DNA of 64,000 bases from contig JAFQQY010000004.1 in NCBI GenBank assembly GCA_017410365.1, positions 62,001 through 126,000 on the forward strand, read 5' to 3'. Shown here piece by piece: positions 1 to 64,000 of the stretch. Every line of letters starts with the position of its first letter. Within the stretch, counting starts at the first letter, position 1. The position numbers and the translations under genes are program-made. Under the pieces are notes generated by a model. That model was not told the origin of the DNA. It did no database searches and saw nothing but the letters and a program-made list of their open reading frames with translations. This stretch comes from Prevotella sp. (lineage in GTDB: Bacteria; Bacteroidota; Bacteroidia; Bacteroidales; Bacteroidaceae).

Positions 1-730
1 CCTTCTGTTCATTATCGTTTATACCATCGCAACTATCATCGTTGTTTTGTGTATTTATCTCAAACTTAACCTTTCTATCGTTAAAATACTGTATAGGATT
101 GAGCGCTCTTCTTATGAAGTAGATAGTCTTTTTGCTGATATACGTTAGCAGAGAAATGACAATGATGGCCAACAGGGCAATGAGTCCCGGTTCACCAACA
201 ATCTTCTCAATCCATTGGTATGTGAACTTTCCGTGGTCGCCGCCCGGAGCAAAATAACTGTCAGTAAACAGCGGTTCAAGCAGTTTGCCTAATGCTACAG
301 ACAGCCATACCATCAGCAGCATGAAAAGGAAGAACGATTTCAGCAAACTGAACTTGTATACTCTCATTAGTCTGAGCGACAATATAATCAAGAATGCTGG
401 AATGAGGAATGCTGCTACTCCGAAGCATTGTTTGATGAAGAAATAAGCAGTGTGTGCACCTAAAGTCCCACAGTAATTCATAATCTTCACCGACTCGTCA
501 ATCAGATCACCCTCTCTTGCAGACTCAATGTAACTTACATCAGCACTGCCTGTTGTAAAAAATGAAACAAACGATAGGGTTATGAATACAGCAATAGCCA
601 ATAGGATGAAACCGATAACAAAATTAATCCTTTCGTGATGAAAAACACTTGTTATCCTGTCAATACCTAATACTTCGCTGAATGTTTTTTTAGGGGGCTT
701 TGATATTTTATCTTTTTTCTTTTTTGCCAT
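1..730 (-). CDS. ftsK: DNA translocase FtsK, N-terminal part (cut by window edge)
   Basis: The reading frame is open from the window edge to an ATG at 728-730, giving 243 residues. A lysine-rich start (MAKKKKDK) is followed by about four hydrophobic segments near residues 36-59, 92-120, 127-148 and 182-202, then a charged linker. This matches the membrane-anchoring domain of FtsK/SpoIIIE, which pumps chromosomal DNA through the division septum and helps XerCD resolve dimers. The ATPase motor lies outside the window, so the call rests on the N-terminal topology and its resemblance to Bacteroidales FtsK proteins. The gene is divergent from the exonuclease gene and has a good promoter. Confidence 0.8.
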   Translation of the reverse strand, partial: MAKKKKDKISKPPKKTFSEVLGIDRITSVFHHERINFVIGFILLAIAVFITLSFVSFFTTGSADVSYIESAREGDLIDESVKIMNYCGTLGAHTAYFFIKQCFGVAAFLIPAFLIILSLRLMRVYKFSLLKSFFLFMLLMVWLSVALGKLLEPLFTDSYFAPGGDHGKFTYQWIEKIVGEPGLIALLAIIVISLLTYISKKTIYFIRRALNPIQYFNDRKVKFEINTQNNDDSCDGINDNEQK

Positions 731-758
731 CTTTGTGTCTATAATCTTAATTATTTTG

Positions 759-789
759 CAAAGATAATACAAAATAAGAGCAGAACAAA
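759..789 (-). promoter_or_regulatory. Promoter of ftsK
   Basis: On the reverse strand TATCTTTG (759-766) is the Bacteroidetes -7 box, and TTTG (786-789) lies exactly 19 nt upstream as the -33 box. The leader to the ftsK ATG is about 25 nt. Confidence 0.75.
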
Positions 790-800
790 ATAAATTTTTG

Positions 801-808
801 TAATTTTG
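801..808 (+). promoter_or_regulatory. -7 box of the exonuclease-rlmI-tilS operon
   Basis: TAATTTTG fits TAnnTTTG. It contains the in-frame TTG at 806, so translation cannot sensibly start there; the ATG at 833 is 24 nt downstream. No convincing -33 TTTG is seen. The box lies next to the divergent ftsK promoter. Confidence 0.6.
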
Positions 809-832
809 CAGTTCAAAACACTTAAACTTGCA

Positions 833-1492
833 ATGAAAAAGCAAATATACAACAAGTTTGACAAGAAGAAGATTTCCGAACTGCCTCGTGCGGTTTTCCC
901 TGGGCGTATAGTCGTTATACTTTCTGCCGGCGAAACCAAGAAGGCTGTCGATTATCTTCTTTCTCAGCCAATACTGGGAGTGGACACTGAGACAAGACCT
1001 TCGTTCAAGAAGGGCACCAACTATAAAGTATCTCTTTTGCAGGTGTCAGCTGCCGATATATGCTTTCTGTTCAGACTCAACCACACAGGTATTACGCCCG
1101 ATATCATTAGACTTTTAGAAGATACTACAGTTCCCAAAATAGGTTTGTCGTGGCATGACGACCTGTCTATGCTTCATAAGATAGCCCAATTCACCCCTGG
1201 CAGTTTTATTGACCTTCAGAACTGTGTCGGTAGAATAGGCATAGAAGACCTTAGTCTTCAGAAACTCTATGCTAACTTATTCGGAGGAAAGATAAGTAAG
1301 GGGCAGAGGCTTACCAATTGGGAGGCTGATGTTCTTTCCGATGGGCAAAAGCTTTATGCCGCTACTGATGCGTGGGCATGCATTAAGCTCTATGAAGAGA
1401 TATTAAGGTTAGAGCAGACACATGATTATGAATTAATAACAATCAAGACAGACGAGAATAATGTACAAGCAGATATATCTAAAGAAGGGTAA
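833..1492 (+). CDS. 3'-5' exonuclease domain protein (RNase D-like)
   Basis: DEDD-type 3'-5' exonuclease of about 219 residues. Exo I is visible as GVDTETRPSF, and the C-terminal part holds LYAATDAWACIKLYEEIL, the Exo III signature (YaatDaw) of the RNase D/WRN exonuclease fold. No HRDC domain follows, so this is a single-domain enzyme acting on RNA or DNA 3' ends; the substrate is unknown. I chose the ATG at 833 because the upstream TTG at 806 sits inside the promoter -7 box. The 3' end overlaps the methyltransferase gene by 32 nt, which suggests co-translation. Confidence 0.85.
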   Translation: MKKQIYNKFDKKKISELPRAVFPGRIVVILSAGETKKAVDYLLSQPILGVDTETRPSFKKGTNYKVSLLQVSAADICFLFRLNHTGITPDIIRLLEDTTVPKIGLSWHDDLSMLHKIAQFTPGSFIDLQNCVGRIGIEDLSLQKLYANLFGGKISKGQRLTNWEADVLSDGQKLYAATDAWACIKLYEEILRLEQTHDYELITIKTDENNVQADISKEG

Positions 1493-2642
1493 GGAGGAAA
1501 GTCTTCTTCGATTCCATCCGTGGGTTTTCTCAGGTGCTATTTCACATAGTGACAAAGGCATAGAGGAAGGCGACATTGTAAGAGTAATTACTTCCGACGG
1601 TCGTTTTATAGCCGTTGGTCATTACCAGATTGGTTCTATTGCAGTCAGAGTTCTCTCTTTCCGTGATGTAACCATTGACTCTGACTTCTGGCAGTCACGC
1701 CTGCAATCGGCAATCGACATGCGTGTAAAGCTTGGCATTGCCGACAGTCCTACCAACAACACCTACAGATTGGTTCATGGCGAAGGCGACAATCTTCCAG
1801 GCTTGGTTATCGACGTATACAGCAAGACTGCTGTCATGCAGGCACATAGTGTCGGAATGCACGTCTGCCGAGTGGATGTTGCAGAAGCGCTGGTTAAGGT
1901 TATGGGCAATCGTATTGAGAATGTTTATTATAAGAGTGAGACAACCCTTCCTTTCAAAGCGGAACTGGGTCAGGAGAACGGCTTCCTGTATGGAGGCAGC
2001 GAGGAGAACACAGCCGTTGAAAACGGCTTGAAGTTCTATGTCGACTGGCTTAAAGGTCAGAAAACCGGATTCTTTGTTGACCAACGAGAAAATCGCTCAT
2101 TGCTTGAGACATATTCTAAGGACAAGCGTGTGTTAAATATGTTCTGCTATACAGGAGGTTTCTCTTTCTATGCCATGAGAGGCGGTGCTAAGCAGGTTCA
2201 CTCTGTTGACAGCAGTGCAAAGGCCATAGAATTGACCCGAAAGAATGTAGAACTCAATTTTCCTGGCGACAAACGTCACGAAGCGTTCTGCGAAGATGCT
2301 TTCAAATATCTAGACAAGGCTGGTGGCGATTACGACCTTATTATTCTCGACCCGCCAGCTTTCGCCAAGCACCGTGCAGCCCTGCGCAATGCGCTAAAGG
2401 GATATACCCGTCTTAATGTCAAGGCATTCGAGAAAATGAAACCGGGCGGCATCCTGTTCACCTTCTCGTGCAGTCAGGTTGTTACTAAAGACAATTTCCG
2501 CAATGCCGTCTTTACAGCTGCTGCAATGGCGGGCAGAAAAGTTAGAATTCTTCATCAGTTGCATCAGCCTGCCGACCATCCAATTAACATTTATCACCCA
2601 GAGGGAGAATATCTTAAGGGATTAGTACTTTACGTAGAATGA
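1461..2642 (+). CDS. rlmI: Class I SAM-dependent rRNA methyltransferase, RlmI-like
   Basis: 393 residues, the usual length for RlmI/YccW-type 23S rRNA (cytosine-C5) methyltransferases. The N-terminus (about 1-75) looks like a PUA RNA-binding domain and starts with the family pattern of KKGKEESLLRFHPWVFSGAI. The Rossmann methyltransferase domain shows the SAM loop region NMFCYTGGFSFYA, the acidic VDSSAKAIE, the DPPAF motif near residue 295 and FSCSQ as the likely catalytic cysteine region. It begins inside the exonuclease gene and its stop overlaps tilS by 4 nt (ATGA). The exact target base is inferred from the family only. Confidence 0.88.
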   Translation: MYKQIYLKKGKEESLLRFHPWVFSGAISHSDKGIEEGDIVRVITSDGRFIAVGHYQIGSIAVRVLSFRDVTIDSDFWQSRLQSAIDMRVKLGIADSPTNNTYRLVHGEGDNLPGLVIDVYSKTAVMQAHSVGMHVCRVDVAEALVKVMGNRIENVYYKSETTLPFKAELGQENGFLYGGSEENTAVENGLKFYVDWLKGQKTGFFVDQRENRSLLETYSKDKRVLNMFCYTGGFSFYAMRGGAKQVHSVDSSAKAIELTRKNVELNFPGDKRHEAFCEDAFKYLDKAGGDYDLIILDPPAFAKHRAALRNALKGYTRLNVKAFEKMKPGGILFTFSCSQVVTKDNFRNAVFTAAAMAGRKVRILHQLHQPADHPINIYHPEGEYLKGLVLYVE

Positions 2643-3976
2643 CAAGTGTCAGCAATAGGGTTGTCCAGTATATCGAGCGCCATGGTTTGTTGAAAGCCAG
2701 TGGCAAATATATCGTTGCTCTTAGCGGCGGTGCCGATAGCGTGGCACTCCTTTTGTTGCTCCGTACGTTAGGCTATTGCGTAGAGGCAGCCCATTGCAAT
2801 TTTCATCTACGTGGTGCAGAGTCCGATCGTGATGAGGATTTTGTAAAGAACTTGTGCAACAGGCACGACGTACCTCTTCATCTCGTACATTTTGACACAA
2901 AGGAATACGCCAGCCTCCATAAGGTAAGCATAGAGATGGCGGCGCGTAATCTCCGCTATGCCTGGTTCAATCAGTTGGCTTCCGACATCCATGCCGATGG
3001 TATCTGTGTAGCCCATCATCGTAACGATAGCGTAGAAACATTACTCATCAATCTTCTTCGTGGCACAGGCATCCATGGATTAACAGGAATTCGCCCACTC
3101 AATGGCAATATCATACGACCCTTGTTATGTCTTTCGCGTGCAGAAATAGAACAATATCTCCATTCCATCGGTCAAGACTATATTACCGATAGCACCAATC
3201 TTGTTGATGATGTTGTCCGTAATAAGATTCGTCTTAACATCATGCCCCTTCTGCGTGAGATAAATCCAAGTGCCGATGAGTGCATTCAGCAGACTGCAGA
3301 AAGAATATCTGATGCCATTGCTGTTTACGATAATGCCATAGAAGCATCAGTAAAGCGTGTGTCATACAGCAAAGACAATTGCCTTCACATCGATATATCC
3401 AAACTCATATCTGAACCGTCTCCAGAATGCGTTCTGTTTAAGATGCTATCAAGTTTCGGATTCTCTCCTTTGCAGATTGAGAATATATCATCAAATCTTT
3501 ATTTGCCCACTGGTAGCATATTCTCATCATACAACTATGACTTGCTTTTCGATCGCGGTGAAATCGTTGTTTGCGAGAAGCATGCTCCGATGAAACCGTT
3601 TAAAATTCCAGAACCAGGCATATATGTAAGTGGAGGACTAAAATGGCGCGTTCAACAGGTACCAGTTGATGATACTTTTACTATTTCACTTGATAGTGAT
3701 GTTGCCACCATTGATGCCTCAAGAGTCAAATTCCCGCTCACGATAAGGAGTGTTGATAATGGCGACCGTTTCATACCATTTGGAATGAAAGGCTCAAAAC
3801 TTGTAAGTGATTATTTAACAGACCGTAAACGAAGTGTGTTTGAGAAAAAATCAAAGCTTGTTATCGCAGATTCTGAAGGAGATATTCTATGGCTTGTAGG
3901 TGAGCGGACGGACAATCGTTTCAGAATTGACGACAATAGTAAGGAAGCTCTTATATTAAGTTTTGAAAGACAATGA
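2639..3976 (+). CDS. tilS: tRNA(Ile)-lysidine synthase TilS
   Basis: Converts C34 of the tRNA-Ile(CAU) anticodon to lysidine using ATP and lysine, so the tRNA reads AUA. The PP-loop SGGADS is at residues 29-34, followed by family motifs around AHCNFHLRGAESDRDE and a HHRNDSVET segment. The C-terminal third (about 350-445) matches the TilS tRNA-binding domain, with RFIPFGMKGSKLVSDYL. The 445-residue length is normal. It is translationally coupled on both sides by ATGA overlaps. It is an essential gene in most bacteria. Confidence 0.95.
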   Translation: MTSVSNRVVQYIERHGLLKASGKYIVALSGGADSVALLLLLRTLGYCVEAAHCNFHLRGAESDRDEDFVKNLCNRHDVPLHLVHFDTKEYASLHKVSIEMAARNLRYAWFNQLASDIHADGICVAHHRNDSVETLLINLLRGTGIHGLTGIRPLNGNIIRPLLCLSRAEIEQYLHSIGQDYITDSTNLVDDVVRNKIRLNIMPLLREINPSADECIQQTAERISDAIAVYDNAIEASVKRVSYSKDNCLHIDISKLISEPSPECVLFKMLSSFGFSPLQIENISSNLYLPTGSIFSSYNYDLLFDRGEIVVCEKHAPMKPFKIPEPGIYVSGGLKWRVQQVPVDDTFTISLDSDVATIDASRVKFPLTIRSVDNGDRFIPFGMKGSKLVSDYLTDRKRSVFEKKSKLVIADSEGDILWLVGERTDNRFRIDDNSKEALILSFERQ

Positions 3977-4734
3977 AGACAACCATAATTCAATTCGACA
4001 TAACATGGGCTTCGCCTTCAGAGAATATCAGAAAGGCAGAACAATTATTGGCAGAGAATAGCGGTTCTGATTTATACGTATTGCCAGAGATGTGGGCAAC
4101 GGGATTTGCTACCGAACCAGATGGCATAGCAGAAGACGAAGAGACATCTCTTGCCCTTGCGTGGATGCGTGATGCATCAGAGAGATATAATTGTGCTGTT
4201 TGTGGCAGTCTTGCTATTCGTACATCTGAAGGAAGTTATGTAAACAGAATGTATTTTGTAGATGGCCGCAGTCGAAAAGTCAGTTACTATGACAAGCATC
4301 ATCTTTTCAGTTATGGTCACGAAGACCGCCATTATTCAGCCGGCAACAGCCATACAATAGTCGAATATTGTGGTCTGCGCCTATTGCTTCTCGTTTGCTA
4401 TGACCTTCGTTTCCCTGTTTGGAGTCGCTATGGTAATGGTGGCGTGTATGATGCTATAATTCTTGTAGCCAATTGGCCTGTTGCCCGTCAGCGTGCATGG
4501 CAGATTCTGACAAGAGCAAGAGCTATAGAAAATCAATGTTATATGATATGTGTCAACCGTGTAGGTTGTGATTCCTATTGCCGTTATGCTGGTGGCAGTG
4601 CCATTATCGAGCCTTTAGGAAAAACAATCTGCCGTTGCAAGTCTGACACAGTATATGTTGCAACGGCAGATATAGATATTGATTACCTTCAATCAAGGCG
4701 CTCACGCTTCAGAGTCCTTGATGATAGAGACTGA
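3973..4734 (+). CDS. Nitrilase-family amidohydrolase (omega-amidase YafV-like)
   Basis: 253 residues with the nitrilase catalytic triad: Glu39 in LPEMWATGF, Lys near residue 113 in YDKHHLFSYG and Cys near 145 in LLVCYDLRFPVW. The last motif and the YDKHHLF pattern are typical of omega-amidase/YafV enzymes, which hydrolyse alpha-ketoglutaramate-type amides as metabolite repair. No signal peptide, so cytosolic. It overlaps the tilS stop by 4 nt and is the last gene of the coupled run; the accessory island begins right after it. Confidence 0.85.
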   Translation: MKTTIIQFDITWASPSENIRKAEQLLAENSGSDLYVLPEMWATGFATEPDGIAEDEETSLALAWMRDASERYNCAVCGSLAIRTSEGSYVNRMYFVDGRSRKVSYYDKHHLFSYGHEDRHYSAGNSHTIVEYCGLRLLLLVCYDLRFPVWSRYGNGGVYDAIILVANWPVARQRAWQILTRARAIENQCYMICVNRVGCDSYCRYAGGSAIIEPLGKTICRCKSDTVYVATADIDIDYLQSRRSRFRVLDDRD

Positions 4735-4765
4735 TGCATGAATGCAGTGAAATGATTTTATATAC

Positions 4766-5326
4766 CTAATTTTCTTTTACTAATAATACTTTCACAGGCT
4801 TACCTAAATCCTTAATTAAAGTAATAGTATCCAAGTGTTTGTCTTCATTATAGTATTTATAATTATTGGGTATGCCAAACATCTCGATTTCTTTTTGATA
4901 AGAGAGCATTTCTTTGGTCCAAAAATTATAATAGCCAGAGATTGTTTTTAATTTGTAAATTGTTTGTAAGTCGATTGCCGTTTGGTTGCTATCGCAATCA
5001 CAGTCATATAAACATAAGTGTAAAGAGTCTTTTTTTATCAGAATCTTTGTATCACAATATAGGGTGTCTATTTGTTTTTTGGTTATAAAACACTTGTTCA
5101 ATTCACCGAAAAGTTCTTTATTTATAAATATAGTAGTATCAACATCTATTTGTTGAACACTTTTTGCAAACTCCTGGCAACTAACAGGGATGCTTGACTT
5201 TCTCCATCCTTTTAAATAACACACTTCAATCGTATCATTGGTTTTATCACTCTTATCATGTTGCCCTTTTGTGCATGAGAATGTAATTATAATAGATAAA
5301 ATTATTGTGATTAATGACTTTCTCAT
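4766..5326 (-). CDS. Small secreted lipoprotein of unknown function
   Basis: 186 residues. The first 18 or so (MRKSLITIILSIIITFSC) form a lipoprotein signal peptide with Cys in the lipobox position, followed by a charged KGQHDKSDK stretch, so the mature protein is probably lipidated. No family is recognised in the rest; it holds several Cys residues and a DCDCDSN segment. It lies 12 nt downstream of the 158-residue gene on the same strand and probably shares its transcript. The A+T-rich composition matches the island rather than the flanking housekeeping genes. An immunity or stress role would be a guess from position only. Confidence 0.65.
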   Translation of the reverse strand: MRKSLITIILSIIITFSCTKGQHDKSDKTNDTIEVCYLKGWRKSSIPVSCQEFAKSVQQIDVDTTIFINKELFGELNKCFITKKQIDTLYCDTKILIKKDSLHLCLYDCDCDSNQTAIDLQTIYKLKTISGYYNFWTKEMLSYQKEIEMFGIPNNYKYYNEDKHLDTITLIKDLGKPVKVLLVKEN

Positions 5327-5338
5327 AAATTTCTGATT

Positions 5339-5815
5339 TTAAAGATTATCTTTATAATAGTGACAGAAAATGTAACAACAAATGTCATTTATTTCAAACA
5401 GATAGAGAGTTTGGCTTTGTTTATGAATCCTGTATTTTATTTTAAACTGGTATTTCTTTTTCTCTTTTCTTTTTCTTTTATCAAAAATAATGGTAAGCGA
5501 ATCGTCTTTGATAAAACATTCCCCAAAACGGATTATACCATTTGGATATTGTATTTTAAACTTGTTATTACTATAAAATATAATTTTTTTGCAACTATGA
5601 CCACACCCTATTCCATTATTTTCAATCAATGAGTCTTCTCCGATTGAATATATATCAGTACCACTATAAAAAATGGTTTGTCTCTCTGTCCATTCTTTAT
5701 CAACAAGAATGGAATCATTACCATAAATATTCAAAAATATAAAAATATTTATACACAATAAAAAGAATCTATTTATAATGCCTTTTTCTTTAATAATTAA
5801 CGACATCTGAGTCAC
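5339..5815 (-). CDS. Hypothetical secreted or membrane-anchored protein
   Basis: 158 residues; translation may start at the first Met or at Met4 (MSLIIKEKG). A hydrophobic stretch near residues 16-31 (NRFFLLCINIFIFLNIYG) looks like a signal peptide or anchor. The rest is rich in Lys, Ile and aromatic residues with a CGHSC motif and a beta-strand-like pattern ending in paired Cys. No family is recognised. A -7 box lies upstream on the reverse strand. It heads a two-gene unit at the left end of the low-GC island, oriented opposite to the RHS scars. Confidence 0.6.
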   Translation of the reverse strand: MTQMSLIIKEKGIINRFFLLCINIFIFLNIYGNDSILVDKEWTERQTIFYSGTDIYSIGEDSLIENNGIGCGHSCKKIIFYSNNKFKIQYPNGIIRFGECFIKDDSLTIIFDKRKRKEKKKYQFKIKYRIHKQSQTLYLFEINDICCYIFCHYYKDNL

Positions 5816-5841
5816 GATTTTAACTGGATACTAATGTTTTG

Positions 5842-5849
5842 CAAATATA
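5842..5849 (-). promoter_or_regulatory. -7 box upstream of the 5339-5815 gene
   Basis: The reverse strand reads TATATTTG, matching TAnnTTTG, 27 nt before the first ATG of the reverse-strand pair. No clear -33 box. Confidence 0.5.
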
Positions 5850-5975
5850 ATAATTATTGAACATATTCTTTCGATTTTCAGTCCTAAATTATGAATGCCA
5901 AAATGAAAATTGATATTTAAAGGCTATTCTTTGAAATTAGTAGACTAATTATGAAAGAATAACCTGTCGTTTTAT

Positions 5976-5983
5976 TATATTTG
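5976..5983 (+). promoter_or_regulatory. -7 box upstream of the 6007 gene
   Basis: TATATTTG 23 nt before the ATG at 6007 fits the Bacteroidetes -7 consensus. The -33 box is not evident. Confidence 0.5.
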
Positions 5984-6006
5984 CATTAAATTCTAAAATT
6001 ATTGTC

Positions 6007-6567
6007 ATGAAGAAGATAATTGCATGTTTTATAATAGTCTTTATTCATTTATTGGCTATATTCATCTTATGTTATATGCCATTTGTGCAGATGAACCAAA
6101 TTGATACATGGGAGCAGATAGGTTCTTGTAAGGATGACAAAATCTTGAATTACAAAACACGTCTTCAACTCTATCCACATTGTTGGTTTATACATAAAGG
6201 AGATACATATACTGATATACCGTTGTTTGACAACGATAATGCCCAGTATAAGGCTGATATCAAATTTAATTGGGACAATAGCGTAACAATTAGAATGAAT
6301 AAATTGAAATATGATTTACATATAGAAAAGATTGAGATATCATCAAAAACTTTACCTATGAGTGATTATGATTACCGTATGAAGTTGCATGATACAGATG
6401 ATTCTCTATTCGTCTCAGTTGTTATGTACGATAAAAGCAATACCATAAGAGTATATAGACAGAAAAAGAAGATGCCTTATGGTGGGAAAAGGGTAGGTTT
6501 TATCATAGGGATAAATAATAAAGTATATTTTACAGGCCCCAAAGATAAAGAACGCTTTCACTATTGA
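6007..6567 (+). CDS. Membrane-anchored hypothetical protein, paralogue of the 9893 gene
   Basis: 186 residues with an N-terminal hydrophobic anchor (about 3-26), then a globular domain. It is clearly related to the protein at 9893-10465: both share a KGDTY motif, a DI-FNWDNS-TI motif in mid-protein, VYRQ plus KM-YG near residue 150, and a short C-terminus with TG and final Tyr. No known family is recognised. The two paralogues bracket the three RHS scars. Being membrane-anchored orphan genes beside toxin-tip remnants, they are candidate immunity proteins, but that is inference. Confidence 0.65.
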   Translation: MKKIIACFIIVFIHLLAIFILCYMPFVQMNQIDTWEQIGSCKDDKILNYKTRLQLYPHCWFIHKGDTYTDIPLFDNDNAQYKADIKFNWDNSVTIRMNKLKYDLHIEKIEISSKTLPMSDYDYRMKLHDTDDSLFVSVVMYDKSNTIRVYRQKKKMPYGGKRVGFIIGINNKVYFTGPKDKERFHY

Positions 6568-6613
6568 GTAATTACAAAAATCATGCCAATATAATTACAA
6601 GATAAATTTCGAA

Positions 6614-6621
6614 TAATTTTG
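6614..6621 (+). promoter_or_regulatory. -7 box upstream of RHS scar A
   Basis: TAATTTTG, 14 nt before the ATG at 6636. It could still drive the downstream 6982 gene. No -33 box was identified. Confidence 0.45.
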
Positions 6622-6635
6622 TTTATTAGAAAATT

Positions 6636-6985
6636 ATGAAAAAACCATTATCAACAATCATAACAATAGCATTCTGCCTAAACCTCAGCGGGCATAGCTC
6701 TTGTTTTATAGACAAGAGTAACATGATATACGAAAACAATGTCTTGAAAAAGATTCTTATAGATGGCGGATATATCACGTTTAACGATACGATACCGGAA
6801 TATCACTACTATCTGAAAGACCACTTGGGCAACAACCGCGTGGTGGTAAAGATTGACGGTACTGTGCTAATGCATATGCTAAACACAACATTGAAAACAA
6901 TATTGGAAATAAGAACTACCGTGTTTTAACCAATGTATCTCCTTTTAGTTTAATAAAAATTATAAATTCTGCCTATAAAAAATGA
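6636..6985 (+). pseudogene. RHS scar A: signal peptide + RHS terminal segment + toxin tail remnant
   Basis: The frame from 6636 encodes a signal peptide (MKKPLSTIITIAFCLNLSG), then a fragment typical of the end of Bacteroidetes RHS/YD-repeat proteins: NMIYENNVLKKILIDGGYI and YHYYLKDHLGNNRVVV, continuing KIDGT. The remaining core (normally leading to a HYYPFGG-type stretch) and most of the tip are gone. From 6857 another frame encodes a tail of about 42 residues (AKHNIENNIGNKNYRVL then PFSLIKIINSAYKK) whose TGA (6983-6985) overlaps the ATG of the next gene. The first 215 nt are nearly identical to scar C at 8590. It looks like a deleted RHS toxin gene. Confidence 0.75.
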
Positions 6986-7458
6986 GAGAACTATATCTAT
7001 TAATATCTCTACTATTTATTCCTTTAATTTCCAAAAGTCAAATTGATATTAAATTTGGTTTTGATGGAATGGAACATAATTCAACCGTAATGCTAAATGC
7101 GATGTGTGAATGTTTAGGTCAAAGCCACGTTTTTAACATGCTTGATTCTCTTACCTATTATGGATATTTTATATGCGAAATAGATAAAAATGGTTATGTA
7201 GTTAATGTACCTGAATACAGAACTCGTAGAACTCAATTATGTAGAAATGACCTAAACACAATAAATAAGTATTTTCATGAACATAAAATAAAAATGTCTA
7301 TAATATATTCGAACGATTCTGGAGAAAATGAAATATTTATTAAACAAGTGGTTATGAAAGAGATAAAACATCATTTCAGACACAACAAGACATATAATAT
7401 AACTGTAGGGTTTCCTGGTTATCTTTCACCTCCATGGGGAAAATATCTAAATTATTAA
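6982..7458 (+). CDS. Orphan candidate immunity protein behind RHS scar A (secreted)
   Basis: 158 residues with a Sec-type signal peptide (MRELYLLISLLFIPLISKSQ), so probably periplasmic or exported. No family recognised; an MCECLGQSH segment near residue 36 is noticeable. Its ATG overlaps the TGA of the toxin-tail remnant (ATGA), the arrangement expected of an immunity gene translated with its toxin. The frame is intact although the toxin is destroyed, which suggests the product may still be useful. The location hints that the lost toxin acted in the envelope or periplasm. The role is inferred from position. Confidence 0.65.
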   Translation: MRELYLLISLLFIPLISKSQIDIKFGFDGMEHNSTVMLNAMCECLGQSHVFNMLDSLTYYGYFICEIDKNGYVVNVPEYRTRRTQLCRNDLNTINKYFHEHKIKMSIIYSNDSGENEIFIKQVVMKEIKHHFRHNKTYNITVGFPGYLSPPWGKYLNY

Positions 7459-7479
7459 TTCTTTTAGTTTTATAATTTA

Positions 7480-7748
7480 TGAAAAAAATTAATATTAACA
7501 ATCATAACAATAGCATTCTGCCTAAACCTCAGCGGGCATAGCTCTTGTTTTATAGACAAGAGCAACATGATATACGAAAACTATGTCCTAAAAAAGATTC
7601 TTAATGATGACGGATATATTATGCTGAACGATACCAGAATATCACTACTATCAGAAAGACCACTTGGACAACAACCGCGTGGTGGCGGTGAAGATGGACG
7701 GTTTTTAATTGACACCACTATAAAGAGATTAGAGGAGGAAAAAAATGA
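7480..7748 (+). pseudogene. RHS scar B, frameshifted
   Basis: Second copy of the signal-peptide/RHS-end module. Compared with scars A and C it has a net one-base insertion just after the start codon and loses four or five bases at the NDTIPEY codons, so no frame reads through. DNA identity is still obvious (the stretch coding AFCLNLSGHSSCFIDKS is kept almost unchanged). It breaks off after the RVVAVKMDG codons. A last short frame (7713-7748) reads HHYKEIRGGKK and ends in a TGA that overlaps the ATG of the ankyrin gene, as in scar A; eleven codons alone could be chance. Confidence 0.7.
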
Positions 7749-8575
7749 AAAAGCTATTATGTATATTATTTTGTTTACTATTTGTTTCTGTCATAGATTA
7801 CGCGAGATACAAATTTAGATTCGAAATATTGGAATTCGAAATAAAACTTATACAGTTTTTTGTTTCTTGTACTGATAATGATAGAAACTATTTAGCATAC
7901 GACATAGAACTTTGGGAAAATACAGAAAATTGGGATTTTGCAAAAGCCATATCAAAAAATAATTTTAAAAGGGCAGAAGAACTATTAGAGCGCAATCATT
8001 ATGATATTGATTGTAGAGAGCCGAAATTTGGAAAAACCTTACTGTCATGGGCTGTATGGAATGACAACCCTGACGCTGTAAAATTTTTGCTTGAACATGG
8101 CGCAAATCCAAATGTTCATGACAAATGCTCGGGCATATCACCAATAACCGAGGCTGCAGGACTTTTTGTGTCTATAGAAATTTTAGAATATTTATTGCAA
8201 TATGGTGGCAATCCAAATGATTACGTTAAAGAAGATGAAATATTAACACATGGACGATGCGACAAAACACCTTTGACAACAGCATACTTAAGCTTAGAAA
8301 AGACGAAACTTCTAATTGAGGCAGGAGCAGACATTGACTTTACTGCTGACCCAGGGTATACTGCTCTATTTTGGGCTGCCAGCAGTACGTCATGGGCTGT
8401 TCTTGAATACTTGCTTAATAATTGTGACTTTGACTACAACAAGACATATGTCATAACAATACATAATGACACCTTATATTTAAAAGATTTGATTTTAGAT
8501 AATAATGTAGCAGCTCGGCATGACACAATTAGGGCTAAACGTATATTAAACTATGTAGACAAACATTTTAAATAA
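7745..8575 (+). CDS. Ankyrin-repeat protein, candidate immunity protein behind RHS scar B
   Basis: 276 residues. An N-terminal hydrophobic segment (about 1-18) may be a signal or membrane anchor. About four ankyrin repeats follow from residue 95 on, seen as GKTLLSWAVWNDNPDAVKFL, LLEHGANPNVHD, EYLLQYGGNPND, LLIEAGADIDFTA and GYTALFWAASS. Ankyrin proteins are common partners of polymorphic toxins. The ATG is preceded by an unusually good purine-rich stretch (GAGGAGG) and overlaps the TGA of a short tail remnant. Intact, with island-like A+T-rich composition. The immunity role is inference from context. Confidence 0.75.
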   Translation: MKKLLCILFCLLFVSVIDYARYKFRFEILEFEIKLIQFFVSCTDNDRNYLAYDIELWENTENWDFAKAISKNNFKRAEELLERNHYDIDCREPKFGKTLLSWAVWNDNPDAVKFLLEHGANPNVHDKCSGISPITEAAGLFVSIEILEYLLQYGGNPNDYVKEDEILTHGRCDKTPLTTAYLSLEKTKLLIEAGADIDFTADPGYTALFWAASSTSWAVLEYLLNNCDFDYNKTYVITIHNDTLYLKDLILDNNVAARHDTIRAKRILNYVDKHFK

Positions 8576-8589
8576 ATATTTTCATTTTT

Positions 8590-8890
8590 ATGAAAAAATC
8601 ATTATTAGCAATCATAACAATAGCATTCTGCCTAAACCTAAGCGGGCATAGCTCTTGTTTTATAGACAAGAGTAACATGATATACGAAAACAATGTCTTG
8701 ATAAAGATTCTCATAGATGGCGGATATATCACGTTTAACGATACGATACCGGAATATCACTACTATCTGAAAGACCACTTGGGCAACAACCGCGTGGTGG
8801 TGAACATGGGAAAGAATTTTGGATTATGAGAAGAAAAGAGCTGATGAATTTAGAGAACAATTAGATAAAAATAAGCATAAAAGACCGTGA
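8590..8890 (+). pseudogene. RHS scar C: signal peptide + RHS terminal segment + toxin tail remnant
   Basis: Third copy of the module. The frame from 8590 gives a 79-residue product: signal peptide MKKSLLAIITIAFCLNLSG, the RHS fragment through YLKDHLGNNRVVV, then six unrelated residues and a stop at 8827-8829. In another frame 8807-8887 encodes a hydrophilic tail (WERILDYEKKRADEFREQL then DKNKHKRP) ending at TGA 8888-8890, immediately before the next gene. The tail looks like the true C-terminus of a lost toxin. The deletion starts a few codons earlier than in scar A, so the 3' deletions were independent while the signal-peptide/RHS joint is shared. Confidence 0.75.
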
Positions 8891-8892
8891 TT

Positions 8893-9684
8893 ATGAAATT
8901 AAGGTATATATCATTGCACATAGAACCAGAGTATGACTCAGGTATTGATAAAAATTTTTCATATAAGTTTAGCGACAACAGCCGTTTTATTTCAAACTAT
9001 TTGTCAAAAGCTGTTCGTAAATTTAAAATAGAAATTGATAATTTCAAAATGATTAGCATATGTCCATCTGATAAAATCAATGAAATAACAGTGCGATTGC
9101 TTCCTTATGACGAAGTTTTAAAAATAGAAATTCCTTTTCATAAGTATGAACAACAATCTTATTTGGAAATCATGTCATGGGAAAAACGATATGAATATTA
9201 TTTAAGTTTAATAGAGAAAGGTTTCCGCATCGCTAATACTTATTGTGATATTCAATTAGATAGACTTCTTGAAATGACTGAACAGTTCAGAGCTAATAAT
9301 TACAAAAACGATTGGTTATTTGCAAAAAAAATATTAAGAGAACACGACTTGTATCTGTTCTTTAAATGTTATTTTACGCATTGTGATTTCAGATTAGAAT
9401 TGGAAGTTTATAATCATAATAAGAATAGTCTATTATTAAAAAAAATCGTTTTACAAACAGAACCCTCTGAATTTTGTTATGACTATCGATTCCGAAAAAT
9501 AGAAATGCTTCCTGATAAAATAATAATTTTGGATAATCATGAACCTGCTTTTGAATTTGACATTGAATTATTAAGCAAAGGTATATTTAATATAACTAGA
9601 TTAAACGATGAAAAAGAAAGGTTTAAAAGAGATATAAAAAAGAAGAACTATATTCAAAGGATAAAATTATTGAACGAGTTATAA
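8893..9684 (+). CDS. Orphan candidate immunity protein behind RHS scar C
   Basis: About 263 residues from the ATG at 8893; a GTG at 8887 is also in frame and would overlap the toxin-tail TGA by GTGA. There is no signal peptide, so it is probably cytoplasmic, unlike the product behind scar A. Rich in Lys, Asn, Ile and Tyr; the only pattern seen is an alternation of strands and helices. No family recognised. The frame is intact. Position directly after a toxin-tail stop makes an immunity role likely, but nothing in the protein itself proves it. Confidence 0.6.
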   Translation: MKLRYISLHIEPEYDSGIDKNFSYKFSDNSRFISNYLSKAVRKFKIEIDNFKMISICPSDKINEITVRLLPYDEVLKIEIPFHKYEQQSYLEIMSWEKRYEYYLSLIEKGFRIANTYCDIQLDRLLEMTEQFRANNYKNDWLFAKKILREHDLYLFFKCYFTHCDFRLELEVYNHNKNSLLLKKIVLQTEPSEFCYDYRFRKIEMLPDKIIILDNHEPAFEFDIELLSKGIFNITRLNDEKERFKRDIKKKNYIQRIKLLNEL

Positions 9685-9697
9685 CTTAATATTATGA

Positions 9698-9883
9698 TGG
9701 GCATTCTTAGGTATTTGCGAATTTAATATCCAAGCATATATACATATTAATACAAATGACAGTTTCGAAAAATGGTATACTTTCAAAAATGGCATACAAT
9801 CATGGTTTAATTCTCAATATCCAGGAGATGAGAACTTGAAACCAGGTATTTTGAATTTTAAATACAATTTTATACTGTTTTAA
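9698..9883 (+). pseudogene. Orphan coding remnant (61 codons, no start)
   Basis: Between the 8893 gene and the 9893 gene, one frame is open from just after a TGA at 9695 to TAA at 9881-9883 and reads like protein (ICEFNIQAYIHINTNDSF, KWYTFKNGIQSWFNS, GDENLKPGILNFKYNF). There is no plausible start codon at its head. It is probably the 3' end of a further lost toxin or immunity gene of this island. The family is unknown. Confidence 0.4.
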
Positions 9884-9892
9884 TTTACAACT

Positions 9893-10465
9893 ATGAAAAA
9901 AAAGAATTTGAAGAAAATTATTTGGATACTTATAATTTCTATCATCATAATTCTATATGTTTTATCTTATCTATCCTTTATTCGTATTAATGACATAGAT
10001 GCAGGTGCATATTGGGGACACAATTTCAATAACTCTATACGTGAACAAATACAAGAAAAGGTAACTTGCATTAAATTACATTTAAATAGTTTGTTTATTC
10101 GTAAAGGAGATACATATAAAAATATCACTTTTTTAGATAAAGATAGTATCCAACATGAGATGGATATCATATTTAATTGGGATAATAGCATAACAATTTA
10201 TAAAGATACTTCTGAATTTAACTTATATGTAGACCGTGTCACTTTTGATGAAAAAATAAGATTTATAGATGAAAGCAACCCTTATAAACCACTATGCTCA
10301 GTTGATTCTTTCTTTATCGGTTTTAACATATATGACAAAAACAATAATTATATAGTCGTTTATAGACAAAGTGAAAAAATGTATTACGGAAAACATCGAA
10401 TTGGATTTGAGGTTCAAATCAATGGCGATTCATTCTATACAGGAACAAGGCACTTTAATTATTAA
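9893..10465 (+). CDS. Membrane-anchored hypothetical protein, paralogue of the 6007 gene
   Basis: 190 residues; a Lys-rich start (MKKKNLKK) and hydrophobic anchor near 9-30 are followed by the same globular domain as in the 6007 protein. Shared landmarks are KGDTY, FNWDNSITIY, VYRQSEKM with YG, and a TG near the C-terminal Tyr. The pair differs enough to be old duplicates. It is the last gene of the island before clpC. Function unknown; immunity is a guess from the neighbouring RHS remnants. Confidence 0.65.
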   Translation: MKKKNLKKIIWILIISIIIILYVLSYLSFIRINDIDAGAYWGHNFNNSIREQIQEKVTCIKLHLNSLFIRKGDTYKNITFLDKDSIQHEMDIIFNWDNSITIYKDTSEFNLYVDRVTFDEKIRFIDESNPYKPLCSVDSFFIGFNIYDKNNNYIVVYRQSEKMYYGKHRIGFEVQINGDSFYTGTRHFNY

Positions 10466-10564
10466 AAGCAAAAGTCTTTGATTTGTTAACTAAATCACAA
10501 AACTTCGTTGCCAAAATCTTGTTCTATTCTATAGAAACTATAAAAAATAATATATATATATAAA

Positions 10565-10586
10565 ACGGGTGGATAAAACCACCCGT
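10565..10586 (-). terminator. Terminator of clpC
   Basis: Perfect 8-bp stem ACGGGTGG/CCACCCGT with a 6-nt loop; on the reverse strand it is followed by an A/T tract beginning with four T. It lies 35 nt past the clpC stop and may also serve the convergent 9893 gene. Confidence 0.75.
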
Positions 10587-10620
10587 TGCCTGTAAATGTA
10601 AATCTCAATTGTATGAGATT

Positions 10621-13149
10621 TTATTTCTTAACCTCAGCCTTTATCTTGTCACCATCTTTTACTATTGATATAGTATCGCCGGGCTTGATGTCGCCATTGA
10701 TAATCATTTCGCTGATTTCGTCTTCTATGTAGTTCTGGATGGCACGCTTTAGAGGGCGAGCACCGAATTGTACGTCGTAGCCCTTTTCTGCAACATATAC
10801 CTTTGCCTCTTCGCTAACCTCAAGTGCGTAACCTATTGACTCGATACGCTGATAAAGTCCGCGCAGTTCTATGTCAACAATTTTCTTTATTGCCTCTAGG
10901 TCTAGCTGGTCGAAGGTTATAATCTCGTCAAGACGGTTGAGGAACTCTGGTGAGAACTGCTTTGACAATGCTTTCTGAACGATGCTGCGTGCATGCTCCT
11001 TGTCCTGCTCGTTCATGGCAATGCCAACCTGTCCGCTGTTGAAACCGACGCCGCGACCGAAATCCTTCAGTTGACGAGTGCCTGCATTTGAGGTCATGAT
11101 GATGACCGTGTTTCGGAAGTCAACAAATCTGCCATTGCCATCGGTCAATCTACCTTCGTCGAGTACTTGTAAAAGCAGGTTGAACACATTGCCATGTGCT
11201 TTTTCCAATTCGTCGAGCAATACGATAGAGTAGGGGCGACGACGTACTTTCTCTGTCAGCTGTCCGCCTTCCTCGTAACCTACGTAACCTGGAGGTGCGC
11301 CAATCAGCCTGGAAACGTTGAACGACTCTGTATATTCGCTCATGTCTACTCGTATAAGAGCATCGCTTGAACCAAACATAAACTCAGCCAGTTTCTTTGC
11401 CAGATAAGTCTTTCCGACACCTGTTGGGCCAAGGAACATGAATGCACCGATAGGGTGGTTGGCATCCTTTAGGCCGACGCGGTTGCGCTGGATGGCTTTA
11501 ACCATCTTCTCTATGGCGGCGTCCTGAGCCACTACAACTTTCTTCAGCTCCTGTGACATGCCTTTCAGTCGTATGCCTTCTTGTTCTGCCATGCGTTGCA
11601 CAGGAACACCTGTCATCATCGACACGACATCTGCAACCTCAGATTCAGTGACAGTGGGTCTATTTCCGCTTTCTCCGCTCATCCACTTCTCGTTCATCAG
11701 CTTCAGTTCGGCTTCCAACCTTGTCTGTTTGTCGCGATAACCGGCTGCGAGTTCAAAGTTCTGATTTCTTACAGCGGCATTCTTTCTATCCTTGGCATGC
11801 TCTAATTCTGCTTGCTTTTCTGTAATCTCCTTTGGTATGCTGTTTTCGCTGAGGTGCATTTTCGAACCCACCTCGTCCATGGCATCGATGGCCTTGTCAG
11901 GGAACTGGCGGTCGCTGATGTATCGTTCAGTCAGTCTGACGCATGCCTCAAGAGCTTCATCGGTGTACCTTACCTGATGGTGATGCTCATATCTGTCTCT
12001 GATGTTCTGCAGGATAAGCAGTGTCTCTTTTGCGGATGTTGGTTCTACAAGCACTTTCTGGAATCTGCGTTCCAGCGCACCGTCCTTCTCAATGGAGTTG
12101 CGGTATTCGTCGAGTGTTGTCGCACCTATGCACTGTATCGTACCTCTAGCCAAGGCTGGTTTCAGTATGTTTGCTGCGTCCATAGAGCCTGGAGTAGAAC
12201 CTGCACCTACCAATGTATGAATCTCATCGATGAACACTATTATCTCCTGATGCTGTTCTATTTCCTTGATAAGTGCTCTTATGCGCTCTTCAAACTGGCC
12301 TCTGTATTTTGTGCCTGCCACAATGGCAGTCAGGTCTAGACTCACGATGCGCTTGCCAAAGAGCATTGGCGATGTAGTACGGTTGGCTATCATCTGCGCC
12401 AATCCCTCTACAATGGCACTCTTGCCTACGCCAGGCTCGCCGATGAGTATAGGATTGTTCTTCTTTCTTCTGCCCAGAATCTCGATAACTCGCTGTATCT
12501 CCCTTTCTCTGCCAACCACAGGGTCGAGCTTTCCTTCTGTGGCAGCAAGTGTAAGGTCAGTACCAAAGTTGTCGATAACCGGTGTAGAAGACTTTGTTTG
12601 TGTCTTTGTCGTATGTTGTGCCTTGGCACCGCTGCTGCCCACAGAATCGTTGGCAAACTCCTCGTCTTCATCCTCTTCAGGCAGTCCGAGTGCAGCTTCT
12701 ATTTCCTTGTTCTGCTTGTTAAGCAAAAGTGCCTTTACGTCGTCGTAAAATATCTCGTTCATTTCTAAAACCTGTTTAGCTCCGTTGTTAGCGTTGTCAT
12801 GCAGTATGGCTAGCAGAAGATGCTGCTCGTCAACCTTCTGCATGTGTTGCAGTCGTGCTTCCAGCACCGACAGCTTGAGTATATTGCTTGCCCTTTCGTT
12901 AAGCACCAGTTCTGATGCTGCAGGATAAGACAGCGGGTCGTCGTTTCTTACCCTGTCTTCAAGCTTTGTCTTAATGTTTTTATAGTCTATGTTCAGTCTG
13001 ACCATAATCTCAAGTGCCGGACTGTCTTTTAATCGCATCATGCCCAGCAAAAGGTGCTCCGGACCAACTGATGAACTGGCTAGTCGCGATGCCTCCTCTC
13101 TTGAGTATGACAAAATCTCTGACACTCTAGGTGAAAACTGATTGCTCAT
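10621..13149 (-). CDS. clpC: ATP-dependent Clp protease ATP-binding subunit ClpC
   Basis: 842-residue HSP100 unfoldase that feeds substrates to ClpP. Clp N-domain repeats at about 5-145, then an acidic linker (EEDEDEEF); first AAA+ module with Walker A GEPGVGKS at 237-244 and Walker [10 protein letters not shown]; a UVR-like coiled segment ([19 protein letters not shown]); second AAA+ module with [16 protein letters not shown] and LLDELEKAH. The middle UVR-like region marks ClpC rather than ClpB or ClpA. It is convergent with the island and divergent from gyrA. No CtsR-type operator was recognised upstream. Confidence 0.95.
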
Positions 13150-13245
13150 ATATAATAATGTGTTTATAAATTGCGTTCTTTATGCTATTTGCAAATACTG
13201 TGCCAAAGTCTGATTTATCCTTGCCATTTATCTGCAAGAAATAAC

Positions 13246-13333
13246 TGTGCCACTTCCGTTGTCTAACTGCACCATTTAGCACACCTAAGTGGGCCACTTA
13301 GCATACGCAAATGGACCGATTGGGAAAAAGAAA
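13246..13333 (+). repeat. Degenerate tandem repeat, 4 units of 22 bp
   Basis: In the clpC-gyrA spacer four consecutive units of exactly 22 nt begin at 13246, 13268, 13290 and 13312. Each opens with TG, two variable bases and CC, and three continue as CAyTT or CATTT (TGTGCCACTT, TGCACCATTT, TGGGCCACTT, TGGACCGATT). A weaker unit precedes them around 13222. Related arrays occur at 32644 and 49599. Function unknown. The rest of the 384-bp spacer holds only the gyrA promoter. Confidence 0.6.
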
Positions 13334-13396
13334 CTATATTTACAACTTAAAAATAAATAACAGAACACGGCTCTGTTGACAAAAAAACTTAATAAT

Positions 13397-13427
13397 TTTG
13401 CTGTATAATATTTTTTATGTAACTTTG
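13397..13427 (+). promoter_or_regulatory. gyrA: Promoter of gyrA
   Basis: TTTG at 13397-13400 and TAACTTTG at 13420-13427 with 19 nt between them. The leader to the ATG is about 100 nt, longer than usual in this window. Confidence 0.8.
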
Positions 13428-13533
13428 CATAAATTATGCGAAAGGCCGTCAGAAGCGCTTAAAATGCCCTCTAGCGGAGTCTGGAGCAAAAAATGGATAG
13501 ATAGAAACAACTAAAAAATAGAATAAAAATTAA

Positions 13534-16125
13534 ATGGATCAGACATTTGACAACGACAGAATAATTAAAATTAATATTGAAGACGAAATGAAGTCTTCAT
13601 ATATTGACTATTCGATGTCGGTAATTGTTGCACGTGCGCTGCCTGATGTGCGTGACGGATTTAAACCTGTTCATCGCCGTATATTATATGGTATGATGGG
13701 CATTGGTAACACAAGCGACAAACCACACAAGAAATGTGCACGCGTAGTCGGTGAGGTGCTCGGTAAGTATCACCCACACGGCGACAGCTCTGTGTATGGA
13801 GCATTGGTGCGCATGGGACAATGGTGGAACATGAGATATACATTGGTTGACGGTCAGGGTAACTTCGGTTCTATGGATGGCGACTCTCCAGCTGCCATGC
13901 GATATACAGAGTGCCGTCTGTCAAAGATGGGTGAAAGTGTGATGGACGACCTGGAGAAGGAAACCGTTGACATGGAACCTAACTTCGACAACACCCAGAC
14001 AGAACCAAGTGTAATGCCAACCAAGATACCTAACCTTCTCGTTAACGGTGGAAACGGTATCGCTGTGGGTATGGCTACCAATATGCCTACACACAATCTG
14101 GGTGAAGTGATTGACGGATGCTGCGCTTTCATTGACAATCCTGATATTGACACAGAGGGATTGATGCAGTATATACCAGCTCCTGACTTCCCGACTGGTG
14201 CTTATATCTACGGATTACAGGGCGTGCGCGATGCCTATGAAACAGGCCGTGGACGTATCGTAATGCGTGCAAAGGCAGAAATAGAAAGTGGCGATACGCA
14301 CGATAAGATTGTAGTCACAGAGATTCCTTATGGCGTTAACAAGGCAGACCTCGTGGCTTATATTGCAGACCTGGCAAATCAACACAAGATAGAAGGCGTG
14401 GCCAACGTTAATGATGAGACCGGCCGACAGGGTATGCGTATCGTGGTTGACGTAAAGCGCGATGCAAATGCAAATGTTCTGTTGAACAAACTGTTCAAGA
14501 TGACTGCGCTGCAGAGTTCATTCTCTGTAAACAACATTGCCCTTGTGCCAATACCAGGCACACACGGCAAGATGCGTCCTAAGATGCTTTCACTGAGAGA
14601 CTGTGTACGTTATTTCGTAGAGCATCGCCATGACGTAACTATTCGTCGTACAAAGCATGACCTCAAGAAGGCACAGGAGAGAGCACATATATTGGAAGGC
14701 TTGATAATTGCCGTGAACAACATCGACGAGGTGGTACGCATTATCCGCAATTCCAAGACTCCAAGCGATGCTCAACGCAATCTTGAAGAGCGCTTCAATC
14801 TTGATGAACTTCAGTCAAAGGCAATCGTCGACATGCGTCTGTCACAGCTTACCGGTCTGCGTGTTGAACAGTTGCATCAGGAATATGAAGACCTGATGAA
14901 GCTTATTGCAGAATTGCAGGAGATTCTCGATAATCCTGAGAAGTGCAAGGAGGTAATGAAGAACGACCTACTCGAGGTGAAAGAGAAGTATGGTGACGAG
15001 AGAAAGACAGAGGTTATTCCGTTTGACCATGAGTTTAATGCTGAAGACTTCTATCCAGACGACCCAGTGGTAATAACAATTTCGCACATGGGCTACATCA
15101 AGCGTACGCCATTGTCAGAATTCCACGAGCAAAGCCGTGGTGGAGTGGGGGCTAAGGCTGCACGCCACCGTGATAATGACTTTACAGAATACATCTATCC
15201 GGCTACAATGCACAACACGCTTCTCTTCTTCACTCAGAAGGGACGCTGCTACTGGCAGAAGTGCTATGAAATACCAGAGGGCGACAAGAACTCTAAGGGC
15301 AGGGCTATACAGAACCTGCTTAACATCGAACCGGATGATGCAATCAATGCTGTATTGAGAGTAAAGAACTTCGGCGACGAAGAATTCTTGCAGAGTCACA
15401 ACGTAATGTTTGCAACCAAGAACGGTATTATCAAGAAGACTTGTCTGAAAGAATATAGCCGTCCGAGAACAAATGGTGTGATAGCAATCAACATACTGGA
15501 AGACGACCGTGTGGTTGGTGTTCGCCTTACAAACGGCAACAACGAGATAATACTTGCTAATCGTAACGGACGCGCCATCAGATTCAACGAGCAAGATGTA
15601 CGACCAATGGGACGTGTTGCAACCGGTGTGCGTGGCATGACTCTCGATGGCGGTGATGACGAGGTGGTAGGAATGGTTTGTGTTAACGAACCAGAGAGCG
15701 AAACCATCATGGTGGTTAGTGAAAACGGTTACGGCAAGCGCACATCTATAGAAGACTACCGTAAGACAAAACGTGGCGGTAAGGGTGTCAAGACACTTGA
15801 AGTGACAGAAAAGACAGGTAGACTGGTTGCCATTAAGGTTGTGACCGATGAGAATGACCTTATGATTATCAACAAGAGCGGTATCCTGATTCGTCTGAAA
15901 GTTGCCGAGGTTAGAGTAATGGGACGTGCTACACAGGGTGTCAGACTGATTAACCTTTCAAAGAAGAACGATACCATAGCAAGTGTCTGCAAGGTTATGA
16001 CTTCAACAGATGAGGAAATCGAAGCAGAAGAGATGAACGATTCTGCCGACAATGCACAAGAAGGCATTGGCACTGCTGACATGGACAATGCACCTGTAGT
16101 TGACTTTACTGACGGAGACGAATAA
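13534..16125 (+). CDS. gyrA: DNA gyrase subunit A
   Basis: 863 residues; ATP-dependent negative supercoiling together with GyrB. The breakage-reunion domain carries the active Tyr124 in AAMRYTE. The quinolone region reads HPHGDSSVYGALVRMGQWW: Ser85 corresponds to E. coli Ser83, while Gly89 stands where E. coli has Asp87. The C-terminal beta-pinwheel holds a GyrA-box-like KRGGKGVKTL with Lys instead of Gln, and the tail is acidic, as often seen. GyrA rather than ParC is favoured by the box and by length. Confidence 0.95.
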   Translation: MDQTFDNDRIIKINIEDEMKSSYIDYSMSVIVARALPDVRDGFKPVHRRILYGMMGIGNTSDKPHKKCARVVGEVLGKYHPHGDSSVYGALVRMGQWWNMRYTLVDGQGNFGSMDGDSPAAMRYTECRLSKMGESVMDDLEKETVDMEPNFDNTQTEPSVMPTKIPNLLVNGGNGIAVGMATNMPTHNLGEVIDGCCAFIDNPDIDTEGLMQYIPAPDFPTGAYIYGLQGVRDAYETGRGRIVMRAKAEIESGDTHDKIVVTEIPYGVNKADLVAYIADLANQHKIEGVANVNDETGRQGMRIVVDVKRDANANVLLNKLFKMTALQSSFSVNNIALVPIPGTHGKMRPKMLSLRDCVRYFVEHRHDVTIRRTKHDLKKAQERAHILEGLIIAVNNIDEVVRIIRNSKTPSDAQRNLEERFNLDELQSKAIVDMRLSQLTGLRVEQLHQEYEDLMKLIAELQEILDNPEKCKEVMKNDLLEVKEKYGDERKTEVIPFDHEFNAEDFYPDDPVVITISHMGYIKRTPLSEFHEQSRGGVGAKAARHRDNDFTEYIYPATMHNTLLFFTQKGRCYWQKCYEIPEGDKNSKGRAIQNLLNIEPDDAINAVLRVKNFGDEEFLQSHNVMFATKNGIIKKTCLKEYSRPRTNGVIAINILEDDRVVGVRLTNGNNEIILANRNGRAIRFNEQDVRPMGRVATGVRGMTLDGGDDEVVGMVCVNEPESETIMVVSENGYGKRTSIEDYRKTKRGGKGVKTLEVTEKTGRLVAIKVVTDENDLMIINKSGILIRLKVAEVRVMGRATQGVRLINLSKKNDTIASVCKVMTSTDEEIEAEEMNDSADNAQEGIGTADMDNAPVVDFTDGDE

Positions 16126-16172
16126 ACAAAGCTAGAATAAAAAATTATTGTCAAACTAAAATTTATAAGAAA

Positions 16173-17414
16173 ATGAAAAAGTTATTTATGATGGCAGTTA
16201 TGGCAGCCGTAGCTACCACCTCTTACGCCCAGGACGACCTGGTTAAGCAGGCTGAAAAACTCAGTGCTAAGGGACAGCACGCAGAGGCTATCAAGATGAT
16301 AACTCCTGCTCTGACATCAGATCAGACAACAGACAAGGCTAAGGCTTGGAACGCTCTGAGCAAGATGAACTATGCTATCTACATGGAAAATCAGCAGATT
16401 ATGACTGAGAACCAGTTGAAGAAGCAAAATAATCCATACGATACTGTAGGCATGAACCGCGCTCTTGTTGCTTCTTTTGAAGCAGCCATTAAGTGCGACG
16501 AGTATGATCAGCAGCCAAATGAAAAGGGTAAGGTAAAGATTCGTTTCCGCTCTGAGAACCAGAAGACATGGCAAATGATGCGTCCACACATCATCAACAT
16601 CGGTCTTGCTGAGTATAACAAGAAGAACCTCGCTGAAGCAGTAAAAGACTGGCGTCTTTATATCGACGGTGCTGAGAGCACTCTCTTCACTGGTGTTGAC
16701 CTCGGTCCAGACCAGTATCGCTCTGAAGTTTGCTACTTTATCGGTCTGGCTTCTTATCAGAACAAGGACTATAAGACAGCTACAAAGTATGCTCTGATGG
16801 CAGCAGAGGATTCTACTAAGGCTAAGGAAGCTTCTGAAATCGTTATCTTTGCAGCTAAGGATGGCGCAACAACAAAGGAAGACTCAGTTGCATATCTGAA
16901 TATCCTTAAGAAGTTCCACGCTGAAGACCCACAGGAGCAGCGCTACTTCAACCTGTTGATGGAATACTACAGCAAGGCAGGTGACCAGGATGCTATGATG
17001 GCATGGGTAGAAGATGAAATCAAGATTGCTCCTCAGAACAAGATGCCATGGGCTCTCAAGGGTGAGGCTCTGATGAACGCACGTAAGTGGGACGAGGCTG
17101 TTGTTGCTTATCAGAAGGCAGCAGAACTGGATCCTAACTTCGTACAGGTTATATTCAATGCCGGTGTTTGTCTGAACTCAAAGGCTATTGAACTGAAAGA
17201 CCAGTTGGCTGACAAGAATACTGGTGGTCTGACAAAGGCTAATGCCGATAAGGTAAAGGCAGTTCTTTCAGAAGCTAAGGTTTATCTTGAGAAGTCAAAG
17301 GAACTTGACCCAACTCGTTCTTCTGTAAACTGGGCATATCCTCTCTATCAGATTTACTATGCACTCGGTGATGCAGCTAAGTCTTCAGAGATGGAGAAAC
17401 TCCTGAACAAGTAA
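16173..17414 (+). CDS. Secreted tetratricopeptide-repeat protein
   Basis: 413 residues with a signal peptide (MKKLFMMAVMAAVATTSYAQ) and TPR units, clearest near residues 290-330 (PWALKGEALMNARKWDEAVV, AYQKAAELDPNFVQVIFNAG). Probably a periplasmic or surface scaffold; partner unknown. The codons are highly biased, suggesting strong expression. It lies 47 nt after gyrA and 31 nt before a second TPR gene of similar design; the two look like old duplicates in one operon. Confidence 0.8.
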   Translation: MKKLFMMAVMAAVATTSYAQDDLVKQAEKLSAKGQHAEAIKMITPALTSDQTTDKAKAWNALSKMNYAIYMENQQIMTENQLKKQNNPYDTVGMNRALVASFEAAIKCDEYDQQPNEKGKVKIRFRSENQKTWQMMRPHIINIGLAEYNKKNLAEAVKDWRLYIDGAESTLFTGVDLGPDQYRSEVCYFIGLASYQNKDYKTATKYALMAAEDSTKAKEASEIVIFAAKDGATTKEDSVAYLNILKKFHAEDPQEQRYFNLLMEYYSKAGDQDAMMAWVEDEIKIAPQNKMPWALKGEALMNARKWDEAVVAYQKAAELDPNFVQVIFNAGVCLNSKAIELKDQLADKNTGGLTKANADKVKAVLSEAKVYLEKSKELDPTRSSVNWAYPLYQIYYALGDAAKSSEMEKLLNK

Positions 17415-17445
17415 TTAAAAAGATTGTAGAACAAACCTTATATTA

Positions 17446-18639
17446 ATGACGAAGCAAGCTTTGCTAACGCTTCTCTTAATCATGATAACACCGTGCTTGA
17501 TGGCTCAAAAGAAAGAGATCAGTCAAGCACGGTCTTATATTAAGAGCGGCAATAGTTTGGATCGAGCAGAGAAACTGATGAAGGAACTGCTTGAGAAGAA
17601 TCCGGAAAACAAACAAAACACTAAAATATATCTGCTTTGGTATCAGGCTGTGAAGAAGCAATACGAAGCAGGAAATGAAAAACTGTATCTGAAACAGAAG
17701 TATGATACAGCCATAATTTATAGTCAGACAAAGAAAATGTTTGACATATTGATAGCGCTCGATTCTGTAGATGCTGCACCAAACAAAAAGGGAAAAGTAA
17801 GCCCGAAGTTCAGAAAAAAGCACTCTGAAGAGTTATCTATTTATCGACCTAACCTATATTATGGCGGTTCGTTCTTTATGAAGAAGAAAGACTACAAGTC
17901 TGCATTTGAACTGTTTGACCTGTATCTTACAACTATAGACCATCCTATGTTTGAGCGCATGAAGTACTATGATAGTGACACCATCATGTCGAGAGTGGCA
18001 TATCTTGCTACATATTGCGCTTATGCCATGAACGATGCAGAACGGATACTAAAAAGGTCGTCATTGGCATTGGGTGATACTGCAAATGCCCGGTATGTAA
18101 TTCAGTATCTGGCAGAGGCATATAAGCTATTAGGTGATGAACGCAAATATGAGGAAACGTTGAATATGGGTTTTGACAAATATCCCGATTTCAATTATTT
18201 CTTTCCTCATCTGATGGACTTTTACAATTCCAAAGAAATGCTGACAGAGGCTCTTGCTCTTACTGAAAAAGCATTGAAGTTTGACGACAAGAATATTCTT
18301 TATCTCTATGCCAAGTCGTCAACACTCTTTGCTATGGAGAGATATACTGATTGTATTAAAACGTGCGACAAGATTATTTCGATTTGTGACACCATAGCAC
18401 CTGCATATTATCATGCAGGAATGTCTTACCTAATTCCTGTGCAATACATGGAACAGGACAAGGAAAACAAGTCATATCTAAAATCGGTATATGAAAAGGC
18501 TTTGCCATATATGGAGAAATATAGGAAACTGGTGCCAAAGGAACAGAAAAAATGGGCCATGCCACTATATAGAATCTACTTAAACCTTAATATGGGTAAA
18601 GAATTTGAAGAGATAGACAGATTGTTGAACAAAAGATAA
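17446..18639 (+). CDS. Secreted TPR-like protein, relative of the upstream gene
   Basis: 397 residues with signal peptide MTKQALLTLLLIMITPCLMAQ. Helical repeats run throughout (for example KSAFELFDLYL, ALALTEKALKFDDKNILYLY). Near residues 100-130 both neighbours share a segment with APNKKGKVSPKFR here and PNEKGKVKIRFR there, and both end by describing the same repeat pattern before LLNK. Domain count and spacing match the upstream protein, so a joint periplasmic or outer-membrane role is likely, though undefined. Codon bias is weaker than in its partner. Confidence 0.75.
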   Translation: MTKQALLTLLLIMITPCLMAQKKEISQARSYIKSGNSLDRAEKLMKELLEKNPENKQNTKIYLLWYQAVKKQYEAGNEKLYLKQKYDTAIIYSQTKKMFDILIALDSVDAAPNKKGKVSPKFRKKHSEELSIYRPNLYYGGSFFMKKKDYKSAFELFDLYLTTIDHPMFERMKYYDSDTIMSRVAYLATYCAYAMNDAERILKRSSLALGDTANARYVIQYLAEAYKLLGDERKYEETLNMGFDKYPDFNYFFPHLMDFYNSKEMLTEALALTEKALKFDDKNILYLYAKSSTLFAMERYTDCIKTCDKIISICDTIAPAYYHAGMSYLIPVQYMEQDKENKSYLKSVYEKALPYMEKYRKLVPKEQKKWAMPLYRIYLNLNMGKEFEEIDRLLNKR

Positions 18640-18699
18640 GTAGGCAATTAGTATCTTGTCTCATTAAGTTTTAGAGAATATAAACTTCAAATAATAAAT

Positions 18700-18724
18700 A
18701 AAGTTCGCCATTGTGCGAACTTTT
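18700..18724. terminator. Bidirectional terminator between TPR genes and tRNAs
   Basis: Stem AAAGTTCGC (18700-18708) with GCGAACTTT (18715-18723), loop of 6 nt, T-rich on the + side (TTTTATTATA) and on the reverse side. It serves the TPR operon and the reverse-strand tRNA unit. Confidence 0.75.
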
Positions 18725-18733
18725 ATTATATTG

Positions 18734-18806
18734 AGCGGAATACGGGACTCGAACCCGCGACCCTCGGCTTGGGAAGCCAATGCTCTACCAACTGAGCTAA
18801 TTCCGC
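18734..18806 (-). tRNA. tRNA-Gly (anticodon CCC)
   Basis: Reverse strand folds as a full cloverleaf: acceptor GCGGAAT/ATTCCGC, D arm GCTC/GAGC, anticodon stem TTGGC/GCCGA around loop TTCCCAA (anticodon CCC, codon GGG), T arm GCGGG-TTCGAGT-CCCGT and discriminator U, as expected for glycine. CCA is not encoded. Confidence 0.95.
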
Positions 18807-18837
18807 AACAAATAAAGATATCGAGGGAAAAAAGAAG

Positions 18838-18910
<73 letters not shown>

Positions 18911-18940
18911 TTTTAAACTGCTCTTCTTTTTTAGCGAATG

Positions 18941-18948
18941 CAAAGATA
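18941..18948 (-). promoter_or_regulatory. -7 box of the tRNA-Thr/tRNA-Gly unit
   Basis: TATCTTTG on the reverse strand, 30 nt upstream of the tRNA-Thr 5' end. Confidence 0.6.
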
Positions 18949-19001
18949 CTACTTTTTAATGGGAAATGGGTAACTATGAATGATAAAATACGTTAAAATG
19001 A

Positions 19002-21821
19002 TTAGTACAGTTTATCCTTCAAATACTTGCCTGTTATACTTTCCTTGCATCCGCTGAGATATTCTGGGGTTCCTGTAGCAACAATGGTTCCACCACAATC
19101 ACCACCTTCTGGTCCTATATCAATTATGTGGTCGGCACATTTTATAACATCCATGTTGTGCTCAATTATTACAATAGTATGGCCACGGTCTATAAGTGCG
19201 TTGAAGGCACTGATAAGCCTCTTTATATCATGGAAGTGTAGACCTGTTGTCGGTTCATCGAAAATGAACATCGTCGGATCTTGCTTTTCTTGACCGATGA
19301 AATAGGCTAATTTCACTCTTTGGTTTTCACCGCCCGAAAGGGTAGAAGAGTTCTGTCCTAATTTAATATATCCAAGGCCAACATCATAGAGAGGTTTTAG
19401 ACGTTTAACGATAACAGGTTGGTTATGTTCTGTAAAGAAGTCGATAGCCTCGCTGATGGTCATGTTCAGCACGTCGTTAATATTCTTGCCTTCAAAACGT
19501 ACATCAAGAATATCTTTCTTGAAGCGTTGGCCATGGCAAGCTTCACACTCTAATACAATATCTGCCATGAACTGCATTTCAACCGTTATCACACCGGCAC
19601 CTTTACATTCGTCACATCTTCCTCCATCTGCATTAAATGAGAAGTACTGTGATGTGAATCCCATCTGCTGGCTAAGTTGTTGGTCGGCAAAGAGGTCACG
19701 AATGGCATCGTAAGCCTTTACATACGTTGCTGGGTTTGAACGTGTAGATTTGCCTATAGGATTCTGGTCTACAAACTCCACTCGTTTTATTGCTTCGTAG
19801 TCTCCTTCCAATGACATGTACTCACCAGGTGCATCGCAAACATCACCGATATGCCGCTTTAGGGCTGGATATAAAATGCCTTTCACAAGACTTGACTTTC
19901 CGCTTCCGCTAACACCAGTTACTACTGTCATTACATTCAGAGGAAATTCAGCATTAATGCCTTTAAGGTTGTTCATGCGCGCTCCCTTGACAACGATACT
20001 TCTGTTCCACTTACGGCGACCTATAGGAATTGGTACCGCCTGATTTCCAGTCAGATATTTTAGGGTATGGCTTTGAGGATATTTATCTATAGCCAAATCA
20101 TTGATTGTGCTAGAACTGCCTTCGAATACTATGTTACCCCCATTGGTTCCTGCGTCAGGGCCAACATCTATGATGTAATCGGCAGCATTAATTATTTCTT
20201 CGTCATGCTCAACGACGATTACCGTATTGCCAAGTGATTGAAGTTCCTTGAGAACATTTATCAGTTTTTCTGTGTCTCTGCTGTGAAGTCCGATACTTGG
20301 CTCGTCAAGTATGTATAGTGAGCCAACTAGCGAACTGCCAAGTGATGTGGTTAGATTAATTCGCTGACTCTCTCCACCAGACAAAGTATTTGACAGACGG
20401 TTAAGGGTCAGGTAACCTAATCCTACATCTAGCAGAAACTGTAGTCTGTTGTTTATCTCAACAAGTAGTCGTTTGGCAATAGCATGTTCGTGTTCGGTCA
20501 ACTGAATGTTAGCAAACCATTCCTTGACTCTGCTTACAGGCATCTGAACAATATCAGTAATGCTTCTGCCGTTAATCTTTACGTATTCAGCTTCTTTCTT
20601 TAGCCGTTGGCCATGACAAGATGGGCAAGTTGTCTTGCCACGATACCTGCTCATCATGACTCGGTATTGTATCTTGTACTGGTTCTCCTTTACCATCTGA
20701 AAGAAATCGTCGATGCTTACGCGTTCATCTTTAGGACGATTCTTGTCTGATGGAAGTCCGTGCCATAGCCAATCTTTATGTTGCTGAGAGAGATTGTAAT
20801 AAGGTTCAAAGATAGGGAAGTCATTGATTGCTGCTCGTCGGCAAAACTCTTCTTTCCATATCTTCATCTTTTCACCATGCCAACAAACCACACATCCGTC
20901 ATATACACTCAGGCTGGTGTTAGGTATAACCAGTCTCTCATCAATGCCAATTATATTTCCAAATCCTTGGCATTCTGGGCATGCACCAATAGGTGAATTG
21001 AAAGAGAAAAGATTTTCATTAGGCTCTTCGAAGGTCATACCGTCAGCCTCATAACGTGTAGAGAAGTCATAGCTGAGCATAGATGGCATGAACATTATTC
21101 GGCATTCACCATTACCTTCGTAGAATGCTGTTTCTGTAGAGTCTGTTAGGCGTGAGATACTATCTGTCGAGAAATCAACAGACATTCTGTCAACGACAAT
21201 ATATACTGGAGACTTGTCAGTATTGTCTCCTTCGGAATTAATATTCTCAATGAAGTCTTCAATACGATGAAAGTCACCCTTGGCAAATATTCTAGAATAT
21301 CCCTGAAGTATAGCACTCCGAAGTTGTTGCTCAAGAGTTCTGTCCTCTGGAACCTTCAAAGGCGATAATACTACAAATTTAGTTCCTTCTGAATACTTCT
21401 TTATGCAGTCGATAATATCTTCGACGGTATGTTTTTTCACCTCTTCACCGCTGATTGGTGAAATGGTGCGTCCTATACGTGCAAAGAGAAGACGCAGATA
21501 TTCATATATTTCTGTTGAAGTGCCAACTGTAGAACGGGGATTTCTGCTCACAACTTTTTGTTCAATGGCAATAGCAGGAGGCAATCCCTTGATATAATCA
21601 CATTCGGGCTTGTTCATCTTGCCAAGAAACTGGCGTGCGTATGCAGAAAGACTTTCTACGTATCTTCTCTGTCCTTCTGCATAAAGTGTATCGAAAGCCA
21701 GTGATGATTTGCCACTGCCACTGACACCTGTTATGACAATGAATTTATTTCGTGGCAGTTTTAGGTCAACATTCTTCAAGTTGTTGACTCTAGCGGCCTT
21801 TATCTCAATATAATCGTTCAT
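19002..21821 (-). CDS. uvrA: Excinuclease ABC subunit A
   Basis: 939 residues; damage sensor of nucleotide excision repair, working with UvrB. Two ABC ATPase modules: Walker A GVSGSGKSSLAFD near residue 32 and GVSGSGKSSLVKG near 640; ABC signatures NTLSGGESQRINL and STLSGGENQRVKL; zinc-finger cysteines (CPECQGFG, CPSCHGQRL, CDECKGAG, CEACHGQRF) and the insertion domain between. Length and order are canonical. It has its own promoter and is divergent from the TIGR02757 gene only by promoter space, both genes being on the same strand. Confidence 0.97.
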   Translation of the reverse strand: MNDYIEIKAARVNNLKNVDLKLPRNKFIVITGVSGSGKSSLAFDTLYAEGQRRYVESLSAYARQFLGKMNKPECDYIKGLPPAIAIEQKVVSRNPRSTVGTSTEIYEYLRLLFARIGRTISPISGEEVKKHTVEDIIDCIKKYSEGTKFVVLSPLKVPEDRTLEQQLRSAILQGYSRIFAKGDFHRIEDFIENINSEGDNTDKSPVYIVVDRMSVDFSTDSISRLTDSTETAFYEGNGECRIMFMPSMLSYDFSTRYEADGMTFEEPNENLFSFNSPIGACPECQGFGNIIGIDERLVIPNTSLSVYDGCVVCWHGEKMKIWKEEFCRRAAINDFPIFEPYYNLSQQHKDWLWHGLPSDKNRPKDERVSIDDFFQMVKENQYKIQYRVMMSRYRGKTTCPSCHGQRLKKEAEYVKINGRSITDIVQMPVSRVKEWFANIQLTEHEHAIAKRLLVEINNRLQFLLDVGLGYLTLNRLSNTLSGGESQRINLTTSLGSSLVGSLYILDEPSIGLHSRDTEKLINVLKELQSLGNTVIVVEHDEEIINAADYIIDVGPDAGTNGGNIVFEGSSSTINDLAIDKYPQSHTLKYLTGNQAVPIPIGRRKWNRSIVVKGARMNNLKGINAEFPLNVMTVVTGVSGSGKSSLVKGILYPALKRHIGDVCDAPGEYMSLEGDYEAIKRVEFVDQNPIGKSTRSNPATYVKAYDAIRDLFADQQLSQQMGFTSQYFSFNADGGRCDECKGAGVITVEMQFMADIVLECEACHGQRFKKDILDVRFEGKNINDVLNMTISEAIDFFTEHNQPVIVKRLKPLYDVGLGYIKLGQNSSTLSGGENQRVKLAYFIGQEKQDPTMFIFDEPTTGLHFHDIKRLISAFNALIDRGHTIVIIEHNMDVIKCADHIIDIGPEGGDCGGTIVATGTPEYLSGCKESITGKYLKDKLY

Positions 21822-21840
21822 ATATCTGCGTTTAAGTAAG

Positions 21841-21871
21841 CAAAGTTAAGGTTTTTTGCTCTAATTGCAAA
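21841..21871 (-). promoter_or_regulatory. uvrA: Promoter of uvrA
   Basis: Reverse strand TAACTTTG (21841-21848) with TTTG (21868-21871) 19 nt upstream. The leader is about 15 nt. No LexA-like palindrome was noticed. Confidence 0.75.
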
Positions 21872-21883
21872 ATAAAACGTTGA

Positions 21884-22615
21884 TTACTTATTTACACCAT
21901 AACCAAAGAGTGCGAAATCTCCTTTTAATGGGTCATCCGGGAATATTTCTGTTAACTTGTTTGTAAGTTTTATTGCATTTGACATAGAATTGCTCTTGCT
22001 GTTCAATAGTCCAAGTGATATCGCTTCTTGAACCACATGTGTGTCCATAGGCATTATGAGAGTTCTTTTGTCGATGAATTCAGACCATAGTCCCAAATCT
22101 ACAGGCGAATTGTCTCTTACCATCCAACGTAAGAACATACAGACACGTTTGCATGCTGAAGTTGTATCCTTTGGTATTACAGGTCCGCCGTCATTATTGG
22201 CAAACCATTGGGTTATGGCATTAACAGCTTCTAAACCTGTAGATGAACTACTCTTAACATACTCTCCAATGCTGCCATATTTATCGAGAAGGCATTTCAA
22301 TGCTGAAAGAAACCGATTCATAGCATGACGGTTATACAGGCGGTAATAACAGGTATCATCGTCAGGAATGTCAATGGCATATCTATTGCTGACAATCCAT
22401 TCATATATATTATTGTTAGCGCAATCAAGCATATATTGAATCTTTGGCAAGAACTGCTTTCTTGAACCATAACTTAATGACGATGCCACGAATGCCGTAA
22501 CCTCAATGTTGGCTCTTCCTTCAACCTGATGCATAAACCAACTTGGGTCACCAATTATAAAATCACGTGTTTCGTATTGTCCTGCCAGATTTCTTAATGT
22601 TTCTATAGTCTTCAT
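21884..22615 (-). CDS. TIGR02757 family protein (DUF2400)
   Basis: 243 residues. The N-terminal region with DPSWFMHQ, the middle with FVASSLSYGSRKQFLPKI, and the segment KRVCMFLRWMVRDNSPVDLG followed by LIMPMDTHV match the widespread Bacteroidetes and proteobacterial TIGR02757 family. The DTHV motif and helical pattern recall the HhH-GPD DNA glycosylase fold, so a nucleic-acid role is possible but not shown. The single gene lies between uvrA and the uxaB terminator. Confidence 0.8.
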   Translation of the reverse strand: MKTIETLRNLAGQYETRDFIIGDPSWFMHQVEGRANIEVTAFVASSLSYGSRKQFLPKIQYMLDCANNNIYEWIVSNRYAIDIPDDDTCYYRLYNRHAMNRFLSALKCLLDKYGSIGEYVKSSSSTGLEAVNAITQWFANNDGGPVIPKDTTSACKRVCMFLRWMVRDNSPVDLGLWSEFIDKRTLIMPMDTHVVQEAISLGLLNSKSNSMSNAIKLTNKLTEIFPDDPLKGDFALFGYGVNK

Positions 22616-22634
22616 GGGCTGATATAAATAAAAA

Positions 22635-22664
22635 TCAGATTGGCTAACGAATTAACCAATCTGA
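22635..22664 (-). terminator. Terminator of uxaB
   Basis: TCAGATTGG/CCAATCTGA 9-bp stem with a 12-nt loop, followed by TTTTT on the reverse strand. It lies between the uxaB stop and the TIGR02757 start. Confidence 0.8.
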
Positions 22665-22687
22665 TACGTATTACAAAATCTTGTATA

Positions 22688-24127
22688 TTAGAGGATTGTC
22701 TTAACTGCCTCAAGCATGCCTTTATCCTGAATGATGTCAAGATACTGCTTAACAAGAGCGTTAAGTCCCTGAATCTTATTAAGGTCTTCTGCCCAGATAA
22801 ACTCAGCACCAAGTACACCGTCAGCAACCTTCTGTGTGTCACCTGTTGCCCAGAGTTCCTTAAGCAGATCCATAATCTTCTGGTCGTCGTTTGGAACGAT
22901 TTCAGCACCGTCAGCACGCTGGCCACCCTTATAGTAGGTGATGATTGCAGCGAGACCGAATACAAGACCCTTTGGAAGTTCACCCTTGCGCTCAAGATAT
23001 GTCTTAACACCTGGCAGGTCGCGAGCCTGGAACTTAGGGAATGAGTTAAGCATGATGCTTGTTACCTGATGGTCAACGTATGGATTGTCGAAACGCTCAA
23101 GTACGTCAGCAGCGAACTTCTCCAATTCTTCCATTGGAAGGTCGAGAGTCTGCATCAACTCGTCAAACTGTACCTTGTGGATGTACTTGCTGATTACCTC
23201 ATGGTTGCAAGCATCACGAACGATGTTCACACCTGACAGATATGCAACAGGAGAGAGAACAGTGTGAGGACCGTTCAGCAATGTAACCTTACGCTTGTGG
23301 TATGGTTCTTCTGAAGGAACGAACAATACGTGAAGACCAGCCTTGTCTGCAGGGAATTCCTTTGCAACTTCCTTTGGAGCTTCGATAACCCAGAGGTGGA
23401 ATGTCTCTGCCTGTACAACGAGGTTGTCGCGATAAGAAATCTTCTCCTGAATCTCAGCAATTTCCTTGCGTGGGAAACCTGGAACGATACGGTCAACCAA
23501 TGTAGCGTAAACACCACAATGGTCGTCAAACCACTGCTTGAACTCCTTTGGAAGTTTCCACAGTTCGATATACTTGTTGATGCAATCCTTCAACACATGA
23601 CCATTGAGGAAGATAAGCTCACATGGGAAAATGATAAGACCCTTAGATGGGTCACCGTTGAATGTCTGCCAACGACGATAGAGAAGCTGAACGAGCTTGC
23701 CTGGATATGAAGATGCAGGAGCGTCCTCAAGCTTGCATGATGGGTCAAATGCAATACCTGCTTCTGTTGTATTTGAAATAACGAAACGGATTTCAGGCTG
23801 ATCAGCAAGAGCCATGAAAGCCTGATTCTGTGTATATGGATTAAGAGCACGGCTGATACAATCAATACGCTCGAGTGTATTCACTGGTTGACCATTCTCA
23901 CGACCCTGAAGGTTTACGTGATAAAGGCAATCCTGTCCGTTGAGCCAATCTGCCATACCTTGTGCAATAGGCTGAACAACAACTACAGAACCGTTGAAAT
24001 CTGTCTTCTGGTTCATATTCCAGATAATCCAATCAACAAAAGCGCGAAGGAAGTTACCTTCACCAAACTGAATTACCTTTTCAGGCATAACGCTCTTAGG
24101 AGCGAATTGTTTGTTTAGTGGTTTCAT
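22688..24127 (-). CDS. uxaB: Tagaturonate reductase (altronate oxidoreductase)
   Basis: 479 residues; NADH-dependent reduction of D-tagaturonate to D-altronate in galacturonate breakdown. It belongs to the polyol-specific long-chain dehydrogenase family: VIQFGEGNFLRAFVDWIIW near the N-terminus is the nucleotide-binding region, KVTLLNGPHTVLSPVAYLSG carries the catalytic Lys-Asn area. Mannonate/fructuronate reductase of the same family (UxuB) is excluded by the presence of an SDR-type enzyme next to uxuA and by the tagaturonate-type motifs. Codons are strongly biased. It is transcribed alone and terminated by a hairpin. Confidence 0.88.
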   Translation of the reverse strand: MKPLNKQFAPKSVMPEKVIQFGEGNFLRAFVDWIIWNMNQKTDFNGSVVVVQPIAQGMADWLNGQDCLYHVNLQGRENGQPVNTLERIDCISRALNPYTQNQAFMALADQPEIRFVISNTTEAGIAFDPSCKLEDAPASSYPGKLVQLLYRRWQTFNGDPSKGLIIFPCELIFLNGHVLKDCINKYIELWKLPKEFKQWFDDHCGVYATLVDRIVPGFPRKEIAEIQEKISYRDNLVVQAETFHLWVIEAPKEVAKEFPADKAGLHVLFVPSEEPYHKRKVTLLNGPHTVLSPVAYLSGVNIVRDACNHEVISKYIHKVQFDELMQTLDLPMEELEKFAADVLERFDNPYVDHQVTSIMLNSFPKFQARDLPGVKTYLERKGELPKGLVFGLAAIITYYKGGQRADGAEIVPNDDQKIMDLLKELWATGDTQKVADGVLGAEFIWAEDLNKIQGLNALVKQYLDIIQDKGMLEAVKTIL

Positions 24128-24168
24128 GTTTTAAATATTTATTGTGTAAGATTTAATGTTCTATGATG

Positions 24169-24176
24169 CAAAGATA
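24169..24176 (-). promoter_or_regulatory. -7 box of uxaB
   Basis: TATCTTTG on the reverse strand 41 nt upstream of the uxaB ATG; no -33 TTTG at the usual distance. Confidence 0.55.
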
Positions 24177-24219
24177 ATAATTTTTTTAAATAACATGGCA
24201 TAATGCTAAAAAAATAAGT

Positions 24220-24231
24220 AACGTTAACGTT
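24220..24231. promoter_or_regulatory. 12-bp perfect palindrome, candidate operator
   Basis: AACGTTAACGTT lies between the uxaB and mntP promoters, about 44 nt upstream of the uxaB -7 box. A perfect even palindrome with CG steps is the usual form of LacI-family operators, which often control sugar-acid genes. The regulator is unknown. Confidence 0.35.
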
Positions 24232-24248
24232 TGCGAAAATTTTATTTG

Positions 24249-24256
24249 TACCTTTG
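24249..24256 (+). promoter_or_regulatory. -7 box of mntP, very close to the start codon
   Basis: TACCTTTG ends only 8 nt before the ATG at 24265. If used, the mRNA would be leaderless or nearly so. TTTG at 24230-24233 is 15 nt upstream, shorter than the normal 19-20. Confidence 0.5.
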
Positions 24257-24264
24257 CAAGGCTT

Positions 24265-24837
24265 ATGGGAATAGTGGATATATTATTGATTGCCGTTGCT
24301 TTGGCGATGGATTGTTTTGCAATTTCTATTGTTGCTGGTGTTATCAAAGGCAAATGGACCTGGAGAATCTTTCTTCAGATGAGCATTATGTTCGGTCTGT
24401 TCCAGGCACTCATGCCTTTGTTAGGATGGCTCTGCACTAATAAGTTTTATGACTATATCAACACCGTTGACCATTGGATTGCTTTTGCCATCTTGCTGTT
24501 TCTTGGTATTAAAATGATAAAGGATTCTCGTGAACCAGACGATGAGGAACACCATCATTTTAATCCATCATCGTTAAAGACTCAGATAATGCTGGCTGTT
24601 GCCACAAGTATTGATGCACTTGCTGTTGGAATATCCTTTGCTTGTGTAGGTTACAATGATTTGATAAACCTTTGCTTTCCTTTGATTGTAATAGGTCTTG
24701 TGTCGTTATTCATGGGACTTTTAGGTAGTTTTCTTGGCATTAGATTTGGAAAGAAAATATCAAAGCAGATACAACCCGAACTTATCGGAGGCATAATATT
24801 AATAATTATTGGTTTTAAAGTCTTGCTAACGGCATAA
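24265..24837 (+). CDS. mntP: Manganese efflux pump MntP
   Basis: 190 residues, six predicted membrane helices, the standard size. The two family signature helices are visible: ALAMDCFAISI in TM1 and VATSIDALAVGISF in TM4, each with the conserved Asp needed for Mn2+ export. Start at 24265 fits the beginning of TM1. No Mn-sensing yybP-ykoY riboswitch fits in the short upstream region. Divergent from uxaB. Confidence 0.92.
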   Translation: MGIVDILLIAVALAMDCFAISIVAGVIKGKWTWRIFLQMSIMFGLFQALMPLLGWLCTNKFYDYINTVDHWIAFAILLFLGIKMIKDSREPDDEEHHHFNPSSLKTQIMLAVATSIDALAVGISFACVGYNDLINLCFPLIVIGLVSLFMGLLGSFLGIRFGKKISKQIQPELIGGIILIIIGFKVLLTA

Positions 24838-24848
24838 GATATAATAAA

Positions 24849-24872
24849 AGGTGTGACTCGAAAATCACACCT
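24849..24872. terminator. Terminator between convergent mntP and uxuB
   Basis: AGGTGTGA/TCACACCT 8-bp stem, 8-nt loop, 11 nt after the mntP stop. Short A/T flanks on both sides; serves mntP and perhaps uxuB. Confidence 0.65.
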
Positions 24873-24940
24873 AATTAATATACATCGGTTGGCATTTGTT
24901 TAATCGCCAACAGATTTATTTCAACTTTTCTGTTTCTATA

Positions 24941-25753
24941 TTACATTGCAAATGTGTTGAATCCGCCATCAACAACTGCTACTGTACCTGTAACAAACTT
25001 AGAGGCATCTGACATCAGGTAGTGGACAGTACCGCAAAGTTCATCAGGGTCACCCATTCTTCCGAATGGTGTCTGACGGATAACATCCTGACCGCGCTGT
25101 GTATAGGTACCATCAGGATTTGTCAAGAGTGAACGGTTCTGCTCTGTGATGAAGAAACCTGGAGCAATAGCGTTTACACGTATTCCCTCGCCAAACTTCT
25201 TTGCGCACTCTGTTGCCATGTAAGCTGTGAAATTGCTGATGCCAGCCTTTGCTGCTGCATAGCCACAAACACGTGTCATTGGACGGAATGCTGCCATTGA
25301 AGAGAAGTTAATGATGCTTCCCTTGCCCTGAGCAACCATTGGCTTGAGGAAAATCTGTGTAGGAATAACAGTACCTGTAAGATTCAGGTTAAGAACTTTT
25401 TCAAACTGCTCGCTCTGCAAGTCAAAGAATGTCTGGTCAGGAGTGATTGTCGCGCCTGGCATATTGCCACCTGCTGCATTCAGAAGTGTGTCAATGCGAC
25501 CATACTTTGCAATGATATCATCACAATTCTGTTGAACCACGGCCTTGTCCATAACGTCAGTCTTCATAAACTCACAGCAACCGCCTTCCTTGGTTATTTC
25601 CTCAACGATGGCATTTCCTACCTCTTCCTTGCGTCCGAGGATTATAACTTTGGCACCTTCAAGAGCCAGATACTTTGCTATTGCACGTCCTAATACACCT
25701 GTACCGCCTGTAATAACGGTAACATTGTCCTTGATATTAAAAAGATTATTCAT
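24941..25753 (-). CDS. uxuB: SDR-type D-mannonate oxidoreductase (fructuronate reductase)
   Basis: 270-residue short-chain dehydrogenase: TGGTGVLGRAIAKYL nucleotide-binding motif, NAAGG, the catalytic Ser in IINFSSMAAF and YAAAKAG with Tyr and Lys. Its start overlaps the 3' end of uxuA by 8 nt, so the two are translated together. This SDR replaces the classical long-chain UxuB in Bacteroidetes, which reduces fructuronate to mannonate before UxuA dehydrates it. Substrate is inferred from the uxuA linkage; other SDR activities are possible. Confidence 0.8.
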   Translation of the reverse strand: MNNLFNIKDNVTVITGGTGVLGRAIAKYLALEGAKVIILGRKEEVGNAIVEEITKEGGCCEFMKTDVMDKAVVQQNCDDIIAKYGRIDTLLNAAGGNMPGATITPDQTFFDLQSEQFEKVLNLNLTGTVIPTQIFLKPMVAQGKGSIINFSSMAAFRPMTRVCGYAAAKAGISNFTAYMATECAKKFGEGIRVNAIAPGFFITEQNRSLLTNPDGTYTQRGQDVIRQTPFGRMGDPDELCGTVHYLMSDASKFVTGTVAVVDGGFNTFAM

Positions 25754-26975
25754 AGAAACCTGGTTGTTTATATTCGATACCTAATTCACGGTCAACTGTT
25801 GCAAGTATTCCCTGCACCTGACCTAAAGCAAACATACGGCCTAGGAATGAGTATCCGGCATTATATCCTCTGTTCTCATCGCCAAGCATTGTCATTCCAT
25901 GGTCAACACGCATTGGCAATTTAGGATTTGCCTTTTCAAATATACGTGCCAATTCGATGATGTCTGCACGACCTCCAAGGTGTGAAGCCTCTGTAAAGTC
26001 GCCGTTCTCGAAGATATGGCATGAGCGGAGATGTACAAACCATGTTCTGTTTGCGTACTTCTTTGCCATTTCTACTACGTTGTTGTGAGCACCTGCAGAC
26101 AAAGAACCTGCACAGAATGTCAATCCGTTGTGTGGATTGTCAACGGCATTGAGGAACCATTCGATGTCATCGTCACAAGTAACGATGCGTGGCAAACCAA
26201 GGATAGCAAATGGCGGGTCGTCTGGATGTACACACATATACATGCCGCATTCCTCACATGTAGGCATAATGGCATTGAGGAAGTACTTCATGTTTTCCCT
26301 CAACTGGTCTTTTGTAATGTTCTTGTAGTTGGCAAGCAACTGTCTGAACAACTCTATTGGATGCTCGTCGTCCTCGCGGATATTGCCACTCACGAATCCC
26401 TGGGTCTTAATGATGATGTTCTCAACAAGCTTGTGCTCATCCTCTGGAGTCATCTTCTTTCTCAGTTCGTCAACCTCAGCAAGGATGTCGCGCTCACATG
26501 TACAACCTGGAACCTGGAATGTTGCCCATTCTTCTCTTGCTCCTTCACGACCTAATATATATATGTCGAAATAAGCAAACTCTGAATAAGAGAAGTATAA
26601 GTTTGTTGTTCCGTTAGGGTTAGGGTGGGTGAGGTCTGTTCTTGCCCAGTCGAGCACTGGCATGAAGTTGTAGCATATGGTATGAATGCCTTCTGCTGAC
26701 AGGTTGCGAAGACTTTCCTTATAAACCTCAATCTGATGGTCACGGTCTGGGCCACCATATTTAATTGTCTCAACTACAGGAAGTGACTCTACGACACTCC
26801 AGCGCATGCCATAACTCTCAATATACTCACGAAGGTCACGAATTTTTTCGCGTGTCCAAACTTCACCTAAGGGAACATCATGCAGAGCAGTAACGATACC
26901 CTCTACACCTATTTCCTTTAGCATGGCAAGTGTAATCTTGTCGTTCTTGCCAAACCATCTCCATGTTTTTTCCAT
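25746..26975 (-). CDS. uxuA: Mannonate dehydratase
   Basis: 409 residues; dehydrates D-mannonate to 2-keto-3-deoxygluconate in glucuronate breakdown. TIM-barrel UxuA family signatures: RWFGKNDKITL at the N-terminus, CYNFMPVLDWART, MCVHPDDPP, HLRSCH and MRVDHGMTMLGDE, which hold the metal-binding His, Cys and Asp residues. It is first in the uxuA-uxuB unit and has a -7 box upstream. Together with uxaB it covers both hexuronate branches; the isomerase UxaC and the KDG kinase are not in this window. Confidence 0.95.
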   Translation of the reverse strand: MEKTWRWFGKNDKITLAMLKEIGVEGIVTALHDVPLGEVWTREKIRDLREYIESYGMRWSVVESLPVVETIKYGGPDRDHQIEVYKESLRNLSAEGIHTICYNFMPVLDWARTDLTHPNPNGTTNLYFSYSEFAYFDIYILGREGAREEWATFQVPGCTCERDILAEVDELRKKMTPEDEHKLVENIIIKTQGFVSGNIREDDEHPIELFRQLLANYKNITKDQLRENMKYFLNAIMPTCEECGMYMCVHPDDPPFAILGLPRIVTCDDDIEWFLNAVDNPHNGLTFCAGSLSAGAHNNVVEMAKKYANRTWFVHLRSCHIFENGDFTEASHLGGRADIIELARIFEKANPKLPMRVDHGMTMLGDENRGYNAGYSFLGRMFALGQVQGILATVDRELGIEYKQPGFYE

Positions 26976-27006
26976 CTTTGTCTTGTTTTAAGTTTATAAT
27001 TTTGAA

Positions 27007-27014
27007 CAAAGGTA
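27007..27014 (-). promoter_or_regulatory. -7 box of uxuA-uxuB
   Basis: TACCTTTG on the reverse strand, 31 nt before the uxuA ATG. The -33 box is not clear. Confidence 0.55.
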
Positions 27015-27084
27015 GTATAAAAAATGGTATCGCACATTCGAAAATCGTTCAGATATTAGTGTAAATGTACGATACCTTATAAAA

Positions 27085-28566
27085 TTAATAGCTTCTTGCA
27101 ATAATCACACGGCATTTTGCAGGTTTTCCGCTTACCATGTCAACACCAGGTGTCTGCTCGTATGCAAATGGCACGCAACGGATGGTTGCCTGTGTTTCTT
27201 CCTTAATCTGTGCTTCAGTCTCTGCTGTACCGTCCCAGTGGCAGAGGAAGAATCCGCCGTCCTTAACCTTTTCCTTGAATTCTTCGTAGTTGTCGCACTC
27301 ATAGACGCGCTCATCACGGTACTTGCGGGCTTTCTCAAAGATATTCTTCTGAATGTCCTCAAGCAACTGCTCTACATATTCTACGATACCATCAAGCTGG
27401 CGTGTCTCCTTTTCAAGAGTATCACGACGCATTACCTCAACAGTTCCGTTCTCCAAGTCACGGCCACCCATAACAAGACGAACAGGAACACCTTTCAGCT
27501 CATAGTCTGCAAACTTGAATCCAGGACGCTTGTTGTCAGCATCGTCATACTTGACACTGATGCCCTTCTTGCGCAATTCATCGATAATAGGAGTCAGTTT
27601 CTCTGTGATGGCTGCCAACTGTTCTGCACCCTTAGTAATAGGTACGATAACAACCTGTATAGGTGCCAAACGTGGAGGCAATACAAGACCATTGTCATCA
27701 GAGTGTGTCATGATGAGGGCACCAATCAAACGGGTTGATACACCCCATGAAGTAGCCCAAACATACTCTGGCTTGTTCTCCTTGTTAAGGAATGTAACAT
27801 CAAATGCCTTGGCAAAGTTCTGTCCGAGGAAATGAGATGTACCACTCTGCAGTGCCTTTCCGTCCTGCATCATAGCCTCAATAGTATATGTATCGAGAGC
27901 ACCGGCAAATCTTTCTGTTTCGCTCTTTACACCCTGAAGTACAGGCACAGCCATCCAGTTCTCTGCAAAGTCGGCATAAACCTTCAGCATCTTCTGTGCT
28001 TCTTCTTCAGCCTCTTCCTTTGTAGCATGAGCGGTATGACCTTCCTGCCACAAGAATTCTGATGTACGGAGGAATGGACGAGTTCTCATTTCCCAACGCA
28101 TAACGTTACACCACTGATTGCAAAGCAATGGCAGGTCGCGGTATGATTGAATCCAATTCTTATATGTATTCCATATAATTGTCTCTGACGTAGGTCTTAC
28201 TATCAGTTCCTCTTCAAGTTTTGCAGCAGGGTCAACCTCCACACCGCTCTTGTCTTCCTTGGCGCGAAGGCGGTAGTGTGTAACAACAGCACACTCCTTT
28301 GCAAAACCCTCTACATGCTCAGCTTCTCTTGACAAGAATGATTTTGGTATTAAAAGAGGAAAATATGCGTTCTGAACACCTGTTTCCTTGAACATCTTGT
28401 CCATCTGTGCCTGCATCTTTTCCCAAATAGCATAGCCATATGGTTTGATTACCATACATCCTCTAACAGCCGATTGCTCAGCAAGGTCAGCCTTGACGAT
28501 AAGGTCGTTGTACCACTGACTATAATTATCAGCTCTTTTTGTTAAGTCTTTTAGTTCTTTAGCCAT
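27085..28566 (-). CDS. proS: Prolyl-tRNA synthetase, archaeal/eukaryotic-type
   Basis: 493 residues, the short class IIa form without the bacterial editing insertion. Class II motifs are seen in [12 protein letters not shown] (motif 2 start), [21 protein letters not shown] and the motif 3 area [20 protein letters not shown]. The C-terminal extension has spaced Cys residues (YECDNY, FLCHWDG, IRCVPF, AKCRV), as in the zinc-containing archaeal-type enzyme. Bacteroidetes commonly use this form. Monocistronic, divergent from the OmpA-like gene. Confidence 0.95.
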
Positions 28567-28600
28567 AATATGATTACGTAAATTTTTGTAATATTAGATG

Positions 28601-28608
28601 CAAAAGTA
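28601..28608 (-). promoter_or_regulatory. -7 box of proS
   Basis: TACTTTTG on the reverse strand, 34 nt before the proS ATG. Confidence 0.6.
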
Positions 28609-28651
28609 CAAAAAAAGTTGCAAACATTACCATGTTTTTAAATAAATAGAT

Positions 28652-28659
28652 TATCTTTG
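28652..28659 (+). promoter_or_regulatory. -7 box of the OmpA-like lipoprotein gene
   Basis: TATCTTTG; the in-frame TTG at 28657 lies inside it, so the lipoprotein ATG at 28702 is the credible start (leader about 36 nt). Confidence 0.65.
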
Positions 28660-28701
28660 CAACGAATTAAAGATATTTTAAACTATAAACTAAAATTGAA
28701 A

Positions 28702-29376
28702 ATGAAAAATTTAAAGTTAATTGCATTGGCTCTTTGCCTTGGTGTTATTGTTTCAGCATGTAATAATACCCAGAAGGGTGCAGCTATTGGTGCTGGTGGT
28801 GGTGCTTTGCTTGGCGCTATTGTAGGTAAGTTGGCTGGTAACACTGCTGTTGGTGCTGCTGTAGGTACTGCTGTTGGAACAGGAGCAGGCGTGCTCATCG
28901 GTAAGAAGATGGATAAGGTAAAGGCAGAAGCTGAAGCTGTAAAGAACGCACAGGTACAGGAAGTGACAGATGCTAATGGTCTTCAGGCTGTTAAGGTTAC
29001 ATTTGATTCAGGTATTCTTTTCGCAACAAACAAGGCTGACTTGAATGCAGCTGCTAAGAATTCTCTTACTAACTTTGCAAATGTATTGAAGAATAACACA
29101 GGTTGTGATGTCGCTATCTATGGTCATACAGACAGCACAGGTTCAGATGCAGTAAACAATCCTCTTTCTGTAAGCCGTGCCAACAGCGTTAGCAACTATC
29201 TTAAGAGCTGTGGTGTATCTGGTACACAGATCAAGTCTGTTGAGGGTCAGGGCTCAAAGAACCCTGTTGCTGACAACTCAACAGCTGCAGGTCGTGCTCA
29301 GAACCGTCGTGTTGAGGTTTATATGTATGCAAGCCAGGAAATGATTAAGGCTGCAGAAGCTGGTACACTTCAATAA
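28702..29376 (+). CDS. OmpA-family lipoprotein with glycine zipper
   Basis: About 224 residues from the ATG at 28702. Lipoprotein signal peptide (MKNLKLIALALCLGVIVSAC), then a glycine-zipper segment (AAIGAGGGALLGAIVG and GTAVGTGAGVLIGKKM), and a C-terminal OmpA peptidoglycan-binding domain with AIYGHTDSTGSD, SVSRANSVSNYL and GRAQNRRVEVYM. Likely anchors the outer membrane to the cell wall. Strong codon bias points to abundant expression. The stop overlaps the mtgA start by one base, so the two envelope genes are coupled. Confidence 0.92.
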   Translation: MKNLKLIALALCLGVIVSACNNTQKGAAIGAGGGALLGAIVGKLAGNTAVGAAVGTAVGTGAGVLIGKKMDKVKAEAEAVKNAQVQEVTDANGLQAVKVTFDSGILFATNKADLNAAAKNSLTNFANVLKNNTGCDVAIYGHTDSTGSDAVNNPLSVSRANSVSNYLKSCGVSGTQIKSVEGQGSKNPVADNSTAAGRAQNRRVEVYMYASQEMIKAAEAGTLQ

Positions 29377-30077
29377 TGATAGTAAAGTTAATTTATAAGA
29401 TATTAAAATGGGTGGTGGTAGCATTTTTTGTTACCACCATTCTTTCTGTATTCTTTTATCGTTACGTTCCTGTTTTTATAACCCCATTGATGATTATAAG
29501 AACAGCAGAGCAGATAGGTGACGGTAAAGATATTAAGCTTAAACACAATTGGGTATATCTAGATGAGATGCCCGTCAATATGGTCAAGGCAGTTATTGCC
29601 AGCGAAGACGCCCATTTTCTGGAGCATGATGGATTTGATTTTGATGCCATTAAAAAGGCTGTCGAGCACAATAAGAATAAGAAAAAGAATAAGCATGGTG
29701 CAAGTACCATCAGTCAGCAGACTGCCAAAAATGTTTTTCTATGGCCTTCACGTTCATGGGTGAGGAAAGGATTGGAGGCTTATTTCACTGTTCTTATTGA
29801 AATGATGTGGAGCAAGCAGCGTATAGTCGAAGTATATCTCAATTCAATAGAAATGGGTGATGGCATATATGGCATCGGTGCTGCTTCGAAAAGATATTAC
29901 AGATGCGCCCCAAGTGAACTTAGCAGGCTGCAATGTGCATTAATTACCGCCACATTACCTAATCCAAGGAAGTATAAAGTCATCGCTCCTTCAGCATACG
30001 TGAGCAAACGTCAGCAGAGGATATTGCGTGAAATGAAGTTTGTGAAAATTGACGATAAGTGGCTGATAGGCAAGTGA
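29376..30077 (+). CDS. mtgA: Monofunctional biosynthetic peptidoglycan transglycosylase
   Basis: 233 residues: one N-terminal membrane helix (about 10-27), then a GT51 glycosyltransferase domain. Conserved pieces: ASEDAHFLEHDGFDFDAI with the catalytic Glu, GASTISQQTAKNVFLWPSRS, and VEVYLNSIEMGDGIYGIGAA. It polymerises lipid II into glycan strands; no transpeptidase domain follows. It starts on the last base of the OmpA-like gene's stop and converges on the HPPK-like gene with a 2-nt gap. Confidence 0.93.
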   Translation: MIVKLIYKILKWVVVAFFVTTILSVFFYRYVPVFITPLMIIRTAEQIGDGKDIKLKHNWVYLDEMPVNMVKAVIASEDAHFLEHDGFDFDAIKKAVEHNKNKKKNKHGASTISQQTAKNVFLWPSRSWVRKGLEAYFTVLIEMMWSKQRIVEVYLNSIEMGDGIYGIGAASKRYYRCAPSELSRLQCALITATLPNPRKYKVIAPSAYVSKRQQRILREMKFVKIDDKWLIGK

Positions 30078-30079
30078 TA

Positions 30080-30451
30080 CTATCTTAATTCCTCCAGCAG
30101 AACATTAATGTAGCCTTTCTTCCAATCACGCTCGTGCAATATAATATTGTCATATTTCAACAAGTCCAAATCCAATACTATATTTCCTTTGGCGTCATCG
30201 GCTTTTGTTCTGCCGAATTTTGTTTCTATCTCCTTCAACTTATTGTTTATTTCCTCAAATTCAAGAGCGCATTTTCCTTTAACAAGTGCATTGGAAAAGA
30301 TACATTCTTTAATGAAATCAACCGACTCGTTATCCAAGATACGAGTCGGTTGTATATTAACCATTACATCATTTAAAGCACTTATAGCTTTATTGATGAT
30401 GCAATGGGAGTCATCTGTATTAGAGCCGAGAGCAATAATTATTTCGTGCAT
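30080..30451 (-). CDS. Short HPPK-like protein (FolK family)
   Basis: 123 residues, shorter than the usual 155-165 of FolK. It keeps the N-terminal ALGSNT, the RTKADD region and LDLDLLKYDN, whose two Asp match the Mg2+-binding pair of 6-hydroxymethyl-7,8-dihydropterin pyrophosphokinase. The Arg and Pro normally preceding the DLD motif (GPR-type) are replaced by KGNIV, and the loop after it is short. It may be a reduced folate enzyme or a degenerate homologue. It begins 16 nt after the rho stop and is probably co-transcribed with rho. Confidence 0.7.
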   Translation of the reverse strand: MHEIIIALGSNTDDSHCIINKAISALNDVMVNIQPTRILDNESVDFIKECIFSNALVKGKCALEFEEINNKLKEIETKFGRTKADDAKGNIVLDLDLLKYDNIILHERDWKKGYINVLLEELR

Positions 30452-30467
30452 CGTTCTAGTGAGTTGA

Positions 30468-32420
30468 TTACCCGTTCATTGACAACAGGAACTCCTCATT
30501 GCTACGTGTCTGTACCAGGCGGTCACGCACGGTATTCATTGCCTCTATAGGATTCATTTCTGCAATGAACTTGCGGCATATCCACATGCGGTTTAATGTG
30601 GTTGCGTCTTGCAACAGGTCATCGCGTCTTGTTGAAGACTGTACCAAATCAATAGCAGGGAATACTCTCTTGTTTGCAAGAGCTCTGTTAAGTTGGATTT
30701 CAGAGTTACCCGTACCTTTAAACTCTTCGAATATCACCTCGTCCATCTTTGAACCGGTATCAACCAGCGCTGTAGCGATAATTGTGAGCGAGCCGCCTCC
30801 TTCTATATTCCTTGCTGCACCGAAGAAGCGTTTAGGCTTCTGCAAGGCATTGGCGTCAACACCACCGGTCAGCACCTTACCTGATGCAGGTGCTACTGTG
30901 TTGTATGCTCTGGCAAGACGTGTTATTGAGTCAAGGAATATAACAACATCATGACCGCATTCCACCATGCGCTTTGCCTTTTCCAATACAATGCCGGCTA
31001 TCTTGACATGCCTGTCGGCTGGTTCGTCGAATGTAGAAGCGATAACCTCTGCGTTCACTGTTCGAGCCATATCGGTAACTTCCTCTGGACGCTCGTCTAT
31101 GAGCAGCATCATGATGTATGCTTCCGGATGGTTTGCTGCTATGGCATTGGCAATGTCTTTCATCAAAATTGTCTTACCGGTCTTAGGCTGTGCAACAATA
31201 AGTGCACGCTGTCCCTTACCGATTGGTGAGAACAGGTCAACAACACGTATGCTCGGATTTGTTGTTTCTCTATTACCGCAGAGTTGGAACTTCTCATCAG
31301 GGAATAGTGGGGTGAGGTGTTCGAACGATACGCGGTCGCGTACTTCCGATGGATTTCTGCCATTAATGCTGTTCACATTGCTCATTGCAAAGTATTTCTC
31401 ATTTTCATGAGGTGGTCTTACTGTGCAATCTACCACATCGCCTGTCTTCAAGCTATATTTTTTTATCTGCTGTGGAGATACGTAAATATCATCGGGAGAA
31501 GAAAGATAGTTGTAATCGCTTGATCTCAAGAAACCATAACCGTCTGTCATTATTTCGAGAACACCATTGCCTGTTATCAAACCTTCAAAATCATAATCAG
31601 GTTTTATAACTACTGGAACTTGCTGTTGAACCTGATACTCTTCCTGCGGTATTATAGTAGGACGGTCGAAGATGTCAAGTGTTGGCATAGCTGCCTGATC
31701 CTCTATAGGCAGGTCGATAATGGTAATGAAATCAGTACCATCACCAGGGTCGCCTTCCCAAACACCAGTATTAGCGTCTTGCTGTTCAGCAATCTGTTCT
31801 TGGTTATGTTGAGCCATCTTTTCCTGCAGTTGCTCTATTAACTGTTTATCAGCTTCTTCGCCAGTATTCTGATTGTCTATTTCTGCCTCAGGAACACTGA
31901 ACTGCTCTTCTGCTGGTTGCTCAGTTATAGGCTCTGAATTTTCTTCTGCCACTTCCTGCTTCTTAGGTCTGCCTCTCTTTTTGGCTGTCTTTACAACAGG
32001 TTCCTTCTCCTCTTCTTTAACTTTTTGTGGCTCTGTTACTTCGTTGACTGTTTCAACAGCTGGCTCTGCAATATTTTCCTCTGTTTCAGCCTCCTGTTCA
32101 ACATCGTTTTCCGCCACAGGTAGGTCACTGAACAGTTTTGCTGGTTTGTTCTCCGAAATCTGCTTGCCTGATTTCAAATCAAAATTCTCTCCGTCAGTAC
32201 CCTTTACAGTATAAACCTTGTTTGTATCTTTCTTTACTATTCTTGTTCTTTTTTTCTTGGAAGTACTTGCTGCACTTGCCGCATCAACGGCTGCCTTATC
32301 CAATATGGCATACACAACATCTTCCAACTGGTCGTTAGGAGTAACCTTAACACCATGTTGATTTGCTATTTCCATTAAAGCCGGTATATCCATCGACTCC
32401 AATTCTTCCTTTGTATACAT
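30468..32420 (-). CDS. rho: Transcription termination factor Rho with long N-terminal insertion
   Basis: 650 residues versus about 420 in E. coli. N-terminal Rho_N-like helix (1-45), then roughly residues 50-285 are low complexity, rich in Glu, Gln and Pro, with an AT-hook-like KKRGRPKK; the RNA-binding CSD ([19 protein letters not shown]) and the ATPase core with [12 protein letters not shown] and [13 protein letters not shown] follow. Insertions of this kind are known in Bacteroidetes Rho, and in Bacteroides thetaiotaomicron the disordered region was reported to promote condensate formation. It is followed by the HPPK-like gene. Confidence 0.95.
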
Positions 32421-32523
32421 ACAAATATAGTATTTGCTATTAAAAATTATATGAATTTTCTGATTGATGTAAAAAACGCTTCACTCGAACGCGAAACGCT
32501 GATGCACTTTTCTTAATGCGTTG

Positions 32524-32531
32524 CAAAGGTA
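32524..32531 (-). promoter_or_regulatory. -7 box of rho
   Basis: TACCTTTG on the reverse strand; this implies a leader of roughly 95-100 nt before rho, enough for autogenous control. A second box (TATATTTG) sits directly before the ATG but leaves no leader. Confidence 0.5.
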
Positions 32532-32643
32532 GTTATTTTATATAAGAAGAGACTATTTGTTTTGTTAAAAAATATAAAATAACTTATCTTATTTGTTGCA
32601 ATCAACAGCTATTATTAGTTGATATACGAATATATTATACCAA

Positions 32644-32732
32644 AGCGCCATTTGGTATGTTTAAAAAGGGCGGATTAGACTACCCAAAAGGGCCTTTTGG
32701 CAATATTGAAATGCCTGTTTAGAATATGCATA
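32644..32732 (+). repeat. Degenerate tandem repeat, about 4 units of 22-23 bp
   Basis: Units start near 32644, 32667, 32689 and 32711 and open AGCGCCATTTGGTATG, AGGGCGGATTAGACTAC, AGGGCCTTTTGGCAAT and ATGCCTGTTTAGAATATG. Spacing and wording match the array upstream of gyrA. It sits in the 375-bp spacer between rho and the GH43 gene, which otherwise holds the rho leader and the GH43 terminator. Confidence 0.5.
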
Positions 32733-32744
32733 TAAGTAGCAAAA

Positions 32745-32772
32745 AAGGTGTGCAACCATAGTCACACACCTT
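32745..32772 (-). terminator. Terminator of the GH43 unit
   Basis: AAGGTGTG/CACACCTT 8-bp stem with a 12-nt loop, running into TTTTTT on the reverse strand, 24 nt past the GH43 stop. Confidence 0.8.
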
Positions 32773-32795
32773 ATATAATCACTATTGTATCAGAA

Positions 32796-34448
32796 TTATT
32801 TTGTAACTCTTATCCAATCGACATCCATGAAGCCCATAGAACCTTTTGCTGCAGGCTGGCAAGCCACGAAACCAAACTTGGCACCAATCCACTTGCCTTC
32901 ACGCATGCAGAACTCCTTGCCTACAGACTTATATTTCTTGCCGTTAAGACTATAAGCGAATGTCATCTTTGCACCTTCCTTAACGGTAAGTCTCAGATAA
33001 ATCTCTTCGTAGATAGCTGGCTCGTATTGAATCTTGTCGATTTCTGTCGGCTTCAATTCTGCAAGAACGGTCACTTCTTCTGCTTTTCCGCCATCAGCCT
33101 TGTCGCATGTGAGCTGCTGCAACTGGAACGCATCACCAACACGCTTAACCACGATAGCAGAATAACCGCGACCCATCATGATAAGTCCGCCGAACTGTCC
33201 CTCCCGCTTTGCAGCCAGTTTCAGTTTTGTGGTTGCAGTAAATGCGTCTGCTGGAGTCTTCTGGAGCAGCAAACTTGGTGCTTCCCACAGGTTTACGTAG
33301 TTCTCGCTCAACTTATGTGTGTAGAGTCTGAAGAATCCGTATGGGGTAGGCTGACCGTAATACTGGCTGTAATTAGCATGCCACTGCCATTGCTTGCCCA
33401 GTTCTGGGGTGTTGAACTCATCACTTTCTACTGGGTTCTGAATAGGATATGTCTTGCCAACGTTAGGCTTCTTATATGTGATGACAGGCTCACCGCAAAG
33501 GTCGCCGTCCTTGTCAATACCCATTACAGGCCATCCCTTTGTCCATGTTACAGGCTGCAGGTGAACAACACGACCGTAAGCACCCTTATCCTGGAAGTGA
33601 ACGAACCAGTCTTCGCCTTGCTTTGTGCGAATCCATCCACCCTGATGAGGACCATTTACATTTGTTTCGCCCTGTGCCAGAACAGTCTTGCACTCGTAAG
33701 GACCATAAGGACTCTTTGAGCGCATTGCTAACTGCCAACCTGTTGCCACACCGCCTGCCGGACACATAATCCAGTAGTAGCCGTCATGCTTGTAGAACTT
33801 AGCACCTTCTGCTGTGTGGTGAACATTGTTGCCGTCGAACACAATTGCCGGATTGCCTATCGGCTTTGTTCCGTCTGGTGTCAGTTCTATTACGCTGAGC
33901 ACGCTCTTAATACCTGCACGGCTTCCTGCATAGGCGTATGCCAGATAGCATCTTCCGTCTTCGTCCCACAGCGGACATGTGTCAATCATACCCTTGCCTG
34001 GTATCACGAGCACGGGATCGTCCCAACGGCCGGCAGGATTCTTTGTCTTTACCATATATACACCATAGTCAGGGTCTCCCCAATAGATGTAATACTCGCC
34101 ATCGTGATAGCGGATGCTCGGTGCCCAAACGCCCATGCCATGAGCAGGTTGGTTGAATACCTCATAAGGTTTCTGCTCTCGTAGTGCATGACCGATAATC
34201 TGCCAGTTTACAAGGTCCTTAGAGTGGAGTATAGGCAAGCCAGGTGCACATTGGAATGAGCTGGCTGTCATGTAAAAGTCCTCGCCTGAAGCACCAACAC
34301 AGATGTCCGGATCGCTGTAGTCTGCGTTAATAATAGGATTAGTGTATGTTCCGTCGCCATTGTCAGGGCACCATACTTCGGAACGATACTGTGCTTGCGA
34401 TGCGAAAGGCATTGCCGCAAGCATTAGCATTAATGGTAGTTTCTTCAT
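32796..34448 (-). CDS. Secreted glycoside hydrolase family 43 protein
   Basis: 550 residues with signal peptide (MKKLPLMLMLAAMPFASQAQ). Five-bladed propeller of GH43: base Asp46 in ADYSDPDI, pKa-tuning Asp156 in MIDTCPLWDEDG and acid Glu214 in HTAEGAKFY. The C-terminal half (about 340-550) is the beta-sandwich domain common in GH43 xylosidases and arabinofuranosidases (NLWEAPSLLLQKTP, GGLIMMGRGYSAIVV). Probably cleaves xylose or arabinose side chains of plant polysaccharide; linkage cannot be told. Its ATG overlaps the stop of the upstream ATP-grasp-like gene (ATGA), an odd partner for a glycosidase. Confidence 0.88.
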   Translation of the reverse strand: MKKLPLMLMLAAMPFASQAQYRSEVWCPDNGDGTYTNPIINADYSDPDICVGASGEDFYMTASSFQCAPGLPILHSKDLVNWQIIGHALREQKPYEVFNQPAHGMGVWAPSIRYHDGEYYIYWGDPDYGVYMVKTKNPAGRWDDPVLVIPGKGMIDTCPLWDEDGRCYLAYAYAGSRAGIKSVLSVIELTPDGTKPIGNPAIVFDGNNVHHTAEGAKFYKHDGYYWIMCPAGGVATGWQLAMRSKSPYGPYECKTVLAQGETNVNGPHQGGWIRTKQGEDWFVHFQDKGAYGRVVHLQPVTWTKGWPVMGIDKDGDLCGEPVITYKKPNVGKTYPIQNPVESDEFNTPELGKQWQWHANYSQYYGQPTPYGFFRLYTHKLSENYVNLWEAPSLLLQKTPADAFTATTKLKLAAKREGQFGGLIMMGRGYSAIVVKRVGDAFQLQQLTCDKADGGKAEEVTVLAELKPTEIDKIQYEPAIYEEIYLRLTVKEGAKMTFAYSLNGKKYKSVGKEFCMREGKWIGAKFGFVACQPAAKGSMGFMDVDWIRVTK

Positions 34449-35500
34449 ACTTGTTTTATTTTTAATTTATAGTTAGAGTTTATCATCTCGATTCTCATTA
34501 CCTTTATTATATCATCTATTCTTGGTGATATATTGAGGGCTACATGTCCCATGGTTCTCCTTAGGTTTATTTCAACACACGGATGCACCTTTCTGTCGTG
34601 CAGCACCATCATATCCACGCCAACTGGTCCTTCATAGCCTTTCAGCAATACAGGCAACTGCTTGCATATCATGCTTCGTACATTATCTAGTGTCTGTATA
34701 TCCAGATAGCGCGACAGCATTTCTTGCTTAGTGGTCTCGGTTGTGAGTAGATTGCCCGTATAGGCACCATTATGGGTGTCAAACATCGATAGTCCTAGAT
34801 ATTCTGCCATTCCGTTGTTGGTAATAGAGAACTCCATACCAAAGTCTTTCACCTTATTATAATACGGCTCAACCATCAAAACCCCTTGTTTGGTGATTAT
34901 ATTTCTTATCCATCCGCGTTGATGGTCCGTCAGATAGCCTATTCCGAATCGCAGTCCTCTGCCACTGCTGCTCCAAGGTGCCTTGATTACTATATTGGTA
35001 TATTTGCTTAATAAATCTTCCACTTCTTCTAGGCTGCTGCAAGTGAATGATTCGCCGATAGTATTATCTAATTTATTAAGTTTCGACAAAAGTTGTGCTG
35101 ATGTTTTTCTATGCGACAAATCCCTTATATGTAGAAGTTTTACATTGTCAGGCAGCATCTCGCTACTTACGCCGTACTTGTCTAGTTTGTATGCCAAAGC
35201 TGAGTCCCATCCCCATGGTTGTATGTTGCTGATTGACAATTCGTTTAATTCTTCTGGTTCAACAAAAAAAACATTGTCTGTCTTAACATCGTATTTGCTT
35301 ATCATTGAGCGCACTTTTGTAAACTCTCGCTCTGCCTTTTCCTTGTTTTCTACAAGTACCGCATCGCCTGACGATGCCCATAGGGCAGGAATGTAACCGA
35401 TGTCATATCCTAGTTGTCTGGCTGCATGCGGAGGTGTGAATGTGGCTTTGTCGGAAGCCAATGCCAAGTCGTGTTCGGGATTGAAAATATGTAATGTCAT
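34445..35500 (-). CDS. ATP-grasp-like protein of unknown function
   Basis: 351 residues, no signal peptide. The N-terminus (HIFNPEHDLALASDKATFTP) is distinctive; the middle holds VIKAPWSSSGRGLRFG, a glycine-rich ATP-grasp loop, and the C-terminal part VDMMVLHDRKVHPCVEINLR looks like the metal-binding end of that fold. So an ATP-dependent carboxylate-amine ligase is likely; the substrate is unknown. Conserved hypothetical proteins of this design occur in Bacteroidales. It is upstream of and overlaps the GH43 gene by 4 nt. Confidence 0.65.
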   Translation of the reverse strand: MTLHIFNPEHDLALASDKATFTPPHAARQLGYDIGYIPALWASSGDAVLVENKEKAEREFTKVRSMISKYDVKTDNVFFVEPEELNELSISNIQPWGWDSALAYKLDKYGVSSEMLPDNVKLLHIRDLSHRKTSAQLLSKLNKLDNTIGESFTCSSLEEVEDLLSKYTNIVIKAPWSSSGRGLRFGIGYLTDHQRGWIRNIITKQGVLMVEPYYNKVKDFGMEFSITNNGMAEYLGLSMFDTHNGAYTGNLLTTETTKQEMLSRYLDIQTLDNVRSMICKQLPVLLKGYEGPVGVDMMVLHDRKVHPCVEINLRRTMGHVALNISPRIDDIIKVMRIEMINSNYKLKIKQV

Positions 35501-35617
35501 CTTTATTCTTTTCTATTGAAATCTGCACTTAAATTGTATTTTTATAAAATAAATTATGCAAGTAATTCATATTGCCGACAAAATTAATACTTTTTTTTGA
35601 GATTTTGTAATATAGAG

Positions 35618-35648
35618 TTTGCAAATTACGAATAAAGTGTTACCTTTG
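35618..35648 (+). promoter_or_regulatory. Promoter of the AAA ATPase gene
   Basis: TTTG (35618-35621) and TACCTTTG (35641-35648), 19 nt apart, 25 nt before the ATG. Confidence 0.8.
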
Positions 35649-35673
35649 CAGATGTAAATGACAAAAACAAGAA

Positions 35674-36861
35674 ATGGAAGCTTTCTTTAGAACACACGCA
35701 TATTTGGTGGAACATACAAAAGCCCCGGTTCGTCGAGTCCTGATGGATGAGATTGATTGGAATAGCCGTATGATTGGTATCAAAGGAACACGTGGGGTGG
35801 GTAAGACTACTTTTTTGCTTCAGTATGCCAAGGAAAACTTCCATATACAAGACCGCCAATGTCTGTATATTAACATGAACAATTTCTACTTTCAAGGAAG
35901 GGGAATTGCTGATTTTGCAGGAGAGTTCTATAAGAACGGTGGTCGCGTGCTTCTTATCGACCAGGTTTTCAAACAGCCTGATTGGAGTCAAGAGTTGCGT
36001 AAATGCTATGACCTTTATCCGGGTCTAAAGATTGTGTTCACCGGTTCGAGCGTTATGCGATTGAAAGAAGAAAATTCTGAACTCAATGGTATCGTTAAGA
36101 GCTACAACCTGAGAGGTTTGTCATTCCGTGAATTTCTGAACCTTCAGACAGGAAACAATTTCCAGCACTATACTCTCGACGAGATTCTTGCCAATCACGA
36201 GCGTATAATCAAACAGATACTTCCTAAGGTATCACCTCTTAGATATTTCCAGGATTATATTCATCACGGTTTTTATCCTTTTTATAAAGAGAATAGAAAC
36301 TACTCTGAAAATCTGCTAAAGACCATGAGCATGATGACAGAGGTTGACATTCTGTTGATTAAGCAGATAGAACTAAAATATCTTACAAAGATTAAGAAAC
36401 TATTCTATCTTGTTGCTGTAAACGGTCAGAAGACACCAAACATCAGTCAGTTGGCACTTGAGATTGAAACCAGCCGTGCTACGGTTATGAACTACATCAA
36501 GTATCTTGCCGATGCCCGATTGATTAACATGATATATCCTGTAGGACAGGAATTTCCTAAGAAGCCGTCAATGCTTATGATGCACAATTCCAACTTGCTA
36601 TATGCCATTGACCCTATAAAGGTTGACAGACAGCTGGCCATGGAGACATTCTTTGTCAATTCACTATGGAAAGATCATAAGGTGAACAATGGAGGCAGAG
36701 AGGGACAGTATATCGTTGACGACACTCTTAAATTTAAAATATGTAATGCAGAAACATCCTCTAAGATGCGCATCTCTCCCGACACTATCTATGCCCGCTA
36801 CAATACGGAGATAGGCAAGGGTAACCAGATTCCGCTATGGCTGTTAGGATTTCTGTATTGA
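35674..36861 (+). CDS. AAA family ATPase (AAA_14/DUF4143 type)
   Basis: 395 residues. Walker A GTRGVGKT at 38-45; the Walker B position reads VLLIDQVFKQ, with Gln in place of the usual catalytic Glu (LIDEV); sensor-like IVFTGSSVMRL; then RGLSFREFLNLQTG. The C-terminal part (about 230-395) contains a winged-helix-like segment (ISQLALEIETSRATVMNYI) and the DUF4143 region. Such orphan ATPases are frequent in Bacteroidetes, archaea and anaerobes; their role is not settled. Monocistronic with a strong promoter. Confidence 0.85.
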   Translation: MEAFFRTHAYLVEHTKAPVRRVLMDEIDWNSRMIGIKGTRGVGKTTFLLQYAKENFHIQDRQCLYINMNNFYFQGRGIADFAGEFYKNGGRVLLIDQVFKQPDWSQELRKCYDLYPGLKIVFTGSSVMRLKEENSELNGIVKSYNLRGLSFREFLNLQTGNNFQHYTLDEILANHERIIKQILPKVSPLRYFQDYIHHGFYPFYKENRNYSENLLKTMSMMTEVDILLIKQIELKYLTKIKKLFYLVAVNGQKTPNISQLALEIETSRATVMNYIKYLADARLINMIYPVGQEFPKKPSMLMMHNSNLLYAIDPIKVDRQLAMETFFVNSLWKDHKVNNGGREGQYIVDDTLKFKICNAETSSKMRISPDTIYARYNTEIGKGNQIPLWLLGFLY

Positions 36862-36975
36862 GCGACAAATGTTGAGCGATTGATTATTGCAAACAACTTG
36901 TCAACTCGTCAACTTCTAAACTTGTAAACTAAAAAAGAAATAATTCGTTTTATTAATTTAAATTATAAAAACAAA

Positions 36976-39900
36976 ATGGCAAAAGAAAAGAAATTTATTA
37001 CTTGTGATGGTAATGAAGCTGCTGCACACGTGAGCTATATGTTCTCTGAAGTAGCTGCTATTTATCCTATCACACCATCGTCTCCAATGGCTGAGCATGT
37101 TGACGAATGGGCTGCCCGTGGTCGCAAGAACCTTTGGGGTCAGACTGTAAGCGTTCAGGAAATGCAGTCAGAAGCTGGTGCTGCTGGTGCCGTTCACGGT
37201 TCACTCCAGGCTGGTGCTTTGACTACTACTTTCACAGCTTCACAGGGTCTGTTGCTCATGATTCCTAACATGTACAAGATTGCAGGTGAACTTCTCCCAT
37301 GCGTACTCGACGTTTCTGCTCGTACACTGGCTTCACACTCACTTTGTATCTTCGGTGACCATCAGGATGTTATGGCTTGCCGCCAGACAGGTTTCGCAAT
37401 GCTTTGCGAGGGTTCTGTACAGGAAGTTATGGACCTCACAGCTGTTGCTCACCTTGCTACATTGAAGACATGCGTACCATTCATCAACTTCTTCGACGGT
37501 TTCCGTACATCTCACGAGTATCATAAGGTTGAACTTATGGATATGGAAGATGTTCGTCCATTGGTTGACGAGGCAGACGTTAAGCGTTTCCGTGACCGTG
37601 CTCTTACTCCAGAGCGTCCTGTTACACGCGGTACAGCTGAGAACCCAGAGACATTCTTCACACACCGTGAGGCTTGCAACCCATACTACGATCAGGTTCC
37701 TGAAGTTGTTGAGAACTATCTCGCTGAAATCAGCAAGATCACAGGTCGTGAGTATCACCTCTTCTCATACTACGGAGCTGAGGATGCTGAGCGCATGATT
37801 ATTCTTATGGGTAGCGCTACTGAGGCTGCTCGCGAGGCTATCGACTACCTCAACGCTAACGGCGAGAAGGTTGGTATGATCAGCGTTCACCTCTATCGTC
37901 CATTCTCTGTTAAGCATCTCCTTGCTTCTGTTCCAAAGACTGTTAAGAAGATTGCTGTTCTCGACCGTACTAAGGAGCCAGGTGCAAATGGCGAGCCATT
38001 GTATCTCGACGTTAAGGATGCTTACTACGATGTTGAGGACCGTCCAGTTATCGTTGGTGGCCGTTATGGTCTCGGTAGCCGCGACACAACACCTGCACAG
38101 ATTATCTCTGTATTCAACAACCTCGCTCTTCCAGAGCCAAAGAACCACTTCACTGTTGGTATAGTTGATGACGTTACATTCACCAGCCTTCCACAGGTAG
38201 AGGAAATGCCACTTGGCGGTGAGGGTACATTCGAGGCTAAGTTCTACGGTCTTGGTGCTGACGGTACTGTAGGTGCTAACAAGAACTCAGTTAAGATTAT
38301 CGGTGACAATACAGACAAGTACTGCCAGGCATACTTCTCTTACGACTCTAAGAAGTCTGGTGGTTTTACATGTTCTCACCTCCGTTTCGGTGACAACCCA
38401 ATCCGTTCTACATATCTGGTTAACACTCCTAACTTCGTTGCATGCCACGTTCAGGCTTACCTGAATATGTATGATGTAACACGTGGTCTCCAGAAGAACG
38501 GTACATTCCTTTTGAATACTATCTTCGACGGCGAGGAACTCGTTAACTTCATTCCTAACAAGGTTAAGCGCTACTTCGCTCAGAACAATATCACTGTTTA
38601 CTACATCAACGCTACTAAGATTGCTCAGGAGATTGGTCTCGGCAACCGTACAAACACAATCCTCCAGAGTGCATTCTTCCGTATCACAGGCGTTATCCCA
38701 GTAGAACTTGCTGTTGAGCAGATGAAGAAGTTCATCGTTAAGTCTTACGGCAATAAGGGTGAGGATGTTGTTAACATGAACTACGCTGCTGTTGACCGTG
38801 GTAACGAGTACAAGCAGTTGGCTGTTGACGCAGCATGGGCTAACCTCGCTGACGATGCTGTTGTTGAGGATGATGCTCCTGCATTCGTTAAGGAACTTGT
38901 TCGTCCTATCAACGCACAGGCTGGTGACCTGCTCAAGGTTTCTGACTTCGTTAAGCACGATACAGTTGACGGTAGCTGGATGGTAGGTACATCTGCTTAC
39001 GAGAAGCGTGGTGTTGAAGCATTCGTTCCTGTTTGGAATCCAGAGAACTGTATCCAGTGTAACAAGTGTGCTTACGTTTGTCCTCACGCAGCAATCCGTC
39101 CATTCGTTCTTACAGACGACGAACTTGCTAACTTCGACATCGCTTCTATCAAGATGAAGGCTCCTGCAGCAATGAAGGGTATGCACTTCGTTATCGAGCC
39201 ATCTGTTCTCGACTGTCTCGGTTGCGGCAACTGTGCTGACGTATGTCCAGGCAATCCTAAGCTCGGTGGCAAGGCTCTCAAGATGGTTCCATTCAACCCA
39301 GATGCAGCTGACATGAAGAAGATGGCAGCAGATTGGGACAAGCTTGTTAAGGTTCCTTCTAAGCAGCACCTCGTTGACATCCGTTCTAACGTTAAGAACT
39401 CTCAGTTCGCTCAGCCATTGTTCGAGTTCTCTGGAGCTTGCTCTGGTTGCGGTGAGACACCTTACGTTAAGCTCATCTCTCAGCTCTTCGGTGACCGTCA
39501 GATGATTGCTAATGCAACAGGTTGTTCTTCTATCTATTCTGCTTCTATCCCATCTACACCATATTGCACAAACGAGAAGGGTCAGGGTCCTGCATTCGAC
39601 AACTCATTGTTCGAGGACTTCTGCGAGTTCGGTATGGGTATGGCTCTTGGTAACAAGAAGATGAAGGAGCGCATCGTTATGTTGCTCAATGAGGCTGTTG
39701 CTTCTTGCAACGTTTCTGACGAGTTCAAGGCTGCTGCTGAAGAGTGGATCGCAGGCAAGGAAGATGCTGATGCATCTAAGGCTGCTGCCGCTAAGCTGAA
39801 GCCGCTGATTGCCGCTTGTGCAGAGTCTGGTTGCGCTATTTGCAAGGAATTGCAGACACTCGACCACTACCTCGTTAAGCGTTCACAGTGGATTATCGGT

Positions 39901-40551
39901 GGTGACGGTGCTTCTTACGATATCGGTTACGGCGGTCTCGACCACGTTATCGCTTCTGGCGAGGATGTAAACATCTTCGTTATCGATACAGAGGTTTACT
40001 CTAACACAGGTGGTCAGGCTTCTAAGGCTACTCCTCTCGGCGCTATCGCTCAGTTCGCTGCTCAGGGTAAGCGCATCCGCAAGAAGGACCTCGGTATGAT
40101 TGCAACAACATACGGTTATGTATATGTTGCTCAGATTGCTATGGGTGCTGACCAGGCTCAGACTCTCAAGGCTATCCGCGAGGCAGAGGCTTATCCAGGA
40201 CCATCACTCGTTATCGCTTACGCACCATGTATCAACCACGGTCTGAAGGCTAAGGGCGGCATGGGCAAGAGCCAGGCTGAGGAAGCTAAGGCTGTTGAGT
40301 GCGGTTACTGGCACTTGTGGCGTTACAACCCACAGCTTGCTGATGAGGGTAAGAACCCATTCCAGCTCGACTCTAAGGAGCCAGATTGGAGCAAGTTCCG
40401 TGACTTCCTGATGGGCGAGGTTCGTTACCTCTCTGTTAAGAAGGCTTATCCAAACGAGGCTGAGGAACTCTTCCAGCAGGCTGAGGTAATGGCTAAGAAG
40501 CGTTACCAGAGCTATGTTCGCCAGACAAAGATGGACTGGACAGAAGAGTAA
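36976..40551 (+). CDS. nifJ: Pyruvate:ferredoxin (flavodoxin) oxidoreductase
   Basis: 1191 residues, single-chain PFOR that oxidises pyruvate to acetyl-CoA and CO2 and reduces ferredoxin; central to anaerobic energy metabolism. Order: pyrimidine-binding domain with YPITPSSPMAEHVDEWAA; gamma domain; two 4Fe-4S clusters in CIQCNKCAYVCPHAA and CLGCGNCADVCPG; TPP domain with GACSGCGETPY, IGGDGASYDIGYGGLDH and TEVYSNTGGQASKATP. Codon use is the most extreme in the window (GTT, GCT, CTC, CGT dominate), marking very high expression. No clear -7 box was found in the 114-bp spacer. Ends at a good terminator. Confidence 0.98.
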   Translation: MAKEKKFITCDGNEAAAHVSYMFSEVAAIYPITPSSPMAEHVDEWAARGRKNLWGQTVSVQEMQSEAGAAGAVHGSLQAGALTTTFTASQGLLLMIPNMYKIAGELLPCVLDVSARTLASHSLCIFGDHQDVMACRQTGFAMLCEGSVQEVMDLTAVAHLATLKTCVPFINFFDGFRTSHEYHKVELMDMEDVRPLVDEADVKRFRDRALTPERPVTRGTAENPETFFTHREACNPYYDQVPEVVENYLAEISKITGREYHLFSYYGAEDAERMIILMGSATEAAREAIDYLNANGEKVGMISVHLYRPFSVKHLLASVPKTVKKIAVLDRTKEPGANGEPLYLDVKDAYYDVEDRPVIVGGRYGLGSRDTTPAQIISVFNNLALPEPKNHFTVGIVDDVTFTSLPQVEEMPLGGEGTFEAKFYGLGADGTVGANKNSVKIIGDNTDKYCQAYFSYDSKKSGGFTCSHLRFGDNPIRSTYLVNTPNFVACHVQAYLNMYDVTRGLQKNGTFLLNTIFDGEELVNFIPNKVKRYFAQNNITVYYINATKIAQEIGLGNRTNTILQSAFFRITGVIPVELAVEQMKKFIVKSYGNKGEDVVNMNYAAVDRGNEYKQLAVDAAWANLADDAVVEDDAPAFVKELVRPINAQAGDLLKVSDFVKHDTVDGSWMVGTSAYEKRGVEAFVPVWNPENCIQCNKCAYVCPHAAIRPFVLTDDELANFDIASIKMKAPAAMKGMHFVIEPSVLDCLGCGNCADVCPGNPKLGGKALKMVPFNPDAADMKKMAADWDKLVKVPSKQHLVDIRSNVKNSQFAQPLFEFSGACSGCGETPYVKLISQLFGDRQMIANATGCSSIYSASIPSTPYCTNEKGQGPAFDNSLFEDFCEFGMGMALGNKKMKERIVMLLNEAVASCNVSDEFKAAAEEWIAGKEDADASKAAAAKLKPLIAACAESGCAICKELQTLDHYLVKRSQWIIGGDGASYDIGYGGLDHVIASGEDVNIFVIDTEVYSNTGGQASKATPLGAIAQFAAQGKRIRKKDLGMIATTYGYVYVAQIAMGADQAQTLKAIREAEAYPGPSLVIAYAPCINHGLKAKGGMGKSQAEEAKAVECGYWHLWRYNPQLADEGKNPFQLDSKEPDWSKFRDFLMGEVRYLSVKKAYPNEAEELFQQAEVMAKKRYQSYVRQTKMDWTEE

Positions 40552-40592
40552 TTACAAACTGAATATACTTAAAAAGTATAATAACTTGTGTT

Positions 40593-40620
40593 TTGAGCCT
40601 GGCAATATTGTCAGGCTCAA
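40593..40620 (+). terminator. Terminator of nifJ
   Basis: TTGAGCCTG/CAGGCTCAA 9-bp stem, 10-nt loop, followed by TTCTTTTTATATA. Confidence 0.85.
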
Positions 40621-40663
40621 TTCTTTTTATATAATAATGTATTTATAATTGAGATTTATTTTC

Positions 40664-40671
40664 TATCTTTG
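40664..40671 (+). promoter_or_regulatory. -7 box of xpt-permease operon
   Basis: TATCTTTG; the in-frame TTG at 40669 falls inside it, which fixes the xpt start at the ATG 40693 with a leader of about 15 nt. That leaves no room for a purine riboswitch. Confidence 0.65.
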
Positions 40672-40692
40672 CAGAAAATTAACAATTATATT

Positions 40693-41259
40693 ATGAAGCA
40701 ACTTAAGGAGCGTATTTTAAGAGATGGCAAAAGTCTTGAAGGAGGTATTTTGAAAGTTGACAATTTCATCAACCACCAAATGGATCCTATTCTTATGCGT
40801 GAGATGGCTAAAGAACTCGTCAGACGTTTTGCCAATCATCAAGTGAACAAGGTCATGACAATTGAGGCAAGTGGCATAGCACCTGCCATAATGGTTGGCG
40901 ACTGCTTGAATGTACCTGTGTTGTTTGCAAAGAAGAAGACTCCAAGTACGATGGATAATATGTTGGTAACTGAGGTCTTTTCATTTACCAAGAACAAATC
41001 ATATACTGTATGTGTCAGCGGCGACTATCTTGGCGAGGGCGATAGAGTGCTTTTTATAGATGATTTTCTTGCAAATGGTAATGCAGCCAAGGGAATTATC
41101 GATTTGGTAAAGCAGGCAGGTGCTACATTGGAAGGAATGGGGTTCCTCATTGAAAAGGGTTTCCAGAGTGGTGGCGAAGAGTTGCGTAGCCGTGGCATAC
41201 ATGTAGAGTCGCTTGCTATAATTGAAAGTCTTGATAATTGCACTGTTACATTCAGATAA
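40693..41259 (+). CDS. xpt: Xanthine phosphoribosyltransferase
   Basis: 188 residues from the ATG at 40693, close to the family length. N-terminal [20 protein letters not shown] and the segment [20 protein letters not shown] are Xpt-specific; the PRPP loop reads [18 protein letters not shown]. Converts xanthine and PRPP to XMP for purine salvage. Two nt separate it from the permease gene, so import and capture of the base are co-expressed. Confidence 0.93.
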
Positions 41260-41261
41260 TT

Positions 41262-42569
41262 ATGAAGAATGGATTGATTTTCGGGTTGGAAGACCGACCG
41301 CCGTTAAGGGATACTTTGTTTGCTGCCATGCAGCATTTGTTGGCAATATTTGTTGCAATTATCACCCCGCCATTGATTATATCTGGTGCTTTGGGGTTTG
41401 ATGTGGAAACAACAAGTTTCCTTATATCCATGTCGTTGTTTGTGTCTGGCATTGCCACTTTTATCCAATGCAAGCGTTTCGGCGGAGTAGGGTGTGGCTT
41501 GCTATGTGTTCAAGGCACAAGCTTCTCGTTCATCAGTCCTATTATTATGGCTGGAGCATTAGGCGGATTGCCGGCTATCTTCGGCGCAACTATGATAGGT
41601 GCATTAGCTGAGATATTCATCAGCCGCATTCTTAAATATGCCATGAAGATAATCACGCCGCTTGTGTCTGGCATTGTTGTTACCCTTATTGGAATAAGTC
41701 TTATCAAGGTCGGTATTATATCATGTGGCGGAGGAAATGCAGCAATAGAGAATGGTACATTCGGTTCATTTGAGAATCTCGGTATAGCATCATTAGTACT
41801 GTTCCTTATCGTGCTTTTCAATCGTAGTTCCAATCGCTATTTCCGAATGGGTTCCATCATTATCGGCATCTTCATCGGCTATGTCGTTTCTTATTTCTGC
41901 GGTATGGTTGATTTCAGCAATATGCCAGAATATTCGATGTTCAACGTTCCGCTCCCGTTCAAATATGGCATCTCGTTCAGCTTCTCTGCAATTTTGGCTT
42001 TTGCCATTGTATATATAATAACTGCCATTGAGGCTTACGGCGACATCACTGCCAATTCGCTGATTTCAGGTGAACCCGTTGAAGGCAAGAACTTCTTGAA
42101 ACGAGCCCAGGGTGGCATCCTTGCCGATGGAGTAAACTCATTTATTGCTGGAGCACTAAATTCATTTCCCAACTCTATATTTGCCCAAAACAACGGAATG
42201 ATACAGCTTACAGGCGTCGCAAGCCGCTATGTCGGATATTTTATTGCCTTGTTCCTTGTTCTCTTGGGCTTTTTCCCAATCATTGGTGTTGTTTTTTCAT
42301 TCATGCCCGACCCTGTTTTGGGTGGAGCAACACTGCTTATGTTTGGAACAGTGGCATCAGCTGGTGTAAAGATTATTTCATCGCAGCAGATAGATCGAAA
42401 GGCTACACTTGTCATAGCGATAAGTTTAAGTATGGGGTTAGGCGTAGAACTTTATCCTGATATTCTTATTCAATTCCCTGATACAATCAAGAACATCTTT
42501 TCTTCGGGCATCACAACAGGCGGTCTTGCTGCCATTATCTCTAATATGGTCATCAGAATAAAAGAGTAA
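41262..42569 (+). CDS. pbuX: Xanthine/purine permease (NCS2 family)
   Basis: About 435 residues, 12-14 predicted membrane helices. NCS2 landmarks: GLEDRPPLRDTLFAAMQHLL at the N-terminus, VQGTSFSFISP in TM3, AIEAYGDITANSLISGEP in TM8 and the QNNGMIQLTGVASRYVG motif in TM10. The start at 41262, 2 nt after xpt, is preferred over upstream in-frame codons that overlap xpt. Xanthine is the likely substrate from the xpt linkage; uracil or urate are alternatives in the family. Confidence 0.88.
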   Translation: MKNGLIFGLEDRPPLRDTLFAAMQHLLAIFVAIITPPLIISGALGFDVETTSFLISMSLFVSGIATFIQCKRFGGVGCGLLCVQGTSFSFISPIIMAGALGGLPAIFGATMIGALAEIFISRILKYAMKIITPLVSGIVVTLIGISLIKVGIISCGGGNAAIENGTFGSFENLGIASLVLFLIVLFNRSSNRYFRMGSIIIGIFIGYVVSYFCGMVDFSNMPEYSMFNVPLPFKYGISFSFSAILAFAIVYIITAIEAYGDITANSLISGEPVEGKNFLKRAQGGILADGVNSFIAGALNSFPNSIFAQNNGMIQLTGVASRYVGYFIALFLVLLGFFPIIGVVFSFMPDPVLGGATLLMFGTVASAGVKIISSQQIDRKATLVIAISLSMGLGVELYPDILIQFPDTIKNIFSSGITTGGLAAIISNMVIRIKE

Positions 42570-42589
42570 TTTTTAATATAATTTCCAAT

Positions 42590-42640
42590 AGCCTTGCATT
42601 GCTTCTATGTATTATTAATACTATTAGTCAATGCAAGGCT
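42590..42640. terminator. Stem-loop between convergent pbuX and DUF3098 genes
   Basis: AGCCTTGCATTG (42590-42601) pairs perfectly with CAATGCAAGGCT (42629-42640), loop 27 nt. No T-run follows on the + strand, so it may be a processing or mRNA-end structure rather than a classical terminator. Confidence 0.5.
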
Positions 42641-42663
42641 GTTCCGAAAAGAACTTGTCGAAA

Positions 42664-42945
42664 TCAATTTGGCTTCTTCTCGTTAAAATCGTTGCCCACG
42701 TTCCCCTTTTTCTCCGCATAAAGTATTGATACAATTACAGATAGGTAGCCGATGAGACATACTATCGGTGCTAAAACTATGCGCCGAAAGGAGAATATTT
42801 CTGGTTCAAAATGCGAAGATGTACTTCCATTGCCAGACATGAGGAATAACCCAAGGATAATGAGAAGGCACGAAAATATGAGCAATAGATAGTTCTTTCT
42901 TGTGAACATCGGTGTTGTTACGTCTTTATTTGATGTAGTCTTCAT
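42664..42945 (-). CDS. DUF3098 domain membrane protein
   Basis: 93 residues with two membrane helices (about 18-38 and 60-80). The pattern FTRKNYLLLIFSCLLIILG, a short Gly/Ser loop, then FEPEIFSFRRIVLAPIVCLI is diagnostic for DUF3098, a Bacteroidetes protein usually near cell-division ftsX-type genes. Here it follows a DUF2723 gene by 18 nt. Function unknown. Confidence 0.85.
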   Translation of the reverse strand: MKTTSNKDVTTPMFTRKNYLLLIFSCLLIILGLFLMSGNGSTSSHFEPEIFSFRRIVLAPIVCLIGYLSVIVSILYAEKKGNVGNDFNEKKPN

Positions 42946-42963
42946 ATGTCTTGATGTATTTAT

Positions 42964-45792
42964 TTAGTACTTTTGTTCTTTGGTTATATTATTAGCTGTA
43001 ATAAGTGCATTCTGCATAGTGCGGAACCATGGGTCCCTCTGGAATTGTGATATAGACATACCACGTTTTTCAAGTGATTTGTACCATGATAACCATTCTG
43101 CTGAACGCTCAAGTAGATTTGTCACTATGTCATCAGCCTTCCCGTAATCCTTAAGACGGTAATAACACTCAGCCATTGCCAGTGCATCCTCTGTGTAAGG
43201 CACATTATAGTCAGGCAGTTCCTTCTGCCATTTATCCGCAACAAGCTTTGCACGTTTCATATCACCAGACTCCATGAGTTTCGTTATCAGTATTGACATG
43301 ATAAATTGATGTGTATGCGCCATACGCATGGCATCATCATCAACGTAAAGTCCTGGCTTGGAAAGACCGCCGTAACGGAATTTGTTCATGATATTGTCAT
43401 AGAGACGTTCCACATCAACTATTGTTCCTACACGTTCTGGAACTATTTTGTATGCAAGTCCTTCAAGAACAAGATGGTCTCGCAGGAAAGGCAAGAGACT
43501 GCCTCCCAAACTTATACTGATGTATAATGGGCGATTGCAAGGCGTATGATCAAGCATCTCTATTACAAGTAGGTCACTTTTGGTGAGATGGGTGGCGCCA
43601 TTCATATGTATCGTCATAGGCTTCCCCAAATATTCTATAGTGATACTGTCATCAGGGGCGACCCTTGTCAATTCATTCCTGCCCTCCGTATATTGCTCTC
43701 TGCTCCATGTTATAGGAAGGCTTGGTGAATCGTAAGCCGGGCGTTTCATCTGGTCGATATACCAATCTGTCTGGGCATACGAGAGATTGCATGCGCGAGT
43801 GTCGGTACGAATGCCCTCCACCTCATGATTGTACCACAACGGAAAGGTGTCATTGTCGCCGTTCGTAAGGATTATAGGATGCCCTTCATCCTGCATGCTG
43901 TTCAGATAATTCGCTCCGAAGTCACTGCAAATATAACGGTCACTGCGGTCGTGGTCATCCCACGTCTGACTGACCATCTGCAAGGGCACAATCATTCCGA
44001 GAACAATGGCAATAGCACAGTTCCAGCGCTTCAGCTGCATTCTACGAAGCATAGCCGCCAATCCCGCTACGCCCATTCCAATCCATATAGCATAGGCATA
44101 GAATGAGCCTGCATATGCATAGTCACGTTCGCGCGGTTCCATAGGCGTCTGATTGATATACACCACAATAGCCAAGCCTGTCATAAGGAACAGCAACATT
44201 ACGACATTCCACTGTTGACTGCCATGCTTTCCGCGTCGTAACTGCCAAACCATTCCAAGTATTCCCAACAATAGCGGAAGTCCATAGAAAACATTGCGTC
44301 CTTTATTATTCTTCAGGTCTGAAGGCATCATGTCCGTGTCGCATCCTAACAGCATATTGTCAATCCACCGAATGCCTGTAATCCAGTTGCCATGCTCTGC
44401 TTCACCATGCCCCTGAATGTTGTTCTCTCTTCCTACGAAGTTCCAGAATAGATAACGAAGATACATGTGGTTTACCTGATAAGAAAAGAAGAAACGCAGA
44501 TTATCCCATTGCGTAGGCAGGCCGTTTATTGTCTTAACACCACCAAGCCATTGCTCGTATGCTTTGCTATGGCGCTCTGAATGCATTCGTGGAAACAACA
44601 TGTTCTGTTGATAGATATAATCACGTCTTCTGCCAATTTCTACATAGCGGCATTCTGTCGTATCTGAAGACCTCTGGTAGATGGGACCTTTGTCCTTGAA
44701 TTGTGGTACGAGATAATCACCCTCAGGCACTCGTTTCACCTCGCTGGTATATGCATGACCATAAATCAATGGTTTGTCCCCATACTGCTCACGTCCAAGA
44801 TAATATGCAAGCGAGAATATGTTGTCAGGAGAGTTCTCGTCCATAGGAGGATTGGCAGATGAACGTATTAGTATCACGGCATAGCAACTATAGCCCAATA
44901 GCAGCGACATAACGCTCAATGCCATAGTATGCCACAATCGTGTCCTTGCCTTGGCTACCCAGATAATGATTCCAATAGCAAGTAATAGCACATAAACGCA
45001 TAGTCCTGTATTATAAGTAAATCCGAAAATATTCGTCATAAGAAGTTCGGACCAGCCTCCTATCCTTACTATTCCAGGAATAAAGCCATACAGCACCAAG
45101 GCTACAACCAGCGCACCTGTGGCTATGGCTCCAATTGTACGCCAGCGTGTTATCTTCTTTGCTTTTCTATAGTACATGAAGAGTACCATAGGTGGAATGC
45201 AAAGAAGGTTGAGCAGGTGCACTCCTATGGAGAGTCCTATTATATACGCTATCAGAATAATCCAACGGTCACTCGTACTGCTTTCAGCTTCGTCTTCCCA
45301 TTTTAATATCAACCAGAAAACAAGGGCAGTGAGAAAACTGCTAAAGGCATAGACCTCAGCTTCAACAGCAGAGAACCAGAACGTATCACTCCATGTATAT
45401 GCCAATGCGCCAACTATTCCGCAGGATTCTATAAGAATAACCTTCCTAATAGAATAATCATCGTCAGAGACAATGAGTCGCCTTACCAGATGCGTTATGG
45501 TCCAAAAGAGAAATAGGATACAGCCTGCACTGAGCAATGCAGATAGCAAATTTACCATGCGTGCCACTTCCGAAGGACTACTTGCAAACTGTGAAAACAG
45601 ATTAGCCATAAGCATGAAGAAAGGCGCACCGGGTGGATGACCTATCTCCAGTTTATAACCGCATGTGATAAATTCCGAACAGTCCCAGAGACTTGCCGTT
45701 GGTTCGATAGTGAGACAATAGGTTATGGCAGCAATAGTAAATGCGAGCCATCCCATACACATGTCAATAATAGAAAAAGTTCTTTTTTGCAT
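42964..45792 (-). CDS. DUF2723 membrane protein (TMEM260-like, possible protein O-glycosyltransferase)
   Basis: 942 residues. The N-terminal half has about 10-12 membrane helices and the DUF2723 signature around TASLWDCSEFITCGYKLEIG followed by HPPGAPFFMLMANL; the acidic residue in WDCSE is typical of GT-C glycosyltransferases, and eukaryotic TMEM260 homologues are protein O-mannosyltransferases. The C-terminal part (about 560-942) is soluble, with a NGDNDTFPLWYNHEVEGIR motif and a TPR-like end (YTEDALAMAECYYRLKDYGK). Bacteroidetes glycosylate many exported proteins; a role there is inference. Confidence 0.85.
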   Translation of the reverse strand: MQKRTFSIIDMCMGWLAFTIAAITYCLTIEPTASLWDCSEFITCGYKLEIGHPPGAPFFMLMANLFSQFASSPSEVARMVNLLSALLSAGCILFLFWTITHLVRRLIVSDDDYSIRKVILIESCGIVGALAYTWSDTFWFSAVEAEVYAFSSFLTALVFWLILKWEDEAESSTSDRWIILIAYIIGLSIGVHLLNLLCIPPMVLFMYYRKAKKITRWRTIGAIATGALVVALVLYGFIPGIVRIGGWSELLMTNIFGFTYNTGLCVYVLLLAIGIIIWVAKARTRLWHTMALSVMSLLLGYSCYAVILIRSSANPPMDENSPDNIFSLAYYLGREQYGDKPLIYGHAYTSEVKRVPEGDYLVPQFKDKGPIYQRSSDTTECRYVEIGRRRDYIYQQNMLFPRMHSERHSKAYEQWLGGVKTINGLPTQWDNLRFFFSYQVNHMYLRYLFWNFVGRENNIQGHGEAEHGNWITGIRWIDNMLLGCDTDMMPSDLKNNKGRNVFYGLPLLLGILGMVWQLRRGKHGSQQWNVVMLLFLMTGLAIVVYINQTPMEPRERDYAYAGSFYAYAIWIGMGVAGLAAMLRRMQLKRWNCAIAIVLGMIVPLQMVSQTWDDHDRSDRYICSDFGANYLNSMQDEGHPIILTNGDNDTFPLWYNHEVEGIRTDTRACNLSYAQTDWYIDQMKRPAYDSPSLPITWSREQYTEGRNELTRVAPDDSITIEYLGKPMTIHMNGATHLTKSDLLVIEMLDHTPCNRPLYISISLGGSLLPFLRDHLVLEGLAYKIVPERVGTIVDVERLYDNIMNKFRYGGLSKPGLYVDDDAMRMAHTHQFIMSILITKLMESGDMKRAKLVADKWQKELPDYNVPYTEDALAMAECYYRLKDYGKADDIVTNLLERSAEWLSWYKSLEKRGMSISQFQRDPWFRTMQNALITANNITKEQKY

Positions 45793-45817
45793 AACCGCAT
45801 AATTTTTAAAACAGTCA

Positions 45818-45825
45818 CAAAGTTA
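45818..45825 (-). promoter_or_regulatory. -7 box of the DUF2723-DUF3098 unit
   Basis: TAACTTTG on the reverse strand, 25 nt upstream of the DUF2723 ATG. Confidence 0.6.
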
Positions 45826-45895
45826 GCAAAATAGAACTTTTCATCTGGAATGTCATTCCTGACATTTCCCTGACATTTCTCTGACAATAACCTAA

Positions 45896-46594
45896 CTATT
45901 TGAGTTTCAGTGTGTAGCTTTTACCTCTGTCCGACTCGATTTTTAAGTTGCTATGCTCTTCAATGATAGGCTTCATGCGTTTGATAAGCGTATAAAGTGT
46001 ATCACTGGCATCTGGTTTCTTAGGCCAGAGACGGTCACATATCTCTTGTTTTGAAAGGCAATGATTCTCGGAGTTCATGAACATTTCAAGCAGAGTGTGC
46101 TGCATTGGCGTGAGACGAATCTGCTCACCCTTTGACGTCGTGAACTTTTCGTTTGTATATATAAGACCGCCATATCTCAGACCTTCAACGAGTACTTCCG
46201 GCTTGAATCTTCTCATATACCAAAGGCTTCCCATTATCCATAGTATTCCAGCAAACAAGAGCACTCCTGAAGCCCTTTGGTCAGATAGCATGAAGACGGT
46301 CATGAAATTGCAGTTTGCCTCTGCCACTATTTCTGTCTCTTGCCTTTCACCTCGGCGAACAGTTCTCATGGCAATACATGCGGTATCTTTCAGTTCGGCA
46401 ATGGTCAGATAGTTGCGATAACAACGGATGGTATCTGCACTGACCACATCACACTGCATCTCAGCCAGTGTAAGCTCCAGAGCATTATTTACATCCGCTT
46501 CTATTCTGTCAGATGCGCTCCGAAAGCTGCACATGCTGGTACAGAAAGCAGATGCCATTATAAATAGAAATATGAGTATTGGGAGTTTCTTCAT
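45896..46594 (-). CDS. Membrane-anchored winged-helix transcriptional regulator
   Basis: 232 residues with reversed layout: signal peptide or first helix (about 1-22), a periplasmic stretch of roughly 85 residues (with three or four Cys), one membrane helix near 108-128 (GVLLFAGILWIMGSLWYM), and a C-terminal OmpR/PhoB-type winged helix (RLTPMQHTLLEMFMNSENHC, LSKQEICDRLWPKKPDA, ending SDRGKSYTLKL). A DNA-binding domain tethered to the inner membrane resembles one-component sensors such as ToxR or CadC, though there the winged helix is N-terminal. No partner kinase nearby. Target genes unknown. Confidence 0.75.
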   Translation of the reverse strand: MKKLPILIFLFIMASAFCTSMCSFRSASDRIEADVNNALELTLAEMQCDVVSADTIRCYRNYLTIAELKDTACIAMRTVRRGERQETEIVAEANCNFMTVFMLSDQRASGVLLFAGILWIMGSLWYMRRFKPEVLVEGLRYGGLIYTNEKFTTSKGEQIRLTPMQHTLLEMFMNSENHCLSKQEICDRLWPKKPDASDTLYTLIKRMKPIIEEHSNLKIESDRGKSYTLKLK

Positions 46595-47048
46595 AATTGT
46601 TCTTGTTAACTTTATTGAAACCTAATTTCTTTGAATACCTTGCCATAAATAAAATGCCCCGCACATTTTATTATCGTTTAGAGCATGGCGGTTTCTCGTA
46701 TTGCAAATGTACTGCTTTAGTTTGGAACAACCAAACTTTTGTGAAGAAAAAGAGTAAGGCTAACCTAGGAAATATCTAAATGCAAAATTAATTATTTCAT
46801 CCCTCCCTCAACCTTCCCCCTTCCAAGAGGAAGCACAGTTTATTCCCAAGCTCCCTCGCCAAGGAGAGGGCGGTGAGAGACTCCATTAGATTATAACTCA
46901 ATCATCGGAATGATGAAATCAAGGGGATTGATTATAGCTGATGAACAAAAGGCTATTAATAGTAACTTTCAATAATGGTTGGGTCAAATATGGTAGATTT
47001 AACAGGAACATCATAGGTTAGAGTTTATATAACCAGAATAGCAGGAGG
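46595..47048. other. Intergenic region with small C/G-rich hairpins
   Basis: No convincing gene. It holds one copy of a 17-bp direct repeat (46729-46745), a C/T- then G/A-rich stretch at about 46800-46885 with two short hairpins (CTTCC/GGAAG near 46819 and CCCTC/GAGGG near 46852), and a 7-bp stem AGCAGGA/TCCTGCT at 47040-47059 that straddles the stop of the next reverse-strand gene. Confidence 0.4.
46729..46745 (+). repeat. 17-bp direct repeat, copy 1
   Basis: AACCAAACTTTTGTGAA, identical to 48436-48452. The two copies flank 1.7 kb of small orphan genes and gene remnants, and weak similarity continues for some 25 bp to the right of each. Confidence 0.5.
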
Positions 47049-47459
47049 TTAATCCTGCTCTTTTAGTTTTTCAATAACATGTATAAGTTCTTCTGGATTA
47101 TTTAAGTCAACTAAAATCAATTTGTTTATACAATTATTGTTATACAGTATTTGTCTCTCTGCATTAAAAACACAATCATCAACCCAATAAAAGTCAGATT
47201 TAAAATCTATTGCCTCTGTTTTTAAGGAATTCCATATAGTAGGTTTAACTGCAAGCAATTGTTTTGCAATGTGATTTGGTACATATTGGGATAACATATT
47301 TAATACATTCTTTGTGCTACCATCTTTGCAGTGGGTTGTAAGCCAGTAACAATCAAAATTTGTTACAATATAATTTACAAAATCTTCAATACCCTCTGCT
47401 ATTTGGGTGTTTTTTGTAGTTAAAAGTACCCCATCTACATCTAAATATAACTTCCTCAT
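47049..47459 (-). CDS. Small HAD-like protein
   Basis: 136 residues. It begins MRKLYLDVDGVLL, a HAD motif I with nucleophile Asp7 and acid Asp9, and holds YWLTTHCKDGSTKNV (motif II position Thr) and DFYWVDDCV (motif IV-like acidic pair). No cap domain. Probably a minimal HAD phosphatase acting on an unknown substrate. Similar small HADs are often found in phage and accessory regions. A+T-rich like its surroundings. A -7 box TATATTTG lies upstream at 47549-47556 (reverse strand). Confidence 0.65.
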   Translation of the reverse strand: MRKLYLDVDGVLLTTKNTQIAEGIEDFVNYIVTNFDCYWLTTHCKDGSTKNVLNMLSQYVPNHIAKQLLAVKPTIWNSLKTEAIDFKSDFYWVDDCVFNAERQILYNNNCINKLILVDLNNPEELIHVIEKLKEQD

Positions 47460-47625
47460 CTTAATTTCCTATAATGTCTACATCAAAAAATCTAATAGTA
47501 TAGCCTTGCCAATAATTTCTTGTAGGCATATTTATTATAATTATGATGCAAATATAATCAATTTGTTTTAATGTTCAATGAATTTTAACTGTCATAATAG
47601 TTTAAATATTTTAATTTGCAATTAA

Positions 47626-47766
47626 AATTCCTCAAATGTCGCCTTTAGATATTGTGATTGGTTAGGCCACATGGAATCAATGGGGTTTAATATTCGTTAT
47701 GAGAATGACATGCAAGCATCTGTTGAGAGAAATTCGTTAGTCGGTTATATCGAAAAAATTGAATAG
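47626..47766 (+). pseudogene. Orphan C-terminal coding remnant (46 codons)
   Basis: From just after TAA at 47623 to TAG at 47764-47766 one frame reads protein-like (FRYCDWLGHMESMGFNIRY then ENDMQASVERNSLVGYIEKI) without a start at its head; an internal ATG at 47671 could give only 31 residues. It looks like the 3' end of a lost gene. Family unknown. Confidence 0.35.
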
Positions 47767-47792
47767 TTCATCTGTTAAATTGAAATTTTCAT

Positions 47793-47800
47793 TAACTTTG
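47793..47800 (+). promoter_or_regulatory. -7 box upstream of the GH27 remnant
   Basis: TAACTTTG, 26 nt before the ATG at 47827: the promoter of the dead gene appears preserved. Confidence 0.5.
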
Positions 47801-47826
47801 CCGACAGTAACATTAGAAACAAAAAG

Positions 47827-48029
47827 ATGAGGAATTTACTATCTACAGCACTGTTGCTTCTGGCTGCAGTCAATGCGCAAGCCATAGAGCTGCCAACCAT
47901 GGGATGGAGTTCATGGAACACTTATCATGTAAATATCAGCGATCGCTGATAAAGCGTCAAGCGGATGCCTGTGTAAAACTTGGACTGAAGGATGCCGGCT
48001 ATTCTTATATAAATATCAAAATACTTTAA
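47827..48029 (+). pseudogene. Alpha-galactosidase (GH27) 5' remnant
   Basis: A signal peptide (MRNLLSTALLLLAAVNAQA) leads into ELPTMGWSSWNTYHVNISD, the unmistakable start of GH27 alpha-galactosidases. After that the frame shifts (stop at 47947) and continues in another frame as LIKRQADACVKLGLKDAGYS then YINI, where intact enzymes go on with the DDG catalytic-domain motif. All downstream sequence, including the catalytic Asp residues, is missing. The gene is dead: one frameshift plus loss of about 85 percent of the usual 400-residue protein. Confidence 0.8.
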
Positions 48030-48071
48030 TAGATATTGTTAAAACGCTAAAATATAGTATTTTATAATGTA

Positions 48072-48272
48072 TTATATAGGGTCGATAGGAAAATCATCGG
48101 GCATACTAAGTAATGTTTTATCATCTAGTCCTTCCAAATCTTTCGGAAAAACCAAGTTAATATACAGATTAGGATCTTTTAAGTCAAATGATCCTGTAGC
48201 CCCTTTAATATCATCACCGATTAAATTTTTAAACCATTTATAATATGAGTTTTCAATTGTTGTCTTTGTCAT
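48072..48272 (-). CDS. Small hypothetical protein
   Basis: 66 residues, acidic, no signal peptide or membrane helix (TIENSYYKWFKNLIGDD, then MPDDFPIDPI at the end). No family recognised. It may be a real short gene or a fragment; it lies among remnants and has no visible -7 box. Its amino-acid composition is protein-like, which is the main reason for listing it. Confidence 0.4.
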   Translation of the reverse strand: MTKTTIENSYYKWFKNLIGDDIKGATGSFDLKDPNLYINLVFPKDLEGLDDKTLLSMPDDFPIDPI

Positions 48273-48435
48273 GATTTTTATACTATTATCTTAATATACT
48301 AATAGGGTAGCAATATTTCTAAAAGTAATACAATTCTAATTAAATCTCAAGTTCTGGAATATATAAATATTTAATGGGATTAATTGTATGAAACCCATCA
48401 TGCTTAGCTTGGTAGTATTCACAGAATAGTTCACC

Positions 48436-48452
48436 AACCAAACTTTTGTGAA
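48436..48452 (+). repeat. 17-bp direct repeat, copy 2
   Basis: AACCAAACTTTTGTGAA, second copy of the repeat at 46729. Here it also forms an imperfect palindrome with the preceding TTCAC (TTCAC...GTGAA). Confidence 0.5.
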
Positions 48453-48513
48453 ATAAAAGAATTAATGCAGCTAAAGAAATCCCCCTATTAACTCATTGGC
48501 GCTATCTATCTCT

Positions 48514-49023
48514 TCAGAGTAATAGATATGTTACCACATTTTTCCACTTGGCATCATATTCAATTTGGTAATCTAGTTCACGAGGGTAGGTCTTATTTGT
48601 AATAATACCGCCTAAGTATTCGTGAACAGCTTTAGGGTCTTTGACTTGCCAAATCACTTCGCATGTGCCATTCCAAGTTATCCTTGCCAAATAAAGAGCA
48701 TTAGGCTGCTTCGCATCTCCTTTTATCTTCTTGTCCAGTTCTTCTATGTAGTTGTAAACAAAATCGCTCTCTTCAGTTGTAGGCATGCCATCTATTGTGG
48801 TTTCTTTAAAACTTATGACAAGTGAACAGGTCCAACCATATAGTTCCTTATGTTCAAACTTTTTAAGGCTTGTGTTTGCTACTATTAATGCAGGTTTATT
48901 ACCAGAAGAACTTGTTCTAACAACAAATTCTCTTTCAGGGATTTTCACAGTTTTGTTATCTGCTCCTGCACAGAAAAGCAAACTTAATAATAATCCAAAA
49001 GCAACTAAAAATAATCTGATCAT
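48514..49023 (-). CDS. Secreted DUF695-like protein
   Basis: 169 residues with a signal peptide (MIRLFLVAFGLLLSLLFCAG, with Cys18 as a weak lipobox candidate). The second half (NALYLARITWNGTCEVIW, KDPKAVHEYL, and YQIEYDAKWKNVVTYL) follows the DUF695 pattern of a strand, a YGR/ITW-G step and a final D-xW-Y. DUF695 proteins have no known function. A reverse-strand -7 box (TATATTTG, 49105-49112) lies 82 nt upstream. Confidence 0.6.
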   Translation of the reverse strand: MIRLFLVAFGLLLSLLFCAGADNKTVKIPEREFVVRTSSSGNKPALIVANTSLKKFEHKELYGWTCSLVISFKETTIDGMPTTEESDFVYNYIEELDKKIKGDAKQPNALYLARITWNGTCEVIWQVKDPKAVHEYLGGIITNKTYPRELDYQIEYDAKWKNVVTYLLL

Positions 49024-49222
49024 ACTCTATATTTTTAAACTCGTATTGTTGTATTAAATATCAGCACATCTAAATGCAAAAATAATCATTTTACTTCATA
49101 AATGCAAATATATTTCTTTTCTTTTTGAGGAGTTAAAACCCTTTCAGGGGTTTAAAACGGCCTATTAGAAATACTAATCTTTACAACATAAATTAGTTAA
49201 AATTACCAAAAAGCACCGAATA

Positions 49223-49307
49223 ACGTGCAAAAAATGTAGGATTGAAATCCTCATACACTGCACTTAACAATCTATGTTTTAATATATTACGTGCAAAAAT
49301 GTAGGAT
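49223..49307 (+). repeat. Pair of direct repeats with ACGTGCAAAAA
   Basis: ACGTGCAAAAAATGTAGGAT (49223-49242) and ACGTGCAAAAATGTAGGAT (49289-49307) differ by one A. The core ACGTGCAAAAA recurs inverted at 49417-49427 inside the next palindrome. Confidence 0.6.
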
Positions 49308-49380
49308 GTATGAGAAAAATGATTTTTAAAAATCTTGGAAAGTAATCTGGAGATAAAATTTTTTCTAGGGATTTGGGGAT

Positions 49381-49563
49381 TTTAACCCAAATCGTTCATG
49401 TAATATTAAGAAATACTTTTTGCACGTTTGTCTATTCTTTTTGGCATATTTTTCATGTATCTTCTGTCGTATAGCCCGCTATACTCCTTTAGAACACATA
49501 AAAAATCTTATCAAAAATAACAAGACAAACGCACTAAAATTTAAATGACCGATTTGGGTTAAA
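49381..49563. repeat. Nested inverted repeats, 183 bp
   Basis: Outer arms: 14-bp perfect match 49381-49394 with 49550-49563 (TTTAACCCAAATCG and its complement). Inner arms: GCACGTTTGTCT (49422-49433) against AGACAAACGCAC (49523-49534), 11 of 12. Centre: GTATAGC/GCTATAC with a 2-bp loop (49469-49484). All three share nearly the same centre near 49476, so the whole can fold as one long cruciform or RNA hairpin. Could be a MITE-like element or attachment site remnant. Confidence 0.6.
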
Positions 49564-49598
49564 GGATTTCTGTTTTTCAATTATTCAATCCTTCAACC

Positions 49599-49676
49599 GC
49601 GCCACTTTCACCCCTAAAGTGGTGCAGTTTTGACTAGAAAGTGGTGCGGTTTTGGGGTGTAAAAGGTGTGGTTGTA
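49599..49676 (-). repeat. Degenerate tandem repeat, about 3 units of 22-24 bp
   Basis: On the reverse strand the units read CGCACCACTTTCTAG..., TGCACCACTTTAGGGG... and TGGCGCGG..., with a weaker unit ACCACACCTTTTACACC before them. Word and period match the arrays at 13246 and 32644, in opposite orientation. Confidence 0.45.
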
Positions 49677-49691
49677 AAAAGTATTATAGTT

Positions 49692-49841
49692 TAAAGCGTG
49701 ACAGTGTGACAGCTGTGACAGTGGTTTTAAAACCCTATTACGCACGCATGCGCGCAATACGCATAGTGAGAAAAATAACATTTTCAAAACGTAAAGTAGT
49801 TTGCAAAGTGCCGTCACAGCTGTCACGCTGTCACACTTTAG
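49692..49841. repeat. GTGACA iterons in two inverted clusters
   Basis: Left cluster (49692-49721) holds three GTGACA words spaced 8-9 nt (GCGTGACAGTGTGACAGCTG, then TGACAG); right cluster (49811-49841) holds the complement of nearly the same 30 bp (TAAAGTGTGACAGCGTGACA on the reverse strand, then GCTGTGACGG). The 90-bp centre contains an alternating CGCACGCATGCGCGC tract. Resembles protein-binding iterons of plasmid or element origins. Confidence 0.55.
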
Positions 49842-50021
49842 AAAGTGTTATCTTTGTTTTACTTGAAGGTTCGTATGATTTCTTGTTTGCCGCAATTTCT
49901 GCACCAGACAATTCTACCACATAATAACTTTTTGATTTGATTAATATCACACTAACCATTATATTTCTTCAGAATATCAAATAGCTTTAAATAGTTTTTT
50001 TCATTATTCATAATTAATTAC

Positions 50022-50029
50022 TAACTTTG
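50022..50029 (+). promoter_or_regulatory. -7 box of the nitroreductase operon
   Basis: TAACTTTG, 72 nt before the ATG at 50102; no good -33 box. Confidence 0.55.
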
Positions 50030-50101
50030 CATACTGAATATCTCTTTATCTGAAATAATTAATGGAGAAACCAAAATCATAAAAAACTAAATAGAAAGAT
50101 T

Positions 50102-50626
50102 ATGGATTTTAAAGAACTGATAAAAGTAAGGCGCAGTCATAGGAAATATAGTGACGTGCAGATAGAGCCGGAGCACGTGGAAATGATATTAAGAGCAGCA
50201 CTCATGTCACCCTCGTCGAAGAGCAAGAGGAACTGGCAGTTTGTTGTGATTGACGATAAAGCAGCAATTGAGAAACTGGCAGACTGCAAGGATGCCGGCG
50301 CTGCATTCATAACCAATGCTCCGATGGCTATTGCTGTGCTTGGCAATGCACTAGACAATGACTGCTGGATAGAAGACGGTTCAATAGCAGCCGTTTCGAT
50401 GCAATATCAAGCAGAGGAACTGGGATTAGGTTCGTGCTGGATACAGATACGCAACCGTGGTTTGTCGGACGGCACTACGGCAGACGAAGTGGTAAAGGGC
50501 ATTCTTGCCATTCCGGAAGAATATCAAGTGCTCTGCATAGTGGCTTTCGGTTATAAGAGCGAGGAGCGCAAGCCACAGAATGAAGAAGCGCTGAAATGGG
50601 AGAACGTACATATTAACCAATTCTGA
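50102..50626 (+). CDS. Nitroreductase family protein
   Basis: 174 residues, FMN-dependent NAD(P)H nitroreductase fold. N-terminal VRRSHRKYSDVQIEPE with the FMN-binding Arg-Ser-Arg type triplet, MSPSSKSKRNWQFVVI, and GLGSCWIQIRNR with the second flavin site. Short single-domain type; the natural substrate is unknown (quinones, nitro compounds or a flavin reductase role). First of four closely packed genes (nitroreductase, DUF2520, KdsC-like, Maf). Confidence 0.88.
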   Translation: MDFKELIKVRRSHRKYSDVQIEPEHVEMILRAALMSPSSKSKRNWQFVVIDDKAAIEKLADCKDAGAAFITNAPMAIAVLGNALDNDCWIEDGSIAAVSMQYQAEELGLGSCWIQIRNRGLSDGTTADEVVKGILAIPEEYQVLCIVAFGYKSEERKPQNEEALKWENVHINQF

Positions 50627-50631
50627 AGAAG

Positions 50632-51408
50632 ATGAATATCGTACAGATAGGTGCGGGAAACCTGGCTACGAACCTCGGCATGGCAATGGCAAAGGCTGGC
50701 CATAACATCATGCAGGTGTATAGCAGGACGATAGAGTCGGCGCAACGTCTGGCAGACATGCTGCACACAGATGCCACAAACGACCTTGACAATGTTAAGG
50801 ACAATGCAGATGTATATATAATATCTGTAAAGGATTCGGTGATGAGCGGCATTATAGAAAAGCTATGTCCGGGAAACAGCAGACCATTGTTTCTGCATAC
50901 AGCAGGCAGCATGCCGATGGATATGTTCTGTGGCATGGCTGAGCGCTATGGTGTGCTTTATCCAATGCAGACGTTCTCTAAGGACAGGATTGTAGACTTC
51001 GGCTACATACCTATATTTATAGAAGGAAGCGACAGCGCAACGACAAACACAATATTGCAACTGGCAAACAGTTTGAGCAGCAATGTCAGGGAACTGTCAT
51101 CGGAAGCAAGAAAACATTTGCATCTGGCAGCTGTGTTTGCCTGCAACTTTGCCAACCACTGTTATGCATTGTCGGCAGAAATACTGGAAAGAAACGGATT
51201 GCCATTCGATGTTATGCTGCCGTTGATAGACGAGACCGCCGGCAAGGTGCATAAGATGCATCCGGCAAAGGCACAGACAGGTCCTGCCATCAGATACGAC
51301 GAGAATGTGATTGGCGGTCATCTGAATCTGTTGGACTATAATCCTGCTGCAAAGGATATATATGAGAAAATGAGTATAAGCATACATAATAAATCTAAAG
51401 AACAATGA
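50632..51408 (+). CDS. Rossmann-fold/DUF2520 oxidoreductase-like protein
   Basis: 258 residues. N-terminal NAD(P) fold with [20 protein letters not shown] (GxGxxA motif) and [13 protein letters not shown]; the C-terminal half is the all-helical DUF2520 domain ([40 protein letters not shown]). The fold resembles ketopantoate reductase and pyrroline-5-carboxylate reductase, but the substrate is unknown. Starts 5 nt after the nitroreductase gene and overlaps the next by ATGA. Confidence 0.85.
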
Positions 51409-51923
51409 TAAACTACGACCTGAAGAAAATAAAGGCGATAATATTTGATGTAGACGGTGTGTTAAGTTTTCAGACGATACCTCTGCATCCGAATGGCGAA
51501 CCGATGCGCACCGTAAACATAAAAGACGGCTATGCCATACAGTTTGCACAAAAGGTGGGTCTGAAAATCGTAATACTGACAGGCGGCAAGACTGAAAGCG
51601 TAAGGCTGAGATACGGACGTCTGGGCGTGGAGGACATATACATGGGCTGTGCAGTGAAGATTTCCACTTATGACAGTTTTCTTGAAAAGTATGGCCTGAA
51701 TGACGACGAGGTGATGTATATGGGCGATGACATACCCGATTATGAGATAATGAAAAGATGCGGTTGTCCGGTGTGTCCGTCGGACGCTTGCAGCGATATT
51801 AAGAACATAAGTATTTATATAAGCAACCACAGAGGAGGGGAGGGCTGCGGACGTGATGTCATAGAACAGGTGCTGAGGGCACAAGACAAATGGCTGAACA
51901 GCAATACAGCTTTCGGTTGGTAA
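51405..51923 (+). CDS. kdsC: KdsC-like HAD phosphatase (KDO-8-phosphate phosphatase)
   Basis: 172 residues, capless HAD of the C0 subfamily that forms tetramers. Motif [12 protein letters not shown] with Asp nucleophile, motif [12 protein letters not shown], motif [18 protein letters not shown]. Size and the late [14 protein letters not shown] tail fit KdsC, which removes phosphate from KDO-8-P in lipid A/LPS synthesis; a related N-acylneuraminate-9-phosphatase function cannot be excluded. Overlaps the DUF2520 gene by 4 nt. Confidence 0.85.
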
Positions 51924-51939
51924 ACCAATATTTCAGACT

Positions 51940-52524
51940 ATGAAGATAAGCAAAAAAGTAATACTGGCAAGCAACTCACCCAGAAGGAAGCTGCTTCTTG
52001 GCGGCTTGGACCTGGATTTTGAGGTGAGGGTAATAGATGATATTGACGAGAGTTATCCGGAAGGACTGGAACCGAAATCAATAGCAGAATACATAGCAAA
52101 GAAAAAGGCTGATGCCTATAAGCAAACGATGAATGCCGACGAACTGATAATTACGGCAGACACGATTGTTGTATTGGGCAATAAGATATTAGGCAAGCCG
52201 GCGGATGAAAAGGAAGCAAAGAAGATGCTGGGAAGGCTGAGCGGAAAAACGCATCAGGTGATAACAGGTGTGTGCATGTTGACAGCAGAGAGCGAGAAAG
52301 TGTTCAGCGTAACAACCGACGTGACATTCAGGAAACTTTTCACTCAGGAAATTACCCATTACGTGAAAAACTTCAGACCATTTGACAAGGCAGGTGCTTA
52401 CGGTATTCAGGAATGGATAGGACACGTTGGTGTAACATCAATTAATGGCAGTTATTTTAATGTTATGGGACTGCCTGTGCAGAGAATTTACAAGGAGTTG
52501 AAGAATATGAATCGTGGATTATAA
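51940..52524 (+). CDS. Maf-like nucleoside triphosphate pyrophosphatase
   Basis: 194 residues. Maf signatures: ILASNSPRRKLLLGGLDLDF at the N-terminus (the SxxR-R substrate loop), ELIITADTIVVLGNKILGKP and FDKAGAYGIQEWIGHVG. House-cleaning enzyme removing non-canonical or excess nucleotides (dTTP/UTP class judging by the general motif). Last of the four-gene run; ends 50 nt before the promoter of a putative small RNA. Confidence 0.9.
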   Translation: MKISKKVILASNSPRRKLLLGGLDLDFEVRVIDDIDESYPEGLEPKSIAEYIAKKKADAYKQTMNADELIITADTIVVLGNKILGKPADEKEAKKMLGRLSGKTHQVITGVCMLTAESEKVFSVTTDVTFRKLFTQEITHYVKNFRPFDKAGAYGIQEWIGHVGVTSINGSYFNVMGLPVQRIYKELKNMNRGL

Positions 52525-52575
52525 TGCATTTTTCACGTTTAAATTATTCAAAATGGACAAAAAGTTACAAAAACA

Positions 52576-52607
52576 TTTGGCAATTTGAAATATAATCCTT
52601 AACTTTG
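52576..52607 (+). promoter_or_regulatory. Orphan promoter in the maf-trmH spacer
   Basis: TTTG (52576-52579) and TAACTTTG (52600-52607) are 20 nt apart, among the best promoters of the window, yet no reading frame follows on this strand before a terminator. Confidence 0.7.
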
Positions 52608-52613
52608 CATTCG

Positions 52614-52692
52614 ACAACTAGTAATTTTAATCTATATTTATCATTTTCCTACTTTAGGAAACTGCCTGTGAAGGTGGTTTCCTATTTTTTTT
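52614..52692 (+). ncRNA. Putative small RNA, about 75-80 nt
   Basis: The expected start near 52614 (about 7 nt past the -7 box) is followed by about 40 A/T-rich nt and then a strong hairpin (52655-52684) with a run of eight T. No ORF of note lies inside. It sits between convergent genes and its 3' end touches the end of the trmH-family gene. The promoter-to-terminator architecture suggests an independent small RNA; sequence family not recognised. Confidence 0.5.
52655..52684 (+). terminator. Intrinsic terminator of the putative small RNA
   Basis: TAGGAAAC/GTTTCCTA 8-bp stem with a 14-nt loop followed by TTTTTTTT. Confidence 0.8.
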
Positions 52693-53431
52693 ATTGTCTT
52701 CTTCTGAACTCCGAACAGATGATGGCAGTAGCAATGGCCACGTTAAGACTCTCGGCAGTATCGCCCGTATTAAAGCATGGTATGAGGAGTTTCTGGCTAA
52801 CCTTATTCCTAATCTCCTGTGATATGCCATTGCCTTCGTTGCCCATTACGATGATGCCGTTTGTGGTAATGGATTTCTGGTAGACATCCTCGCCGTCGAG
52901 CAGTGTGCCATAAACAGGAATGTCATCGTCTAAATGATTGAAAAAGTCTACGAGGTCAGTGTAAACGATGTTTACCCTTGCTATGCTGCCCATAGTGGCC
53001 TGTACCACTTTAGGATTGTATGCATCAGCAGTGTCGGGACTGCAATAAATAGTGTCTATGCCAAACCAATCGGCAATACGTATAATCGTACCCAGATTGC
53101 CCGGGTCCTGAACACCATCCAATGCTAGATATAGCTTGTCCTTATCAAACGCAACGCCATCATGTTCGTTTGCAATAGGGAAGACAGCAAGTACCTGTTG
53201 TGGATGTTGCAGGAAACTAATCTTGCGCAACTCATCTTCAGTAACCTCCTGTGCGGCGTGGTTGCCGTTGCATTCTATCCATTCTGCCGTAGCATAGATG
53301 CTGTGAGGAGTAAACTTACGCAACAAGTCGTCAACAACCTTTGGACCTTCGGCCACATAAAGCATTTCGCGCTTTCTGTTTTTCTTCAACTCCAACGAGT
53401 GAATATATTTAATCTGCGATTTACTAATCAT
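52691..53431 (-). CDS. TrmH/SpoU-family RNA 2'-O-methyltransferase
   Basis: 246 residues from the ATG at 53431. SPOUT knot motifs: LALDGVQDPGNLGTIIRIAD (motif 1, Asn and Arg), GIIVMGNEGNGIS (motif 2) and LLIPCFNTGDTAESLNVAIA (motif 3). A ribosomal-L30e-like substrate-binding domain precedes (about 1-100). Methylates ribose 2'-OH in rRNA or tRNA; the exact site is unknown. The upstream in-frame Met at 53458 lies about 5 nt from the predicted transcription start, so the inner ATG is preferred. Confidence 0.88.
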   Translation of the reverse strand: MISKSQIKYIHSLELKKNRKREMLYVAEGPKVVDDLLRKFTPHSIYATAEWIECNGNHAAQEVTEDELRKISFLQHPQQVLAVFPIANEHDGVAFDKDKLYLALDGVQDPGNLGTIIRIADWFGIDTIYCSPDTADAYNPKVVQATMGSIARVNIVYTDLVDFFNHLDDDIPVYGTLLDGEDVYQKSITTNGIIVMGNEGNGISQEIRNKVSQKLLIPCFNTGDTAESLNVAIATAIICSEFRRRQ

Positions 53432-53469
53432 AAATGACACTGATATTGAAAAAATCAAAAAAATATCAG

Positions 53470-53501
53470 CAAAGTTACAAATAAAGTTTTAACTTTGCAA
53501 A
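53470..53501 (-). promoter_or_regulatory. Promoter of the trmH-family gene
   Basis: Reverse-strand TAACTTTG (53470-53477) with TTTG (53498-53501) 20 nt upstream. It overlaps the tamL promoter, whose -7 box lies at 53490-53497 on the other strand. Confidence 0.7.
53490..53497 (+). promoter_or_regulatory. -7 box of tamL
   Basis: TAACTTTG on the + strand; its TTTG end touches the -33 box of the divergent gene. The first tamL ATG (53507) is only 9 nt downstream. Confidence 0.55.
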
Positions 53502-53506
53502 GTTAA

Positions 53507-55723
53507 ATGAAATTAATGCGAATCAAATCATATATATATATAGTACTTGCTGTTGTCCTACTAGCATCATGCTCCACAACAAAATACGTGGAGGATGGCG
53601 ATTATCTGTTGGATAAGGTGCTGGTAGATATAGACGGCAATTATCCTGATCTCAAATCTGCCAATCTAATAGACTATGTAAGACAGAAGGAGAATGCGAG
53701 ATGGTTTTCTACAGCCAAGATGCCTTTGGCTTTCTATTCGCTATCAGGCAGGGATACCACGAAATGGATAAACAACACACTCAAGGCAATGGGCGAACCG
53801 CCAGTCATTTACGACTCGGAATTGGCAAAGATAAGTTGCGAAGACCTTAGCTTGCAGATGCAGAACTTCGGTTATCTGCGTGCATCAACAGAAGCTAAGA
53901 CGGAAATAAAAGATAAGAAACTGACATTGACATACAAGCTTAATCCTTGCGAACCGTATTTCCTAAGATATGTAGTCTATGAAATAAGAGATTCTGTAAT
54001 TGCAGATATCGAAGAGATTACAGACAGACAAAAACGACTGATAAAGGAATATAAGCGTTTCAGAGTTTCTGACCTCGATGCTGAGAGAAAGAGAATAACC
54101 ACCTATCTTAACAACAGAGGTTACTATAAGTTCAACAAAGACTATATATTCTTTGAGGCTGATACAGTGCCAGGGGAAAGGTTTGTAGATCTGAAACTTG
54201 TTCTGAATAAGCATATAGCAGGCAATGCCGATACACTGCATAGCAGGTATGAGATTAATAAGATAAACTACATAAACGCAGAAGACAACAACTCGAAACT
54301 CGGTCTGAGGTCAAAGGTTTTGAAAAACAATACATTCCTCAAAGAGGGTGAGTATTATTCGCTGAAAGACCTCAGAAAAACATACGAAAGATTCGGCAGA
54401 CTACAGGCAGTGAAGTACACCAATATCAGTTTCCGCGAATTGCCATACGGCGAGCTGCTGGATTGCGACATATACATAAATACCAACAAAGCCAACACCA
54501 TCAGCTTTCAGCCGGAAGGCACTAATACGGCTGGCGACCTGGGTGCAGCGGTAAGGCTGGAATACATGAACAGAAACCTGTTTAAGGGTTCTGAACTGTT
54601 GAGCATCGACTTGCGTGGTGCATATGAGGCAATTACAGGTCTAGAGGGTTACAATAACGATAATTTCGAGGAATATACAGTGGAAACCAGCCTTATGTTT
54701 CCGCGTTTCATCGCTCCTTTCCTTGCCAGAAGTTTCAGAAGAAGAATCAATGCTACCTCTGAGGTTGCACTTATGTATGATTTGCAGAACCGTCCAGAGT
54801 ATCACAGACGTGTGCTTTCTGGTGCATGGAGATACAAATGGAACGATGCCAACCATCATGACAGGTATCAGATAGATTTGCTTGACATAAACTATGTGTT
54901 CATGCCATGGATTTCGGATAAGTTCCGTGAAGACTATCTTGATGACAACACCAACAGAAATGCCATCTTAAGATACAACTATGAAGACCTGCTGATTATG
55001 AAGTTCGGTTTCAGATACAGCTACAACAACGGTCTTTACGCTATCAGAGCAAACATCGAGACGGCAGGAAATGTGCTCGGAGCTATTTCAAACATTGCCA
55101 ATCTGAAGAAGAACGAACTGGGTCAGAACAAGATATTCAATATAGCATATGCACAGTATGTGAAGGGTGATTTTGACTATACCAAGTACTTTAAATTCGA
55201 CGAGACAAACACACTTGTCTTCCATACTGGTCTAGGTATAGCATACCCTTACGACAACAGTACTATTCTGCCGTTTGAGAAGCGTTACTTTTCAGGTGGT
55301 GCCAACAGCGTAAGAGGATGGAGCGTGCGCTCATTAGGTCCAGGAAGGTATGTTGGAAAGGATGGCAATATCGACTTCATTAATCAGACCGGTGACATAA
55401 AACTGGACTTGAACTTGGAGTATCGAACTCATCTGTTCTGGAAATTGGATGGTGCACTGTTTGTTGATGCTGGTAATATCTGGACATTCAGAGACTATAA
55501 AGACCAGCCAGGCGGACAGTTTGACATTGCAACATTCTATGAACAGCTGGCTGTGAGCTATGGTTTGGGATTCAGATTCAATTTCGATTTCTTCATACTC
55601 CGCTTTGACATGGGTATGAAGGCCATCGATCCTGCCTATACAGGAAAAGACCATTATCCGATTCTGAAACATAAGATGAGCCGCGACTTTGCTTTCCATT
55701 TCGCTGTCGGCATGCCTTTTTAA
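53507..55723 (+). CDS. tamL: BamA/TamA-family outer-membrane lipoprotein (TamL)
   Basis: 738 residues (735 if the ATG at 53516 is used, which fits the promoter better). Signal peptide with lipobox LLASCSTTKYV, so a lipoprotein; POTRA domains over about 25-330 (ISCEDLSLQMQNFGYLRAST, RFRVSDLDAERKRITTYLNN); C-terminal 16-strand Omp85 barrel including the family motif FSGGANSVRGWSVRSLGPG and a terminal aromatic (FAVGMPF). In Bacteroidetes the lipidated TamA homologue TamL pairs with TamB to move proteins or lipids to the outer membrane. TamB is not next door here. Confidence 0.9.
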   Translation: MKLMRIKSYIYIVLAVVLLASCSTTKYVEDGDYLLDKVLVDIDGNYPDLKSANLIDYVRQKENARWFSTAKMPLAFYSLSGRDTTKWINNTLKAMGEPPVIYDSELAKISCEDLSLQMQNFGYLRASTEAKTEIKDKKLTLTYKLNPCEPYFLRYVVYEIRDSVIADIEEITDRQKRLIKEYKRFRVSDLDAERKRITTYLNNRGYYKFNKDYIFFEADTVPGERFVDLKLVLNKHIAGNADTLHSRYEINKINYINAEDNNSKLGLRSKVLKNNTFLKEGEYYSLKDLRKTYERFGRLQAVKYTNISFRELPYGELLDCDIYINTNKANTISFQPEGTNTAGDLGAAVRLEYMNRNLFKGSELLSIDLRGAYEAITGLEGYNNDNFEEYTVETSLMFPRFIAPFLARSFRRRINATSEVALMYDLQNRPEYHRRVLSGAWRYKWNDANHHDRYQIDLLDINYVFMPWISDKFREDYLDDNTNRNAILRYNYEDLLIMKFGFRYSYNNGLYAIRANIETAGNVLGAISNIANLKKNELGQNKIFNIAYAQYVKGDFDYTKYFKFDETNTLVFHTGLGIAYPYDNSTILPFEKRYFSGGANSVRGWSVRSLGPGRYVGKDGNIDFINQTGDIKLDLNLEYRTHLFWKLDGALFVDAGNIWTFRDYKDQPGGQFDIATFYEQLAVSYGLGFRFNFDFFILRFDMGMKAIDPAYTGKDHYPILKHKMSRDFAFHFAVGMPF

Positions 55724-55786
55724 CAGGCGTTTATATAACGTGTTATTATCTGACAACGACAAATTATTCAAAAGTTGCTGAATACG

Positions 55787-55818
55787 TTTGGAAATCACAC
55801 GTTTTTTTGTTACTTTTG
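55787..55818 (+). promoter_or_regulatory. Promoter of the MBL hydrolase-helicase pair
   Basis: TTTG (55787-55790) and TACTTTTG (55811-55818), 20 nt apart, 18 nt before the ATG. Confidence 0.7.
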
Positions 55819-55836
55819 CACAAAATATAAACTAAA

Positions 55837-56640
55837 ATGCTGAAATTTATATCCTTTGGCAGCGGAAGTAGCGGCAACTGCTATTATCTTGCTACCGCAA
55901 CGGATGGATTGATAATAGATAGTGGATTAGGAATAAGAACACTAAAAAAACATTTTAAAGACTATGGTGTCGCACTCAACAGTGTGCACAATATACTTAT
56001 TACCCATGATCATGCTGACCACATCAAGTCAGTAGGATATATGAGTTATGAGTTTGACATTCCTGTTTATACAACCAAGAAGGTACACGACGGCATAAAG
56101 AGAAATTATTGCGTACCAAAGAAAATACCTTCAGATTATGTCAAACTCATAGAGAAGGGCGAAACCTATCAGATTGGCGAGTTTAAGGTTACTCCTTTTG
56201 AAGTTCCTCATGACAGTGCAGACAATGTGGGTTATAGAATAGAATGCGAGGGTATTGTTTTCTGTATCATTACTGATGCGGGTTGTATAACAGACGACAT
56301 CAAAAAGAACATTTCTGAAGCCAATTATCTTGTATTGGAAGCTAACCATGACGAAGAAATGGTGGAAAACGGTCCTTATCCTGCTTATCTGAAAAAACGT
56401 ATACTCAGTTCGAGTGGACATCTGAGCAACAAGAGTTGCGGACAGGCCATCGCAGAAAACATGTCGGAATCTCTCAGATATGTCTGGCTTTGCCATCTCA
56501 GTGAGGAGAACAATCATCCAGAACTGGCACGCAAGACCGTAGAAAGCATTCTTCGCAGTTACGGCATAGTAATAGGCAAAGATCTACAATTGGAGGTGTT
56601 GAAACGCAAGTTACCTAGCGGTATTATAGAATTGGAATAA
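55837..56640 (+). CDS. MBL-fold metallohydrolase (YycJ/WalJ type)
   Basis: 267 residues, metallo-beta-lactamase fold. N-terminal ISFGSGSSGNCYYLAT is typical of YycJ/WalJ proteins; the metal-binding HxHxDH motif is ITHDHADHIKS, with further His in VPHDSADNVGY and LEANHDEEM and the C-terminal WLCHLSEENNHPE. WalJ-type enzymes have been linked to DNA exonuclease activity and cell-wall regulation in Firmicutes; in Bacteroidetes the role is open. The helicase gene starts 14 nt later. Confidence 0.88.
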   Translation: MLKFISFGSGSSGNCYYLATATDGLIIDSGLGIRTLKKHFKDYGVALNSVHNILITHDHADHIKSVGYMSYEFDIPVYTTKKVHDGIKRNYCVPKKIPSDYVKLIEKGETYQIGEFKVTPFEVPHDSADNVGYRIECEGIVFCIITDAGCITDDIKKNISEANYLVLEANHDEEMVENGPYPAYLKKRILSSSGHLSNKSCGQAIAENMSESLRYVWLCHLSEENNHPELARKTVESILRSYGIVIGKDLQLEVLKRKLPSGIIELE

Positions 56641-56654
56641 TCGGAAAGTATATT

Positions 56655-57977
56655 ATGGGGAATATTGAGAGAATCCTGACAAAGTTGCATATCAACGAGT
56701 TGAATGATATGCAGAATGATGCTTTCGATGCTATATTGCATACTGACAATGATGTAATTATTCTTTCGCCTACAGGCAGTGGCAAGACCCTTGCATATCT
56801 CTTGCCTATATCGCAGTTGGCAGATGCCCAAAGCGACAATGTTCAGGTGCTTGTTATAGTACCTGGCAGAGAACTTGCCTTGCAATCTGATACCGTATTG
56901 AAGAACATGGGTTCGGGATTGCGTTCATGCGGATGCTACGGCGGCAGACCGGCAATGGAAGAACACAAGACTCTGAAACAGGTTAAGCCACAAGTTATAT
57001 TCGGAACTCCAGGACGACTGAATGACCATATTGACAAGGAGAACATATCACCTTATGGCGTTAGGTATGTCGTTATAGATGAGTTTGACAAATGTCTGGA
57101 AATGGGTTTCCACGACGAAATGGCTCGACTGATGAAGAAACTGCCTGGTGTTCGCCGAAGGATTCTGCTTTCTGCAACTGATGCAGAACAGATACCGAAC
57201 TTCGTTCGTCTGGCAAGGGCAGAGAAACTTGACTATCTAATAGAAGAGGAACAAGTGACTGAGCGCATCAGACTTTATGAAGTAAACAGTCCAAGTAAAG
57301 ACAAACTCGACACACTCAATCAACTGTTGCGTTCATTTGGCGACAGCAGTTCTATTGTGTTCCTTAATTATAGAGATAGCGTTGAGCGTACTGCTGATTA
57401 TCTGCGCAGAAGTGGTTTCAGTGCAAGTCATTTCCATGGCGGAATGGAGCAGAAACTACGTGAGGATGCTTTATATAAGTTCAGCAACGGTTCATCGAAC
57501 ATCTTCGTGTCAACCGACTTGGCTTCTCGTGGTCTTGATATTCCAGACATTGACAATATTGTCCACTACCATCTGCCACAAAGCGAAGACGGATATATAC
57601 ATAGAGTAGGCCGAACAGCAAGATGGGAATCTGAGGGTAGGGCATTCTTTCTGCTAGGACCTGACGAATACATACCTGAATTTGTAGAAGGCAATGTCGA
57701 AACATTCGATATTCCAGATAATCTTCCACAACCAGCTTTGCCAAAAATGGCCACTATATATATTGGTAAAGGCAAGAAAGACAAGATAAGTAAAGGCGAC
57801 ATTGTTGGCTATCTTTGCAAGAAAGGTGGGCTGGAACCTAACGAAATAGGACGAATTGACGTTAAGGACAGATACACTTATGCAGCCGTGATGCGACAAA
57901 AAGTAAGCCAAGTGCTTAAAATGACGCGTGGAGAGAAGATAAAAGGTATAAAAACCATAGTCGAAATTGTCAAATAG
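56655..57977 (+). CDS. DEAD-box RNA helicase, DbpA-like
   Basis: 440 residues. Q-motif region (MQNDAFDAIL), motif I SPTGSGKTLAYLLP, Ia PGRELALQ, motif II reads VIDEFDK (DEFD instead of DEAD), motif III LSATD, and motif VI YIHRVGRTARW. The last 75 residues (KGDIVGYLCKKGGLEPNEIG, then YAAVMRQKVSQVL) match the DbpA RNA-binding domain, which targets hairpin 92 of 23S rRNA in E. coli. A ribosome-assembly role is therefore likely. Coupled to the MBL hydrolase. Confidence 0.85.
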   Translation: MGNIERILTKLHINELNDMQNDAFDAILHTDNDVIILSPTGSGKTLAYLLPISQLADAQSDNVQVLVIVPGRELALQSDTVLKNMGSGLRSCGCYGGRPAMEEHKTLKQVKPQVIFGTPGRLNDHIDKENISPYGVRYVVIDEFDKCLEMGFHDEMARLMKKLPGVRRRILLSATDAEQIPNFVRLARAEKLDYLIEEEQVTERIRLYEVNSPSKDKLDTLNQLLRSFGDSSSIVFLNYRDSVERTADYLRRSGFSASHFHGGMEQKLREDALYKFSNGSSNIFVSTDLASRGLDIPDIDNIVHYHLPQSEDGYIHRVGRTARWESEGRAFFLLGPDEYIPEFVEGNVETFDIPDNLPQPALPKMATIYIGKGKKDKISKGDIVGYLCKKGGLEPNEIGRIDVKDRYTYAAVMRQKVSQVLKMTRGEKIKGIKTIVEIVK

Positions 57978-58017
57978 ACATTATTTTTCACTTTTTGCTA
58001 TAATATTGCTAAAATAA

Positions 58018-58048
58018 TTTGCCATTTAGAATAAAAAGTGTAACTTTG
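58018..58048 (+). promoter_or_regulatory. Promoter of serC-serA
   Basis: TTTG (58018-58021) and TAACTTTG (58041-58048), 19 nt apart; leader about 52 nt. Confidence 0.8.
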
Positions 58049-58107
58049 CAGCCGAATTAAAAAACAAAGCAATAAATTTTCAAAAAATACCAAATTTAAA
58101 CATTAAA

Positions 58108-59172
58108 ATGAAGAAGTACAACTTTAATGCAGGTCCATCAATGCTTCCTCGCGAAGTTATTGAGAACACCGCTAAGCAGTGTTTAGACTTCAATGGCTCA
58201 GGCCTTTCTCTTATGGAAATCAGTCATCGTGCAAAAGATTTCCAGCCAGTAGTAGATGAAGCAGTAGCTCTCATCAAGGAACTGTTACAGATTCCAGAGG
58301 GTTACTCCGTAATATTCCTTGGTGGTGGTGCATCGCTTGAGTTCTGCATGATTCCATATAACTTCCTTATCAACAAGGCTGCATACCTGAACACTGGTGT
58401 TTGGGCAAAGAAGGCTATGAAGGAAGCAAAGCTCTTTGGTGAGGTTGTTGAGGTTGCATCATCTGCTGATGCCAACTATACATTCATTCCAAAGGATTGG
58501 ACTTGTCCTACAGACGTAGATTATCTGCACTTTACAACAAACAATACTATTTATGGTACTGAGGTGCGCAAGGACCTCGATGTTCCTGTTCGCCTCATTG
58601 CCGACATGTCTTCTGACATCTTCAGTCGTCCAATTGACGTTTCTAAGTATGATGCAATCTATGCTGGTGCACAGAAGAACCTTGCTATGGCTGGTGTAAC
58701 TATCGTTATCGTTAAAGACGATGCACTTGGCAAGGCTCCACGTCAGATACCAACAATGCTCGACTACCGCACACATGTTGATAAGGGTTCTATGTTCAAC
58801 ACTCCTCCTGTTGTGCCTATCTACTGCGCATTGGAGAACCTCCGCTGGATCAAGAAGAACGGTGGTGTAGAGGCAATGGACAAGTTGGCACAGCAGCGTG
58901 CTGAAATTCTCTATAATGAGATTGACCGCAACAAGATGTTCCGTGGTACAACAGCAGTTGAAGACCGTTCACTGATGAACATCTGTTTCGTAATGAACGA
59001 AGAGTATGCTGAACTTGAGAAGCCATTCATGGAGTTTGCTACAAGCAAGGGTATGGTAGGTATCAAGGGCCATCGCTCAGTAGGCGGTTTCCGTGCTAGC
59101 TGCTACAATGCTCAGACAATAGAAGGCGTAGAAGCTCTTGTTGCTTGCATGAAGGAGTTTGAAAACAAATAA
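58108..59172 (+). CDS. serC: Phosphoserine aminotransferase
   Basis: 354 residues, class V PLP aminotransferase. Start [55 protein letters not shown] Lys in [15 protein letters not shown]-terminal [18 protein letters not shown]. Makes 3-phosphoserine from 3-phosphohydroxypyruvate with glutamate (serine and vitamin B6 pathways). Strong codon bias suggests high expression. serA follows after 33 nt. Confidence 0.96.
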
Positions 59173-59205
59173 GACGATAGATTCATAATTTCATCTAACA
59201 GATTT

Positions 59206-60123
59206 ATGAAAGTATTAGTTGCTACAGAAAAACCTTTCGCTGCTGCTGCAGTTGAAGGCATTAAGCAAGAAGTAGAAGCAGCTGGTCACGAACTGGCTTT
59301 GCTTGAGAAATATACAGAAAAGGCTCAGTTGCTCGATGCAGTTAAAGATGCTGATGCACTGATTATCCGTTCTGACAAGGTTGATGCGGAAGTTCTTGAT
59401 GCTGCCAAGCAGTTGAAGATTGTCGTACGTGCAGGTGCCGGTTATGATAATATCGACCTTGCTGCTGCTACAGCACACAATGTTGTTGCAGAAAACACAC
59501 CAGGCCAGAATGCCAATGCTGTTGCAGAACTCGTTTTCGGTATGCTGGTATTCGGTGTTCGTAACTTCTTCAATGGCAAGGCTGGTACAGAACTGATGGG
59601 CAAGAAGCTTGGTATTCTTGCATTCGGTAACGTAGGTCGCAACGTTGCACGCATTGCTAAGGGCTTCGGTATGGAGGTATATGCATACGACGCATATTGT
59701 CCAAAAGAAGCTATTGAGGCTGCCGGTGTAAAAGCTGCTGATAGTCAGGCAGAACTGTTTGCTGAGTGTGACATCGTTTCATTGCATATTCCTGCAACTG
59801 CAGAAACAAAGCAGAGCATCAATGCAGCTCTTGTTGGAAGCATGAAGAAGGGTGGTATCGTTGTAAACACAGCCCGCAAGGAGGTTATCAACGAACCAGA
59901 ACTTATACAGTTGATGAACGAGCGCACTGATATTAAGTATCTCACAGATATCATGCCAGACGCACATGATGAGTTCTCTAAACTTGAAGGTCGTTATTTC
60001 AGCACACCAAAGAAGATGGGAGCACAGACTGCAGAGGCGAATATCAATGCCGGTATTGCTGCAGCTAAGCAGATAAATGCTTATTTTGCAACAGGCGATA
60101 CCAAGTTCCAGGTGAACAAGTAA
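59206..60123 (+). CDS. serA: D-3-phosphoglycerate dehydrogenase, short form
   Basis: 305 residues, without the C-terminal ACT or ASB regulatory domains found in longer SerA. Substrate-domain VVRAGAGYDNIDLAAA, nucleotide loop LGILAFGNVGRNVARIAKGF (GxGxxG in the variant form AFGNVG), then LHIPATAETKQSIN and NTARKEVINEP with the catalytic Arg. The usual catalytic His near the C-terminus is represented by DIMPDAHDEFSKLEG. Catalyses the first committed step of serine synthesis. Feedback control by serine through an ACT domain is not possible in this form. Confidence 0.93.
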   Translation: MKVLVATEKPFAAAAVEGIKQEVEAAGHELALLEKYTEKAQLLDAVKDADALIIRSDKVDAEVLDAAKQLKIVVRAGAGYDNIDLAAATAHNVVAENTPGQNANAVAELVFGMLVFGVRNFFNGKAGTELMGKKLGILAFGNVGRNVARIAKGFGMEVYAYDAYCPKEAIEAAGVKAADSQAELFAECDIVSLHIPATAETKQSINAALVGSMKKGGIVVNTARKEVINEPELIQLMNERTDIKYLTDIMPDAHDEFSKLEGRYFSTPKKMGAQTAEANINAGIAAAKQINAYFATGDTKFQVNK

Positions 60124-60170
60124 AGATTCAAGGTAATATTTATAGATAGAAAGGTAAAAAGATTTTATGT

Positions 60171-60206
60171 CACCCCGATACTTATTATTATTGAAGTATC
60201 GGGGTG
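60171..60206 (+). terminator. Terminator of serC-serA
   Basis: CACCCCGATACTT pairs with AAGTATCGGGGTG, a 13-bp perfect stem with a 10-nt loop, then TATTTT. Confidence 0.85.
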
Positions 60207-60231
60207 TATTTTAAATCGGTGAAGCAAATGT

Positions 60232-60262
60232 TTTGACATCTCATTACTTTTCAGTATATTTG
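60232..60262 (+). promoter_or_regulatory. Promoter of the HIT-DUF1015-YigZ genes
   Basis: TTTG (60232-60235) and TATATTTG (60255-60262) with 19 nt between; 36 nt to the ATG. Confidence 0.8.
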
Positions 60263-60298
60263 CAGAAAATATATTAATAACATTAAAAACATACAACT

Positions 60299-60724
60299 AT
60301 GCAAAGTGACCCAAAACAGTGCTTATATTGCACAAACAATCAGACACTCCATGATTTGATGATAGAGTTTGCACAACTTCGTGTTTCACGTGCTTTCGTA
60401 TTCAAAGAGCAGACATACTATGGACGTTGCCTTGTGGCTTATAAAGACCATGTGAACGACCTCAATGAACTGACAGACGAAGAGCGCAATGACTTCATGG
60501 CTGACGTAGCACAGGTAACTCGCGCCATGCAGAAGGCATTTAATCCAGAGAAGATTAACTATGGTGCTTATAGCGACAAATTGTCTCACCTGCACTTCCA
60601 TCTTGCTCCAAAGTATGTAGACGGACCTGATTACGGCGGTACATTCCAGATGAACCCAGGCAAGGTATATCTTTCTGATGCTGAATATCAAGAGATTATT
60701 GAGAAGCTGAAGGCAAATATGTAA
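60299..60724 (+). CDS. HIT-family nucleotide-binding protein
   Basis: 141 residues. Two-Cys start (CLYCTNN) and the histidine triad HLHFHLAPKY near residues 98-107, followed by a variant C-terminus (GGTFQMNPGKVYLS). HIT proteins hydrolyse or transfer nucleotide phosphoramidates or dinucleotides; the substrate is not evident. It sits between the serine genes and DUF1015 and has its own promoter. Confidence 0.85.
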   Translation: MQSDPKQCLYCTNNQTLHDLMIEFAQLRVSRAFVFKEQTYYGRCLVAYKDHVNDLNELTDEERNDFMADVAQVTRAMQKAFNPEKINYGAYSDKLSHLHFHLAPKYVDGPDYGGTFQMNPGKVYLSDAEYQEIIEKLKANM

Positions 60725-60787
60725 TTGTTTGTTAGCAATATAAATCATTAAATTATACAATTTAGAATTTTACGACTATAATAAGTT

Positions 60788-62035
60788 ATGGCAATCATAA
60801 AACCATTTAAAGGTATTCGTCCTCCAAAGGATTTGGTAGAACAGGTTGAGTCTCGTCCTTACGATGTTCTGAACTCTGAAGAGGCAAGGGCAGAGGCTGG
60901 CGAAAATGAGAAGAGCCTCTATCGAATCATCAAACCAGAGATTTGTTTTGAACCAGGTACAAGCGAGTATGACCCGAAAGTGTATGAAAAGGCAGCAGAA
61001 AACTTCCAGATGTTCCAAGACAAGGGATGGCTTGTTCAGGACCAGGATGAGCATTACTATATATATGCTCAGACAATGAACGGCAAGACACAGTACGGGC
61101 TGGTAGTTGGTGCTTACGTTGACGACTATATGAAGGGCAATATCAAAAAGCATGAACTGACTCGTCGTGATAAGGAGGAAGACCGTATGAAGCATGTGCG
61201 TGTGAACAATGCCAATATCGAACCTGTGTTCTTTGCTTATCCTGACAATGAAGTGCTTGACAAGCTCATCATGCGCTATGCAGCAACTGAGCCAGAGTAT
61301 GATTTCATTGCTCCTATCGACGGATTCCGCCATCAGTTCTGGGTAATTGCCGATGATGCTGACATAGCAACTGTAACAGAGGAGTTTGCAAAAATGCCAA
61401 GTCTCTATATCGCTGACGGTCATCATCGCTCAGCTGCTGCTGCTCTTGTAGGTGCAGAAAAGCAGAAGCAGAACCCAAATCACAATGGAACAGAAGAGTA
61501 TAACTACTTCATGGCCGTTTGCTTCCAGGCATCTCAGTTGACCATTCTTGACTACAACCGTGTGGTTAAAGACATTAACGGCATGACTTCTGAAGAACTT
61601 TTAAAGGCTTTGGAGAAGAATTTCATTGTAACAGACAAGGGTACAGATATTTACAAGCCAGCAAAACTGCATGAGTTCTCTATGTATCTTGATGAACATT
61701 GGTATAGTCTTGAGGCAAAGGAAGGCACATACGACAACAACGACCCAATCGGTGTTCTTGATGTTGACATCTCAAGTCGCTTGATTCTCGATGAACTTCT
61801 TGACATTAAAGATTTACGTAGCAGCAAGCGCATCGACTTTGTTGGTGGTCTGCGAGGACTTGGCGAGTTGAAGCGTCGTGTGGATAGTGGAGAAATGCGC
61901 ATGGCTCTTGCTCTCTATCCAGTGTCAATGCAGCAGATTATGGACATTGCCGATAGTGGCAATATCATGCCTCCAAAGGCTACATGGTTTGAACCGAAAC
62001 TCCGTTCAGGACTTGTTATTCATAAACTGAGCTAA
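60788..62035 (+). CDS. DUF1015 family protein
   Basis: 415 residues. Family signatures: IIKPFKGIRPPKDLVEQVES at the start, LYRIIKPEICF, ADGHHRSAAAALVGA near residue 216 and IMPPKATWFEPKLRSGLVIH at the end. In many bacteria it is found next to serA/serC, as here, so a link to serine metabolism is suspected, but the activity is unknown. The YigZ gene begins directly after its stop codon. Confidence 0.88.
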   Translation: MAIIKPFKGIRPPKDLVEQVESRPYDVLNSEEARAEAGENEKSLYRIIKPEICFEPGTSEYDPKVYEKAAENFQMFQDKGWLVQDQDEHYYIYAQTMNGKTQYGLVVGAYVDDYMKGNIKKHELTRRDKEEDRMKHVRVNNANIEPVFFAYPDNEVLDKLIMRYAATEPEYDFIAPIDGFRHQFWVIADDADIATVTEEFAKMPSLYIADGHHRSAAAALVGAEKQKQNPNHNGTEEYNYFMAVCFQASQLTILDYNRVVKDINGMTSEELLKALEKNFIVTDKGTDIYKPAKLHEFSMYLDEHWYSLEAKEGTYDNNDPIGVLDVDISSRLILDELLDIKDLRSSKRIDFVGGLRGLGELKRRVDSGEMRMALALYPVSMQQIMDIADSGNIMPPKATWFEPKLRSGLVIHKLS

Positions 62036-62623
62036 ATGACTGATACATATCTAACGATTTCCGATACTTCTGAAGGCTACTATACAGAGAAGCGTTCAAA
62101 GTTTTATGCCTTTGCACATCACGTTGAAACGGTCGATGAAGTTAAGGAGATTGTTGCTATGTACAGAAAGAAATATTACGATGCGCGTCATGTCTGTTGG
62201 GCTTACATGCTTGGACATGAGCGCATCGAATTTCGCGCCAATGACGACGGTGAACCAAGCAGTACAGCTGGCAAACCGATACTTGGGCAGATAAATTCTG
62301 CTGAACTTACAAATATTCTTGTTGTGGTTATACGCTATTATGGCGGAGTTAATCTGGGTACAGGCGGACTTATTGTAGCCTACCGCACAGCAGCTGCCGA
62401 TGCTATAGCCAATGCAAATATTGAGGAAAGGCTGATTGAGGAAGAAATCGTTTACAATTATCCATATGTCATGATGAACGATGTCATGCGAATTGTAAAG
62501 GATTTGCAGCCGCGTATAGTTTCCCAAACCTTTGACAATACCTGCGAAATAAAATTGTCAATAAGAAAGAGCGAAGCCCCTCGACTCCGCTCTATGCTTG
62601 AAAAGTTGTCTTTCGAACACTAA
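62036..62623 (+). CDS. YigZ/IMPACT family protein
   Basis: 195 residues: N-terminal UPF0029 domain with RSKFYAFAHHVETVDEVKEI, ARHVCWAYMLG, NDDGEPSSTAGKPILGQI and VVIRYYGGVNLGTGGLIVAY, then a short C-terminal ferredoxin-like DUF1949 domain. Related to eukaryotic IMPACT, a regulator of Gcn1/Gcn2; the bacterial function is unclear, perhaps translation-related. It starts at the base following the DUF1015 stop. Confidence 0.9.
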   Translation: MTDTYLTISDTSEGYYTEKRSKFYAFAHHVETVDEVKEIVAMYRKKYYDARHVCWAYMLGHERIEFRANDDGEPSSTAGKPILGQINSAELTNILVVVIRYYGGVNLGTGGLIVAYRTAAADAIANANIEERLIEEEIVYNYPYVMMNDVMRIVKDLQPRIVSQTFDNTCEIKLSIRKSEAPRLRSMLEKLSFEH

Positions 62624-62631
62624 GGTATTCC

Positions 62632-62799
62632 TTAGTTTATCGTATAGACAGCAACCACTGCTATCATCATTAATAGTGCGATGATAATCAGGGAAATGAA
62701 AGAATACTTCTTGATTATCTTTCTTCTTTCGATAGCATTAAGACTCTGATACTTGAATCTTGTTGCATCATCCATGTGTTTATAATTTTTCTTACTCAT
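62632..62799 (-). CDS. Small single-helix membrane protein, 55 residues
   Basis: Reverse-strand ATG at 62797-62799 to TAA at 62632-62634. The N-terminal half is strongly basic (MSKKNYKHMDDATRFKYQSL, then RRKIIKKY); residues about 34-52 form one membrane helix (ISLIIIALLMMIAVVAVYTI). It begins 2 nt after the stop of the upstream glycosidase, so it is probably translated with it. Orientation by the positive-inside rule: N-terminus in the cytoplasm. Function unknown. Confidence 0.6.
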   Translation of the reverse strand: MSKKNYKHMDDATRFKYQSLNAIERRKIIKKYSFISLIIIALLMMIAVVAVYTIN

Positions 62800-62801
62800 A
62801 G

Positions 62802-64000
62802 TTATAGAGTTTTAATCAGTTTGACATCAGAGTTAAGTCCGCTCTTCACAACTTCCCAATTAGCGTATGAAGTCTTCTTGTAATTAATGTCAACCACATT
62901 AATCTCGTCGAACTTACGCCACTTCACGCCTTGTCTGTCGAGTTCGGCAATTCGGTTAGCCGGAAGATTTGTAACCTCTATGCGGATAGTGTTCTTGCCT
63001 TCTTTAAATGCGTCGTTGCAATTTAATACAAACGGAACAGACCATGCGCAACCAATCAACTGGCCATTGACAAATACACGGGCACTTTCACGCACATCAC
63101 CTAAGTCGATAGCCCATTTTGCCTTTGCTTCGTCTTTAGTAAAGTTGATTTCTGTGGTATAAGCACCTGTACCCATGGTTACTCTTGCTGTATCGTTCAA
63201 TGTCTCCCAAGTCTTCAATGCCTCCATTTCAAACTTAGAATTTACCTGTGGAGCAGATTCTACGAACTCAAAGTTCCACTTGCCGTCAACAGTTTTTACA
63301 GTAGCATCCAGTTGCATGCGCATCTTGTTTGCCGCTGGCAGTACGCTATTGTATGTCTGAAGAATCATTGATTCACCGCTTCTCAAGTCAATCTTGACAC
63401 CTTCTGCATTCATATCAACACTGTAAATCTCGCCAGTCAACGGGTCAAACCAACGTGCATCCTTCATGCTTACTGTAAGAGGTATACGTGCACTTACATC
63501 ATTTGGTGTCAAATTGGCTATGAAGTAGTGGTGACCGGTAGCGTTCTTGCGTCTGATGGCGCGCAAACCATACTGGCTCTTCATCACTTCTGCATCAGTT
63601 GCCTTGGCCATATCACTTACATTTGTGCCGTAAATGATTTTTGCACCCTGTGATTTCAGATTATTAATATGTGCCTTTACCTTTTCTGGCATGTTTCCAC
63701 TGCCTGGGATAATAAGAGCAGAATAGCGAGTTCCCGCAGCTGTCTGCAGCATACCGTTGACGTATGTTGTACCCATGAGATACTTCTCACTGATATAGTC
63801 ACAGTCGTAACCAGCCTTGTCAATCTCAAGAATACTCTTTATGAAGTCTGGAGCTTTCTTTGCCATTGAGTGAATGTCAAACTGCATAAGCAGCGACCCC
63901 GGACCTTTACCCTTACGCTCTGCCCACATATCGCGTACTGGCAGATATACAAGGAAGTCATTGTCAGGCTGTCCCATCTGAAGGAAGCTCTGACATCTTT
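62802..64000 (-). CDS. GH106-like glycoside hydrolase (alpha-L-rhamnosidase type), C-terminal part
   Basis: The frame stays open to the window edge, so the 5' part is missing; at least 399 residues are visible. SFLQMGQPDNDFLVYLPVRD, then GYDCDYISEKYL and RYSALIIPGSGNMPEKV match the class-A beta-galactosidase/trimerisation-like part of GH106 rhamnosidases. The C-terminal 150 residues form a galactose-binding beta-sandwich (ESARVFVNGQLIGCAWSVPF, NTIRIEVTNLPANRIAELD). It would remove L-rhamnose from pectin side chains. GH2-like relatives remain possible; the catalytic residues lie outside the visible part or are unassigned. Confidence 0.65.
   Translation of the reverse strand, partial: RCQSFLQMGQPDNDFLVYLPVRDMWAERKGKGPGSLLMQFDIHSMAKKAPDFIKSILEIDKAGYDCDYISEKYLMGTTYVNGMLQTAAGTRYSALIIPGSGNMPEKVKAHINNLKSQGAKIIYGTNVSDMAKATDAEVMKSQYGLRAIRRKNATGHHYFIANLTPNDVSARIPLTVSMKDARWFDPLTGEIYSVDMNAEGVKIDLRSGESMILQTYNSVLPAANKMRMQLDATVKTVDGKWNFEFVESAPQVNSKFEMEALKTWETLNDTARVTMGTGAYTTEINFTKDEAKAKWAIDLGDVRESARVFVNGQLIGCAWSVPFVLNCNDAFKEGKNTIRIEVTNLPANRIAELDRQGVKWRKFDEINVVDINYKKTSYANWEVVKSGLNSDVKLIKTL

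Follow-up and report, generated by a model that had tools for sequence, protein, structure and literature searches.

Within a 64,000-nucleotide stretch of a Prevotella sp. contig (hereafter the window), a row of seven genes very probably forms an orphan-immunity (polyimmunity) locus that arose from RHS toxin-immunity cassettes, with the toxins deleted and the immunity genes kept together with the 3' ends of the toxins. In this Prevotella-type gut bacterium, the row probably protects against the toxins of rival bacteria. The origin of polyimmunity has mostly been inferred from finished arrays, whereas this locus looks as though it was caught part-way: the end of the accompanying toxin still precedes up to four of its genes (firmly established for three, weakly for one), and these toxin stubs suggest how such protector banks can arise. 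Comparison of DNA and protein sequences provides the direct evidence, namely the stubs, homologous toxin-immunity pairs elsewhere, intact small RHS genes (mini-RHS), an intact gene and a scar within one genome, and one locus of two related genomes in which the toxin front is there in one and cut away in the other.

Layout of the gene bank

The bank spans approximately positions 4766 to 10465 of the window and is larger than the segment from 6636 to 8890 that was first flagged in an earlier reading of the DNA (the sequence-only reading). We identified the following features, in which genes are named by their lowest coordinate:

4766..5326, minus strand: immunity-like gene, 186 aa, with homologues in RHS loci L042 and L020
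5339..5806, minus strand: immunity-like gene, 155 aa, with homologue L049:6380-6865
6007..6567, plus strand: immunity-like gene, 186 aa, paralogue of 9893 (34%)
6614..6621, plus strand: promoter-like TAnnTTTG before module A, from a pattern scan
6634..6866, plus strand: module A, signal-peptide-like start and truncated RHS end (repeat 6634-6853), from direct repeat and protein match
6875..6985, plus strand: stub A, C-terminal ~36 residues of an RHS toxin, in a different frame from module A
6982..7458, plus strand: putative orphan immunity gene A, 158 aa, N-terminal hydrophobic segment, with a homologue beside the L047 RHS gene
7478..7702, plus strand: module B, frameshifted (repeat 7478-7697), from direct repeat and protein match
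7708..7743, plus strand: stub B, IDTTIKRLEEEK tail of 12 residues, presumed toxin end, recurring before an ankyrin homologue
7745..8575, plus strand: putative orphan immunity gene B, 276 aa, ankyrin repeats (Pfam Ank)
8588..8807, plus strand: module C, from direct repeat
8810..8890, plus strand: stub C, C-terminal ~27 residues of a Tox-URI2 toxin, in a different frame from module C
8893..9684, plus strand: putative orphan immunity gene C, 263 aa, of a family found behind Tox-URI2 toxins or stubs
9698..9883, plus strand: stub D, remnant open frame without a module, ending 9 nt before 9893
9893..10465, plus strand: putative orphan immunity gene D, 190 aa, with homologue L105:7247-7864 behind an RHS ORF

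The five genes from 6007 to 10465 lie on the plus strand, and the 4766 and 5339 genes lie on the minus strand. From 6634 to 10465 the order is module, stub, 6982; module, stub, 7745; module, stub, 8893; and stub, 9893; only 0-19 nt separate module, stub and gene (borders approximate), which leaves little other sequence there. The promoter-like TAnnTTTG before module A has the form of the Bacteroidetes -7 motif. All-against-all comparison placed the seven genes in six sequence families, and above the Pfam cut-off they matched no family except ankyrin repeats. The only toxin-derived pieces between bank genes are truncated modules and stubs, with stubs of at most about 60 aa, and a reading of the bank ORFs and inter-gene frames revealed no intact toxin gene or cassette between bank genes. 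Tandem unrelated genes with small gaps, the same orientation and no intact toxin between them are the features of a heterogeneous polyimmunity locus. The toxin domain that orphan Rhs-CT/RhsI modules retain is absent, as stubs of ~27-36 residues remain at A and C.

Each of the six families has a homologue beside or within an RHS locus in other genomes. Homologues of 4766 occur inside an RHS bank (L042:7219-7809, 28%, E 9e-15) and, by coordinates, directly behind RHS ORF L080:5979-9194 (L020:104-661, 22%, E 1e-8). The 5339 homologue (L049:6380-6865, 53% over 142 aa) lies between the gene behind a full RHS gene and a mini-RHS gene, and a single gene in genome G238 (L105:7247-7864), which overlaps the end of an RHS ORF, is homologous to both 6007 (E 1.7e-12) and 9893. 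As the sequence-only reading had proposed as a check, homologues of 6982, 7745 and 8893 were each found directly behind intact RHS-type genes: the 6982 homologue (L047:8455-9036) overlaps the end of a 2308-aa RHS gene, about 18 nt separate the end of an RHS ORF (4583-7774) from the 7745 homologue (L069:7792-8661), and the 8893 homologue follows the L101 gene described below.

The flanking genes are of housekeeping type (exonuclease, methyltransferase, PP-loop ATPase, carbon-nitrogen hydrolase, Clp-type ATPase and gyrase A). A Bacteroidales host and an array of orphan immunity genes are also what a recombinase-associated (rAID-type) Bacteroidales orphan immunity array would present; however, a scan of window positions 806-16125, which hold the bank and six flanking genes, showed no recombinase, and the homologues that we found belong to RHS loci, so that we regard a bank of this type as very unlikely. 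Searches of the organism's own draft genome (89.4% complete) for a main rhs gene, made with TIGR03696 and PF20041, gave no match, where PF20041 was silent on its control as well and TIGR03696 was uncalibrated on the relatives' RHS proteins.

Judged by eye, the products of 6982, 9893 and 6007 begin with hydrophobic segments, so the corresponding toxins may act at the envelope. The 8893 product has no signal peptide by eye, as would be expected if its toxin is of nuclease type (URI fold) and acts inside the cell.

Repeated modules and toxin stubs

The sequence-only reading had described a module in three copies, near-identical in A and C and frameshifted in B, and this was confirmed. Identity is 96.4% over 220 bp between A and C, 87.2% over 234 bp between A and B, and 86.8% over 227 bp between B and C; the protein match of module B splits into two frames. 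The organism's own draft genome (89.4% complete) contains exactly three copies (E 1e-111 to 1e-74), which excludes a chance origin of the repeat, and no further match there was better than E 0.25. The module had also been taken for the last RHS segment, which it is not: 43 of its residues are 67% identical to part of an intact 1276-aa RHS protein, but it breaks off midway through the RHS-associated core and does not reach the YYPFGG..KELDR.HGLDWYDYGAR part that intact relatives have. Matches to the module occur in 32 of 200 genus genomes (own genome included); in the 42 stretches that were fetched, which cover most of these matches, the matches lie in RHS genes or pieces of RHS genes.

Two other sources for the module were considered and rejected. 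Terminal inverted repeats, as expected of an inserted element, were not reported around the copies. A signal peptide taken from the relatives' full-length RHS genes does not fit either, as the two loci whose matches reach the first residues of the module (L009 and L018) have other RHS sequence there.

Modules A and C each have a frame that is open from the ATG through the module (97 and 79 aa), and this, together with the signal-peptide-like start, could suggest that the module is a functional family of small secreted proteins in its own right and that the genes behind it are incidental. This explanation, which the sequence-only reading had named as one that would overturn its own, is highly improbable. 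Module B is frameshifted, with 20 substitutions of its own and 2 indel events over the 213 columns at which A and C agree; the codon changes between A and C (4 nonsynonymous, 3 synonymous) give no sign of constraint; the module stops inside a domain; its matches in the fetched stretches lie in RHS genes or their pieces; and the DNA behind it is a toxin stub.

We identified the stubs by reading all frames between module and gene, and we tested their alignment scores against shuffled sequences. Stub A aligns without gaps to the extreme C-terminus of the 2308-aa RHS protein of L047 (genome G195) with a score of 79, which 0 of 1000 shuffles reached (maximum 53); by exact stop position, the TGA of the stub shares 2 bases with the ATG of 6982 (ATGA). 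In stub C, 25 residues correspond to the end of a Tox-URI2 (PF15653) toxin piece in L042 (genome G117; score 102, 0/1000, maximum 49), and a slightly longer piece matches a Tox-URI2 toxin end in genome G164 (score 68, 0/1000, maximum 48); in both genomes, the next gene after the matched end is an 8893 homologue. Stub D matches the C-terminal end of a 418-aa RHS ORF in G238 (L105:7794-9047; score 82, 0/1000, maximum 53). Stubs A, C and D thus each match the extreme C-terminus of a toxin that is followed by a homologue of the very gene standing behind the stub in the window, whereas swapped pairings fail: stub A scores 18 against Tox-URI2 (975 of 1000 shuffles as good), and stub C scores 30 against the L047 RHS protein (194 of 1000 as good).

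Stub B is the weakest case, because its toxin was not found. Its IDTTIKRLEEEK tail also precedes a 56%-identical ankyrin gene in L067 (genome G167), with a protein score of 44 (0/2000) and a DNA score of 24.5 (0/1000), and it is presumed to be a toxin end of putative, unproven origin. The earlier description of each module as followed by an unrelated intact gene therefore holds for the genes, as the three ORFs of 158, 276 and 263 aa are open, but the intervening DNA is a toxin stub (less clearly so for the B tail).

A secretion-type segment at the start and immunity-type genes next to it might also be read as a sign that the short ORFs at 6636 and 8590 remain active as mini-toxins, each paired with its cognate immunity gene. 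The toxin remnants, however, comprise 27-36 residues and are out of frame with the module, whereas in the intact mini-RHS genes of L041 and L042 the RHS end is followed by 276 and 272 residues; active mini-toxins are accordingly scarcely credible here.

Intact genes and scars in other genomes

We surveyed 55 ORFs with an RHS end in the 42 fetched stretches, judging signal-peptide-like starts by a crude rule of our own rather than SignalP and requiring the RHS end to begin within 120 residues. Five of the 55 combined the two features, and a sixth was cut by a contig end. Two have full-length tips (L041:9254, 328 aa, 276 residues after the RHS end; L042:8252, 352 aa, 272 residues); in L049:4503, L054:1464 and L087:5861, fewer residues follow the RHS end (17, 88 and 35, respectively), and the next gene is 5-9 nt away. 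The clearest mini-RHS gene is that of L101, which encodes 440 aa with a signal-peptide-like start (by eye), an RHS end and a Tox-URI2-type toxin, to residues 413-440 of which stub C aligns; an 8893 homologue starts 8 nt on and is itself cut off where the contig ends. Prevotella-type and Bacteroides genomes are thereby shown to contain small RHS toxin genes that have a start of their own and a signal-peptide-like segment. The intact genes of L101, L042 and L041, which join a signal-peptide-like start and an RHS end to a full toxin, indicate that the pre-existing mini-RHS form postulated by the sequence-only reading does exist.

Scars like those of the window recur in other species. In G117, the intact mini-RHS of L042 and a 97-aa scar in L049 are 99.1% identical over 331 bp, a stretch that begins about 53 bp upstream of the ATG and extends to YYPYGG, and then diverge; over 180 aa, the gene that follows the L049 scar has 60% identity with the one after a full RHS gene in L096. 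One locus is common to L096 and L042, with 2133 bp of flank at 93% and the stub plus 8893 homologue (1035 bp) at 98.8%. The RHS-end piece of L096 (88 bp, 83% to both the L042 mini-RHS and the L049 scar) ends at 5769 and its toxin stub begins at 5770, and in L042 the same toxin extends about 27 residues further. As judged from this alignment, the pair shows a toxin whose front has been removed at an RHS end, in the way seen in the window. An intact cassette was not encountered in any strain of the window's own species.

Relatives of 8893 were found in 8 of 298 other genus genomes and at 11 loci in a named collection; four of the latter (L092, L095, L097 and L098) are on the same contigs as loci from the genus set and were counted once. 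Among 14 distinct loci with readable upstream DNA (the window and L101 included; L044 and L100, which lack the gene front, left out), 12 have a Tox-URI2 toxin or C-terminal stub directly before the 8893-family gene, counting L040 with its weak match (score 41) and both L042 and L096, which are not independent because they share one locus. The toxin or stub ends 1-5 codons before the gene start, stop included, in 11 of these 12, L101 being the twelfth. In nine of the 12, the toxin is truncated to 27-104 residues, and in the other three (L093, L098 and L101) it reaches into the RHS core or is cut by a contig edge; L046 and L102 (2/14) are without a stub. With stub-bearing orphans at nine of these 12 loci, working pairs may be less common than orphans.

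The stub thus offers a way to assign a toxin to an immunity gene without an experiment, pairing the 8893 family, which has no Pfam match, with Tox-URI2 as the probable partner. Zhang et al. 2012 (PMC3482391) name Imm9, Imm12, Imm39 and Imm44, in the portion of the text available, as Tox-URI2-associated immunity families. No immunity family at E ≤ 0.1 was listed for any of 8 members of the 8893 family (8/8), window 8893 had no Pfam match above the cut-off, and a predicted 8893 structure gave partial beta-sheet matches only.

For the other families, the relatives were fewer. For 6982 there was one RHS-linked relative in 298 other genus genomes and two unlinked ones in 398 other family genomes (1/3 beside RHS), one of the unlinked relatives sitting in an array of small genes; for 7745 there were three at E ≤ 1e-12 in 199 other genomes, one of which lies behind an RHS ORF. 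A protein search for 9893 gave two relatives in 199 other genomes, neither visibly RHS-linked (one is too near a contig end to judge), plus the one in G238. The sequence-only reading would have been contradicted by downstream products that never occur beside RHS genes or other toxin tips; they do occur beside RHS genes, though two of three relatives of 6982 and two of three of 7745 are without RHS. Occurrence without RHS is expected of orphans, yet it is the result closest to that contradiction.

Origin of the scars and comparison with known systems

Most simply, each scar reflects one internal deletion in a mini-RHS toxin-immunity cassette. The ancestral cassettes would each have consisted of a small secreted RHS gene (signal peptide, RHS end and variable toxin) followed by an immunity gene; a deletion from just after the RHS end to the last codons of the toxin would have left module, stub and immunity gene. 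The immunity genes would have been kept because they presumably still protect against neighbours delivering matching RHS toxins, and the module and stub would at present be debris. The sequence-only reading had proposed duplicated RHS cassettes with deleted toxins; deletion is visible as stubs A, C and D (B weaker), but duplication did not involve whole cassettes: the units have only the 5' module in common, and neither their toxins nor their immunity genes are related to one another. We infer the order of events, the selection for protection, and the binding and neutralisation of toxins by the products. In neutral simulations with the substitution load of module B, the ankyrin ORF stayed open in only 28 of 2000 runs, and in 0 of 2000 with the module B indel rate added, which suggests selection on the immunity gene; the simulation assumes that module B and the ankyrin gene were together throughout the divergence of module B.

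The three left breakpoints at the module ends fall within about 20 bp of one another, with a chance of roughly 0.0025 for random starts over ~700 bp (an estimate, 3x(20/700)^2). Such clustering is poorly explained by independent deletions. A copied left end, or recombination anchored in the module, could possibly explain it, by analogy with the displacement model in the available part of Kirchberger et al. 2017 (PMC5361080).

A variant of the deletion scenario, not exclusive of it, holds that the module is a recombination pad: incoming cassettes would pair with the module and join illegitimately at its end, and the scars would be by-products of capture rather than later deletions. The process has a name, homology-facilitated illegitimate recombination or C-terminal displacement. 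Near-identical modules before unrelated genes, the clustered breakpoints and the PMC5361080 model (as far as its available text goes) agree with it, as do the RHS ends repeated inside one locus, which are common among relatives, and L096 and L095/L039, in which another RHS gene and its own next gene precede the stub and 8893 homologue. That model, as given in the same text, leaves no anchor before each old immunity gene, however, and stub D is without a module while scars in other genomes break at other points; we therefore treat the pad as possible but doubtful. A further conjecture, which we consider rather unlikely, is that the module serves as a reusable capture pad at whose end toxin removal is recurrent and near site-specific, turning weapon cassettes into shields, and that the retained 3' stub would then be a general tag by which sequence alone could match orphan immunity genes to toxins.

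Returning to deletion in mini-RHS cassettes as the preferred reading, the closest published counterparts include the heterogeneous polyimmunity loci of Zhang et al. 2012 (PMC3482391), which in the available text comprise tandem unrelated immunity genes, with Bacteroidetes examples. The window resembles them in its tandem unrelated genes, small gaps and mostly single orientation, and ankyrin immunity proteins are listed there; in that text, however, toxin genes or cassettes are said never to interrupt such loci, whereas the window has toxin fossils between genes that show its origin. A toxin remnant between immunity genes is not unheard of, as a toxin fragment within a cluster of T7SS immunity genes is reported in the accessible text of PMC9484751.

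Orphan rhs-CT/rhsI and cdiA-CT/cdiI modules (Poole et al. 2011, PMC3150448; Koskiniemi et al. 2014, PMC3967940; both as far as their available text goes) likewise consist of displaced toxin 3' ends with immunity genes, and homology likewise stops at a fixed core motif. They keep their toxins, usually without start and export signals; in the window, by contrast, the toxins have been lost by deletion, and the front piece comes with a start of its own and a signal-peptide-like segment. This bears on the question raised in the available text of PMC3150448, why toxin fragments would be kept if immunity genes are being collected, as the outcome here is the opposite.

In the V. cholerae T6SS arrays described in the available part of PMC5361080, immunity genes also outlast effector displacement, and one example retains a 3' effector end; those arrays have one effector at the head and a single anchor, whereas in the window no active toxin gene was found and an anchor stands before three genes. 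The orphan Rhs immunity proteins of Serratia (PMC10539506, available text) are similarly encoded without a matching toxin, and one was shown there to be protective; their genes lie behind a complete T6SS Rhs-RhsI pair, and that text does not describe scars or stubs. Bacteroidales rAID arrays (PMC12247911, available text) share with the window a gut Bacteroidales host and arrayed orphan immunity genes, but they are recombinase-linked and aimed at T6SS effectors, and no recombinase was seen in the window segment scanned.

Polyimmunity loci, orphan Rhs immunity genes and C-terminal displacement are thus already in print, judging from the available portions of PMC3482391, PMC10539506, PMC8125069, PMC5361080, PMC3150448 and PMC3967940. 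As far as our searches show, what the window adds to that literature is the serial scars of module, stub and immunity gene, their mini-RHS origin, and the stub-based pairing of toxins with families that have no Pfam match.

Breakpoints and paralogues in the window

In module coordinates, the three scars in the window (6634-8812) have left breakpoints that fall within ~20 bp of one another; in this they differ from scars of other genomes. The putative immunity genes 6007 and 9893 are paralogues that lie in direct orientation at either side of the array, and DNA comparison showed 77% identity across 113 bp (window 6179-6291 versus 10086-10198).

Repeated leaders and RHS ends in related genomes

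Repeated elements, truncated RHS ends and a small-protein array occur in stretches from related genomes:
L067 (G167), 8094-8258, 9472-9636 and 10498-10658: three copies of a ~160-bp leader
L053 (G146), 8674-9028 and 10296-10649: paired truncated RHS ends
L054 (G042), 1652-1871 and 2674-2893: paired truncated RHS ends
L108 (G458), 6979-12296 on the minus strand: eight small proteins in an array

Sequence comparison showed that the L067 leader copies are 86-92% alike and that this leader differs from the window module; it includes what we take to be the start of a REP-type transposase. Each copy precedes a different small gene, one of which is a 56% homologue of the window ankyrin gene. L067 holds a second bank with a repeated leader, of an origin other than the window's.

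Within each pair in L053 and L054, the truncated RHS ends are 89-90% identical, and different small genes follow each end in a window-like arrangement. In L052 (G061; 7466-18915), RHS ends with differing tips are repeated in a long array, together with small genes.

Several L108 proteins have secretion-type starts, and one is a relative of the window gene 6982. No RHS was seen in 6979-12296, and the array is possibly another polyimmunity locus.

Genes upstream of RHS genes

Three genes lie upstream of RHS genes:
L047, 15943-16887
L049, 13863-14873
L056, 2125-3246

All three terminate in what resembles a T9SS-type C-terminal domain, which hints at the export route of the RHS proteins encoded downstream of them.
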